From NCBI GenBank assembly GCA_037447655.1, contig JBBHKE010002290.1, positions 314,017-378,016 on the forward strand: a stretch of 64,000 nucleotides of DNA, read 5' to 3'. A program made the position numbers and the translations under genes. This stretch comes from Zygnema cylindricum. Lineage: Eukaryota; Streptophyta; Zygnematophyceae; Zygnematales; Zygnemataceae. Each line of letters opens with the position of its first letter. Position 1 is the stretch's first letter. Below are positions 1 through 64,000 of the stretch, in pieces. The notes under the pieces are model-generated. The model worked only from the letters and a program-made list of their open reading frames with translations, did no database searches and was not told the origin of the DNA.

Positions 1-236
1 TTTGAGTATTAAGTTCAATCAGAATTGATCAATTCAATACAGAATGTACATTCTACACAGAGTTTAAGGAAATGAGAGCACTAAGTGCACTTTAAGGTGT
101 TTTTCTGTTCTATTGTCTTTATTTTGGCTGTGGTATATGTTTGTCTGGTTGTAAGACCTCTCTCACTTAAAGTTACATATCTTACAACATAGATATAGTC
201 AAATAGGTATTTCTTTTTGGGTTTGCTTCTGTTGTC
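1..236 (+). other. Untranslated leader or LTR tail of copia copy A
   Basis: This AT-rich, non-coding stretch lies directly upstream of the copia gag of copy A. It probably holds the end of a 5' LTR and the leader. The left end of the element is outside the window, so neither the LTR boundary nor a primer-binding site can be confirmed. No TGGTATCAGAGC-type initiator-tRNA primer site is visible. Confidence 0.35.
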
Positions 237-896
237 ATGTCTACTAATGGCTCAGTCCCTGCTGGTGTAAGTGTGACGCCTAGTGGGAGTGGAACACAGC
301 CAAGTCAGAATGCTCATGACCTTCAACAGGTTACGGGCCCACCGCCCAAATTGCATATTTTTGATGGAACTAACTTCTTATATTGGGAAGATATGCTGAG
401 CTCATATTTCGAGGAGAGGGACTTGTCATCCATTGTGGAAGGAACTGGCGATGAGACGGCAGCGGATTGGAGAAAAAAGAATCTCCACTGCCTCAACGTC
501 TTAAAACAGGCAATGACAAAAGATTTGGTAATGTCGTATCTTGATTTGAAGAAAGCTTGTGAAGTTTGGTTTAGCGTACGTGCTATGTATGTTCAGCTAG
601 ATGTTACTGTGCAGAATAACATAGCCACTCAGATCTTTGAGTTTAAGTATTCAGGAGGTAGTATGTCAGATCATTGTCATGCTATGAAAAGGTTGTTCCT
701 TCAGAGTACAAGTGCAGGTGGGGACTTTTCACCACCTCAACAGGCTATGTTATTGATGAGAACTTTACCAGATGAGTATAAGGGAGCCATGGATAGGCTT
801 AGGGCTCTTCCACAACGTCAGTGGAACATAGCATTAGCAATTCAGTTTATTTTGAGTGAAGAAGCTAACCAGATTTCACAAAGAGGTACACCGTGA
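237..896 (+). pseudogene. gag: Copia Gag (UBN2-type capsid region), interrupted by a MITE
   Basis: The protein would form the nucleocapsid shell that packages element RNA in the cytoplasm. After a low-complexity N terminus, residues 35-55 carry the copia Gag signature (LHIFDGTNFLYWEDM), followed by the alpha-helical capsid region. The Met at 237 is the first in frame. The reading frame ends at 894-896 only because a MITE starts at 889. Skipping the MITE and one copy of its TA target puts the frame in register with the serine-glycine linker and zinc knuckle at 1104-1250, apart from one TAG stop. The frame therefore belonged to a longer Gag or Gag-Pol. Confidence 0.85.
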
Positions 897-1101
897 ATCG
901 ATATTGGCATAATGGACGCTATTTAAGGTACCTTTTTTTTTTTTAATTCTCAAATAGAATTATCCACACTATTTAAAAAAACCTAATTCCTAATTAGAAT
1001 AAACGATTTCGTTGAAAATTTCCAAATTCTCAATTAGCGTAAATGACGGTAATTGTTCCTACACGCTAAAGAAACCTTTACGCGAATAACGATTCACGGT
1101 G
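889..1101. mobile_element. 213-bp MITE with TA target duplication inside copia gag
   Basis: Twelve-base perfect terminal inverted repeats CACCGTGAATCG and CGATTCACGGTG lie at 889-900 and 1090-1101. They are flanked by TA at 887-888 and TA at 1102-1103, as expected for Tc1/mariner-type insertion. The inside is AT-rich and has no coding capacity. Removing 215 bp restores the register of the surrounding gag frame, which confirms that it is an insertion. Nearly the same terminal motif bounds the 7.5-kb element at 47967-55451. Confidence 0.85.
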
Positions 1102-1103
1102 TA

Positions 1104-2687
1104 GTAGTAAGTCTGTTTAGGCACTAGCTAACCAGTTTTCAGATTCTAAGATTGGCAGTGGCAGTGGTAGTGGCAGTGGTAGAGGTAGTGGTCCTAGAAG
1201 GTCACCTTTGACATGCTATTACTGTGATGAAAACGGCCATGTTTTCAAGATGTGTCATGCCTACAAGAGAGCTAAAGCTACAGGAAACTTTCGCTCTGGT
1301 TGGGACGAAAGCCGAGTTCCATCTACGTCAAATGGACGCCCAACAACACTTTCTAATGCACTTCAAGAGGAGGATGTGAGCAGATTTCCCGATAACAGCG
1401 AAAAGAAATACTTTGCGATGGCACAAGCAACGGAAGGCGTGGAGGAAGACGAATGGATTATGGACTCCAGCGCATCTGCCCACATGTGCCGCAATCGCCA
1501 TCTATTTGAGAGTCTTTAATCTATTACACCCATCAAAGTTTATTTTAGTGATGATACCTTTGTTGAGTCAAAAGCAAAGGGGAGGGTGTCACTTATGTTG
1601 AATGTAGAGGGAAAACCTGTGAAAAGGGTCTTGGAAGATGTGTTGCATGTACCAACTTTTAAAAGAATTTTTTTCTCTACGTCAGTGGTAGAAAAGAAGG
1701 GTTTTAAAACTATATCTGAGAATGGGAAGAAAGCAGTGAGTAAGAATGGGAAAATAGCTGCAGAGGGATTTGCTGGTGGAAACAATTTGTATCGGTTGAG
1801 TCTTGCAAATGGTAATGACAATGATGTTATGTACTCAAGTGTAATCAGTGATTGTGATTTATCGCATAAACGTTTAGGACATGTGAATTATGATAGATTA
1901 GATAAGAAGGTTAATCAAAAAATGGTGGAAGGTGTAAAAATTAGTCAAAAACCAGCATCAAATGTATGTGATGGTTGTGCAATGGGAAAAATCCATAAGT
2001 TGCCTTTCCCTTCACAAACTGATCATAGAAGTAGCAGGGTGCTAGAACTAATTTATTCTGATGTATGGGGGCCATCTAGATACCCATCTGTGGGAGGGGT
2101 TAAATTTATGCTTTCTTTTACGGATGACTATAGTAGGTTTACTACAGTTTATTTTTTGAAAAGTAAGGATGAAGTTTTTGCAAAATTTAAAGAGTATAAG
2201 GCTTGGGTTGAAAATTTGCATGAGAGAAAGAGAGCATGGTTCAGATCTGATAATGGAGGGGAGTACATTTCTAATGAGTTTGCAGAATTCTTAAAATTGC
2301 ATGGAATATCACGTCAGCTTACTGTTCCTGTGCTAGGACAATGATGGCTGATATGGACATAGATTACAAGTTTTGGGCAGAGGCTATGAATTGTGCAGCT
2401 TATGTGAGAAACAGGTTAGAAACAAGGGCAGTAAAAGATAAAACTCCCTATGAAATGTGGACAGGACACAAACCAGATGTAAGTCACTTCAAAGTTTTTG
2501 GAAGTAAGATTTTTATGCTAGATAATGATCTGCAGAAATGGAAGTTAGAACCAAAAGGTATACCAGGGCTATTTCTAAGGTATGATGATCATGCCAAAGG
2601 TTATAGAGTGTATGACACTAAGAGAAATAGAGTTGTGGTAGCCAGAAACATTATTGTGAAGGATGAAGGAAAAGGAGTAGATGTATT
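1104..2687 (+). pseudogene. pol: Copia Gag C terminus, protease and integrase (broken)
   Basis: From 5' to 3' there is a Ser/Gly-rich linker, the zinc knuckle CYYCDENGHVFKMC (CX2CX4HX4C), and the protease motif WIMDSSASAHMC, in which the usual catalytic DSGAS reads DSSAS. An in-frame TAA follows at 1517-1519. The integrase HHCC zinc domain (HKRLGHVN ... CDGCAMGK) and the core with both aspartates (YSDVWGP and RSDNGGEY) come next. At about 2331, some 55 bp present in copy B are missing. This shifts the frame and removes the catalytic Glu, and the frame resumes at MMADMDID (2341). The relic ends at 2687 before the RT domain. Confidence 0.85.
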
Positions 2688-2838
2688 TGTTGAAAAATGG
2701 TATTTTATATTTTATCTTTTTGGGTCCTGCATTTCTCATACTTGTCGTAGTCACTGAGAATTGACTGGCAGCCATGTCTACCTTAGACAGATGAGAAGAT
2801 ACGACATGAGATATGGCTCCTGCAAAAGTAACATTGCC

Positions 2839-2915
2839 ACAAACTGGATTTGATCCTGTAGCCTGCGGCGAAGAATCGTACGGCCTAGGCATCCGCCTTA
2901 TCCGTTAGGTCTTGA
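2839..2915 (-). other. Antisense tRNA-like segment in the LTR
   Basis: Read on the minus strand, this stretch has an A-box-like GACCTAACGGATAAGGCGG start and a B-box-like GGATCAAATCC end at tRNA spacing. It resembles a degenerate arginine-type tRNA. No good cloverleaf is formed, and the segment is repeated in the 3' LTR at about 8410-8490. A related segment in a different LTR-like region lies at about 12626-12705. It is not proposed to be a functional tRNA gene. Confidence 0.45.
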
Positions 2916-3114
2916 TGAAACATAACATATTTTATATTTGATATTAATTTAACGTTATATCTACCGCATATTTCATTTAACATCATACGAAACGAAACGC
3001 TACATGGAACGTGTGGTACCGCACGAAACGTAGTACCGCACGAAATTAATGAAACAAACATTTAACTTTCAACGGACGAAATTAAATGTTGCGATCGACG
3101 GTTCACAAAGCGAG

Positions 3115-3215
3115 AACGAATTTCACGCGGTCAACACGGAATGTTGACCGTCGAAATTCAACGGTCAACACGGATCATTGACCGGTGAAATTCAACGGTC
3201 AACATTTATTCGGCG
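3115..3215. promoter_or_regulatory. Cluster of W-box-like TTGACC/GGTCAA motifs in the LTR
   Basis: At least five TTGAC(C) or GGTCAA cores occur within about 100 bp, several arranged as inverted pairs such as GGTCAACA...TGTTGACC. The same cluster is kept in the 3' LTR (about 8695-8780). TTGAC(C/T) is the binding core of plant WRKY transcription factors, so the cluster may be the LTR enhancer. The spacing and palindromes are seen directly; the regulatory role is inferred. Confidence 0.4.
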
Positions 3216-3783
3216 CGCCGTCAAATCCAACGACTGAAATCGGTCGCCGTAAAAGAACGGACGGCACGCATGAGTGCCGATATGCCGGAAAACCTATCTG
3301 GGAGAAGTTTGGCGAAATGGGAGGAAAACGACACGTGGCATCATCCTATTGGATGCCGGAAGAGAAAAAGGACAGAATGACGTTGACCTATAAGCCACGT
3401 GGCAGACCGGGAGAGGTGACGAATATTTCCGTACATAAAGTACGGCGGCTTCTGTACTTTGCATGTACGATAATTAGGGTACTCATTTTTGATTGGTTTA
3501 GAATTGCTATTAGGAGTTTTTCAAGACTTAGAAAAATATTGAAAAGTCCTCTCTCTCCCAGAGGCCATCTGTACAAATAAGCTGTCTTTGAACAGCCATA
3601 ACTTTATGCTCAGGTGAGCAAATTCAGTGATTCTTTTTGCAACGGACTCAGGGGAGTCCAGGCTACACAGGGGTGTAGTCAGTCATAGTTTTTGCGTCCC
3701 AGGGTGGGACTTATTTATTGTCAAACTCAAAAGTGCATATACTATCCTAGAGGCTTCACATAAGCTGGACATTCTGTGTACCA

Positions 3784-4803
3784 ATGGAGGTCACAGAATT
3801 ACAGGTTATGGGCCCACCCTCTAGGGTGCCCATTTTTAATGGAACAGGGTTCATTTATTGGGAAACCATGATGAGGGGTGCATTAATTGAAAAACGACTA
3901 TGGGGCATTGTGAGTGGCCGTGTGCGTCGGCCATCAGCTAAATTGGGAGTTCCACCAGGGTTTGGAGGATCTCGGTTCACTGGAGGATCTGCAGGGGCAG
4001 AGGGGGTGGAGGATGTTGCAGAAAGCACCATGTCGGACAAAGGGAAGGAGAAAATCACACCGATGGCTAGTGGATCGGCTCCAGTAGCACCTGTTCAGAA
4101 AACAGAGGCGAATGATACTGAAATCTGGGATTTCAACAATACCGTGGCGACTCATTATATTCTTGGGCGTCTCACTCAAGGAGTGGCTACACCTCATCTT
4201 CATGTGCAGAGGGCAGACGAGCTGTGGGAAGCTCTTGTCGACATTTACAAGAGCAGTACGATTCAGCAGCAAAAGCTGGCAGATCAGAAGGTACAGGCAT
4301 ATGTGTACAAAGGGGGAAAAATGTTAGATTTCTGTAATGATTTGGCTGGGTTATTCATGGAGTTAGAAAGTGCAGGGAAAAGGGAGACCGAGAAAGAGAA
4401 GGTGAACACTTTGCTAATGAAACTCCCAGATGATTATGAGAACATTGTTAACAGGGTCCAGGATTTGTCAGATCATCTTTGGATCTGGAATTCTGTTGTG
4501 GGGATGATTTTGGTTCGGGAAAACACAATTGAGATTCGTAAGGGAGGAAAGAGTGTTCAAGCATTGGCTACTAGTACTGACTGGGGGGATAAGGATTCCA
4601 AGAAACCTTATGGGAACTTTGGTGGAGGAGGAAGAAGAAACCATGACGGATCTGGACTAAGGGCTCCGAAGGGGCTTTGCCACTTCTGTAAGAAGCTAGG
4701 ACACTACATGGCGGACTGCACTAAGTTGACGGAGCTGAGATTGAAGGAGGAATTGATTGGAAAACCAGCCGGAAGAAAAAAGAAGGCGTTCATTGCGACA
4801 TAA
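3784..4803 (+). pseudogene. gag: Copia Gag with zinc knuckle, ending in an in-frame TAA
   Basis: The start of the capsid region (VPIFNGTGFIYWETM) matches that of copy A. A low-complexity insert of about 60 residues follows, then the alpha-helical capsid domain, a basic glycine-rich linker and the zinc knuckle CHFCKKLGHYMADC (CX2CX4HX4C) near the C terminus. The first ATG (3784) lies inside the repeated LTR block; Met at 3808 is the alternative start. The frame closes at TAA 4801-4803 but continues in the same register as protease-integrase, so the stop is probably a mutated sense codon of one Gag-Pol frame. Confidence 0.85.
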
Positions 4804-6318
4804 GTCGTGGAAGAGGATGTCGATGATGACGATGGAGAACTTATTCTCAATGAGGAGTTGGAAGTGAAAGGTGAGCTGGAGATTCCAAGAAGGCAAAAGT
4901 GTGCTTTTGGTGGAGTGAAAGAAGCTCCTGAAGAAGGATGGATCATTGATTCAGGAGCCTCCATACATATGTGTAGAGAAAAACCATTGTTTACCAAAAT
5001 GAGAAAGATCCCTACTGTAGAGATAGAGTATGGGGATGGGAGGATAGTGACCACTAATTCAGTGGGATCAGTAGATCTGAGGGTCCTAGTTGATGGAAAG
5101 ACATCCATAGTCACTTTCTCTGATGTTCTTTTTATTCCGGAGTTGAACAAAAATCTTATCTCTACGTCGGTCTTAGATGATAAGGGCTTTGAGACTAGTA
5201 CTAAGAAAGGAGTCTTTGTTGCTAGCTATGAGAATGAAGTGTACTTCACAGCTGAAAAGGGTAGCCAAGGAATGTTTAGGCTGAATTTGAGTAATGGAAA
5301 GACGGGAGTTTACTATGCTGGTGTAAGTGATTTGATGATGTGGCATAAAAGATTGGGACATGTGCATCTAGATAGATTGAAAGAAATGAAGAAAATGGGT
5401 GTAGTTGAGGGAATACATTTTGGGGATAATGAGACTTTGGATGATTGTAGTGGGTGTGCACAAGGAAAAGCCCACAGATTGCCTTTTCCAAAGGTCGCAA
5501 CATACAAGGGTGAAAAGGTTTTAGATTTGGTTCATAGTGACATATGGGGACCGGCCAAAGTGCCATCAGTTGGAGGGAAAAGATTTATGCTTACTATCAC
5601 GGATGATTGGTCTAGATACTCTAGAGTATATTTCTTGAAAAATAAGTCAGAGGCTTCGGATTATTTTAAGCAGTATAAAGCATGGAGTGAAAAGCTTCAT
5701 GAGACACCTATAAAAAGAGTGAGGAGTGATAATGGGGGGGAATTCACTTCTAATGAGTTTGAGGATTATTTGAAAGAGGAAGGGGTTCAACACCAAAAGA
5801 CTGTCCCAAAGAATCCAAAACAAAACGGTGTAGCCAAGAGACTAAATCGGACTCTAAGTGATAGTGCCCGTAGTATGTTGACGGATAAAAAGATAAGGAA
5901 AAGTTTTTGGGCAGAAGCTATGAATTGTGCTAACTATCTCAAAAATAGAGTCCTTACCTCGGCTATAAAAGGCCAAACACCTTATGAAAGATGGACCGGA
6001 AGAAAACCTAATATTTCACACTTAAAGGTGTTTGGAAGTCAAGTGTTTAGTCTAAACACAGAAAAATCTGATTGGAAGTTAGGTACTAGAGGAAAGTCGG
6101 GATACTTACTTGGGTATGATGAAAATATAAAGGGATATAGAGTTTATGATCTCGGAAGAGAAGACATAATTTTAGTAAAACACTTGGTAGTTATGAATGA
6201 GGGAAAGTCCATAGATCCCTTTAAGTACACCAAATCGGTGAGGATTAGAATTGAATCCGAAAATGAATTAGATTCAGATTCTTCTAATTGGACTCCGATT
6301 CAGCCTGACCTTGCATAG
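4804..6318 (+). pseudogene. pol: Copia protease and integrase; catalytic Glu replaced by Lys
   Basis: The frame follows gag after TAA 4801-4803. An acidic spacer is followed by the aspartic protease motif WIIDSGASIHMC, which is intact. The integrase has its HHCC domain (HKRLGHVH ... CSGCAQGKAHRLPFP) and core with HSDIWGP and RSDNGGEF. The third acidic residue, normally Glu in NGVAERxNRT, reads Lys (NGVAKRLNRT), a G-to-A type change that should abolish strand transfer. The frame ends at TAG 6316-6318, again in register with the downstream RT. Confidence 0.88.
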
Positions 6319-8037
6319 AAAGAGGAAAAACTGATCGAGAGTGACTCTCTCTTGGAGCCACAACATCCGGTTCAAACCGAGGAAGAAAACGAGGAAAGAC
6401 TAGGAATGGACGATGAACGGCCGGAGATGGACTCCACGGATAGGGAAGAAGGTGAAGTTGTTCGGAGAAACCCAAGATTACCCTCTATCCCAGTGTCGGA
6501 GTTTGAAGGAGGAAGAAGAAGCAGCAAGAGACTTCGAGAGAGACAAGTGAACAACAAGGTAACTAAGCTGTCACATTTGAGCGAACCCCAGACTTACTCG
6601 GAAGCAGTTAATAGTCCAGAAGGTGATAGATGGGTGACAGCTATTAATGATGAGATGGCTTCCATTATGGAAGCAAACACATGGGAGTTGGTGGATTGTC
6701 CTCCAGATAGAAAGCCGATAGGATGCAAGTGGGTATTTAAGTTAAAGCTCAATCCAGATAACACTATCGAGCGATACAAGGCCAGATTAGTGGCAAAGGG
6801 GTTCACACAGAAGGAGGGGATCGATTATGAGGAGACTTTTGCTCCGGTTGTTAGATTTCCCTCCGTCCGGATTTTACTCAGTCTCGCGGCAGCGGAAGAC
6901 ATGGAAGTGCATCAGATGGACATAAAAACCGCTTTCTTACACGGAGAATTGGAAGAAGAGATCTTCATGCGACAACCGGAAGGATTTGTGGAGAAAGGAG
7001 AGGAAAGCAAGGTGTGCAGATTGATAAAGTCCCTTTATGGACTAAAGCAAGCTCCACGCCAATGGAACAAAAAGCTGGACGAGTTTTTGACGAGTTTGGG
7101 ATATATTCGAATCAGTTCGGATCATTCTATCTACTTATTTGAGGACGAGGAAGGTATAATTTTCATTGCCATATACGTTGATGATTTGCTTGTTTTGAGT
7201 AAATCAATGGAGAAAATTAACAGATTGAAAAAGGATCTAAAAGGTAGATTTGAAATGAAAGATCTAGGAGAGGCAAAGTACATCTTGGGAATTCAAATGG
7301 AGAGAGATAGAGAAAAGAAAACAATTAGACTAACTCAAAAGGAAGCAATTGGGAATATGCTTGAAAAATTTCAAATGGAAAAAGCAAATAGTTGTACGAC
7401 TCCAATGGACTTAAAGAAGGGAAATGAGGGGAGCTCAGAAGAGGGAGTCTTGATCCTAGATAATGAGCTAGGACCTGAGGAAAGCAAGTTCATGCAAACT
7501 ATTCCGTACAGACAGGTTGTCGGTAGTTTGATCTATTTTATGAACTGTACTCGTCCTGATATAGCTGCAGCTGTGGGAGTATTAAGTAGGAGTCTGAATG
7601 ATCCTCGGAAGAAAGATTGGGAAGCAGCCAAAAGGGTCATGCGATACTTGATAGGAACGAGAGATCTATGGTTGCATTTGGGAGGGGATAATACTAACAT
7701 CACCACTTGGAGTGATGCTAGTTATGGGGATGCTCCGATGAGGAGGTGTACTTCTGGATATGTGTTGTATGTTGGGAATGGGGCTTGTTGTTGGAGCAGT
7801 AAGCAACAAAAGGTGATTACTCAGTCCACCATGGAGGCTGAGTATATGGCCTCTTGTTCGGCTGTGAAAGAATTGATGTGGGTAAAACCTTTTCACCCTT
7901 GTATGTTGCGACCTTTGGAAAAGGCAATCTGTGGGCTTTTCCTTGTGCACACCCACTACAATCATCCAAAGTCTCATTATCCCCAAAATGTATTCCCTCA
8001 ACTACACCCATTTCTTCATTTTTTTCAATCTATCTAG
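6319..8037 (+). pseudogene. pol: Copia reverse transcriptase and RNase H, 3' end replaced
   Basis: The RT domain is complete: WVFKLKLNPDNTIERYKARLVAKGF, HQMDIKTAFLHGEL with the first catalytic Asp, LYGLKQAPRQW, and AIYVDDLL with the YVDD box intact. RNase H follows with SDASYGD, WSSKQQKVITQSTMEAEYMA and its acidic residues. At 7884 the normal C terminus stops, and the frame runs into an inverted copy of the element's own integrase region (5187-5522), which supplies about 50 foreign residues before the stop at 8035-8037. Confidence 0.88.
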
Positions 8038-8218
8038 ATGCACATGTCCCAATCTTTTATGCCACATCATCAAATCACTTACACCAGCATAGTAAACTCC
8101 CGTCTTTCAATTACTCAAATTCAGCCAAAACATTCCTTGGCTACCCTTTTCAGCTGTAAAGTACACTTCATTCTCATAGCTAGCAACAGAGACTCATTTC
8201 TTAGTACTAGTCTCAAAG
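7884..8218 (-). repeat. Inverted duplicate of the element's integrase region (5187-5522)
   Basis: The plus strand here is the reverse complement, nearly perfect, of 5187-5522 in the same element. Position 7884 pairs with 5522 and 8218 with 5187. It replaces the last part of RNase H and sits just upstream of the polypurine tract. Template switching during reverse transcription is a likely origin. Confidence 0.88.
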
Positions 8219-8245
8219 AGAAATGGGACTGAAAGAAAACATAGA

Positions 8246-8262
8246 CTAGAAAATAAGGGGAG
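8246..8262 (+). other. Polypurine tract of the copia element
   Basis: The purine-rich run AAAATAAGGGGAG directly precedes the TGTTG start of the 3' LTR. This is the expected place for the plus-strand primer of reverse transcription. Confidence 0.7.
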
Positions 8263-9373
8263 TGTTGAAAAATGGTATTTTATATTTTATCTTTTTGGGT
8301 CCTGCATTTCTCATACTTGTCGTAGTCACTGAGAATTGACTGGCAGCTATGTCTGCCTTAGACAGATGAGAAGATAGACATGAGATATGGCTCCTGCAAA
8401 AGTAACATTGCCACAGACAGGATTTGATCCTGTAACCTACGAGAAGAACCGTACGGCCTAGGCACCCGCCTTATCCGTTAGGTCTTGATGAAACGTAACG
8501 TACATTGTATTTGATATTGATTTAAAGTTATATCTACCCCATATTCCATTTAACATACTACGAAACGAAACGCTACATGGAACGTGTGGTACCGCACGAA
8601 ATGCAGTATCGCACGAAATTAATGAAACAAACATTTAATTTTCAACGGACGAAATTAAATGTTGCGATCGACGGTTCACAAAGCGAGAACGAATTTCACG
8701 CGGCCAACACGGAATGTTGACCGTCGAAATTCAACGGTCAACACGGAACATTGACCGGTGAAATTCAACGGTCAACATTTATTGGGCGCGCCGTCAAATC
8801 CAACGGCTGAAATCGGTCGCCGTAAAAGAACGGACGGCACGCATGAGTGCCGATATGCCGAAAAACCTACTTGGAGAAGCTCGGCGAAATGAGAGGAAAC
8901 GACACGTGGCATCATCCTATTGGATACCGGAAGAGAAAAAAGACAAAATGACGTTGAACTATAAGCCACGTGGCAGACCGAAGTGGTGCCGAATATTTCC
9001 GTACATAAAGTACGGCGCCTTCTGTACTTTGTATGTACGATAATTAGGGTACTCGTTTTTGATTGGTTTAGAATTGCTATTAGGAGTTTTTCCGGACTTA
9101 GAAAAATATTGAAAAGTCCTCTCTCTCTTAGAGGCCATCTGTGCAAATATGCTATCTTTGAACAACCATAACTTAATGCTCAGGTGAGCAAATTCAGTGA
9201 TTCTTTTTGCAACGGACTCAGGGGAGTCCAAGCTACACAAGGGTGTAGTCAGTCGTAGTTTTTGCGTCCCAGGGTGGGACTTATTTATTGTCAAACTCAA
9301 AAGTGCATATATTATCCTAGAGGCTTCACATAAGCTGGACATTCTGTGTACCAATGGAGGTCACAAAATTACA
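8263..9373 (+). repeat. 3' LTR of the copia element
   Basis: The segment aligns to 2688-3803 from TGTTGAAAAATGG to TTACA, including the W-box-like cluster, the antisense tRNA-like segment and the short block containing ATGGAGGTCACA. By eye, substitutions and small indels amount to a few per cent. The sequence diverges exactly after TTACA at 9373, where copy B begins. Confidence 0.85.
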
Positions 9374-10715
9374 CCGTGACCTTTTGAAGTTTACTACTCC
9401 AACTACAAGTTCCACTTCCAATCTGAATAACATACCCAGTTGTAGACTTCCTACTAGGCACATCACCATAGCTAGCATCACTCTAAGTATTTGTGCTAAC
9501 CTTGTCCCCTCTCAAAGTAAGCCAAAGATTTCTGGTCCCAACAAGATATCTTAAGACCCTTTTTGTTGCCTCCCAATCTCTCTTTCATGGATTTTGTAGA
9601 CTTCTACTCAACAGACCAACAACTGCAGCTATATCGGGCCTAGTGCAATTCATGAAGTAAATCAGACTTTCTACTACTTGTCTATAGGGTACTTGGGACA
9701 TAGGTTTTTGCTCTTCTGCACAAAGTTCCTCATCTATTATGACTCCAAACTCATGCTCCATTTCTTCAATTTTTTGGTTATACTCCATAAAAATTGCACA
9801 ACCTTTTGCATCAGCCAAGCTAAGTTTTTCCAACATGTTTCCTATCGCTTTTTTTTTAGTTAGCCTAATGATTTTTTTTTCTCTATCTCTTTCAACTTGT
9901 ATGCAAAGGATATGTTTTGCCTCACCCAAATCTTTTATTTCAAATTGTGAATTAAGAGCATGTTTTACTCTAGCAAACCCTTCTTCGTTCCTACTAATTA
10001 GCAACAAATCATCAACATACACAGCAATGTATATCACCTTATCAGGATTATCACCACACATCACATATACTGAATGATCTGAGTTAATTCTTGTAAATCC
10101 TAATCTTGTCAAGAGTCCAGCTTCCTCATAACCCTCAGGCTGGTTCACATAAATGACCTCATCTAAATCACCATGCAAAAAGGCAGTTTTAACATCCATT
10201 TGATGGATGTCAAAATCCTCTATAGCAGCTAATGTAAGTAAGATGCGAACAGATGGAAACCTTACAAGCGGTGAAAATGTTTCTTCATAATATATCCCCT
10301 CGTTTTGATTATATCCCGTAGCAACCAAGCGAGCCTTATACTTGTCTATGGTATTATCTGGGTTCAATTTTAATTTAAACACCCATTTACTTCCAATAGC
10401 CTTTCTTCCTGGAGGAAGTTCCATCAGATCCCAAGTTTGGGCATCCATGATGGACTTCATTTCCTCATTGATGGCTTCCACCCAATGTTCCCTTTCATTA
10501 CTCGAAAAAGCTTCTTTTAATGTTAGAGGCTCTTCTATGTGTGTTGAATGAGCAAAGGCTACATTTTCTCCCCTGAGTCGTGCACTTCGCCTAACTCCAC
10601 CTGGAAATTCTGATGCTGTTATAGATGGTTGTGTCCTCCTCCTTGATACATGTGATTCTTCTTGTGATTCAATTTCAGCTTGAGGTAGAGGAGATTCTGC
10701 AACTCTTTCGGGCAT
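9374..10715 (-). pseudogene. pol: Copia reverse transcriptase and partial RNase H (copy B)
   Basis: WVFKLKLNPDNTIDKYKARLVATGY, HQMDVKTAFLHGDL and AVYVDDLLLIS mark the RT, with YVDD intact. About 30 residues between QPEGYEE and RLGFTRINSDHS, including the conserved LKQAPRQW segment, are missing compared with the central element. An in-frame stop at about 9585 precedes RNase H. The RNase H part continues in degraded form (GTCSWSSKLQKVT) to the cut at 9374. Confidence 0.85.
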
Positions 10716-11781
10716 AACACTTCCTGTTTTTCTGGTGGAGAAGATGATTGCAAGTCACTTTGAGCTAATGTAGATGCATTTTCTATTATTTCCTTGAAAA
10801 ACATGGGATTATCCGCTAAAAAGATATAATCAACACTTGGATTTTTCTTTTCATCTCTACAATGACTAAATACATCTAATCCTTTTCCCTCATCCTTCAT
10901 TATGATGTTTCTGGCTACCACAACTCTATTTCTCTTAATGTCATATACTTTATAACCCTCGGCATGATCATCATACCCTAAAAATATGCGTGGTATGCCT
11001 TTTGGCTCTAATTTCCATTTTTGTGGATCAATATCTAGCAAGAATATCTTACTTCCAAAAACTTTGAAGTGACTTACATCTTGTTTTTGTCCTGTCCACA
11101 TCTCGTAAGGTGTTTTATCCTTTGCTGCCCTTGTTTCTAGCCTGTTTCTCACATAAGCTGCACAATTCATAGCCTTTGCCCAAAATTTGAAATCTATGTC
11201 CATATCAGCCATCATTGTCCTAGCACACTCTGATATGGTCTTATTCATCCTCTCTGAAAAATGGTTTTGTTCTGGAGAATAAGGAACGGTTAGTTGACGT
11301 GAGATACCATGCAAATTTAGGATTTCTGCAATTTCATTAGAAATGTACTCCCCTCCATTATCAGATCTGAATCCCGCTATCTTTCTTTCATGCAAGTTTT
11401 CAACCCAAGCCTTATACTCCTTAAATTTTGAAAAAACTTCATTCTTACTTTTCAAAAAATAAACTGTAGTAAATCTACTATAGTTATCAGTAAAGGTAAG
11501 CATAAACTTAGCACCTCCCACAATGGATACCAAGATGGCCCCCATACATCTGAATAAATTAGTTCTAGCACCTTGCTACTTCTATGATCAGTTTGCAAAG
11601 GGAAAGGCAATTTATGAATTTTTCCCATTGCACAACCATCACATACATTTGATGCTGATTTTTGATTAATTTTTACACCTTCCACCATTTTTTGATTTAC
11701 CATCTTTTCTAATCTATTATAATTCACATGTCCTAAACATTTATGCCCTAAATCATAATCACTGATTACACTTGAGTACAT
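10619..11781 (-). pseudogene. pol: Copia integrase (copy B), frameshifted
   Basis: Two overlapping frames together give the integrase. At 11452-11781 lies the HHCC domain (HKCLGHVN ... CDGCAMGKIHKLPFP), and at 10619-11545 the core with RSDNGGEY and QNHFSERMNKT. At least one frameshift lies near 11500. The C-terminal copia region (FKVFGSKIF, IFLGYDDHAEGYKVYD) leads into the linker before RT. Downstream it continues where copy A is cut, at GLDVF. Confidence 0.85.
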
Positions 11782-12437
11782 AACATCATTGTTATTATCA
11801 TTTGCAAGATGAACCTATACAAATTGTTTCCTCCAGCAAATCCCTTTGCAGCTATTTTCCCATTCTTACTCACTGTTTTCTTTCCATTCTCAGATATAAT
11901 TTTAAAACCTTTCTTTTCTACCACTGACGTAGAGAAAAAAATTGTTTTAAAAGTTGGGACATGCAACACAACTTCCAAAACCCTTTTCACAGGTTTTCCC
12001 ACTACGTTCAATATAAGTGACACCCTCCCCTTTGCTTTTGACTCAACAAAGGTATCATCACTAAAATATATTTTGATGGGTGAAAAAGATTGAATACCCT
12101 CAAATAGATGGAGATTGCGACACATGTGGGCAGATGCACCGGATTCCAAAATCCATTCGTCTTCCTCCACGCCTTCCGTTGCTTGTGCCATTGTAAATTA
12201 TTTCTTTTCACTGTTGTCGAGAAAGCTGCTTATATCCTCCTCCTTAAGTTTGTTGAAAAGAGCACTTGGTCGTCCACCTGATTGAGAAGGAACCCGACTT
12301 TTTTCCCAACCAGAGCGAAAATTTCCTGTGGCTTTTGCTCTCTTGTAGGCATGACACATTCTGAACACATGCCCTTTTTCATCACAATAATAGCAAGTTA
12401 ATGGTGACTTTCTAGGACCACTACCTCTACCATGCTG
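11766..12437 (-). pseudogene. gag-pol: Copia zinc knuckle and protease (copy B)
   Basis: The minus strand encodes a CX2CX4HX4C zinc knuckle at about 12350-12400 matching copy A. After a stop near 12192 comes the protease frame with WILESGASAHMC, where the catalytic Asp of DSGAS reads Glu. The frame then continues to the integrase. Several stops and shifts show it is inactive. Confidence 0.8.
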
Positions 12438-13364
12438 ATATTTGAGTATTTTCTAGGTCTGTATTAGGATAATAAAAAAAGCTGAGGGGGTCTGCCTCTA
12501 ACTCCCCTCTCCAAGCCCCCACACTTGTTGTAGTCACTAAAGGCTGGATAGGGAGCTAGAGCCATGGCTGCCTAAGCTCTCTAGAGAAGACAGGGAGTAT
12601 ATTAGGTAGACTTACCAAAAGTTAGTTGACGGACCCAGGAATTGATCCTGGTACCTGCCATCCATCACTTTCCATTAGCCGTTAGCTCTAGCCGTTAAGT
12701 CTAGGAAACATATTACGATATATAGGGTTTAATAAATATATAAATTGTTACATGTAGATTAATTCGTTTAACGGCGAATAGATACTTAGTACATAGATAC
12801 AGTTTGATTTAGTACGCAGTACGGTATGCGGACAGAATGGATACTGCGCATTTGTTTCTATAGCGAAACAAATACCGCGCGTCGAATTTCAGCGGCTAGG
12901 ATTATAGCCGGTTTTGATCGGACGGTCGCGATAGGCGCTGCGATCACGGAAAAGGTACTTGCGGTTTTCATGGAAAAGGCACTAGCGTCGCGGATAGCGC
13001 NNNNNNNNNNGACTCTAGAATTACAACCCTCGGTAGTTTCGCCCAACTGCAAGGAATATCAGCCGGTTTCGAGGAGGCCGTTCTATCAAGTCGTAGTATC
13101 CTCTCTCACACCAGAGTTTTAGGGAGCCCTACCGGGGAGGGGACATAAATAAATAAAGTCTGACACACTTTCTAAAGGTAACGTGAAGCTTTAGTTTTTT
13201 ACGCTAGGGACTCGATAGAGGACACTTCTAGGATTATAGAGGGTAAGGAAGGAGGAGGAGTTCCACCCACTTAACCCCTCTAAGAACAGACCACCTCGAC
13301 TGTTTGACTTGGCCACTAACCGGGCACCTAGACGCAGAAGCCAGAGTTTTGTCAGGTTCTCTCA
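12438..13364 (+). repeat. Putative 5' LTR and leader of the gypsy element
   Basis: Copy B homology ends at about 12437 and non-coding sequence starting TGCTGATATTTGAG begins. It has a layout like the copia LTR at 2688: an ACTTGT(T/C)GTAGTCACT motif, then GCCATGGCTGCCT, then an antisense tRNA-like block ending in CCGTTAAGTCT (about 12626-12705), and an AATAAA-type signal near 13150. Assignment as the gypsy 5' LTR is by position only. The N gap at 13001-13010 and the lack of a 3' partner leave the end uncertain. Confidence 0.45.
13001..13010. other. Assembly gap (10 N)
   Basis: Ten N bases stand inside the LTR-like region. The true distance and even the correctness of this join are unknown. 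Confidence 0.98.
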
Positions 13365-14530
13365 TTGACGGCAACTTCTACCGAAGGAGAAGGCGGTTTT
13401 GAGACCGAAGACGCAGATCCACGGGCCAATCACCGGTTCAGTTTGTCAGCTCCACCAGACAAGAATCTCCCCAATTCACCCACCTTGAGGAGGAGGAAGG
13501 AATGGGAGATATTAGGATCTTCACAGGAGATAGCTCAGGGATCGCATTTTTTGATTTCGAAGTGCAATGGAAATCTTTCACACAGTCTGAAATAAATAAA
13601 TACAGGGAAGGGGCCATCCCGAGGGATTTTGAGACCACACTCTCTCCTATGATGCTGAACTATCTTGCCGGAGGAGCTTTGGCCGACTATAAGGAACGTC
13701 AACCCGCTTTGATGGCTCCCAACATTAAGATCTCAGATCTGGTTCTTGACGCCGAAGCCCTTGATGCTGCCGCTGACTTAGTTGCTGCCGCAGCCGTCTT
13801 TGTGACTGCCACTTTCACCATGGACGTGAAACTGCAGGCTAAAAAAAGAGCCTATGTTAACCACCTGCAGGCCGTGTAGGCCGTTGAGGCTGCTACCCGG
13901 ATGGTGGCCAATTTAACTCCTTGCACCGCTCTTCTGGATGCATAGAGAATCATTTATACAAAAGAAATGAAACGGCCATCAAGGAATTCACGGATTTTCG
14001 ATGTTTGGAGAATGAGACCCCGCAGACACTGTTTAATCGCCTCTCGAGCCTCTGTCAAAAAAACCAAGTTGTCTACAATTGACACCCCAGCCATGGCCAC
14101 AAAATATTACGTCGCTGTTCGGAATTCATTAAGACTAACGGAACAGGCAGCTCTCGACAATTGGAGTGCCGGTGAAGCCATCCACGACAAGAATCCAACG
14201 GCGCAAGAAATTTCATTGGCTGCCATGAAGTTATATGATCATTTTGTAAAAAACGAGGCCAGAGAAAAGGTTGTTACCGGCAAAGCGCGAGCCAACTTCG
14301 CAAGTTTCACGGGGGAATCCTCTCTTAACCAAAAGGAACAAGTAGAACTTCAAGCTTTGAGGAAGCTTAAAGGAAAACACGAAGCTGAGGCCCAACCAGA
14401 ACGTGCTATGGGGGCAGATGAAAAGGGTTAACCCGTACAACTGCTTGAACTGCAACCAACCTGGTCATGGGTGGAAACGATGCCCCAGGAAGCTCAACCT
14501 GGAACACGCTATCTAGCAAAAGGAGTTTGA
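13365..14530 (+). pseudogene. gag: Gypsy Gag with zinc knuckle (frameshifted)
   Basis: The frame MGDIRIFTGDSSGIAFFDFE starting at 13502 opens a Gag-like region that continues after frameshifts near 13880, 13970 and 14080. An ETPQTLFNRLSSL segment there is typical of gypsy capsid. A Gln/Glu-rich helix leads to the zinc knuckle CLNCNQPGHGWKRC (14442-14483, CX2CX4HX4C). A stop follows at about 14515. An upstream frame from 13365 has no recognisable match. Confidence 0.65.
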
Positions 14531-15898
14531 AAAGAACGGGCAAGGAAGACCAAGAAACAGCAGGAACGCAGACTCTGAGGAGGAGGAGGGGACCGCACGC
14601 CGATAACAAAAGAAACTTATAAACCTACTCCCGGCTCCGAAACCGCAAAAATGTCTCAATTTCAGCTGAGACAGATTAGACTTCCTAAATTTGATGATGT
14701 TCAAATCTCAAATGAATTAAGAGGGAAGTACACCACCGAAGGGTCAAAATGTGAAGCTTGTGGGTTTATTGGCCACAAAGAGGGGGAAGGTTTCCGGAAG
14801 AATTGGGTCCCAAAAGTAATGATGAAATATGTTTTGTTCACAAGCGAAGGGAAAATCGCCGTTAATCCTCTGCCATTGCAACTTTTGTATCCCTGGGGAC
14901 GTCGATCTCTTGATTAACCTGGACCAAGTAACATGACGCCGGAACATATCATCCAGCAGCAAAGCACTCAATTGGCTGCCATGGCAGCAATATTGGCTGC
15001 TCTCCGTTTGGGATCAAAGACCCGCACACCACCACCTTCAACGCACGCTTAGAAACTGCATCAACAAAAACAATAACTGCTACCAAAGCTAGCAGAGCTG
15101 GAACAGCAAACCACGACAAGTGGAGATGATGATGACCTCATGGGTTAGGATATGGAGCCTACGAAGGCTCATCATGCTCGGACATATCTGTCGGGAGCCT
15201 GGAACGTCGGAGTCGGGGACAATCGCAGACAACTCTGATTCACCATTGCTGCACAAAGAAAGGACAAATAGCCAATGGAAAAGGGATACCACAGCCGCAA
15301 TACCACCGGTCTTTTATCCTTCACACCGCGGGCTATGATATTGAATGGCGACATTGGGCTAGGTCTAAAACCAATCCTTCCACCTCCTCCGGTTCGAAAG
15401 AAACTTCCCTCGGTTTTGAAAGCTACAAGAATTCACAACTGAAAAAATAGATCTCAAACACTGAAACAGATCAGGAATGGTTCGATCAATAGTTGGCAGA
15501 ATGACCAACCGAAGATCCTCTAATTACACCTCCAACAGGGAACTCTGACGTAGAAGATGAAGAAGCAAAGGGGGGGGATAGGAGAAATCGAAAGAGGACT
15601 CACCCATTTCATTGCCAAAAGCTCACCATCCTTCTTCCAAACCGGCGGTTATATTAGTGCGACACCTGATGCCCTACGCCTTGACCCACGTCAAAAGGTT
15701 AGCTTTTTCCCACAATTTGTCCGGAGAAATCCCCATACAGGCACAAGGGGAAGAGATTCACATCAACAGGGAAAGGGTAGCGTTGGCAAAACCACCCAAG
15801 TCAGCCTTCATGTCCGCAAAACCAAAACTTCTATGGCAAATAGAGATTATAAAACACTATCGGTAGCTGTATTCTGAACAAGACAGGTAATTTTAAAC
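14531..15898 (+). pseudogene. Degenerate Gag-protease spacer of the gypsy element
   Basis: Short frames with many stops fill this stretch. One at 14651-14917 has a CEACGFIGHKEGEGF segment that looks like half a zinc-binding module. Proline-, serine- and acidic-rich pieces follow. I do not recognise a domain; by position it linked nucleocapsid to protease. Confidence 0.4.
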
Positions 15899-16287
15899 TT
15901 AATTGATACGGCGGGTATCACGAAGTCGTAGTGAATTCTAGAGCCCTTCCTAATCTCATTACCACTTCAGCATTGCAAAAAATGCCTAAGGAAATCAAGC
16001 CAGAAATCAGTCGCAGTCAAATATGCTTGAGTATGAGCAGTAGTGGGAGCCTACCAGTATATGGCATCATTAAAGCAATGCAAATTGAATTCGCGGATAA
16101 CGCTGGTCAACACGTTCATATTCAGCTTCCCTTCCTGGTAGTGGAAGGTAAGCTATCTAAAATTTTGTTGGGTATGGCCACATGGACAAGGTTGAACATG
16201 GAGCTGAGTATAAAGAAAGAACAAGTAACCGTTTCAGACCCGGAAAATCCCGAGGGCACCAAGGTAGTGGTTCCCTTGGATTTGTAG
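15899..16287 (+). pseudogene. pol: Retroviral-type aspartic protease of the gypsy element
   Basis: The active-site loop reads LIDTAGIT at 15899-15922 (Asp codon 15905-15907; usual D-T/S-G-A). A stop and frameshift follow, and the domain continues in the frame from 15931: NSRALPNLITTSAL, a beta-rich stretch (VYGIIKAMQIEF), and the flap-distal ILLGMATW motif, which corresponds to the usual (I/L)LG.(D/T)(F/W) near the C terminus. The enzyme would have cut the Gag-Pol polyprotein. It lies directly upstream of the methyltransferase. Confidence 0.65.
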
Positions 16288-16470
16288 AACCGGGGGAAAA
16301 TAACTGCTCTAGTGGCTAGATGTTATCCGGTGTATTCTGCATCCACCTCTTTAGAGCTGTTCGACGATTCCACCGATATCGCCAATTCCATCTAGCAATT
16401 CCCCATCTCCAAGCGGTGGGAAAGGGAGTATCAACGCAGATTCGGACATATCGCTACACTTCGGCGGAGA

Positions 16471-17780
16471 GTGGACAGGGGCTTTGCCACCATATCTTAC
16501 GGAACAGCAAAGCTCATCTTGCCCAAACTCCCAACGGTTCCTAACCTAGGGAGAGACTTCAACCGGCAAGTGGTGTCACTGGATATCCCGCCCTCAGTAC
16601 TCCGCATTCTCTCGCTATTTTTCGGCATTAGTTCCGACCTGGAAGCCGTCCTGATAGCGGGATACCAAGTAGAAACGTACTCGGCAGTTGAAATTGACCC
16701 AGGTGCCAGTGTAGTCAGTGAGCATCGACTGCAACAGCTGCACCAACTTTACCCACAGCAACTCCCGATGTCCGCCATGTCTAACTCCCACCGTACACTT
16801 CCCCAAAATGTATACCACATCACGAATTCACATTTGGAGAAGCTTGGAAGGGTACACTTGGTGATAGTTGGATGGCCTTGCCACGGGTATTCGTAAGCAG
16901 GACAGGGCAAAAGACACAAGGATATCCGTAGCAGAACATTTTTTCAAATGACTCGACTAATAATAGGGTTACAGGAACGCCAGGACACACCAATGGGGTA
17001 CGTATTGGAAAATGTTCACCCGACAGATGATAAGAGGAAACAGGTAGTCAACAGCTGGGACCAAGTGACCAAGGTTCGTGGGACTCCCATAGTATTTGAT
17101 GCAGCTCAGGTCGGGTCTCGAGCACACCGAGTTCAAGCTTATTGGACCAACCTGGTTGCTCTTCCTCTCTTGCAACAGCTGTTGAACACCCAGGTTCCGG
17201 ATCCCAACATCACAATTCAACAAATTCTCGGACCAGGGCGAATGGCCACCCCAGTAACCACAGCCGACCAAGTACCATTCTTCGGTTGCAATAAACCCGG
17301 AAATCCACGAAGGGCCTAACCAACCCTAGTATATTTCCCTAACAGCCATGCTTACAGGAAGGGTGCACCAGGGATCCACGAAAGGCCTAACCAACCCTAG
17401 TATATTTCCCCGGATTCCAACATCACAATTCAACAAATTCTTGGACCAGGGCGAATGGCCACCCCAATAACCACAGCTGACCAAACACCATTGTTCGGTT
17501 GCAATAAACTCGAAAATCCACGAAGGGCCTAACCAACCCTAGTATATTTCCTTAACAGCCATGCTTACAGGAAGGGTGCACCAAGGATAATTTTTGACAG
17601 GAAGACCGCTACGTGGACAGCACCAATTATTGAGGAACGAGAACAAGCAATGGGATTTCAATTGGCGACCACAGCAGCACCAAGGGACTCAGCCTCGAGA
17701 AGGTGCAGTATAATCAGGCAAAGTATGGATTCGAATGCAATTTCATGGGTAATGCGACATTCTCTGGCCTTCTCCAGCCT
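16471..17780 (+). pseudogene. Cytosine-5 DNA methyltransferase domain inside the gypsy pol
   Basis: The conserved C5-methyltransferase motifs appear in order. Motif I is LSLFFGISSDLEAV at about 16608 (AdoMet site; usual F.G.G partly changed). The following acidic strand is SAVEIDPGA. Motif IV is IVGWPCHGYS with the catalytic Cys codon at 16879-16881, motif VI is LENV (ENV 17008-17016), motif VIII is QVGSRAHRVQAYWTNL (about 17104-17150), and a motif X-like RRCSIIRQSMDSN lies near 17695-17740. The SRAHR...YW.N form of motif VIII is closer to DNMT3-like enzymes than to the QRR type. TAA stops at 16894-16896 and about 17318, and an internal 213-bp duplication, disable it. In life it would transfer methyl groups from AdoMet to cytosine C5. 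It sits in the same direction as, and between, protease and RT, so it was part of the polyprotein. Confidence 0.85.
17197..17589 (+). repeat. Tandem duplication of about 213 bp in the methyltransferase C-terminal region
   Basis: The block starting CCGGATCCCAACATCAC at 17197 recurs from about 17410 (CCGGATTCCAACATCAC) with the same following text, and both run to GGAAGGGTGCACCA. A third short partial copy (GATCCACGAAAGGCC) joins them. The copies differ mainly by C/T and G/A changes. The duplication falls between motif VIII and the motif X-like region. Confidence 0.88.
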
Positions 17781-17799
17781 CCAGTCCCCAGAATCACGA

Positions 17800-19040
17800 T
17801 CAACATACCTTCAAGCTCCACTGTTGTTGGCCAGGCAAGTAACACTACAGCTTGAGGGGGGGAGAAGGACAAGAAGGGAAAAATTCAGCAAATTATATTC
17901 AAGTGGCTCACTGCACCCACAAGTTCCCTTATTTGGGGGGAGCGGAGGCTTAGAACAAGACAGCATAGGGGAAGTTGTCAGCAGCAGCGTTTTAGCAGTC
18001 GAGCTTGGGATGGATCCACAGGTAGAACTAGAATTTGACATCTCCCTTTGGGGTCGGCCACTGGAAGCATTGGCGGCAGTGGAACCCGGGAAGATGGATT
18101 GGACTTTGGGGGAACAGCTAGACCCACAGCAAAAGGCCCGACTCTCAAAGTTGTTAGAAGAAAACGGGTAGGTGTTTTCCTGGTCTGACACGGATGTAGG
18201 GATTTTGGAAACCCCTTTTCGTATTGACCTGACCGACGAGACGGCGACTGTTTGGCAAACACAGTACCCTCTCAGCTTCAAAGAGAAGGAGTTCATCACA
18301 GCAAAGGTCAAGAATTTGGAGGATGCGGGGCTAGTGCAGGAAAGTACAGGGCTACATGGGTTTGCCTCTCCAACAGTGCTCCCGCCAAAGAAAAACTAAT
18401 CTGGGAAAACTATAAATTTCTTGAGGTGTGGGGACTATCGGATGCTAAACGCGACCACGGTTTTCGACCGCTATTCAATGCCCACCCCGGAATAAATCTT
18501 CGACTCTCTTGCTGGGGCCAACATTTACTCTACGTTGGATATGAAGAATGGGTTCCATCAGATTGCAATGGAGCCAAAGCATCGGGAGTGGACCATTTTT
18601 TGGGCCGGATCTAGGATATATAAATGGTTGTACATGCCATTTGGTCTCAAAAATGCACCTACCAAATTTCAAAGGGCCATGGACGAGGCTCTGCGAGGAA
18701 TTGATTGCGCACGATGTTACATCAACAATGTGATCATCTTCTCCAAGACCTTCGAAGAACACTTGGAGAATATACAGATCGTTCTCAGGGCTCTTCAAGC
18801 AGCGAGCTTCAAGGGTCACCCGGGGAAGGGCATTTTTGGGGTGCACAAAATCATCTATCTAGGTCATGAGGTGACTCTAGGGCCAGTGGGTCCCCACATG
18901 GTTAAGGTGGCAGCCTTTGACGCCCTTCAACCACCACAGGACATTTCTGATCTTCGCACTTTCCTAAGGCTGGCCAACTATTACCGGAGGTTTATCCCCG
19001 TATTTAGTAGCCTCGCCCAGCCATTGAATTTATTACTGAG
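17800..19040 (+). pseudogene. pol: Gypsy reverse transcriptase with lost catalytic aspartates (YINN)
   Basis: The N-terminal part has PFRIDLTDE, YPLSFKEKEFI, AGLVQEST and TVLPPKK. After frameshifts the domain continues through GDYRMLN, DRYSMPTPE, STLDMKNGFHQIAM with the first catalytic Asp intact, FWAGSRIYKWLYMPFGLKNAP, and CYINNVIIFSKTFEEHL. The RT active box YIDD reads YINN (18718-18729), so both catalytic Asp are Asn. The connection LRTFLRLANYYRRFIPVFS follows. Stops at about 18169, 18398 and 18499 also break it. Confidence 0.88.
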
Positions 19041-19052
19041 AAATGACGAAGA

Positions 19053-19560
19053 GTGGCATGGGCGGCAGAACATCAGACCGCTTTTCATTTTTTTAAGGAT
19101 TCCGTAAAGCAGCACCTCGTGCTTCCGATGTCGGATCACCAGCGCCCCTTCCTTCTTTATACTGATTGGAGTAGGTTCGGATTGGGAGTCGTGTTGGCTC
19201 AAGTTGACAATGCAAGGGTTGAGTTCTTGGTGGCTTACGCTAAGCGGAGTAATAACAGAGCTGAAAGGAACTACAGCAGTTACCATAAGGAGCTCTTGGC
19301 GGTCGTTTGGGCAATTCAGCATTTCCAGCCATGTTTATGCGGGATCCACTTCACCCTCATTACCGACCATCGGCCTCTGAAATAGATCATGGAAAACAGT
19401 AATTTAAGCGGCAAACTCGCTAGGTGGGTTTTGATCCTGCAGGAATACGATTTGAGCATCATCCACCAGGCAGGAGAGATTCACGGGAATGCCGACGGAC
19501 TCAGCCAAAACCTCGACCCCTCCACATTGGATTCTACTGGGGAGCGGCATGATGAGGATT
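19053..19560 (+). pseudogene. pol: Gypsy RNase H
   Basis: The motifs LLYTDWSRFGLGVVLAQ, YHKELLAVVWAIQHF and LITDHRPLK give the D-E-D residues of retroviral RNase H. They are followed by LARWVLILQEYDLSIIHQAG and NADGLSQN, the usual end of gypsy RNase H. One stop separates ITDHRPLK from the next segment at about 19384. The enzyme would degrade the RNA strand of the RNA-DNA hybrid. Confidence 0.85.
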
Positions 19561-19844
19561 CGGAGATCAGTTTGGGACTGATACGAGCCTCCTCTGCTTT
19601 TATTTGGCTTCCCCTAGCTGGGGGGGGAATATCCACCTTTGCTACCATCGTTGAAAGACAGGCACCCATAGGGGCCGGACGGAGAGATATATGGAATGAC
19701 TCCGATAATCTATAATCCATCCAGCAGGGATCTCCACTTCCCCACTTGGCTGGTGCTCAATTATCACGTGTGCAGACACGAATGGCGTCATATGATTGGG
19801 ACCGGTGAATTTTCCTCCGGAAATGGGCTGACGGAACGAGGAAG

Positions 19845-20720
19845 GTGGTTCCTGCACCCGCAGATCGAGAAACTCTAGTTTCCCGCCTCCATCAGCAATG
19901 CGGGCACTTCGGGCAGAAAAAGACCACTTTTTTGGTCACAAGATCTTATTGGTGGCATGGGTTGTGGGCCCAAGTCAATAGGATTGTACATACTTGCTCT
20001 TCATGCGATCGAGTTAAGGCAATTTTTGATAAAAAGGGCGGAACTGAGCTTCACTCTCTTCCCATCCGGGGAATGTTTTATCGATGGTCTTTATTTCTTT
20101 TGGGACCTCTTCCAACCAATAGGCGGGGGAACCATTTTGTACTGATCATGATTGAATATTTTTTGAAATGGATCGAGTTGGTGGTGTTGCCTCGGAAGGA
20201 ATCTAAGTCAATTGCAGACGCCTTTTTAAAGAGGGTATTGTCATAATTTGGGGAACCAGCAGAGGTTCTCACCGACGAGGGATCTGTATTTGCCGTAAAA
20301 TTTACTAACCTTCTGGAGAAGTGCCTCATTGACCACCGGCTTACTTGCCGAGACCACCCACAGGCCGACGGTTTGTTCGAAAGGTGCGTACACACAGTGA
20401 AGCGGTCACTACGAAAATATGTCGTGGAAGAAGATGTGGGGGAATGAACAAAAAGGTGCCATGGATAGCAATGGGATACCGATTTAGCAAGCAGGCCTCC
20501 CTCCATTCCTATAGCCCTTTCTTTATTCTTTTTGGCCGACATCCCATCCTCCTTGGAGCTGCATCGGCTTTGGCCATTGTACTCCCGGAAATGGAAAATC
20601 GGGGGACGGTAAAGAAGCTAATTGCCGACAGGGCCATGGATTTCAGCAGGAAATGCCTCTGGCTATGGGCAGTTTACAGGCTGCTCAGCACAGGATCAGC
20701 TTTGGTATTCCCAACGCAGG
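19845..20720 (+). pseudogene. pol: Gypsy integrase, degenerate
   Basis: The zinc domain reads LHQQCGHFG ... HTCSSCDRVK (HX4H and CX2C). The core begins WSLFLLGPLPT, where the first catalytic Asp expected before LLGPLP is Phe. It then has RGNHFVLIMIEYFLKWIE, EVLTDEGSVF with the second Asp, and HPQADGLFERCVHTVKRSL with the catalytic Glu. The frame is broken at about 20244 and 20445. The C-terminal part (DCMYRMQQKKGTFDISAG) leads into the PHD finger. Confidence 0.82.
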
Positions 20721-20934
20721 AGCGGTAATTATGTCCCTCAGCAACATCGGTTCTTGCCAAGGGATTGCATGTATCGTATGCAGCAGAAAAAAGGCACTTT
20801 CGACATTTCAGCCGGACGGGTGATTCTTAAAATAGTGGAGGTTTCTAACAAAGGGGTTTTGACCTTGAAAGGAAAAGATGGCCGTAGGATTAAGGAAAAC
20901 CAGATTAATGTGGCTCTTTGCCATCTAACGAGGG

Positions 20935-21144
20935 TTGGAAGACGAACCCACTTTCCACCTCACTTACTTTGTAGATCCACCCCCATGTTCCGTAGCCTGC
21001 AACGAGTCTTCTGTGCCCGGATTCTTGTCCATGTGTGATCACTATCATCAAGGGTGGCACGACGTCTGCCTACCCTCCACTTGGGAGGCCCGCTCTCCCA
21101 CCGCAAGTTTGTGGTTCTGTGGGGACTGCGAATTTGGCGGCTAA
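20935..21144 (+). pseudogene. PHD-type zinc finger at the C-terminal end of the gypsy pol
   Basis: The core spans 20986-21129. Ligand spacing is C-SVA-C, then MCDHYHQGWHDVCL, then WFCGDC: C4HC3 order with the typical CD.C..GWH..CL and W.C..C signatures. The fourth ligand Cys reads Tyr (CDHY instead of CDxC), a single G-to-A type change, and the first pair is spaced by three residues rather than two. PHD fingers commonly read histone H3 tails. Here the domain takes the place where chromoviruses carry a chromodomain and may have guided integration. The frame ends at TAA 21142-21144, just before the polypurine tract. Confidence 0.72.
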
Positions 21145-21173
21145 TTGATCTTAACCTCTTAATCACTCAGGAC

Positions 21174-21190
21174 TAAGAGGGGGGGGGAAT
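21174..21190 (+). other. Polypurine tract of the gypsy element
   Basis: AAGAGGGGGGGGGAA follows the last pol codon by about 30 bp, as expected just before a 3' LTR. No sequence resembling 12438 onward follows it. Confidence 0.65.
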
Positions 21191-22579
21191 TTGGGGAAGG
21201 AAAGGCCCGGGGCATTTTTCTCTCTTTCACTCTTTCGCTCTTTCACTCTCTCCCTCATTCCTTCCCATGCACATTCAGGAAAAGAAAGATACAGAACAAG
21301 GCATTATCACGTATTTGAAAGGGCATCAGCATTTGAGGTGGATTGCAGGTCTTCTATGCACACCTTTTTGGACCTCTCTCCCAAACCTCCCCGTTTCTAG
21401 GACCCCAATGCACTTCTTTTGTGACGAGGGAACTCCCTTCTAAGTTGTTCCAGGCACGCTCGACATGGCACTTTAGAATTTTATACTTGTCCTCGGGTTT
21501 TTTTTCACTATATTCGTGTTTTTAAATGATAGCATGGTTTTTCAACATTAAATTTTAGTGTTTTATGTTAGAAGGGGAATAACTTGGAAATTTATGACAC
21601 TACACTCATCTTTTACATTTATGAATTTACTAGTCTAAACCATCATTTAAGAAACCCTGGTTCCTTAACCGTACATGGACACAAATTCTTTTTCTTTCTA
21701 AAGCTCATGACCAGTTCAAAAAATTACCCTAAATTGTCGACCAATAGAAGAAAAGGAGAAGAAGAAGAAGAACCTTAAGAACCAGATTCTTTCAGATCAG
21801 AAGAATACATATTATATTTTTTCTTTTTCCCAGTTGCAAATTTATGCTTTCATCTGATGCCTAGCCTTATGCTTTGTCGTTTGTGTCCCTTAAATAGTAT
21901 GGTGTTTAATCAGATATAGTGCTGAATACATAAACGTATACACCGTTTGTATCCGGTTTAAAGAGAAAAAACAGTAAAACGCCTACCATCCTTATGCTTT
22001 GTCCTTTCTGTCCCTTAAACAGTACAGTGTTTACTCGTACTGAATCAGATACAGCACCGAATACATAAAAGTGTACACCAGTTTGTATTCGGTTCAATGA
22101 GAAAAAAAGGTAAAACACCCACCCTTATGCTTTGTCCGTTCTGTCCCTTAAATAATATGGTGTTTTATAATAGTCTACACCAGTTTGTATCCGATTCAAT
22201 GAGAAAGAAAAGGTAAAAGTCCCATAGTGGAGCAACAAAACCAAGTCTAGGTGAAGGTCTCGTGAGAAAAACGACAAAACTAAAACTACCTGTACAAATT
22301 GTGTACTGAAAACTTTTTTCTTTTTTTATCCTTAATACAAAAATATGTGCATAAACTCGGGCAGGTACAAATAATTTTGGTGTCCAAAAGACATAATATA
22401 GGAGAGCTCCTTAGAATTATAATTCATTTTGACTTTAAAGGCTCAACAAGATGGGGAAGAGGGAGAGGGGGGGAGAGAAAAAGAGAGAAGAGGGAAGGGA
22501 AGAGTGGGGATTGGATTTCCGTACTGAAATTATCATTTGTTTCATAAGAAAGGAAGGAGGGAAGGGTAAGAAAGGATAC
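21191..22579. other. Non-coding sequence between the gypsy relic and the INSIG-like exons
   Basis: No gene is seen. A CT-rich run (about 21220-21262) and AT-rich sequence precede a three-unit tandem repeat (21865-22222), and a purine-rich run lies at 22450-22500. The final exon of the INSIG-like gene, expected on the minus strand after 22580, was sought here and not found. Confidence 0.5.
21865..22222. repeat. Three tandem units of about 125-133 bp
   Basis: Each unit starts CCTTATGCTTTGTC (21865, 21990, 22123) and contains TGTCCCTTAAA, a GTACACCAGTTTGTAT-like stretch and a GAGAAAAAA end. The units are diverged and the third is shortened. Confidence 0.8.
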
Positions 22580-25159
22580 CTCTTCACCCAAAAATAAATC
22601 CGGATTGCTGTAATGCCATAAGCCGAAATACCTGAAATATTGCAAAAACACAAGTTAGAAAAACAAGTTTTAAAACAAAAAAAGAAGAAAACTTGAAAAA
22701 CTTAGTCCCATAGTTCCATAAAAAGGCATAGAAATTTTCAGAGACCGAACTGAGAAAAGGTCTAAGGAGAGGCCCACCCAATCAAACTGAAAAAAAAAGT
22801 TCAGTTGTCCAGTTTGAAAAAAACAAAGTTTCTTTTTTCCCCCTCATAAAATTGGAACTTGACTTGTAAATGGCAAATGGTAAAATAGTCCAGGTCAGAG
22901 ACAAAAATTGTAAGTAAACCACAAAACTTTCAGGATTAAAAAAAAATTAACACACGAAAAGTGGAAGCATTCATTCTTAACCAAAAAAAAAAAGGACGAG
23001 AGTTAAAAATCGATGAATGAAAACACTAAAAAATCTCTCCAACATTTTGCACCAGTTTCTGTGGGTGGAAACCAGTTTTTTAGGGTTAAAACTCTCATTC
23101 ATCTCCCTCTCCCTCTCCCAATCATTATCCCTCCATCTCATTGCCCTCCTCTTCCACAAATTCCCAAGTGCCTTTCCATCTATTCTCACCCCATACCCAC
23201 ACTAATACCCATTATCAATCTCCCTCCCTCTCCATTAATCTCCCTATTCCCATTCTCCCTCTATTATACTCCCAATATCAATCTTTCCCTTCCTCCCTGT
23301 TTATTATACTGCCATTATCAGTCTCCCACCGTCTGCGTTATCTCCCTCTCCGAAACTTCGTCTATTATATCCCCAATATCAATCTCTCCTTCCCTCACCA
23401 TTTATTATTACCCCATAAAACCTCCCTCCCTCTCCATCTATTATTACCCCATCATCCACCTCCCTCCCTTCTCCATTCATTATTACCCCATTATCAACCT
23501 CCCTCCCTCTCCATTTATTACTACCCCATTACCAATCTCCTTCCCTCTCCCTGCCTTCCCATCCCTCCTCACCGCATGACTACAATTTCTGATGCCGGGG
23601 CCGCCACTGCCACAAAGGCCGCCAGAAGATACCCCCACCAGGTACGGTCGAAAATGTACCAGTTGACATGGGCACAAACTGCCAAAATAGCAAATTCTGA
23701 CAAGTACGGCATTTCGTCCTCGTACAGTTGAGCACTGAGCCGTAAGAGACCAATCAGAGTGCTGCACCAATCAGAGCTCCCAACGGCTTAGGTAAGTTCA
23801 AGGATCAAAAAAAAAATCTGTAAAACAAAATAAAAACAAAAAAAACAAAAAAACTATTATGTACACTTAAAGTGTCCATGATTGTCCACAGGTAAAACCA
23901 ATAGAGAGGGAGAGGAGGGAGGGGGAGAGAAGGACAGAGAGAGTGAAGGAAGGGGGGGGAGAGAGGGAGAGAGAGAGAGAGTCTTTCCTTTAATATGATG
24001 ATTCATGAAGACGCACATGAATGAAATCCGGTGTCAGGAGTTTTGGGCGAGGGGGAGGGGGAGGGGTAGGGAGAAGGGCTGAGGGAGGTGGAGAAGGAGG
24101 TGAAAGGGAGGGTTAGAGGTAAGAAGAGGGGGAGGAAGAGGAGAAGGCGGAGAGAGTGGCAAGGGTGATGGAGAGAGGATGGGGAGGGGGAGAGGGAGAG
24201 AGAGTGAGAGTTAGAGATGGGGGGGGGAGGGGGAGAGGGAGAGAGAGGGAGACAGAAGGAGAGGAGGCTCTCGGAAGTGGTTCTCACCCGACAGATGCCA
24301 AAACACTTTCCCACGAACCCAGTTTGAGCTGTCCAGGCTTTGCCAGCTGGCAGTCCAAGATCAGCTGAAGCACACCCAGAATACTGTAGAAGATTCCTAA
24401 AAGAGGGAAAACCTGCAATTGCAACGGGAAAAAAAAAAAACAACAAAATAACAAAACCAACAAAATAAGACAACTTTACGCCCGTTTTGATGTCAATCAC
24501 TGTCTTTTGATTATTCGATAGGCATTGTATACATTGGTCCTTATTCTGGAGAAGAGGATGACGGAAAGTAAAGAGGAACAAGGGGAAAACAAAAGGGAGA
24601 AACAAAGGGAAGGGGAGGGAGACAGAGAGAGACACAGAGGGAAATAGTAAGGAAGGTGAACCAGGGCAGAGAGGAAAAATGGGAAACAAGACAGGCGAGG
24701 TGGGCAGAAGGAGACAGTGAGAGAGGGAAGAGAAGAGAGACAGATACCAACGATTACCTGACAAGTGATTAGAGCAGGAAGAGAAAAAAAAAGACAGGCA
24801 CATAAAAAAACAAAAAAAAAGAGAAGAAACCAAAAATGTAAGCAGAAGGAAACAGAAACAGGCAGACAGAACAGGGGGGTGAGAATAAGATAGACAGGAT
24901 CAAGAGACGAGAAAGGGAGATGACAGAGACCCAGAGACGAGAGAGAAAAGAAGAGGGTAGAGAAATCCTACCCAAATATTAGTGTGGAGGCCATACGGCT
25001 CCCCACCAATAGTGACAGCTCCTATGTCGTACGTCTGAAGCCCCACCGCAGAATGAATGCCGTCCAGAGGAGCTCCGAGTCCAAAACCAAAAAAAAAGAG
25101 CCACGCGGACAGCTGTAGCCAGCCATAGAAACCTCCTCCTGCCTCCCCATACTCTTCTG
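22580..25159 (-). CDS. INSIG-like polytopic membrane protein (partial gene, four exons read)
   Basis: Exons on the minus strand with GT-AG borders and matching phases: A 25159-24972, B 24412-24288, C 23734-23573, D 22631-22580. Exon A encodes a hydrophobic helix and GLGAPLDGIHSAVGLQTYDI...LHTNIW. Exon B reads VFPLLGIFYSILGVLQLILD and exon C has AQLYEDEMPYLSEFAILAV and NWYIFDRTWWGYLLA. Exon D reads YFGLWHYSNPDLFLGEE. The arrangement resembles INSIG-domain proteins (W.PP..G, the LG..SV segment, FDR.., Y...PD..). In animals and fungi these are ER proteins that bind sterol regulators; the plant members are poorly characterised. The start exon (before A) and last exon (after D) are not identified. 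The TE cluster to the left may sit in the last intron or may have cut the gene. The splice model is well supported; the family name is moderately sure. Confidence 0.68.
23085..23572. repeat. Long pyrimidine tract adjoining a 5' splice site
   Basis: Nearly 490 bp of CT-rich repeats (units like TCTCCCTCCCTCTCCATTTATTA) on the plus strand lie directly downstream, in the minus-strand direction, of the exon C donor at 23573. Short frames found in it are low-complexity artefacts. Confidence 0.8.
24010..24270. repeat. Purine tract in the intron after exon B
   Basis: GGGAGAG-type repeats on the plus strand (CT-rich on the coding strand) start about 20 bp after the exon B donor at 24288. They are low complexity and non-coding. 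Confidence 0.8.
24540..24965. repeat. Purine tract in the intron after exon A
   Basis: About 420 bp of AG-rich plus-strand sequence begins right at the exon A donor (24971). Together with the tracts at 23085, 24010 and 22450 it shows that every visible intron of this gene opens with such a tract. Confidence 0.75.
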
Positions 25160-25279
25160 CTGGTGTCAGTAAAATCCACGGCCATGGCCGAAAGATTCCT
25201 GGCAACGGGAGGGCTTGCCAGCTGTTATAGTAAAGATGTGTGAAAATGCCTGCCAACAATATATGCATTAAACCGTGTT

Positions 25280-26050
25280 TAACTGTGTAGAACTGTACTG
25301 AGCCATATTGGTGTTCTGTGCCGTATTACCCTGTATTCAACAGTATTGGACCGTAGAGGCCCGTATTGAACCGTATTGAACCATATGGGGACCGTATTGG
25401 CCTGTGATGAGCCATTTAGAACTATATTGAACCATATTAGAGGGTGTTGGCCTGTGGTGAACCGTATTGAACCATATTGAACCATATTGGACCGTACTGG
25501 CCCGTATTGAACCGTATTGGGCGATGCTGAACCGTATTGAACCATACTGGACCGTAATGGACCACATTGAGCCATAATGAACATGGACCATAATGGACCA
25601 TGTTGAACCATATTGGACCGAAATGGCCAGTAATGAACCGTTTTGAACCATATTGCACCATATTGAACAATGATGAACCGTATTGAACAACATTGGATCG
25701 CATTGGACCATATTGCACCTTATTGAATGGACCATATTGGACTGAAATGGTCAGTAATGAACCTTTTTGAACAATACTGCACCATATTGGGCTGTGATAA
25801 ACCGTATTGAACTGTATTGAACCATATTGGACAGTATTGAACCACATTTGGACCAAAATGGTCAGTAATGAATAATATTGCACCGAATTGGATTGTGATG
25901 AACGCTTTCGAACCATATAGAACCATTCTGGATTGTATTGCATTGGACCGTGCTCCACCGTATTAAACAGTGTTGAACCACATGGGGCCATAATGGCGCA
26001 TGAAGAAACATTTTCTATTGGATCGTATTGAACCTATTGAACCGTGTTAA
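25280..26050. repeat. Minisatellite of about 11-bp ACCGTATTGAA-type units
   Basis: Roughly 770 bp are built from variants of ACCGTATTGAA, ACCATATTGG and ACCGTAATGG. All six-frame peptides here (runs of FNMVQYG) are products of the repeat. It occupies the interval between the divergent INSIG-like and SNU23 genes, so it may lie in their shared promoter region or in first introns. Confidence 0.9.
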
Positions 26051-26395
26051 CATAACTGAAGCGGTAACTATGTGTATAATATGGGATAATCGCATTATTT
26101 GGCCTTGGATGATACTTATGATGATCACTTATTCCAACTATTGCATATGCGAATGATGGTTCATGTTCCACTGCGTTAGTGTATCTGATCAGTTGGTTAT
26201 TTGTGTTTCTATGTGAATGTGTACATTATCTGTGGTACAAGCTTGTCTCTCTCCCCCTCCCTCTCCCTCCCTCTTATTTGAGATGATCGTTTATAATTTC
26301 AATTTACTGTTCCCCTTCCAATTTTGTTTATGGCGTTTAGAAAACAGCATACTCGTAAGTATACAACTGTTTGTTTTCCTTTTTTGTTATCTTAG

Positions 26396-28607
26396 GAGAG
26401 AGAAGAAGAGGAATCACATCACAAACCCAAATGTGAGCTTCCGTTCTATTCCCTTTCCTTCTCCACCCTCCCCCTCCGTCTCCCTCTCCTTCTTGACATT
26501 GCTGCTATCCAACTTGCCTCGAATTGCTTACTTTTTTTTTTTTTAAATAGTACAAATTTTATGCACTCTGTTTATTTGCTGACATTACAACCAATGGTTA
26601 CCAAACTCAATGACAAATTTTAGGGTTTTTTATAGTGTCGACATGCTTTGGTGCAGATGGACAGTATTTAGTTTGAATCAGATTTAAAGGCCCTTTTTCA
26701 TGTGAACAACTTTTGCACAAGTCCAATTTAATACAAACAATATTTAGGTGACGGATATATAGTGTGGAAAATATCACACGGGGATGAATGGTTTTATGTG
26801 AGCCTTTTATTTCTATGTGAAACAATTCTAATGCATACAATGTTTTCTTTCAAACAGTTTTTTTCTTTGGTGGATAATCCTCTCACGTAAACACTATTTA
26901 ATGTTGACAGTTGTTGACGTGGGGAATATCCAGTATGACGGATTAGTGCTAACTTATTTAATGCGGATAGTAAATCCTGAGCACATTGCTTTTACTTCGA
27001 ATAATGTATGGTTCATCACATTTTTTCTTGCAGTCTATATTTCGCGAACCATATTTGGTGTGGATATTGTTTAGTCTGGACAATCTTCATTTGGGGAATG
27101 CTATTTAGTGTGGATTTTGTTAGGGTTCTCGAGAAGAGTTCCAAAGGAAATCTTTGTGCTCCAAATTAAAATCATACGTAACTTCCTCTTAATCACTTTT
27201 ATCCACACTATTTTTGGAAACTGATGTCTATCCTAACATTTTTGGTATTGTGTGGGGGGGGGGGAGAGAGAGAACAGCCAGAGGTCCTCCAGTTCAACGG
27301 AAACCGTTGAAACATAGAGAGTTTGAGGTGGATTTGGAGTCGAGACTTGGGAGGACACAGGTAAGGAAATGAGGCACTGAAAAAAAATTAAAGTAATTAG
27401 GGAAATTGTTTCAAATTCGTAAGAAAAGTTGAGGGTGAGAGATTTCTTTTTTGTTATCTATGAAGGAAGCCCTAGCAAATTTATGTATATATAAGTGACA
27501 AATTTTCACCGAAATCTCCAGGAGAATTTTAGAAACCCATACAGCTTTAATAAATGATTCAAATGTTTTTGTACAATTCGAAAACCGAACCAAGAAAACA
27601 GCATAAAAAGAATGAGAGTTTATTGTATATTAAAATAAACACAAAGAAAAAGGTTGTAAACTTCCGAAAAAGCCTGGAAAAATATGTTTTAGAAAGGTCC
27701 CTTTGGGGGAGGTAAGGATATGCAAAGTTCGATATAGGCTGTGTTGCTTTAAGGAAAACAAACAGAAGATTGGAGAGAGAAAGTGGGAGAGGGAGAGGGA
27801 GATGGAGAGGATGAAGGAGAGGATGAGGGAGAGGATGAGAGAGAGGGAAGATTCAGAAAATTTAATGTTAAAACTAGTCCATTCATGATATAAGAACGAG
27901 TACACAAATCAGTTTGGATATGTCCTAAAGCACAGCAAGAGAAAAGGAAAAAAAAATCTTCAAAGGAATATACAAAGAAATGAGCTTCCAAATTCCACTT
28001 TAATTCTGATTGGCTCTTAATCTTGGGTTTATTTGATAAGTTTTTTTTTGGTTGATGTCACAGGTTGTGACACCTGTTGCGCCTCTAAATCAACAGGTGA
28101 GAGATGAAGCTTTCAATGAAAATTGGAGGGAGAGAGAAAGGGAGAGAGGAAGAGGTAGAGGGTGGAGTGAGAGGAAGAGAGGAAAAGGGGGAAAGAAGTA
28201 GAGGGGCAGAGAGGGAGAGAAAGGGGGAGAAAGGGAGAGATGGAGTGGGGGAGAGAGGGAGAGGGGGAGAGGGAAAAGAAAAGGAGGGAAGTGAGAAGGG
28301 GGAAGGGGAAGTGGAGGATAGAGAAAGGGGAGAGAGTGAGGAAGAGAACAAGCGGGAGAAGAGAGGGGATAGCGAGAGAGGAAGGGGAAGGGGAGACAGC
28401 GAGAGATTCAGGAGAAGAGTTAAAAGCTGTTAACAACTTAGGGTTTTTTGGGAATTTTCAGGCCGGGTATTTTTGCAATGTTTGCGATTGTGTGGTGAAG
28501 GACTCTGCAAACTATTTGGACCACATTAACGGGAAAAAACGTAATTTTCTGTTCCATGTGATCTTTTTCTATAATATATATATATAGATAGATAGATAGA
28601 TATCTAT

Positions 28608-28655
<48 letters not shown>

Positions 28656-30888
28656 GATTGACACACACACACGCACACACACACACACACATATATACAT
28701 ATATATATGTAAATATGTTGAATTATATCCTAACCGAAAGGAATGTAGGTTGGTATTCCATGTTGCCTTTTCTGTTGTACAGTTAGGTTTTATTTTCATG
28801 AAAAGATTTGTGAAATGGTTTTTATTGTGGCCGTTTTCGTCAGACAAAATTACATCCACGTTTACAGAATAAAGGTTAAGTAGGAGTTAAACCTTTTGTT
28901 ATTTTCAAGTTGTTCCGTATGCAAACCATTTTTGTGTAAACTATGTCACGTTGGTTAAGTAATCAAATACAAGCTTTAAAAGTTTACGTAAACACGTTGA
29001 TGAATTGTTATAAAATAAAGATACCATTTTATTATTTTGGTTATTTTTCTTAAGACTTTAAAATCAAGCATTTGGGTTTTTTGGGGTCAATCAGATCAAA
29101 GAGCTCTCGGGATGTCAATGAGAGTGGAAAGGGCAACTCTTTCACAGGTTTCTCTCTCTCTCTCACTCTCTTTTCCTCTTTTTCCCTCTCAGCTTTCCTA
29201 GCTACTTATTTCCTTCTCCCTCTCCCTCGTCCTCTCGCTCTCCCTCTCCCTCTCCCTCCTACAAGAAATGTAATGTTAAAGATGAGCAAATTAAATGAAT
29301 CTGAAAAATTAAAGTAAAAGCAACTTTGGGGGTACAGGTTCAGGACCGATTTGAAAGTATGAAGAGGAAGAGAGAGGAGGCCCAGGGCTTTACTCAACAG
29401 GGTACGACTTTAGTTTTATTTTTTATTTTTTGTTTTTCATAACTTCTGTTTCGTTTGTCTTTTACTTTGAGGACAAGGGTTTTACTTATAGGGTTTTTTT
29501 TCTGGTCTCTTTGTTTTATTTCTCTTTTTGTTGTCTTTTTTGTGCTTTGTATTTTTGTTCACGCGTCCTTTATCTGTTTATATTCTTACTTGTTTTGTTT
29601 CGTTGTCCACTTGTTTTTTTGTTTTTTTTGCGGCCGTCTTTTGTCTTTTTTTTCCTTTGTCTTTTTGCCTGCTTGTCACTTCCTTTTCTCCCAGTCTCTT
29701 TGTCTTTTCCTTTTAACAAAAAGGAATAAAACTTACGTAACTGGTTTGAACAGAACTGGGAATAACAGTATTCCGTTATAAATTACGGTAAACTCTGTGA
29801 CTAACTGAAACGGGAACAACTCTTGTCAGATTTGGAGACAAGGATACAGCAGCAAATGGAGGAGGAGGAGGCGAGTAGGAGGGAGAGGAGGGAGAGGAAA
29901 AAAGAAAAGAAGGTACGACTGAAGGGAGAGAAGAGAGAGGAAGGGAGAGAAGGAGAAGGTTATTGGAAAGGAAATGCCTTCCACATGCATCCTTGTCACA
30001 CGTGACATTCGTCCTCTTGTCATTTTTTTTTTGTTTGAATTTTAACTTATGTTTGATATTGAAATTGGTTGGGAGTAATAAACAGATATTAGGGTTTAAT
30101 TGGGGCATTTATGTACTTATCATAAATAATGCTAAACGGATATTGTGGTGCAAATTGATGTCTGGATTTGGTCTGAAATCTAGACTAAAACCGGCATTCG
30201 ATACTTTTTTAAGCGTAAAATTTGCTCAACAACTAAATTGTGAAATTTCTTTCACGATTTGATTTTATTTCGGAAATGACGAAAATTCTCAGAAATGTTT
30301 ATTTACAATTAAGGCAGTTCTATATTTGAAATTCTATGTCAATCCAATCTTTTCGAAAGTTGTAATAAATGCAAAGTGGAAAGATGATGAGAGGAGTGAG
30401 GAGAAGAGAGAGGATGAGTGAGGAATGGAATGGGAAGAAGAGGAATGAGGAGAGGAATGGGATGAAGGAGGAGAGGAATGGGATGGAGGAGAGGAAGGAG
30501 GAGAGGAGAATGAGGAGAGGAATGGGGGGAAGAGGAATGAGGAGAGGAAGGAGGAGAGGAGAATGAGCAGCGTAGGAATGAGGAGAGGAATGGGGAGAGG
30601 AATGGGAGAAGGACAAATTATTTTATTTTATTTACACCAAGGTTAGACACAATCATTTCAAGTAATTGGACAATGTTTGAGAAATTCATCGATGATGGGA
30701 CATAAATAATAAAATTGCTATGCGACCTTTTTTGAAGATCTAAACTCTCTCATTTTTATTTTCTATTTTGTTTTTTTTCGTTTTTGCAGAAAGAAAAAGT
30801 AGAGGCTTTTGATTTGGAAACTACGGAAATAGATCCCGAAATGGCGAGCCTTATGGGGTTTGGGGGTTTTGGATCCTCGAAAAAGTAA
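26396..30888 (+). CDS. SNU23: SNU23/ZMAT2 U4/U6.U5 tri-snRNP zinc-finger protein (first exon not found)
   Basis: Exons, all with AG/GT borders and consistent phase: 26396-26432, 27278-27360, 28064-28096, 28462-28540, 29095-29147, 29338-29401, 29830-29912, 30790-30888 (stop TAA). They encode in order [40 protein letters not shown], the U1-type zinc finger [20 protein letters not shown] with [19 protein letters not shown], a charged coiled-coil region, and the C-terminal [15 protein letters not shown]. This matches plant SNU23 and animal ZMAT2, a small (about 200 aa) nuclear protein of the spliceosomal B complex near the U6/5' splice site helix. The N-terminal FRRKxD-type exon, expected upstream of 26396, was not recognised. 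The gene diverges from the INSIG-like gene. Confidence 0.93.
27765..27852. repeat. Purine-rich tract in a SNU23 intron
   Basis: Repeated GGGAGAGG and GATGAGGGAGAG-type units lie in the intron between exons 27278-27360 and 28064-28096. No coding value. Confidence 0.7.
28105..28430. repeat. 325-bp purine tract after a SNU23 5' splice site
   Basis: An almost uninterrupted A/G run (GGGAGAGAGAAAGGG-like) begins within about 20 bp of the donor at 28096 and ends shortly before the acceptor at 28461. Open frames on both strands here are low-complexity artefacts. Confidence 0.85.
28571..28712. repeat. Microsatellite cluster: TA, GATA and CA repeats
   Basis: (TA)n, (GATA)n, then (CA)n at about 28608-28650 and 28661-28691, and a (TATA) tail, lie in the intron after the zinc-finger exon. 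Confidence 0.95.
30368..30612. repeat. Purine-rich tandem tract (GAGGAATGGGA-type units) in the last SNU23 intron
   Basis: Imperfect tandem units of GAGGAATGGGATGGAGGAGAG repeat over about 245 bp between the exons at 29830-29912 and 30790-30888. Confidence 0.8.
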
Positions 30889-33764
30889 AGGAAATTATGA
30901 TTTTTGTGATTTGTATTGGTGTACAAATATGGGAATTTATGTGTTGTATATGGGGATATTTTTGCGTTTGTGGTCATAAATGGGTTTATGTATTTGTGGG
31001 ACGGTTTTTTTTGTTGTTCGTCTTCTGTTCATGTTTTGTAGTTTTTTTTTCCGTTTTTAATGTCTTACACATAGGGAAATTAGACTTTGTATTCTTTATT
31101 GATTGCGAAAACTCAATAGGAAACATGTATATGGACATTACTATATAACAAAGTTAACACAAAACGCTAATAATCACAATATAGTGTTGACAACGCTATT
31201 TATGGACGCGAACTACAATCTGCCATGCCTCCTTGCACTAAATTAGTATTATGTATACTAATTTTGAACTGACACTAATGGGTCTTCCACACTAATAACG
31301 ATGGGTGGTGTGCTAATACTACCGTGAATCGGGGTTTAACACTAGTGACGCTAATTCTGTGTCAGTTTTTTGCCCTTAAACCACTATATAGCGTTGAGAA
31401 CACTGTTTGTTTTTTTAAATCTTATACATTAATTGTTTTCTCCTTACAACTAATTCTTTAAATGGTTAAGTCATGTCGTTTGAAACTGAATTCGAAGTAA
31501 TGACACTAATTCCAATTTCTTTACTCTAGTAATGACTCAAAATGTACCTCTTTCCGCACATTTGGACAATCAGTTGACATATCCTTCTCCTTGCAAATGG
31601 TTATCACGTTTTTTGGTATCATAAAGAAAACAAAAAATAGCATCTATTGTTCCCTTTCTCTACCTCTCTTTATCTGTCATATTCACCTTCTCTCGCCCTG
31701 GTTAGATAAAAAAACACCGAGAAAAAACAAATGACTCGGCAATTTCAGTGCTTTATATTGAACAAATAAGGTTAACATATCGCGATATCGATATTTATCA
31801 ATATCTGTAACCTTTGGAAATTGTACATTTATTGAGTTTGCCGATAAATGTCCATAAATTTGTCAACTGCTGATAAGCGATTGATAATTCAATTTTCCGT
31901 ACATAAGTCTTCACTGGACATAAAACAGATGTCTCTACTGCACGATTCACACTAGAAATGGATGATGAATGAGATGAGGAAATGAATGTCCCCTTTTTTT
32001 GTTTGGACGTGAATCGCCCTTTGACGTCATCTCACGTCAACAAAAACGTCGCGATGTGATTCATGTTGCCGTACGATTAGTCGCCGATGACTCAAATCTG
32101 TCCGTACCAAACCATCGTTAAGAAGGGGGGCGGACGTTTCGTCAAAGTTCCAAAGAAGTTTTAAGTTTACATTTTTTTCATGTTCTATTTTATATGAATT
32201 TGATTGGCTATTTGATAATGGGTTAGCATTTAAAAAAAAATCGTTACAGTACGGATCATTCATTCGGGATACGACTTCCTGTTTTTTCAAAGTTGGATTT
32301 CTGCATTCCGAAAAGGTTTTCCGGAAAAGAGGATGATTTACCATAGTTGTCAAGTTTTGACGCACTTTACCGTATGTTTTGTCCATCGCTACGCTCCAAA
32401 TCGTATATTTTGTCTGTCGCTACGCTCCAAAAAGGTTGACAGCCGAGCTGTCCACCTGTTTGGCGCCTCTGTTTTTTTTTTTTTTGCGGAATGAATGGTA
32501 CGGGATTATCCGTTTCCTCATCTCATTCATCATCCATTTCTAGTGTGAATCGTGCATACATGCCCACGGAACACATGAATGGCCCAAAATCCTGTGTACA
32601 AAATCTGAAAAGGAACTCATTTTTTTCTGTTTTGTGGCCCAAACTATATACATCTTATTTTTGCCAAATCACTTCACGGTGGCAAAATGAGTGGACTTAC
32701 GAGGTTGGTTTTCATAGGTTTTCAATTGTTTGAAAATCGGATGAGTCATTTTGGTTTACACTCAATTGGATCTTTCTTTAGGTGTTTTTTCCTTCTTTGA
32801 ATTTCTTTGTTTTACCTGTCTTATTTCTGTGTGTACGTTGCTTTTGCCTTGCTTATCTTTTTTGTTTGCTTTCCTCCACCTGTAGTTTCCAAGTTCTATC
32901 GCTGCCTTTTTTTCTTCCCATGAACCACCGCGCTTTTTAATTAAGTCAATTTGTTCATTCATAATAATAGCAAAACTGTATCAAAAACGCGTGGTGGTAA
33001 ACTATCAGAGTCCATGGGAACCAAAAAAAAATGGACGGGAAAGCCATAACTGAATTGCTCCAGATGTCGCACGATGTCGGACACTTGTAATCACAGAATT
33101 CATACATCCTATCAGAAACATAACACTACTACTGGCTTTTGTACAAATTATGATTATGTATTAGATCATACAACAAAACATCACATGAATTGTAACCAAA
33201 CCAAAAAGTAAATGTTAATTCTAGACCCAGTGTATTCACTACTAAACTTCCGCAGTATAGGTTGCCCGAAGATATTCCAACTCAACTACATAATTTGTGG
33301 ACATAAATTTCAGTTGAACGTTGACGCATCTATACCTTTCTTTTTCAAAAATTGACTGCCCATTTCACTTTTTCAAGATCGTATTTTACCAGGATTTGGG
33401 ATTATTTTTCATTATAAACCGAGACGAAGTCTTTACTATAACCAGAAGGATGTCATTATGGTCAATATGGAAGATCAACAATGCAAAAAATAAAATAAAA
33501 TCGAGCAGTTCAGCCAAACAATAAATTCCTACAACTCATGAGACTGGAAAAAAAATGATGACCATGATAAAAAAGAAGGTTCTATGCTCCAAAAAGAAGC
33601 CATAAACAAACGATAATGTAGCTGAACCAAACATATTGTCATTATACTATCCTACACTATCCTTTCATACACAAATAAACCTGTTTTAATGCTTGCGACC
33701 TGTCCTATGTTTACCCTTCAGATAAGACAGAAAACTGTACAATTGTTTTTTTGGATAATCTTTA
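30889..33764. other. Intergenic region between SNU23 and PGAP1 (tail to tail)
   Basis: The two genes converge here. The region is AT-rich, and apart from a TIR element at 31940-32555 I see no gene. A pair of related 35-bp stretches (ATATAGTGTTGACAACGCT at about 31181 and ATATAGCGTTGAGAACACT at about 31386) is repeated directly. The ORF at 30897-31148 begins right after the SNU23 stop and looks like 3' UTR. Confidence 0.55.
31940..32555. mobile_element. 616-bp non-autonomous DNA transposon with 43-bp terminal inverted repeats
   Basis: The left end at 31940 starts GCACGATTCACACTAGAAAT, and the right end at 32555 is its reverse complement. Pairing stays almost perfect over 43 bp (through GGATGATGAATGAGATGAGGAAA). 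Inside are a short direct repeat (GTC..TCGCTACGCTCCAAA at about 32380 and 32415) and a 119-residue minus-strand ORF (32027-32386) with no recognisable transposase motif. The target duplication is unclear, so the superfamily is not assigned. Confidence 0.8.
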
Positions 33765-36700
33765 TTATTGGTGATGTTTATGCTGTCCTTTGAGTTGCCA
33801 TACCACTCTTTTACTGCCATCTCTTCTAATATCCTCCATGTATAAGACTGCCGTAGTTCCTCCAATTGCTGCTATACAGTAGAGGATAAGGGAAGGAGAC
33901 ATAATAATACCTGAAAGAAAAGACGCCACACCGGCAGTTGCATACATAATACTAATTGGGAGAGCTCCTGCGAGTGGGGATGGAGGTGATGGGAGTGGCG
34001 ATGATTGTGAGTTCATATTAAACGAGAGGATGGAGTGAACCAAGATAAGTGAAACAGGGCTTGTGTCCACCAATGAAGGGAGAGTGAAAGTAAATGCTGG
34101 TCTCTGCAAAAGAAAGCCAGTACTTAAACAATTAGACGCAATAATAAAGATGCAATTAATTACCAGGTATTTGCTCAAGGAATTTACAAGAGGCTATATA
34201 TATGTGTATATGTATATATATATGTATACGGACTACTATGTTTACAGGCTTCCATGCGACAGAAAGCAAAGCCATTACCTTTATCCAAGCAAAAAATGAT
34301 GGCAGGAGTAGTGAGCTGGCAATCAAATGCAGAAGAAGGACAGCCTGTCGGTACCGGAAAACATTTAGGTGCTCAAAATTATTTGTTTCACCCTCTTTTT
34401 TTTCAGTATTTTCAGTTTTTTTTATGCCATTGCTGGTATTATGTTTTTTAAGAAGCCTTTTATCCCAGGATTCAGGTAGCAGTTCTTCTCCGTCATTTTG
34501 GTATACTTTATATCTGCAAACAACCAACAAATATGACTGAGATTTTCTTCTCCTTTCAATTCGATTTACTTTTACACAGCAAATAACATGCGAGTGAAAA
34601 ATAGATATTTACTTCTCTTTCATTTTGATATAACTTAATATCTACCAATAAAATGCATGCTTTTATATGTTTTATATTTGCAAATAACAGACCCGTGGAT
34701 ATCCACATTTTCTTCTTTTGATATGCTTTGTATCAGATAACACACTCGTCTTATTGACATGTTTGCTTTCATTTTATGTACTTCATACTGGCAAAAAGTA
34801 AATTGTTCCTGGTGGCAGTGCTCCAATCCGGGAAAAGTAGAAGAAATAAGGCAAAAAAAAGAAGGTCACATCAATCGGTTCAAGCTTTTACTAAAGAAAA
34901 TTGCAGTCAAGTTAGAGAAAGAAAAAAAACAGTCGAGCTATTACTAAAGAAAATCTCAGTCAAGGTATAACTCAAGAAAATTGCATCGAAATATCAGCAA
35001 GGAAAGCCGCAGTCACACTAAAAAAAAAATGTAGCAGAAAATTGCAGACACGTTATCAATAATGAAAATTGCAATAGAATAATCGTTAAAGAAAATCACA
35101 GTCAGCTATCACTAAAGAAAATCACAGTCGAGTTATTACTAATAAAATATGCAGTTTAGTTATTCCTCTAGAGTTCAAGCTCAAAATCTGCTTAAATTTT
35201 TTAAGGATTGAGGAAGAAAAACACCATCTCAAAGGGCCCACCTATGCAGTGAGGCGACAGAAGCCACAACTTCCAGAGGGAGAAGGATGAGAAGTCCGAG
35301 AATGGGATGAATAAAGAGGGTAGAGACAAAACTTATCACCAGTATCATCCAGCCGCTTGTCTGAATAAAAAAGAAAAGGAACAAGAAGTCAAATCACAGC
35401 AGTTAAGTTTGACTACCCATAAGGAACTATTGTGACATAGTTGACTTGCTGGAAAAATTAAAGGATTATATACAAGGGCTTCCAACCCATGACCGAGAAA
35501 TTCCATTGAAGAAAGAAAAAAAGACATATCTAAGTGATGCCTAAGATAATTCAGAAAAACCAACTGGCAAGGTGAAATAACAGAAAAAAATGTTACGAAA
35601 TTCTGCAATGAAAAAAACATCTGAAAATAAAGGACAATAGGACGGAAAAGCCATTTGTTCAAGCTTATTCAAACTTAGCAATGTTGGTTAGCTCTCCATT
35701 AAATGGCCCCTCCATTCTACATTGCTCATCCAACAAATGGAAGAAGCACTACATGCTAGAAGATATGGATGGGTGAGCTTTATGTGAATTGATACAGCTC
35801 TTGAAAGGTTTAAAGTTTTACAGCTTCAAGCTGTTGCAAACATTATAGCCAAAGGAAAACTGAGGATACTACACAGTCTGTTGCTACTAGAGTTAAAACA
35901 CTAATTTGGTCGTGGATTTTCGCGACCCAAAATCATAAATTAGTGATAGTTAACACTATTTACAGGGAGCAGACAACATGGCGCCAAGTCACCAATCTCA
36001 AATTGGTAATGATGAATTCCAATCATTTCTGCATTAATAATGACGACTCTTTTACTCGAACAGCAATAGACAGGTCTAGATACTTGCTCTAATATGTTTT
36101 TTCCAGAGAACAAGCTTCATCTAGAAGAATTTTGAACATAAAAAAGAAGATATCCTAATATAAAAGCAAAATGTTGTTTAACATCAACTGTGTATCTCAC
36201 CTGGATATTACGACATCCATTTACACTGCAAGAAAACAGCCGAAGTCCCGGTAACAATGTCAATCCCCAAATACTGGAATACAAACAATCTGGTGGCAAA
36301 TACAAAACCTTCACTCACCATGTGTTTCTACTTCGAATTTACAAGTGAAATGCGATAAGGTATGAATAAAATCTAAATTAAAGAGGTAAATCTGGCCAGA
36401 GTTTCCCACATTTTAGAACTATGACAAAAACAACACATACAAGATTGATCCACGTCAAGCAAACGCTGGAACCAAAATTTATTGCAGACAGAAACTGTCA
36501 TTCTAAATACGCCCAATCAATGAGTGACGGGAAAGGCCCTGAAAATCTTGAAATTGAAAAGCCTCAAAACTTTCTTCTCACCTCTTTGGCCAGCTTAAAG
36601 AGAAGCCTAAGAGAATTCTCAGAAAGCCCAGAGTCCCGATTCCTAGGATGGCCACCAAAACACTCCCAATTCCATAGGAAACCAATGCCTCCCAAGCCAC

Positions 36701-39700
36701 GGCGTCAAACGAATCCGGTGTATTATTCCAAAAAATTCCTGTGGTAAGGTATATGGCTAAAGGGACCAAACACTGGAGAATAAGGGTCGTCGGGAAACCA
36801 AGTGTATAAGAAAATGACGAGAGAAGGGAAGGCAAAGGTTGGGCCAGTTCCCATGCTCTAGTTTGTTGATAAATAGCAAAAAACAGAAAGGCGGAAGCCA
36901 TAGCAATAATCTGCAAAACCATGAAGGTAATTCTGCTTTCAATAAGTTATGCTTTGAAAGCTATGGATGGCATTGAAGGGCTCCTGATGATGCCAGAGTA
37001 GAAGACAGAAAAACTTAATTGAAAAAACATGGTCCAAACAGAGCACCAGCGGTACATTGCACAATGCTAATGCTTGCTCTGGGATATTGCCTGTCTGACT
37101 ATCAACCTAAATAAATGTGGTCCTTGTATTTCTAAATTGGCCTCAAAATCGTGCACCAAAATCCTCAGGTTGCCTCATCTACGTTTTAACACAAAATCAG
37201 CGCGCACTTGCAGCCATATGTTGCTTTCTTTTCACAAAAAAAATCCATGTCACCTAAAGAAGCACATAATTGATATACATGATTGACAAAATTGACAACT
37301 TGATTGATATACCGGAACTCGCAGCAAGAACACAAATTTTGTTGAAGTACACACGTAAGTAGACCACAGTTTCTAGTAAGAACGCAAATTTAACAAGCAA
37401 GGAACCCATTTGGGTAAGAACAGAACTTGCAGGAAATGCACATAATTTGTTAAAGAACTTGCTCAAGTAGACCACGGCTAATAGCAGAAACATTTTTTTT
37501 CTGGCTATCATCGAAGTTTTAATTCAAGGACTCACTTAAGTAGACCACAACTCATAGCAAGAACACAAAATTGGGTGAAAAACTTGCAGCAAACACACGA
37601 GTAAAAAACTCACTTAAATAAAACCACAATTTCAACAAGACAAGAAAAAGTAGTTAAGCAACTCACTTGAGGAGCATGGGTAATCAGGAAACGTAAAGCT
37701 GCATGTCGCAGAGAAACTGCCACTCTGAGGCTGAATGTGCAGTGAGGGTCCAGCTTACCAAAACCTCCCAGCCCCAGCCAGCCTTGTCAGGGTTTATTGG
37801 GGATTTGAAAATCTTGCAACAAAGCCAAAACTAGCGCAAGTTGGTGCAAAGTGCACGTGGGTCCAATTGATAACTTACAATGAGCATGATGTGGGAAGTC
37901 GATGGTCCCCACTTCACCGGTTTTCTCCAAGAGGCCGGAGGAGTATCCGTGACGAGTAATTCAGAATGAAGGGACGGAATCACTACCTCATGCTCCGCAT
38001 GTGGGTCCCACAAAATTGCCAAAGGAGGAAAACACCCAATTTTGCAGGAATGGAATGGACGGTGGGCTGGAAAAGCATTCCGAAATATGACCAGAAGCCC
38101 GGTCAGATGAGGTAAGACACACCACATACATAATAAATGTTTCAGCCAATTCAAACATTGTGTATGGACACTTTGATCCTTTCTACCTTTCACATATAAA
38201 AGGAAAAACTTTCAAAATTCAGCCAATGTGAATGAGCACATGATCCCCTACATTCTTAAGGATATAACTGACGAGCCTCCAAAACTAATACGACATTATG
38301 AATGACAGCAAATAAAAAAAAGTGCAATTCAGATAATGCCATGATAACGAAGTTGTATCCCGCCTCTCCGCGCCCAGCAAATGTATAAAGCACTATATTA
38401 GTCAAAAAGATACAATAGATGCAGATACATTGCAACGAAAACGGTTTAACAGTATAGGTTTTGTCAAGCGAAAAAATGGAGAAGGTACACGACCTGTCGA
38501 AAGACGTGAAGTCAAAATTTGTGGATCAAGTTTGTAATCACCCATTTGTCCACACTGTGTTGTGTTGCTTTGCAACTGAACAGGAATCACCCCCAGATTT
38601 ACGCCAAGATCCATTTTCAAAAGCATTGCATGACCTTCTTCCAGCTTCACTTCCTGTGGGAGATGAGACGCCGCAAAAGAAAAACATAAAAAATGTCGGA
38701 TTACAAAAAATTAGTAGCGAAGGTATCATGGTAGTAATTTCAAATATATGCAAAATCAATTTCCACGTAACAGCACCCTAAAATGTAATGAGCTCTGGAG
38801 GCATCACAAACTTGTTACGGGAGCACAAAGTGTGTGGGTGTCTTTTGTTTAATTTGGAAATTCGTTGCATGAATCAATGAACTGGAGGAAACACCAATTT
38901 TCAGTGGTCAAAGCAGACAAATCATGATTTTGTGGAACATGAGGCATATGGTTTTTGGTACTGAGCCAGAAGCTATGCTTTTGACAGGACTCCAAACAAA
39001 ACCTAAAGAGTTAAAATAATGACTTCGAAAACGGGAGCAAATCCCTGAAATGCAAGGGTAAGTATATGGTATCACATTTCAATATGTACAGTTTGACATC
39101 TATGTTGAACGACACCTGCAACTTTGACTATGGTGTTTACAATCTTATAAAGAGAGAGTCAGCTTTTGACAACCTGTGAATCAAAACTCCTACTTCAGGA
39201 GAGTCACAAGCTACAGAAGACTGGTGTCAAACAGGGAGTAAAACTTACACGGCGCTTGAATATCGTGGATAAGAGCCACATATTGGAAATTGGGATAGTC
39301 ACATCTGAGCCTCTGTAGAATTGAGCTACAGCCATTGCCGCTATTGACGATCCTCCTCCAACAGACCTGCCCTGTCAAATAAAGAACCAATCAGAGAGCC
39401 AACCGCAGACCCCATCAGAGAACCAGTCATAAACCAATCAAAGAACCAACCAGAGCATCAATCAGGACATAATCAGCTGTTAAGATCCAAGACTATGAAA
39501 TAACATCACCATGGTTTCAATCGAAGCTTTAGAATGGGGAAAATGAGAAAATCCAGAAGTTTTTAACTCCAATTTCACGTAAAACGAAAATCATTCTAGG
39601 AAAAACTCAAATCAAAATGATAACATACAACCAGAATTTTCCGCAATTCAAAAACATGATTCACGACATCACACACGAGTTGCACTAATAATGGTAGACG

Positions 39701-42700
39701 GTTCTAATATTGTACCACAGCGGGAGCAATAGATAGGGTGACAAAACCGAAGCCCTTCATGACCGCAGGAGAAAGTAGCAAAATTCCTGTCGGGCCAGGT
39801 TGATGACGCATCTCTCCTTTCTGAATGTGAGGAGACACACACAAAAAGCATGAACAATCATAAATAGGTCAATAAATGTTTTGGTTTACCTTTTGTCGAA
39901 CTGACAAAAAAAAATCATCTATTTGACAAAGATTTTTTATTTATTTCTGACAGAGACGAGAGGTTGCGTCTGATTTAGGAGTCTTTAGGGTTGAAAACGA
40001 AAGCAGAAATAGATTTTCCAGATGGTTCCGACTAAAGTTAGCTGACCTTCATTTTTTGGGTGCTCGAGGGAAGAGGTAACAAATGTGTTGTAACTTCCAC
40101 GGGAACTGATCGAGAATGAAGAACTCGGTTCGGCCACAAATGGATTCGAATTCCTTTACAAGGTTCTAAACTAGTCACTAATACAAAATGGTCCTTTCCT
40201 TTGTTGGCCTGCAATTGAGATTCATACATAAATATACCGCCCATCCTTATTAGAGTTAATAAAGGTAAATTCGGTTGTGCACCTTTCCCATCTAAAATCA
40301 GTGTGTTCAGAACACTAAAAGGACTGGACAACAACTTGCCACATGACTTTGCCCTGAATTAGTGATGTTGATTTCCATTTAGCCTTTACTCTAAAAGTGA
40401 AGAACAGTATAGTTTCTAATTCATCAGGTAGCCATCACACCAAACACCAATCTCATGGGTATTGAAGGCTTCCTTCCCCCAAAAAATGTTAAGGCTATAT
40501 TCAGGAATTTGCACAAAATGCACGAAAATAGTAAGTTACACTTTTTCAGCATTGGTCTGTTTACCGCCATTCCACCTGTGCGCGATCAAAGGAAACTGCT
40601 CCATTCACAGCTTCTAAACAGCCATATAGACAAAAAAACATTCTCTCAGACTAAGCTTCGATTGTGGAAGCATGTCGAACAGAGACAAGGTTTGGTTCTC
40701 TAACACATTATAATGCAACAGGAGGAAACTGAGATGGCATGAGATGCATGAGATCGCATGAGATTGCAAGAGGTCACTTGAGATAGGTGCTACACTAATT
40801 ATTATCCGGCGTTTACCTAGTGGTCGAGGGTTTTCAAAAAAGCTTGGTCATGCTATCAAGCCCTAACGACAAGTGAGAAACATTCTTCATTAACTATGAC
40901 GCATGGAATAGTCCACAATCACTTTTATCTTTGCAGCTACGCATGCTTTTAAGGATTTTTAAGGTCTTTTTAGGATTTTTTATCTGTACAACCTGGGAAC
41001 ATCTGAAAAAAGATAGAATCAAGACCTGTAATACCACCATATCAGGCATAAGAATTCAGAACCAAGCAATTAAGATACGCTGAAAAAGAGCACGACCTAC
41101 CCAAGTCTGGATATTAATCCAGCGCCTCCGTCCATCAAGGGATGTTACGGTCACCATGGAAGCTTCAGAAAAAAGATCTGTTTCCTACACGGAAACACCC
41201 TCAGCCATACAGGCAAAGTTAAGTAAAAACAAATGACCGGCTGCTTTCACTATCGAAAATTGCTCACTTTTGGTTAGTACATCGTGAGTAACCATGCACT
41301 TCATAAAACTATTTGAATAACTGTATGTACATTCATTGACAAAGCGTGAGATAATCTTATATTATAACCAGGTCCTAAAGCACACACTATGGACAAGCAG
41401 CTACCACATGATTTCAGGATAAACCCTCATGAAAGCACGATTCCTCCTTTCATTCCATCCCCACCTTATGCCTTCCCACTGTCCTTCCCTCTCCTTCTCC
41501 CTCTCTCTCCTCACTGAATTTCCTTTCTCCTTAACCCTCCCTTAACATTGCTAGCTTACTGTGTCAATGAGCCTAGATAAGGACCTTCGCAAATCCCTTA
41601 AAGAGTCAAAATTCGGCACTGACTTCTGTACTTATGAGAACAAAATTAGAAAATAAAGGGAACTCAAACCAGGAGTCAATTCCCATTCTTCACCTGTGGC
41701 TCTACAATCCAACTTGTAGAGGGATGACATTCTCCATCAGCAAGGGGATCTTCTTGTGTTCCGTCAGATTCAAATGTTTCTCCGTGGATAACACTCTTTA
41801 GTTCACGGTTGTCGGAGTTGCCATCTGTAGACAAATGGACACAGGCTCCAGTTTAGCTACTATATCTGAAAAATTAAATCAGCATGATACAATTGTTAAC
41901 TAGTAAATCATACAAACACAAAAAGAAAATGGGAGGCCGTGTCAATGAATTTTTCTCCAAAACGTGCAGCCATACATTGATCAAGCTGAATAGATGTTAC
42001 ACTGTCTACCGCCATTAGTGTGGCTTTGGAACATAAATCTCAACAAAACAGAACGGCATTCAAGAATTCGTGAGGGCTGTCTTATTAAACGGTTGAGAAG
42101 AGGTCAAAATTTAAGAAAAATCTAGATTGTTATCTTTGCCCACCCGTAATACTATGTTGGTATGCAAAATAAAATGGGAAACTACGGGATAGCGCATCCG
42201 TACTTCGAGCCAATTTCCGATTTTTCTGTGAAAATGTCGGTGAGGAAGATGGAAGCCAACCAAAGGCTTGTGGAAGGGCACTTCGAAAGTGACCCGCCAA
42301 AATGGCATGTCGGAGGATAGGGTCCGCCAACAACTGCTTGCTGTCTGGATCTACAAGCTTCAAAATTGCTTTCACAACCTGCAGGCTCCCCCAATCGATG
42401 GCATAAATTATGCTTTTATATCAAGATTTACTGAGTAAAATGCAGAGAAATTGGAATGAAAAAGGTATCACAATATGCCATCAATTTCCGCAGTCTCGTA
42501 ATAAACTGGAAATAGATTAACTTATTGCTGTCACAAACTGCAAAAGATCTGATATAAATCTGGATTAAATTTCCAGACTGTCTGGACTACTTGTGCAGTG
42601 GTAACACACCAAGGGTTCAAATCCTGGCTGGACAATGTTAATGATCATGACAAGTAACCACAATTTACCCATGCCTTTGCCTTCGCCTTAGCTCCCTGAA

Positions 42701-45700
42701 CAGGAAACGTCGCATATTTGTTGGCAAAGTTCGTGAGATACTAGAACGTACCTGGACTACAACTTGGTTGCACCACATAATGCACAAATGATCTGTTGAT
42801 AGCCAGGCAAAAGGCATACTATTTGTTCCTGCTGTCACAAAGAAGCCAGGTGGCACAATACTGTCCAATTGGGACAACCCAGATCGCACCTGTATGCGGG
42901 ATACGAGAATTAAAAAATTTCATCAGATTTTGAATGTTAATCATGGAGCAGAAAGTGTTAAAAAAAGCCTACTTGTAATGCAATCAAAATCGGTCCAGAA
43001 TTGTCATTCACTAGTTAAGAGATTCTGGTGGTAGATAGATGAATAACCTTAATACAATGTAACCTGAAGTTACTTGTACATGGCTAGCAATCGAATCGTC
43101 CAAACTTCTTATCAACAAGTGCTTAATCAATGCAAACGAAACGGGAAGAACCACTGTGAGCTTAGAATGCCAAGGACGGTTCCATAGATGTCTCTTTTTG
43201 AATACACTGTAGAGCAAGTTCAAAGAATGCATGTCTTAATGTAAAATACACTGAAGAAAAATTAAAACAAAAATCTTCTATCGTTCATGGTTTGTAAACT
43301 ATTATTTTAACAAAGCAAACAGAATGATGCACAAAACCAGCTGTATGAAGTGGTTTTTAAAATGCGTTTTTGCTGAAACGCAAACATCATTAATGTCATA
43401 AAACTTATCATGTCTCAAACATTGAAAAGAAAAAAACGCCAGGAAAAAAAGTTTTACAACACAGCACTATATAAGAAAAACATTCTGAACATAAGATTCT
43501 GAAACAGATACATTTGAAAGTTCGAGACAAATTTTCTTCAAACAAGCATGCCAATCAGCAACCAGTACTGCTAAACGCAAAGGACACAATAGTCTGCATC
43601 AAATCAATTTGCTTGCCTGGACATCCTTCGTTCCACCAGCTATGGAAGCAATCACCATATCTGCAAGCATCGGTGGTCCTCCTCCTGGACTAGGTTGTTG
43701 AAAACCCTTCTTCCAAGCACTATTTACTCCTCGTAGCCAATGTACAAGGGCCGGCTGCGTTGCAAGAGCAGGTGCTCTGTGGCCAAAAACAAAACCCTGT
43801 TCCCTATCTCTCACTCAAGATTGTAAGACAAGTCCTACTGACAAATGTTCCAATTTTTGCATAATAATTTAAGAAAAAAGCCGCATTTACTGGCCAAGGT
43901 CCGTTAATGCCTGACAGCTCATCCAAGCTCAAGTGCACATCTAATTACGACAAATAAATTGTAAAATAATTTGGCTGCAAATCTTACATACAGTGAATGT
44001 AGTTCGTAATGACGTTCCCACCTCTCAAACAACGTCTTAAAACATAAATCCTACCAAAAAATGGGTCGAATTTGCATAAAGATGCTCTAGTATATGCTGC
44101 ATTCACCGTCCCAAATCCATCAATGCCCAAGTGCATATCCAGCCTAATCATGATGAATAAAATAAGCAGAAAAAGGCAGTCTCACATATGGGGACTGGAG
44201 AGTGTAATGATGGTTTTCACGCTCTTTGGCTTCAATCTTGGATGAACTGCCGCAGCTCGAGCAATGGCTCCTCCCATTGAATGGCCCAGAAGCAGTACAC
44301 TTGCTGACTGGCCTGGCTCTGGGATGACATCCATTAGTTTCTTCAGAGTTTTCAGGCGCCCGTTATCAGTAAACTTCTTCAATTGCCTCTTTTTCTCGGC
44401 CGCAACCTCTTGGTACAGGGCCAGAATCTGTGATAGGTAAAGACCTGATAAATAAGTGAAAGCTAAAAACTAATAAAGTCAAGGGATCTTTGTTTAGCGA
44501 TCATGACTAAAACACTTCTGTAATATGCATTAAGTTATCAGTTATGACATTATGGTCGGTAAAGAAGGAGACCACAGCAGCTCAAAAAAAAGCCTTCAGC
44601 TTTGAAGTAAACATCATATGTCAGCACATCCAACTGACCTGGTCGGGTACCCAGCATCATTTTGATGAAAAACGTGGTAAAAAAAGCCTAATTAAATCAG
44701 TACGAGCCTAGTCTGCAAGTCTCAAAACACAGATAGGTCTACGCAGATTTTGTGTGTAGATAATGCCTCCACGCTAGCTTAAACCTTCATGATCCTTCAT
44801 TCTACAACAAAAGTTCCAAAATGAGCAACTTAACTCCACACCATTTTTATCATAAGTGAATCCAAGCGGCTCTTCCACATCTTCACTTATACACGCAGCC
44901 ATCCAATACAGTTATCTTTGTATTTCCTCTCTCGATTTTACCATCTGTTTTAGTGTGGTTGTGACTTTACCTTCCCAATGGCTGTCACCACAAACTCCGT
45001 CTGACGAACCGCTATTCCTGCATCCAAAGCTGACAGTTCCTCTGCAAACTCCACCATGAACCAATCGATTTTGTTGGGGCTCTTCTCCATTTCCCGGCTC
45101 CTATTTTGGCTCATGGCTGCTTTCCATTGGGCTGTAGCACTACTAGTGTCACGCTGGTCTACAGCATGACCCCTTCCTGTAACTAAAGCCTCAACTTTTG
45201 TTTGATCAACAAGCTCCAAATAGGCACTTTCCTCGGGCGTTAAAGATGCTTTCTGGTATAAGGCTGAATCTAAAGGACCACTGCTAAAAAGACGCTCTGA
45301 TTCTCCAGCAAGCGAGCGCACCTGCAAAAACCCTCAACACAGGAACCATCCTCTCATGAGAAGTGTTTGAAAAATAAGAGAAAACTCTGGATACAATGAA
45401 CATCCAGCTCATATCCAGTCGTCACTGCTTTTGAACTAAGCAGTGGCACGCTTGTGTTTGAGGTTGACTGTGGCACATGAACATCCTGTTAATGACTTGG
45501 TTCAGCTGGATTATGCAGAAGAAGTAATTGACATGAAATCTTCCTAATATGTTACGCGCTGAACCGCCAAGTTAAAACGTTTGCTGTCCTGTATGCTCTA
45601 ACTTTTTACACAATCGCTCAATATTCCGTAGCAATATCACGAGAGGAAGGTAGATTCTTCGCGTCTTATGGTTCACTTCTGCTCTAGCATCAATAATTTT

Positions 45701-47360
45701 GAAGGAAAAAAAAAAGACTTAGACGAGAACAAAAAAGTTTAAACACTCATAACTATTCAAGCTACACCTCCAGTTCAGAGAATGCTTACCTGCCTATAGC
45801 TGCCTCCATTGCCAGGAATGAACAGACGACATCAAAATCGGCAGGATCAATCGGCGTGTCTCCATCTTGTGGATAGGAATATAGGGAACGGACGGATCAG
45901 ACGTGGAGGGAGGGAGAGGGAAGGAGAGGGAGAGGGAGAGGGAAAGGGAGAGGGAAGGAAAAGAGTGGGGAGAGAGGGAGGAGAGAGAGAGGGAAAAAAA
46001 AAATTCCCTGGAAATTGTGCTGGGGGTTGTATTTGGTTGAATTGAGCAGATTGTCGATAATCAGATCATCTGTAACCTACTCTCCTAAAATAAGACTGCT
46101 TGTAGAACGCCCGTACAAATTTAGAATTAAGAATCTGGAATATAACGAGGATAAATTGACATACTTGAGGTGTTGCTTGACTTTAATCCATTCGCTCCTT
46201 GTCCAGCCATAACTTCTGCTTCCTGCTCATACAAAACCTTCAAAGCCAGTTACACCACTTTCCAGCATTCTCCTCCACAGCTTGACACACTTAGCCTGTA
46301 TTTCCAGTCCTGATCCTATGACTCCAGCCCCCCTGGAGCTTGCAAACTATTGAGCCTGTATTTCCAGTCTCATAAGACAGTAACTCCAGTCCCATCAGCC
46401 AGTAACTTCAGGGTTGAGCCTATATTTCCAGCATCTTGAACCTGTCATTCCAGTCTTCTGATCCTGTACGTCTTAAGCTTATTCCAGTCTTTTGAGCCTC
46501 TATCTTGAGTCTCTCAAGGCTGTAACTATAGCCTCTTACAACTTACAATTAACTCCAGTCTCTCGAGCCTGTAAATTACAATCTCTTGAGCCAGTAACTC
46601 CGGCCTGTTGAGCCTACTTACAATCTCTTGAGCTTGTAACTCCAGACTCTTGAGGGTGTAATGCCAGTCGCTTGAGCCTCCTGTAACATAAAATCTCTTG
46701 AGCCTGTAACGCCAGTCACTTAAACCTGAAACTTACAATCTCTTGAGCCTGTAACTACAATCTCTTGACCTATCACTCCGGTCTCTTGAGCCTGTCATTT
46801 GCAATCTCTTGAGTCTGTAACTTACAATTTCTTGAGCTTGTAACCTACATCCTCTTGAGCACGTAACATACAATCTCTCGATCCTGTAACTTACAACCTC
46901 TTGAGCCTACACTGACAAACTCTTGAGCCTGCAACTCCAGTCTCCAGTCTCCGGAGACCGCAATTTCCAATCTTTGATCCTGTATCTCCATTGTCTTGAG
47001 CCTGTGACTTCACTTGAATTCAGTCCTCACAGTCCTATTACATTATACAAATTGCAAACGGACAAAGAAAGAATTTGAAACTTTGAGCTGACTCAATTTC
47101 CAAAACCTTCCATTTACCTTGGCAAGGGAAAGAGTTTTGTTCAAGATCATGCCGGGTGAAGCATCCATAGCAATGGGAAAATAGTTCGGATACATGTATG
47201 TCATTTGGCAGCGATTTTCCTGTTCCTCCATGGACGCTTGAAAGGCGAGAATACCGCCATACGTCATGCATATAGCAAGACATGCCAGTACCAGATGCTG
47301 ACAGAAGCTAGAAGCAGACGCCTCCATGGCCACTCTGTCTTTAGTTACTGCTCTCTTCAT
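33765..47360 (-). CDS. PGAP1: GPI inositol-deacylase PGAP1, 20 exons
   Basis: The ER membrane lipase removes the acyl chain from inositol of GPI-anchored proteins before ER exit. Exons (minus): 47360-47118, about 45895-45790, 45321-44971, 44427-44186, 43776-43617, 42889-42752, 42378-42186, 41824-41694, 41184-41101, 40208-40047, 39820-39716, 39371-39249, 38653-38494, 38066-37879, 37753-37667, 36910-36582, 36225-36201, 35360-35242, 34513-34279, 34103-33765, giving about 1,170 codons. An N-terminal membrane helix precedes NRCQMTYMYPNYF. LFIPGNGGSYRQVRSLAGES leads to the lipase serine motif LLLGHSMGGAIARAA, and STDHLCIMWCNQ carries the catalytic His. Later exons encode IRIHLWPNR, GCFPPLAILWDP, and a C-terminal multi-helix region (exons 15-20). 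The intron after exon 5 has a GC donor (CAG/GCAAGC). Exon 17 is a 25-nt microexon. Exon 7 could end at 42186 or 42144. In exon 2 the frames for PADFDVV and LFIPGNGG differ by one base, an indel or assembly error. Confidence 0.93.
34880..35165. repeat. Minisatellite in a PGAP1 intron
   Basis: Diverged units of about 28-35 bp based on TTACTAAAGAAAATTGCAGT repeat between exons 18 and 19. No coding value. Confidence 0.7.
37290..37665. repeat. Minisatellite in the PGAP1 intron between exons 15 and 16
   Basis: Repeated variants of CACTTAAGTAGACCACAACT with AGCAAGAACACAAATTTG spacers occur over about 375 bp up to the exon 15 donor at 37666. The repeat unit contains the donor-like ACTCACTTAAG/ACTCACTTGAG text that also forms the real 5' splice site. 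Confidence 0.65.
42573..42640 (+). other. tRNA-like segment, possible SINE head
   Basis: In a PGAP1 intron, TTGTGCAGTGGTAACACACC (A-box-like) is followed at tRNA spacing by AGGGTTCAAATCCTGGCT, which contains the B-box GGTTCAAATCC. No cloverleaf with paired acceptor ends is obvious. It looks like a tRNA-derived repeat rather than a working tRNA. Confidence 0.4.
45905..46008. repeat. Purine tract upstream of PGAP1 exon 2
   Basis: (GGGAGA)n-type sequence on the plus strand gives a CT-rich run on the coding strand right before exon 2. It could serve as a very long polypyrimidine tract. The next AG on the coding strand is at CACAAG, about 76 nt before the donor. Confidence 0.7.
46290..47030. repeat. 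Minisatellite in PGAP1 intron 1
   Basis: Tandem units of about 20-26 bp, variants of CTTGAGCCTGTAACTCCAGT and CTTGAGCCTGTAACTTACAAT, cover about 740 bp. Confidence 0.9.
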
Positions 47361-47966
47361 AGACAAATAAGCAATGCTGAAAAGAAATCGATAGCCAAGA
47401 ACTGAAAGCGGCCAACTATGCGACCGAGGTTTGTGCTTGGAGAAGCAGCGGTAAATTAGTTATTATTCATTTTTGTGGTTTCTAAGGGCCGTTAAATTAT
47501 CGAATTAGTACTGTGCTATTGCATTCTTCCAGCAGGCAAAACGACGGAAAAGTGAACACTCAATCAGCTCTAAAGCACTTCAAAAAATAACGCCATGTGG
47601 CAAAGCGAGAAGGACCAGCGGGAAATGCCTGCCACGTTGCAGTATTGCGGAAAAGGTCCCAATTTTTTTGAGAAAAGGTCCCATTTCAGACGTGTAGGAA
47701 GCATGCTACGTGTCAAACGACAAATGAACGAAGCGCAAACAAGAGAAGTTTTGATGTACAAAAGTATCTGTACCGGTAGAGACATTTTAGCATTCCACGC
47801 AGGAGGGGAAGCTGGTGGTGCAGAAAATAGAGCTCTAACTTTTAGATACCGTTTCCATGTCCAATTAACCCGAACAATTACTGTAGCTTATCTAGATTTT
47901 ACCTTTTTACAGCTGTCCAGAGGAACTGAGTGCGCCACAAATCGTGGATATGGGTACGGTACAGTA
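47361..47966. other. Region upstream of PGAP1
   Basis: This interval should hold the PGAP1 promoter and 5' UTR. No clear TATA box or initiator could be chosen. A plus-strand ORF of 128 codons (47595-47981) runs into the transposon end at 47967 and shows no domain. I regard it as unsupported. Confidence 0.4.
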
Positions 47967-48129
47967 CACCGCGAATCGTAATTAGAGTAATGAAAAAATT
48001 AGAGTAAAAAAAGAGAAAAAAATAATTAGAGTCGTTTACTCTAATTTATGTGATAGAATTTTTTCAAAGAGTAATTTTACTCAAATTTTTTTAGGTACTC
48101 TATATTGGGTTATGTCGGCGATAATTATC

Positions 48130-48689
48130 CACGCTGTAATTATTAACACTAAATTATGTAGACACGTGGCCAATTTATTGACCATAGAAACGTCATGCCT
48201 GCAAACCAACGATATTAAACAAACCGTCTGTCCTTTTGGTCTCTTTTGTAAGAGACATCCGTACATCCAATAAGCTGCATCGTTTTTCGCAGCTCTTTCG
48301 TAGAATTTTTGGGCGGTTTTTTAAAATTCCAGTTTTGTTTTTGAGTTTTTAAAAAAGGTGGGATTTCAAATTTACAACCAAATATTAAAATTTAAATTTT
48401 GAACCTATCCTATATTCACAATCGATTCCCTCATTTTTTGACCTCCCACTTCTATAATTTTCCCATATATATTGCACGTTCACATGGGCAATATCAATTT
48501 AGATTTTTTATTTGCGCTTACTCTTACATCCGACTCTCGTTGTTGCCTAATCTTCCCCCCTATAAAGATTCGCTTAATCTTCGGAGATATGTGGAGATTT
48601 TCAAGAATGTGGGGTAACTGCGCGTCGAGATATAACGGCATATCTCATATCCCTGCACCTGTTGTTGAAAAGGTGATCGGAGAGATGCA
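48130..48689. other. AT-rich non-coding sequence inside the putative transposon
   Basis: Short ORFs (48399-48617, 48472-48753) show no recognisable domain. Nothing further is seen before the satellite array begins. Confidence 0.4.
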
Positions 48690-50280
48690 CAATTCACTAT
48701 CTAATCTAATTATCTGTTTAATAATCTGTCCAATTATGTGTCAAATTATCTAAACTAATTATCTGCCAAATTATCTGTCTAATTATCTGTCTTTACTGTC
48801 TTATCTGTCTAGTTATCTGTCTAATTATCTAATTTGATTATCTATCTAAATATCTGTCTAATTATCTAATCTAATTATCTGTCAAATTACCTATCTAATC
48901 TAATTACCTATCTAATCCAATTATCAAGCTAACCTAATTATCTATCTAATCTAATTATCAATGTAATCTAATTTTTGTATCTAATCTATTTATGTATCTA
49001 ATCTAATTATCTATCTTATTATCTGTCAAATTATGAATCAAATAATTTGTCCAATTATGTGTCAAATTATCTAATCTAAGTATCTAACATATTTTTTGTC
49101 AATTTATCTGTCTATTTATCTGTCTATTTTATCTAAAATAATTATCTGTCTAGTTATCTTTTTAATTATCTTTTTAATTATCTGTTTAATTATCTGTCTA
49201 ATTATTGTCTATCTAAGTATCTAACTATTTGTCTATCTATGTGTCTATCTATGTGTCTATCTAATTATCTATCTATGTAATTATCTAATTATCTATCTAA
49301 TCTAACTATCTATCTAATCTAATTATCTATCTAATCTAATTAACTATCTAATCTAATTCACTATCTAATCAAATTATCTAAATAATCTAATTAACTATCT
49401 AATCTAATTCAATATCAAATCAAATTATCTATATAATCTAATTATCTATCTAATCTAATTCACTATCTAATATAATTCACTATCTATTCTAATTCACAAT
49501 CTAATCTAATTCACTATCTAATCTAATTATCTATCTAATCTAATTCACTATCTAATCTAATTCACAATCTAATCAGATTATCTATCTAATCTAATTACCT
49601 ATCTCATCTAATTATCCGTCTAATCTAAATATCTACCTGATCTAATTATCTATCTAATCTAGTTCACTATCTAATCCGATTATCAATCTAATCGAATTAT
49701 CTATCTAATTTAATTATCTATCTAATCTAATCATCAATCTAATCTAATTCTCTATCTAATCTAATTATCTATCTAGGGTTATTCACTATCTAATCCAAAT
49801 ATCTATCTAATCTAATTATCAAGCTAACCTAATTATCTATCTAAGTTAATTATCTATCTAATCTAATTATTTATGTAATCTATTTTTTTATCTATTATAT
49901 TTATGTATCTAATCTAATTATCTGTCTAATTATCTGTCCAATTATGTGTCAAATTATCTAATCTAATTTTCTGTCAATTTATCTATCTAATTATCTGTCT
50001 AAATTATCTGTCTAATTTTTTGTTTATCTATCTGCCAAATTATCTAAACTAATTATCTGTCTAGTTATCTTTCTAATTATCTGTTTAATTATCTATCTAA
50101 TTATATGTCTAATTTAATTATCTATCTTATCTAATTCACTATCTAATCTAATTCACTATCTAATCTAATTCACTATCTATTCTAATTCACAATCTAATCT
50201 AATTCACTATCACATCTAATTATATATCTAATCTAATTCTCTATATAATCTAATTCTATATTTCTATCATATCATGTCTG

Positions 50281-50318
<38 letters not shown>

Positions 50319-50437
50319 CATCTATCCATCTATCCATCTATCCATCTATCCATCTATCCATCTATCTATCTATCTAACTATCTATCTATCTATCGATCTA
50401 TCGATCTATCTATCTATCTACCTATCTATCTATATAC

Positions 50438-50485
<48 letters not shown>

Positions 50486-50487
50486 TT
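48690..50487. repeat. TCTA-type satellite array, left arm
   Basis: About 1.8 kb of variants of TAATTATCTATCTAATC (4-bp TCTA and longer composite units of 12-24 bp) end in a clean (TCTA)n run at about 50280-50487. The ORF reading SIYLSIYLS is an artefact of this run. The array is the reverse complement in type of 52690-54240. Confidence 0.95.
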
Positions 50488-50524
50488 ACATTACTAACCC
50501 CATATTTTGTATGATGTTTTTTAC

Positions 50525-50915
50525 TTTTTCTCCTATTACAGAGTATCAAAAAGCAATGAGATGGTGGGTTGAAAGGGTAGCCATAGTAAAAGGCATAAGA
50601 GATACGACTAATACCTAGTCTACGTCGGGCTTCGGAAAACGAAATGTGGCGGTAAGGAAAGCATTACTAGGTAGGGGAAGGAAGGAAATGCCATTGGTGA
50701 CCCGTCTCCATGAAGAATTACTCAAGGATTTTTATCGATTTAAAAAGGCGAGAATGAAACTTTCAACGACAATTGTACAAGAGATGGCATACGACATCAT
50801 CATACGTTTAAAAGAGGAACATGCGTCGGAGTTTTTTGATGAATTCGGACGTGAAAGGACTACACGAAGTGCCACCTCCCTTAGCAAAGGTACGAGAATC
50901 TCTCGAAATTCTTAA
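50525..50915 (+). pseudogene. Fragment resembling a CENP-B/pogo-type transposase DNA-binding region
   Basis: After a possible splice acceptor (TTACAG at about 50541) one frame reads EYQKAMRWWVERVAIVKGIR, has a TAG stop at about 50618, and continues AVRKALLGRGRKEMPLVTRL, HEELLKDFYRFKKARMKL and STTIVQEMAYDII. The (L)xGxGRK segment followed by an LxxELLxxF/WxxxR helix and a second helix resembles the HTH region of Tigger/pogo transposases and CENP-B. No DDE catalytic domain follows. Identification is by pattern only. Confidence 0.4.
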
Positions 50916-51059
50916 AACGTTGACGCCGCTACTCATGAAGACGAGGTTACGGACGAACTATTCACGGAAGGGGACGAATATTAAGCCCATGTTAATGCCT
51001 GAGTATTCCCCATGTATGCTTTTTGGTGGAACTTGGAACGTAAGAGTGACATAGTTTTG

Positions 51060-52689
51060 TAGTTTTTGTTGCATTGGCTTGTCTTACCTATTTTAAAAAT
51101 GTAAGGAGTGTTAGGATTTAGGAGATATAAGTTATCATACAATATCATAGGGGTAATACGCCGCATAGCGTGTCTCTTATTACAATGTAATTGTTTTTGC
51201 AATTTTTTAATTTACTTCATTGTGAAGTAAGTATGCCAAAACAATGTATAACACAACCATTTTATAAAACACGGTTTTCTTTTTGCAATATATGAGTATG
51301 TGTAAGAGCGATGGTTTGTCATGCTTAATGTTTTACCGTGTGTTTGTCATTCATCTATGGGAAACATGATGTTGTAATTGATGAACAGATTCTTAGTTTT
51401 TACCTTTGATACACAAACATGTTTTTTACGTTATTGATATTAAGCGACGAGCCCGCCCGATCGCTGATCGCTGTCGCATCAATGACATGGACTATTTCAT
51501 TGTGATGTGATTAGTGTTGACAGTTTCTCATTGCCGGTGGGATTTTTTATCGATGACATTGCCTCATAACGGAACGATTTTTAGCAATGATACAACGTCT
51601 TTACTGCTTTTTAATTATATTTACAGTTCAGCGGTGACACACTTACGTCGCCGGTTGTTCGGCTGAGTCAGTTGATTAGTTAGCTGTAACATGAATCATA
51701 ATTGGTTTATAATCCAACGACAAAAATGCCTCGTCGTTGGTCGGTCATCATCCATGACAAAAAAAAAAAAAACACCACATTCCATTGGTTTATAATCAAG
51801 CAACGAAAATGCCTCGTCGCTGGTGGGTTATCATCCATGACAAAAGAAAAAAAAACACAACATTCCATTGGTTTATAATCCAGCGACGAAAATGCCAAAA
51901 CATTTGGTAAAAAATAATAAAAGTCATATGTCAGTGAAATGAAGAAAAATAACATCGTCACTAAAAGTATCATTGGCTTAAAAATATTTAGCATTAAAAA
52001 AAATTTCATTACAATCATTTAGTAGTTATGACAAAATAACAATTATGGCTCCAAAATTTCATTATTTTACACAATCTGAAACTGAATATCGGCCCTAAAC
52101 TTTGAAAAAATTATATACCTTTCAACTTTCTCTTGAATCTTCTATTTATTCTCTCATTTGAATTACGTTTTTATACAAATCATTTCACTATCCTCTTGTA
52201 GGGCAAGAAAATTATAAAGTCGAATGTAATATGTTGTCGGAAATAAATGAAAAACTTTGGCCCCAACTTGAAAAAAAAAAAATAAAAGGATTTAGGTTAA
52301 ATTGTCGATCCGTTAAAAGGTTTGAGGGTTTTTTTATGGTTTTTTAAGGTTTTTGTGAATAGCCAACCATTTGTTATTCCTTTTAGCTACATTTGTTTAA
52401 TGTGATTTGAGAAAACATGGGAGATAGTCTATTAATTCAAGAAAATACAAACCAACCATTTTGCAATTGTACCACTTGACATGAGGCAGCATACGCATAT
52501 CAAGGGAGAAAAATTCAGAATCCCCACTACCAAATCAAACGATGGGAGATAATTTTTTTTCGCCTTCAACAACTTCTCATTAGATTGCTGATACAAGTGT
52601 CTATCTCAGTCTACTTGTTGAATTCCATAGGTGAGGTTTATTTTAGTAACGAACTTATTACTTAAAATGAAAGAGACTTGTTAATGCAA
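51060..52689. other. Non-coding sequence between the satellite arms
   Basis: AT-rich sequence with no convincing ORF. It contains an 83-bp tandem repeat (51701-51905). If the region was a transposase gene, its catalytic part is lost or unrecognisable. Confidence 0.45.
51701..51905. repeat. 83-bp tandem repeat, about 2.5 units
   Basis: Units begin ATTGGTTTATAATC at 51701, 51784 and 51867 and contain ACGAAAATGCCTCGTCG and a poly-A run. The third unit is cut after AATGCC. Confidence 0.9.
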
Positions 52690-54240
52690 CATATGACAGA
52701 TAATTAGATTAATTTGACAGACAATTCGACAGATAATTAGTACAGATAGATAATTAGATTAGATAGATAATTAGATTAGATAGATATTGGATTAGATAGA
52801 TTAATAGATTAGATAGTGAATTAGATTGATAGATAATTAGATTCGATAGATAATTAGATCAGTTAGGTAATTAGATTAGATAGGTAATTCGGCAGATAAT
52901 TAGATAAGATAATTTGAAAGATAATTAAACAGATAATTAGATAGATAGATAATTAGATTAGATAGGTAATTAGATAGATTGGTAATTTGGCAAATAATAA
53001 GATTAGATAATTAGATTAGATAATATGACAGTTAAATAGACAGATAATTAGATTAGATAGTCAATTAGATTTGATAGATAACTAGATTAGATAGTGCATT
53101 AGATTAGAAAGATAATTAAATTAGATAGATAATTAGATTAGATAATTAATTAGATAATTTGACAGATAATTGGACAGATAATTATACAGATAACTAGACA
53201 GGTAATTAGATTGGATAATAAGATTAGATAATTTGACACATAATCGTACAGATAATTTGACAGATAATTTAATAGATAATTAGACAGATAATTATAATTA
53301 GACAAATAATTAGACAAATAATTAGATTAGAAAGATAATTAGATCAGATAGATAATTAGATTAGATAGATAATTAGATTAGATAGATAATTAGATTAGAT
53401 AGTGAGTTAGATTAGATAGATAATTAGATTAGATAGATAACTAGATTAGATAGTGAATTAGATTAGAAAAATAATTAGATTAGATAGATAATTAATTAGA
53501 TAATTTGACAGATAATTGGACAGATAATTAGACAGATAATCAGATTAGATACATAATTATATTAGAAAGATAATTAGATTAGATAGATAATTAGATTAGA
53601 TAATTAATTAGATAATTTATTAAATAATTGGACAGACAATTAGACAGATAATTAGACATCTAATTAGAAAGATAATCAGATGAGATAGATAATTAGATTA
53701 GATAGTGAATTAGATTAGATAGATAATTAGATTAGATAGATAATTAGATTAGATAGTGAATTATATTAGATAGATAATTAGATTTGATAGATAATTAGAT
53801 TAGATAATTACTTAGATAATTTAACAAATAATTGGATCGACAATTAGACAGATTATTAGACGGATAATTAGATTAGATAATAAGATTAGTTAATTTGACA
53901 CATAATAGGACAGATAATTTGATAAATATTTTGATATATAATTAGACAGATAATCAGATTAGATAGATAATTAGATCAGATAAATAATTAAATTAGATAG
54001 TTAATTAGATTAGATAGATAACTAAATTAGATAGATAACTAGATTAGATAGTGAATTAGATTAGAAAGATAATTAGATTAGATAGATAATTAGATTAGAT
54101 AATTAATTAGATAATTTGATAGATAATTGGACAGATAATTAAACAGATAATTAGACAGATAATTAGATTAGATAGAGAATTTGACAAGTTATATAGACAA
54201 ATAATTACCCAGATAATTAGACAGAAAATTAGGCTGATAA
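52690..54240. repeat. TAGA-type satellite array, right arm (inverted to the left arm)
   Basis: About 1.55 kb of variants of GATTAGATAGATAATTA, the reverse complement of the left-arm unit. With 48690-50487 it forms a very large imperfect inverted repeat with a 2.2-kb loop. Confidence 0.93.
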
Positions 54241-54478
54241 CTTTGCTTTATCTTTTAAGCTTTCTTTTAGTTATCTTTTTCAATTTTGTATTTTGATATT
54301 TTTACAGTTTTCCTTCATTGTCTTCCCTTCTATTTTTGGCTTTGACTTGTGACACATCATATTCAACCACTGCACTAAGATAGTAGGATCTTGCCTCGTC
54401 GATAGTAGGATCTTGCCTCGTCATCAACGGTGGAGTTGGCTGGCAGCAATTTTTTCGTCATTTCGAACAACAAATCCC

Positions 54479-54850
54479 TAAAAAAATAAGCATCTTAAGA
54501 AAGTAAGCAGATGGCAGGAAAATGATGATGTGGGCGACGTGCAATTCATGGCGGTGAAAAAGGGAGCGAGACTTTCACCGATCCCAGTTGAAAAATTGGA
54601 GAGATTTTCCGGATGGCGGCGCAGTCAGAATGTCGGTGGTCGTCAGATTCCAAAGGGAACAAACAAAAAAAAAAGACCGGTTGTGATTGGACAAAGAATG
54701 AGTGACTGTGATTGGTCCAAGAATATTACACTTTGTGAGCTCTGCCCGCATTTGGCGTTACCTCACGACATATATCACCCACGCCAAATGATGTATATTT
54801 ATTCTATTTTTGTCAATATGGTTACTCTATTTCATGTGCCATCGTGGTAA
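54479..54850 (+). other. Unrecognised ORF near the right end of the putative transposon
   Basis: A frame of about 124 codons is less AT-rich than its surroundings and is basic in the middle (IPKGTNKKKRPVVIGQ). No domain is recognised, and there is no splice or start evidence. It could be a leftover transposon exon or chance. Just upstream, a 21-bp GATAGTAGGATCTTGCCTCG unit is duplicated in tandem (about 54379-54420). Confidence 0.25.
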
Positions 54851-55453
54851 AAAACCCATATTACAGTTAAAAGTTACTTCTTTCAAGGGTCATTTTGGTA
54901 AGTCTGGTTTATTTAGAATTAATATTTACACTAAAATAGACGCGATCCTATATTAGAATACATTTTTAATGGAATTGCTACGAAGTTCCCTATTCTAACT
55001 GAATACGCGGAACGTCGAACAATTGTTACAAAGTTATTACGGAAATAAAGGCAAACATGTATTTTTGCCGTTGTACTATTAACTTCTGGCATGGATATTA
55101 AGGTAAGTGTTCACATTGACGACGATGCTGTCGACGGACGAGAGTTATGCGAACAACTTTTTTTCGATATGATTGAGTCTTTTTGTTTACTGCGATTTCA
55201 CGTGTGAGCGTGACTCTTTTAAATCATTAAATGTACCTTTTTACTTAAAAAGTACAATTTTGCACGGTCGGACGTCGTCCGTACTCCCCACTATTTAAAA
55301 TGAACCTGTATTAGAATGTTGTTACGCTAATTAAAACATACCTAAATTAGGATAATGAAAAAATTAGAATCGATTACTCTATTTCATGTGATAGAGTCAA
55401 AATTTCGAGCGACCGAATTAGAGTAATTTACTTTAATTACGATACGCGGTGTA

Positions 55454-56015
55454 TCATTGTGCAAGTGCCTTTTTTCTAGTGTTGTGTATGGGTAAAAATA
55501 TTATTGTGATAACACCGATACCGATAGTTATCAATTATCGAACGGTCAGAGTTACCGATATATTTGAACTTTCTATACTTTCTGTCATAAGTACACGTGG
55601 TAGGTTCTTAGTGGATCCCAAGGAAAATTTTATAATGTCATGGCGTCAAATGTGAAAGGTACATTGTTTTAACTGGAGCCGTACTAAAGCCGTACATATC
55701 TTATGCAGGCTACTGTACTTTCGGCTTGTACAAATGATCTGATTGGTAGGCACCTCAGTAGATAGGGGTTGTGAGTAGTAGCTAGGGGTTGTGAGTAGGG
55801 CGCGTTAGGGAAATAACACGTACAGTTGAGTGAACTGGCCGTACGTCTATTTGTAAGGTCCGTACATATATCTCCGTACCGATATATCGATTATCGGCTA
55901 CCGGAAAAAATGCCCATATCGGTTATCGGCAAATCCTTACCGATACAAAACACTATTTTTTTCCCCTCTGTCCAAATAGGTATTTTGTGCCATACTTGCC
56001 AGGCTTCTCATCCTA
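55454..56015. other. Non-coding interval with a short tandem duplication
   Basis: No gene is seen. TAGGGGTTGTGAGTAG is duplicated at about 55762-55798. Repeated CCGTAC/GTACGG words occur but form no clear array. Confidence 0.4.
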
Positions 56016-56570
56016 GTTCAAAAATAGGCGATTTTATGGTAGGCCTTTGGTAGGCGCACAAAACTTGGCACAAAACTCGCGTAGAGTGGGCATACTGTAT
56101 TTGTGTGCGTTGTGCAAACTCTTGTACGAACGTACGAATCTGACGTATCATCATAGTATAGCCCACGCCGCCGGACAATTTTTTTTAGCGAAGTGACATG
56201 GCATATGATGACATTTCGCGGGAAAAACACCCAGAAAAAAAAAACGCGGACGTAAGTCGTATCGTAAGTTGTGTTATGGGCTTTTCATGTGATCTTCTTA
56301 GATCGCTACTTTGATCAGCGACTGTCCGATGGTCCAAATTTGACGGTTCAAATAAAAAATACCTCAAAACTCACGGAAAAATAAAAATGTGTCCGAATGT
56401 TTCTCAAAATTTAGACATGGCGTTTAATTCTCTATCGATCGATGTGTAACTCAACCTTGTTACTATCTGTTTTCATTTTGCGACCAATACAATATGGGTC
56501 TTAAGGTCATATTGTATGTTTTGCGTACAGTAGGCATACTGTATGGGCCTACTTTCACCTACTTTTGAAC
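56016..56570. mobile_element. 555-bp MITE with GTTCAAAA termini and TA target duplication
   Basis: The left end GTTCAAAAATAGGCG is preceded by TA (56014-56015). The right end CCTACTTTTGAAC is followed by TA (56571-56572). The inside has no coding capacity. A shorter related copy lies inverted at 56794-57149. Confidence 0.7.
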
Positions 56571-56793
56571 TATGCTTCGGATGCTATAGTATATTTTTTT
56601 GCGGTATCCTAACTCCATTTCGGGATTTGTCAACCTGATTTCCATGCGAGAGGGAATGTTTCCTTCAATGAGGGTGTCGTGAAATCCTCCCTCCAATAAT
56701 GTGACGTAAATTTACAGGATCTAAAATCCGTAGATATTTTCAGGATCACGCATTGTGTATTTTTCTGAGTCATATGCACTCTTTCGACCCATA

Positions 56794-57149
56794 GTTAAAA
56801 AGTATGTGAAAGTAGGCCCATACAATATGCCTATTGTAGGCAAAACATACGATATGACCTTAAGACCCATATTGTATTGGTCGCAAAATGAAAAAATATA
56901 GTAACAGGGTTGAGTTGCACATTGATTGATAGAGAATTAAACGTCATGTCTGAATTTTGAAAAACATTCGGACAAAAGTTTATTATTCTGTGAGTTTTGA
57001 GATTTTTATTATTTAAACCGTCAAATATGGACGATCGGACGGTCGCTGATCAAAGTAGCGATCTAAGAAGATCACATGAAAAGCCCATAACACAACTTAA
57101 GATAAAGGCACCTACAAAAGGCCTACAATAGAAACGCCTACTTTTGAAC
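56794..57149. mobile_element. Second, inverted and shorter copy of the GTTCAAAA MITE
   Basis: 56794-57108 is the near reverse complement of 56265-56570, and 57110-57149 that of 56016-56055. About 200 bp of the first copy are absent. TA precedes the left end (56792-56793), but GA follows the right end. The two copies together form a large foldback. Confidence 0.7.
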
Positions 57150-60100
57150 GATGTTTGGACCCCATCAATTTGTATATCGATAAGGTAGGTTTAACCAATC
57201 GCGAAGCTTAAGATCAAATCTGTGAAGATTTTTTAGCTCTTGTCATCTCTGTTGAACAGATGAGTTGGCGTAAGCTGTGGTTGTTTACTAGAGAAAGTAC
57301 CTTTCCATACTAAGTCGTACTCTTTTTTTTACAGTAGATGTTTACTAAAAATTCGTTAATATTCTCCAAACTTTTTGGCGAAAACTTCCACCGTCCAATT
57401 TCGAATTTTCGACGCAAACGCCCCTTTTATCCAGTGTCTGGCTAGTCTCCTCTGATTGTCCTCAGGAGGACACTTTGCGCTTATTGGACGCGTGTATTGG
57501 TCCTCTTGTAAAAGTCGGAGTCGATCCACGACGGACGTGAAGTTATATACTTACATGTGGTAAATGGCGTATACCTTTTGACATCAAAGCCACCCTGTTC
57601 GACAACAAAATTTATCTTGGTTATAAGACATCCTGTCACGCCTCCGCTGGTATAGCGATAATACATGAACGTACAAATGGTACATTCATGGACATTTGTA
57701 CAAATTTTTCATTTTACAACGGTTTTCGTGATCGTTGGTACAACGACAAATACAACGACATACAGATTGTACATTAGCATGACGCTACTAGATATTTTAA
57801 TATGTGTTTTCCCATACAGATACGCAGTGGAGATTTTATACTTTTCAAATCTTTCATTAATCCCAGCCGGCTCAATAGGATCCTACGTGGTTCCAATCGC
57901 AATCCAACAAGTAAGCAATTTTTGCCTCGCTCGCATGACCTGATGGAGAAGTGATACAAATATTATTGCCGGTAAACGTGTCCGTAAAATTATCGGGAAC
58001 GCTTGATTGAATGTTAGCCTAATCCATAATTCTAATTTGGGTTTGCGAACGCGTTTTGTCGCAAACTCGACTCCACGTTTATTCAAAGCGCAATTTTGCA
58101 ACCGTCATAAGTTAATTACCATTTCTGTACGATTTTCGGTAACGAAGTATAATGTTATACGAGAAAACACATTCCGTACACCACACTATTCATGAAGTAA
58201 GTACGGTATTACCATTAACGCTAATTTACAAGAAGCGTAATTAACATCAAGGAAAAATCAAATTCATTAATTGTATATCAGGTATCAATGTCAAAATTTA
58301 GGGGTGGCGATATAGGGTTCATAAGGCTAATAAAGATTCACGGAGTACAGTTGTCATAGGGTTTATTTTCTACGGTATATCTAACGTAATAGCCTTATCT
58401 GCCTTGTTTTTGGGCCTCGCTATTGCTCACAAGAGCAAAAAGCTTTAACAACGTATTTGTAATTTACAAAATATACAATCGATTTTATTTTTTAACACAA
58501 AATTTATTTAAGAATGACGCCCATTTTAGTGTTCAAGCTTTTGTAAATTGCAACGTAATTTAAATGTTACGTACATAAATGTCAACTCACAACTGTTTAA
58601 AAAGATACGAACTACAAGTGAACACAAAAGCAATTTTAGTGGTTTGAGGATTCACCTTTTTTAAAACGTTATCGACGACATGGTTAACCACTGCACGCAA
58701 CTTTACAAGGGTCTCTAATTTTTGTAACCCCAAAAGCAACTATTACGTAAGTCATTTGATTGAAATACACTTTATGTGGCAAACACACGTTATTGTCAAT
58801 TTTTTTTAATGTCATAAAATGTAAAGTTTAACATTTATTTACACACCACGCAAATCTGAATTACTCGGTGATCGACAATAATTTCATAAACGGATCAAAC
58901 CATAAAAATCAAAATTTCACTAAATTAAAATCGTATTTTTTTCCTGATAAAAGAACGATTTACACACATCGAATTTGTACGTCACAAAACTATTGGTGCA
59001 AGCTACATGAATTTAACTTATAAATCATCGTTAACTTCGTAAAGCACATTTTTGTTGTAATCAAACCGTTTAAGATGAACGACGGTGAACACTCCCTTAC
59101 TTTTAATCACGATTTACACCCTTGTAAAAAATCACTATCGTTAACCGTCGCCAAATGAAGGCAATGTTCGCTTTCATTACAAGGTCAAAACCAATATGTT
59201 AGTAAACTTTTATTATGAAAACTTTGTGGATTCCATGTGCAAGTTTTATAGATTGTATGAGCATTATAGGTTAATGAAGTGCATTGAAAACATTGAAATA
59301 TGTCCCTAGTAAATATATGTGGAGAGTAACTAGTGCGTGCAAAATGAAACATAGATGATAGGGTATGTCTCGATGTGCCAAAATAAGGTTCTAGGCAACG
59401 AGAAAACCTTATGCCCTACAAGAAAATTGAGAAAAACATAGCATATTTTGCGTCACTTTAAAACTTAAAATACACTACAGTTTGTGGTCTTGCTCTTTTC
59501 GACCCACTGCGATGTCATTCTAGTTCATTTTTAAACGTTACCGGAAAGCTACTCAAGGGTTGATGTTATTTAAAACAATGGTGGAACAACGAATACAATT
59601 ATGCTTTTGCACGTGTTGTAAAATTTTATAACATTTTTGCAAAACGCGGAATACTCAAGAAATAAAATACATTTTCCGCATCTAACGAGTTCATAATTTT
59701 TGTTGTATACGGTCGCGGAGGGGTCTCCAACAGCGGATGCATTTTTCCAAAAGCGAAGTCCGTGAAGGCGCTTTTCTCCCCTCCCTTTTATCTTGTATTT
59801 TTTAGACGAAGCACAATAACGATGATATAAATCAAAAGAGCAATAAAATTATTATTGTTGACTATCTTTGGGCGTAGTTCATAGATGTCTTGTGCGAATA
59901 CTACGCAATGAGTAAATTATGAATACTACGAACAATGCGCATCGTCCTATTTTTAAATGTTAAAAAAATGTGTACCCTACTTTGCAGCCGTACTTTACCC
60001 CTACACTTACGTGAAATGTTCCTATATTTTCGTACTTTTTGGGGTTATTTAAGGGGTGGATTTTAGGGTGTTTTGAGTACATTTCTGCACATTCTCGTAT

Positions 60101-63100
60101 ATTTCAGTACAACTGCCTTGAATTTGTCGTACATCTATTTAGAGTACTCGTACATTACCACTTGAAGGTTATATGAAGGGGATTTTGTTGTTTTTAAGGT
60201 ACATTCTCGTACATACACTTATATTTTTGCAAAACAACCTCTATATTTTTCTTACTTTTAGGGTTTTTAAGGTACACTTTCTGTATACTTTTGTACATTT
60301 TTGTATATTTTTCCATAATCTTATATTTTTAAAGATTAGTTACGGTTTCACTTTTTTGTACATGTCGGTACAGCTCCGTGCAGCGAAAACAATAGAAATT
60401 TACGAAACGTGTGAAATTGATAAATATTACGTAGTTTTTGTAAAAAAGTTGAAATCTGTATGAGCCAAACAACTATCGCGTAGCTTAACATAATATAGTA
60501 TGAGAAAATATGATAAAACAAAATTGATAAAAGATGCAAAAAGTTATGAAATTAGAGTACAACCCCATGTAGTAGTAACTTAGCGAACTCACTTTGTGTC
60601 GAAGTGAATATTCTCTGTACACGGTTTTAAAGTGTCCCAATGCGTATCAACGAAATTGTTATTTAAGGATGTGACGATTTCATACATCGACAATGCCCTT
60701 GACGTTTGTCAACGTCTTCAATCTGTCTTAACGAATCGTATTTTTTGAAACTTTATGGTAGATCGCAGGACACATTATGTAACATTTTAGTACGTCGCAT
60801 GTTTTTAGGTGAGATGATAGACGTACAACCTTCCAGTCTCTTATGTTCATTGGTGAACAAGATGCTTTTGCGTCTGGCTCTCCTGTCAGGTCGCCATGAA
60901 TGGACATGAAATTCTTGAGCACCCTGCAAAATAATAAGCATTTTGTTCAGGGGCGCATTTGATGGACTATTCCCAATGTGATGTGGTTCACGCAAATGTG
61001 GTCACCTCAACCATGTGCCTACCTCCACTGGTGTCGTGAAATAGTGAAGGTTGGAGTGAAGGAGAGGCAAGGTGAGCAAGGTGAGAGAGACGCGAGTTGC
61101 AGTGGCGCCTTCACTTTTTTTTCAACTTTACTTGAAATGGCATTGAAACCTTTAGACCCTTTAGGATGTAAACAGAAAAAAAAACAACCGTGTAATTTTT
61201 TTCGTCAAAAACTTTTGAAATTTTTTGCGAATATGTTTTTCTATTTGCGGAGCGGTGTTGTTATATTTATAAGTGAAAAAGTTTGAAGAATAAGTGGTCG
61301 TGGGTCGGAAAACACTAGACAATGACTTGTGGTACATTATAAGTTCGAAAATCACTCGAATTGTACCCTACATTTTTTCATTTTTTTATCGTACGGTCGT
61401 CAAATACTTTTGAAAAAATTTCACACGTGAGAATATGTTTTCCTATATGTGAAAGCGGTTTTACTTCTTTATAAACACACCACCGATGTGTTTTAAGATA
61501 AGTTTGAAGATGATGTGATTGTGGGTCTGAAAAATACAAGACAACAACATGTATAATAGTACATTATAAGTTTGACAATGACCCAAAACGTAGTTCTATT
61601 TTTTTTGATTTATTTTTATGGTTTTAGCTTACACGGTATAGCGCTAAGTTTTAGAGGAAAACGATAGAAAAAAACCCTTAATTTGGCACATGGAGACATA
61701 CCTTTACACATTGGAACACTCGAAAACCGTGTAGGTCGAATCTGCGCTAAAATACAAAGTAAGTTCGCTAAGTTACAATTACATGGAATCGTACCCTTAT
61801 TGGCCGTGATATCATGATATCTTGTAAAATTATCCATTACGTTGGGTCACCCTTGCATTTGCTCATTTAGGCTCGTATTAGTGCAAATTTTTTGAAAATT
61901 TAAAAATATTATTCAAACTTAAAATAATAAAATTAGAACGTAATATCTGTACCACTGGAGGTTTAACAACTCGTACAAAAGCATGCGACCAAATTTGAAT
62001 TTTGAAAATGAAAATGAAAATTTCGAAATGAAATGGCAAAGACGCGCGACAACTTTAAAGTTCAGTAGATGACAGGAGCATACGAAGATACTGTACTTTC
62101 TGTAGATTTGAATCCACTGTGGCGAAAAGCACATTAGATTAAACGACGTGTAGGCTGTTCATTACGTCCTCGTGGAAATTTATTGCGTTTTCACCTGTAC
62201 GAATGGTTCACGTCCAATGTTTGGATAATGCCTGGATGGTTTGCGCGATTGCTTTGCGGATTTGAACGGTCGTGCTTTACGCCCATATGCTTAGAGAATC
62301 CTTACAAGTATCTAGTAAATGTTTTGCCCGACAATACCAAATAAAGTACGGAACTGTACATAAACGTACGACATCAAGTAAACAACCTCACACTTTTTTA
62401 GGTTTTTGCTAATGGAGGTCCACTCTAAGTGACGTTGACAGTGTTACGAATAAAAGTGTTGTTCTATTAGGCGGTCCCAGTAAACGTCGAAAATTCGTTT
62501 ACTGAAGTCATCGTTCCTTTGTGTCGGGTTAGTAACCGACATTTATTTGCTTAACACACTTTGATTGGTCCACGTAATAGATGAATACGATTTTAGCAAT
62601 CTTCAAAGATTTTGTGACAACAAATTGTGACCACATATTTGTTACCAACGAAGGTAAAAATTGACTCGTACAACATATTGAATACAATCTGTACGGGCCG
62701 ACGAAAATTAAGATTTGTAAAAGCGTACGATAATGTCAGAATGGTTATTTGATGACAACAGAAGCGTGAAACAATATCCTTCGTCAAATATTTTCCTGCG
62801 GCTTCCGATGGCCTCACATCCTCCCTGGGGGAAGACACATGTCATACGCGACGTGTACCCACCTGGTCACGTGGCCGTCGTGGATATTTGTTCACTTTTC
62901 CACAAGGCACAGTCTTATTCGTTCAAGCGCTTAGAATTGACCTACTCCGAGTCACTTGTTGCGAACTGAAAGTGTTAGACGATAGCGTATCCGATTATGC
63001 ATCCGACAGTCCACGTTTACACCCATAAACGTTGAGAATCAAATACCTTATCCAGTATGTTTGTTTTTCTGACATTTTTTTCTATTTGGTACGGCAATGT

Positions 63101-63139
63101 ACGAAACAGTACGGCTTTGAGTAAACAACGACATTTTCT
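57150..63139. other. AT-rich non-coding region with no recognised gene
   Basis: Six kilobases show only short, isolated ORFs without domain signatures, among them 57665-57943, which is hydrophobic, and 62733-62969. Frequent GTAC-containing words (CGTACATT, CCGTACGG) and AT-rich runs suggest old transposon debris. I see no RNA gene, array or terminal repeat pair that can be supported. Confidence 0.5.
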
Positions 63140-63330
63140 CCCTAATGGAACTACTCTAAGGGTGAATTTCCATTAGAGGAAAAGTGGGGTTATTTACTGG
63201 ACGCCGTATGATTTCATACAGATTCGTACCAATATTTTTTTTTGTCAGAAGAAACATGACGAAACATGTCTATTGGATGGCTCCAATATTATAGGCGTAA
63301 GTATAGAGCGTTGGATTTTTCACTTTTTTT
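63140..63330 (+). repeat. Direct repeat, first copy
   Basis: CCATTAGAGGAAAAGTGGG, then TACTGGACGCCGTA, then a GTCAGA.GAAACAT stretch and CCAAT.TATAGGCG recur in the same order and orientation at about 63805-63998. The copies are diverged. They may be LTR or MITE remnants whose ends run past the window. Confidence 0.7.
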
Positions 63331-63368
63331 CATTCGCGAAGCAATCACGCACATTGTCTAGTGTGAAG

Positions 63369-63393
63369 AGACTCTCCTCGGCGAGGAGAGTTT
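63369..63393. other. Tight perfect hairpin
   Basis: ACTCTCCTCG and CGAGGAGAGT form a 10-bp perfect stem with a one-base centre. No U run follows on either strand, so a terminator is not suggested. Confidence 0.6.
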
Positions 63394-63434
63394 CTTCAGA
63401 CTGGTCGCGTACCATTGGTACACGTGAAAAGTAA

Positions 63435-63515
63435 AAATAAGATCCACCACGAACTAGCGATGAGAATCGAACACGTCCTACACGCCATGTGCCTTTCGCT
63501 ACGGTGTATGAAGGT
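63435..63515 (-). other. tRNA-like segment on the minus strand
   Basis: Read on the minus strand, TAGCGAAAGGCACATGG (A-box-like) is followed by GTGTTCGATTCTCATCG with the B-box core GTTCGATTC. Stems do not pair well, so it is a degenerate or tRNA-derived sequence, similar in position logic to the antisense segments in the LTRs. Confidence 0.35.
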
Positions 63516-63804
63516 CGACCGAAATATCTTTGCACGCTCCTTCTGACATCCGCTGACCTTAAAAGTTTGTGGCGCCTTTTTGACATTCTGTTTCAAAATT
63601 TTGATTTTCAATAACAAAATTTAAATCTGGTCGCAAAATTTTCGTACGAATCATTAACTACATCCGCCTGTACAGATTTTCAGCTTGAAGAATAGTTTTA
63701 GATTTTAAGAATCTTAAGTTAACCTTCGTGGCCCCAATCATAATTGAGAAACGATGTCTAATGGCACGACATAATGGAAGGCCGTGCCAGTAAACACTAG
63801 AAAT

Positions 63805-63998
63805 AGACTTAGGGTAACATTCCATTAGAGGAAAAGTGGGCTTCGTTACTGGACGCCGTACGTATTCGTACAACACCGTACAGAGCCGTACCATCATTTT
63901 TTTTTGGTCAGACGAAACATCGTTACTGGAAAGCTGTCGGGAAGCTCCAATGATGTAGGCGTGATTCCTGACCGTTGGATGTTTCACTATTTTAGATC
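63805..63998 (+). repeat. Direct repeat, second copy
   Basis: Same motif order as 63140-63330, about 665 bp further on. It reaches almost to the end of the window, so the full length is unknown. Confidence 0.7.
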
Positions 63999-64000
63999 CG

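Follow-up and report, generated by a model that had tools for sequence, protein, structure and literature searches.

The locus considered here raises the question of whether a cytosine-5 DNA methyltransferase belonged to the Pol polyprotein of a Ty3/gypsy-type retrotransposon or came to lie inside such an element by chance, and whether anything in this copy still works. Few documented retrotransposons carry the enzyme family that silences them. The methyltransferase-bearing charophyte retrotransposons that an earlier note on this DNA had mentioned do have a published counterpart in KnitGypsy-Dnmt3, a DNMT3-gypsy element described from the alga Klebsormidium nitens by de Mendoza et al. (2018, PMC5890265). 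The window, that is, the whole 64,000-nucleotide stretch of Zygnema cylindricum DNA that was analysed, is best explained as holding a decayed Ty3/gypsy-type copy whose Pol carried a DNMT3-type cytosine-5 methyltransferase upstream of reverse transcriptase (RT), RNase H and integrase, a reading given a probability of roughly 0.85.

The methyltransferase domain and its motifs

A degenerate DNMT3-type cytosine-5 methyltransferase is recognized on the plus strand at 16471..17790, from its Pfam match, its resemblance to DNMT3A and its motifs. When this frame was translated with stops as X, family PF00145 matched at 29.1 bits (E 8.7e-7, cut-off 22), and the search that the earlier note had proposed for 16471-17780 thus returned the family it had named. 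Taken singly, the four open pieces of the domain gave no PF00145 match at E 0.1, and the NCBIfam model dcm (TIGR00675) reached only 31.5 bits on the domain against a cut-off of 100.65. DNMT3A was the top match among solved structures (3.1e-10 with 465 residues, 5.6e-11 with a 260-residue core), followed by DNMT3C and DNMT3B, and the best score was 45.4 bits compared with 14.9 bits for HhaI. Chains of DRM2, DNMT1 and DNMT2 were absent from the matches up to E 10, in a structure set that does contain them, as a phage methylase (L002) finds such chains there. Compared by BLAST with five phage methylases and a stretch of DNMT3A, the domain scored 60.5-73.2 bits, against a maximum of 25.4 bits in 300 shuffles. 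Given the PF00145 score above cut-off, the DNMT3A structure match and the distance of the BLAST scores from those of the shuffles, the homology of the domain is real. As to its exact parentage, the five phage methylases (27-29% identity, 60-73 bits) are as close to it as DNMT3A (29%, 65 bits). An AlphaFold2 model of the domain, made from the single sequence, had a mean pLDDT of 30.6, and no result was drawn from it.

The motif strings that had been reported on one plus-strand frame were all recovered in that frame, with motif I (SLFFG) at 16612, motif IV (GWPCHGYS, containing the catalytic Cys) at 16870..16893, motif VI (ENV) at 17008 and motif VIII (RVQAYWTN) at 17128, which is the unrearranged order of C5-methylases. 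A motif X-like segment (RQSMDSNAISWVMRHSLAF, 17716..17772, plus strand), assigned by eye, gave no relevant match when searched alone, and this part of the proposed motif series was not upheld. Three features had gone unremarked: in motif I an F stands in place of the D of DNMT3A, the frame contains four stops, and part of the domain is duplicated in tandem. The stops lie at 16894, where a TAA immediately follows motif IV, and at 17317, 17398 and 17530.

The surrounding element and its reading frame

All parts of the element lie on the plus strand. A putative gag region at 13502..14431, open in pieces and containing three in-frame stops, the last of which is its end, was assigned by position only, and every Pfam family scored below its cut-off there. 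It is followed at 14442..14483 by a CCHC zinc-knuckle motif (C-x2-C-x4-H-x4-C) in a frame that differs from that of the gag pieces; its match to PF13696 (E 0.09, 13 bits) is under the cut-off of 27. A protease-like stretch at 15907..16284 (VVNSRALPNLIT ... LLGMATW) was recognized by eye; searches of Pfam and of solved structures, the limit being as loose as E 10, gave nothing relevant for it, and it reads Asn at the position of what we take to be the catalytic Asp. The Ty3/gypsy-type RT at 18208..19104 is in frame with the methyltransferase as far as about 19038; its 18496-19104 portion matched RVT_1 at 1.4e-18, and the best structure match was 4ol8 (1.4e-34), followed by 7q5b, labelled Ty3-G Gag-Pol (9.6e-34). 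The part at 18208-18546, which matched no Pfam family when searched alone, was assigned by eye. RNase H lies at 19080..19529 (PF17917, 3.4e-33) in a frame other than that of RT, and an integrase with stops, comprising a zinc-binding part and a core, lies at 19806..20474; PF17921 matched at 5.6e-14, and the core match to PF00665 (rve; 2.2e-7, 31.5 bits) falls slightly under the cut-off of 32.6. The order of RT, RNase H and integrase downstream of the methyltransferase is that of Ty3/gypsy elements. The position first described for the methyltransferase, with a protease on one side and a gypsy RT on the other, is confirmed on the RT side, where the RVT_1 match lies downstream, and not on the protease side.

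Terminal repeats around the element were not found in a self-BLAST of the window (rows of at least 60 bases, E 1e-5), nor by local alignment of 12433-13600 with 20701-23300, which scored 23 against a mean of 23.4 and a maximum of 29 in 30 shuffles. A ten-base assembly N gap at 13001-13010, together with decay, could hide an LTR. A small set of primer-binding-site patterns gave no match.

Whether the methyltransferase is a domain of Pol or a separate inserted gene was judged from reading frame and composition. Across 15901-19038, from the putative protease to RT (1046 codons), the element's frame contains 10 stops, compared with 56 and 41 for the two remaining forward frames and 39, 38 and 48 for the three reverse ones; about 52 would be expected. 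That a single frame has only 10 stops when the rest have 38-56 favours a domain of Pol. The G+C content of the methyltransferase (0.495) is close to that of RT (0.488), whereas outside the element 41 windows, each 1320 bases long, all stayed below 0.495 (mean 0.38, maximum 0.467). The shared frame and the matching composition together point to a domain borne by the element and argue against a stray insertion.

A chance insertion, in which an ordinary gypsy element received a fragment or a processed copy of a host DNMT3 gene that then decayed in place, would be in keeping with a fusion known here from one copy and with a linker (17800-18168) that matched no Pfam family. It is nevertheless judged quite unlikely, since the methyltransferase and RT share one frame in which stops are much rarer than in the other five, the methyltransferase has the composition of the element, and, apart from the tandem duplication, the flanks show short imperfect repeats only, in a search covering repeats of at least 12 bases. 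The domain-of-Pol reading is preferred, and frame and homology demonstrate that a gypsy-type element encoded a DNMT3-type domain in its Pol frame. With this homology and with RT, RNase H and integrase in place, the central claim of the earlier note, a C5-methyltransferase carried within a Ty3/gypsy-type Pol, is sustained. Processing of the methyltransferase from Gag-Pol, which that note had also suggested, is plausible from the shared frame and would depend on the putative protease.

Decay of the copy and proposed self-methylation

The two pol stretches together contain 14 in-frame stops, the 10 in 15901-19038 being followed by four in 19080-20411, and a frameshift between about 19038 and 19080 separates RT and RNase H. 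The RT active site, at 18718-18729, reads YINN; this site usually has two aspartates. Self-comparison revealed a tandem duplication of 179 bases within the methyltransferase (17197..17375 and 17410..17588, plus strand), the copies of which are 94% identical and offset in frame by 213 bases. At 9 of their 11 differences, copy 1 has C or G and copy 2 has T or A, a bias of the second copy that would fit ageing by deamination. The stop at 17317 is repeated at 17530 and sits within a 37-base piece found three times, and this recurrence suggests that it predates the duplication. No intact catalytic domain was found: with its four in-frame stops and tandem duplication, the methyltransferase is the remains of a domain and not a working enzyme. 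Nothing in the element copy is active, the reading frame being broken throughout, and with stops throughout the frame and YINN at the RT site there is no support for activity.

For intact relatives, following the published account of such elements (PMC5890265), the methyltransferase would be produced within Pol, and its probable targets would be new cDNA or chromatin at the insertion site. The further proposal is that the element methylates its own cDNA, as a camouflage or to control its copy number, and that either this copy or an active family to which it belongs does so. This is hypothetical, as is the biased integration that the earlier note also put forward. Self-methylation gains from two reports in the same account (PMC5890265), namely that in yeast the DNMT3 domains of two SymbioDIRS elements carry out de novo methylation of CG and that KnitGypsy-Dnmt3 is under purifying selection, although the KnitGypsy domain was inactive in yeast, a result that its authors regard as inconclusive. 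For the copy itself, self-methylation is refuted as the sequence stands, by the stops at 16894, 17317, 17398 and 17530 and by YINN at the RT site, and for copy and family together it is considered very improbable.

CpG content points the same way. The element has an observed/expected ratio of 0.67 and its methyltransferase one of 0.60, compared with 0.71 in the window overall; the element is thus slightly below the window value and above several flanking stretches. Values across the rest of the window run from 0.33 (older copia remains) to 1.11, a fairly intact copia element having 0.74, and as 0.67 falls within this range no special CpG loss is apparent in the element. Its CpG ratio does not clearly point to self-methylation in the past, a single relic being a weak test.

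A variant genetic code, in which the stops would encode amino acids and the element would be intact, has practically no probability and was rejected: of the 14 in-frame stops of the two pol stretches, 12 are TAA or TAG, and the stop at 17317 is seen again at 17530, but the other two stops are TGA, the recurring stop sits inside the duplicated segment, a frameshift lies upstream of RNase H, RT reads YINN, and a TAG at 19383 occupies what is presumably a Trp position in relatives.

Other features of the window were recorded alongside. A Ty1/copia element at 2688-9373 has long terminal repeats (2688-3803 and 8263-9373) that are 94.4% identical and a single frame (3751-8037) with two stops, and adjoins older copia remains. 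On the minus strand at 44182-45333, two exon-like frames match a PGAP1-like alpha/beta domain (2.1e-14 and 4e-8) and probably belong to a host GPI inositol-deacylase gene. Long arrays of a TATCTAATCTAATTATC-type repeat of about 17 bases occupy 48691-50488 and 52691-54240 in opposite orientation, with about 2.2 kb between them, and an array of about 52 copies of a 10-base CCGTATTGAA-type repeat lies at 25321-25843. An inverted repeat of 315 bases (56260-56574 and 56790-57104, 91% identical) perhaps bounds a small DNA transposon.

Relation to known elements

Relatives were sought in several sequence collections. Scans of viral contigs, in which only close relatives were reachable, gave five stretches with methyltransferase patterns and four with RT patterns, none of them a relative. 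A single match to the GWPCHGYS pattern (L001) lies in a 556-residue frame that appears by eye to be a phage terminase. Contigs of species-representative genomes gave 26 pattern stretches and no relatives, within the same reach of close relatives only. One of the six methyltransferase peptides used in the pattern scans contained a read-through residue. Plasmids gave no match to the methyltransferase at E 0.01, and 87 phage records matched it at that threshold. The literature searched held no data paper on a DNMT3-gypsy element beyond Klebsormidium; a 2019 opinion paper describes methylase-bearing gypsy and DIRS elements as more widely spread (PMC6338049).

What is new here is at most one more member of the kind of element known from Klebsormidium, possibly from another host. 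An element from a host other than Klebsormidium would reflect either a separate capture of DNMT3 or an old gypsy lineage in which the domain has been retained as the streptophytes evolved, a suggestion that is tentative and held at somewhat less than even confidence. Whether gypsy elements took up DNMT3 once or repeatedly, and whether selection keeps the domain, would be easier to decide with one more copy from another genome; this copy alone is a relic.

Among known systems, the cytosine methylases of phages, for example the enzyme of Bacteroides phage BU2-2 (L002), are as close to the methyltransferase as DNMT3A is. They differ in being stand-alone genes, and no RT is annotated in the stretches of about 1.9 kb around the five (L002-L006). 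L002 itself, compared with solved structures, matched DNMT3A (3e-23) better than HaeIII or HhaI. SymbioDIRS-Dnmt3 of Symbiodinium resembles the Zygnema element in having a DNMT3 domain in a Pol with RT, but, as described, belongs to the DIRS class with a tyrosine recombinase (PMC5890265), whereas the Zygnema element has a zinc-binding and rve-type integrase. The repeats of KnitGypsy-Dnmt3 are arranged as in DIRS elements (PMC5890265), whereas none were found around the Zygnema element, the ends of which are decayed or gapped. The published KnitGypsy-Dnmt3 copies, unlike the broken Zygnema copy, have the key residues and are under purifying selection (PMC5890265). By its published description (PMC5890265), KnitGypsy-Dnmt3 is like the Zygnema element in having a DNMT3-type domain, with its motifs unrearranged, inside a Ty3/gypsy Pol.
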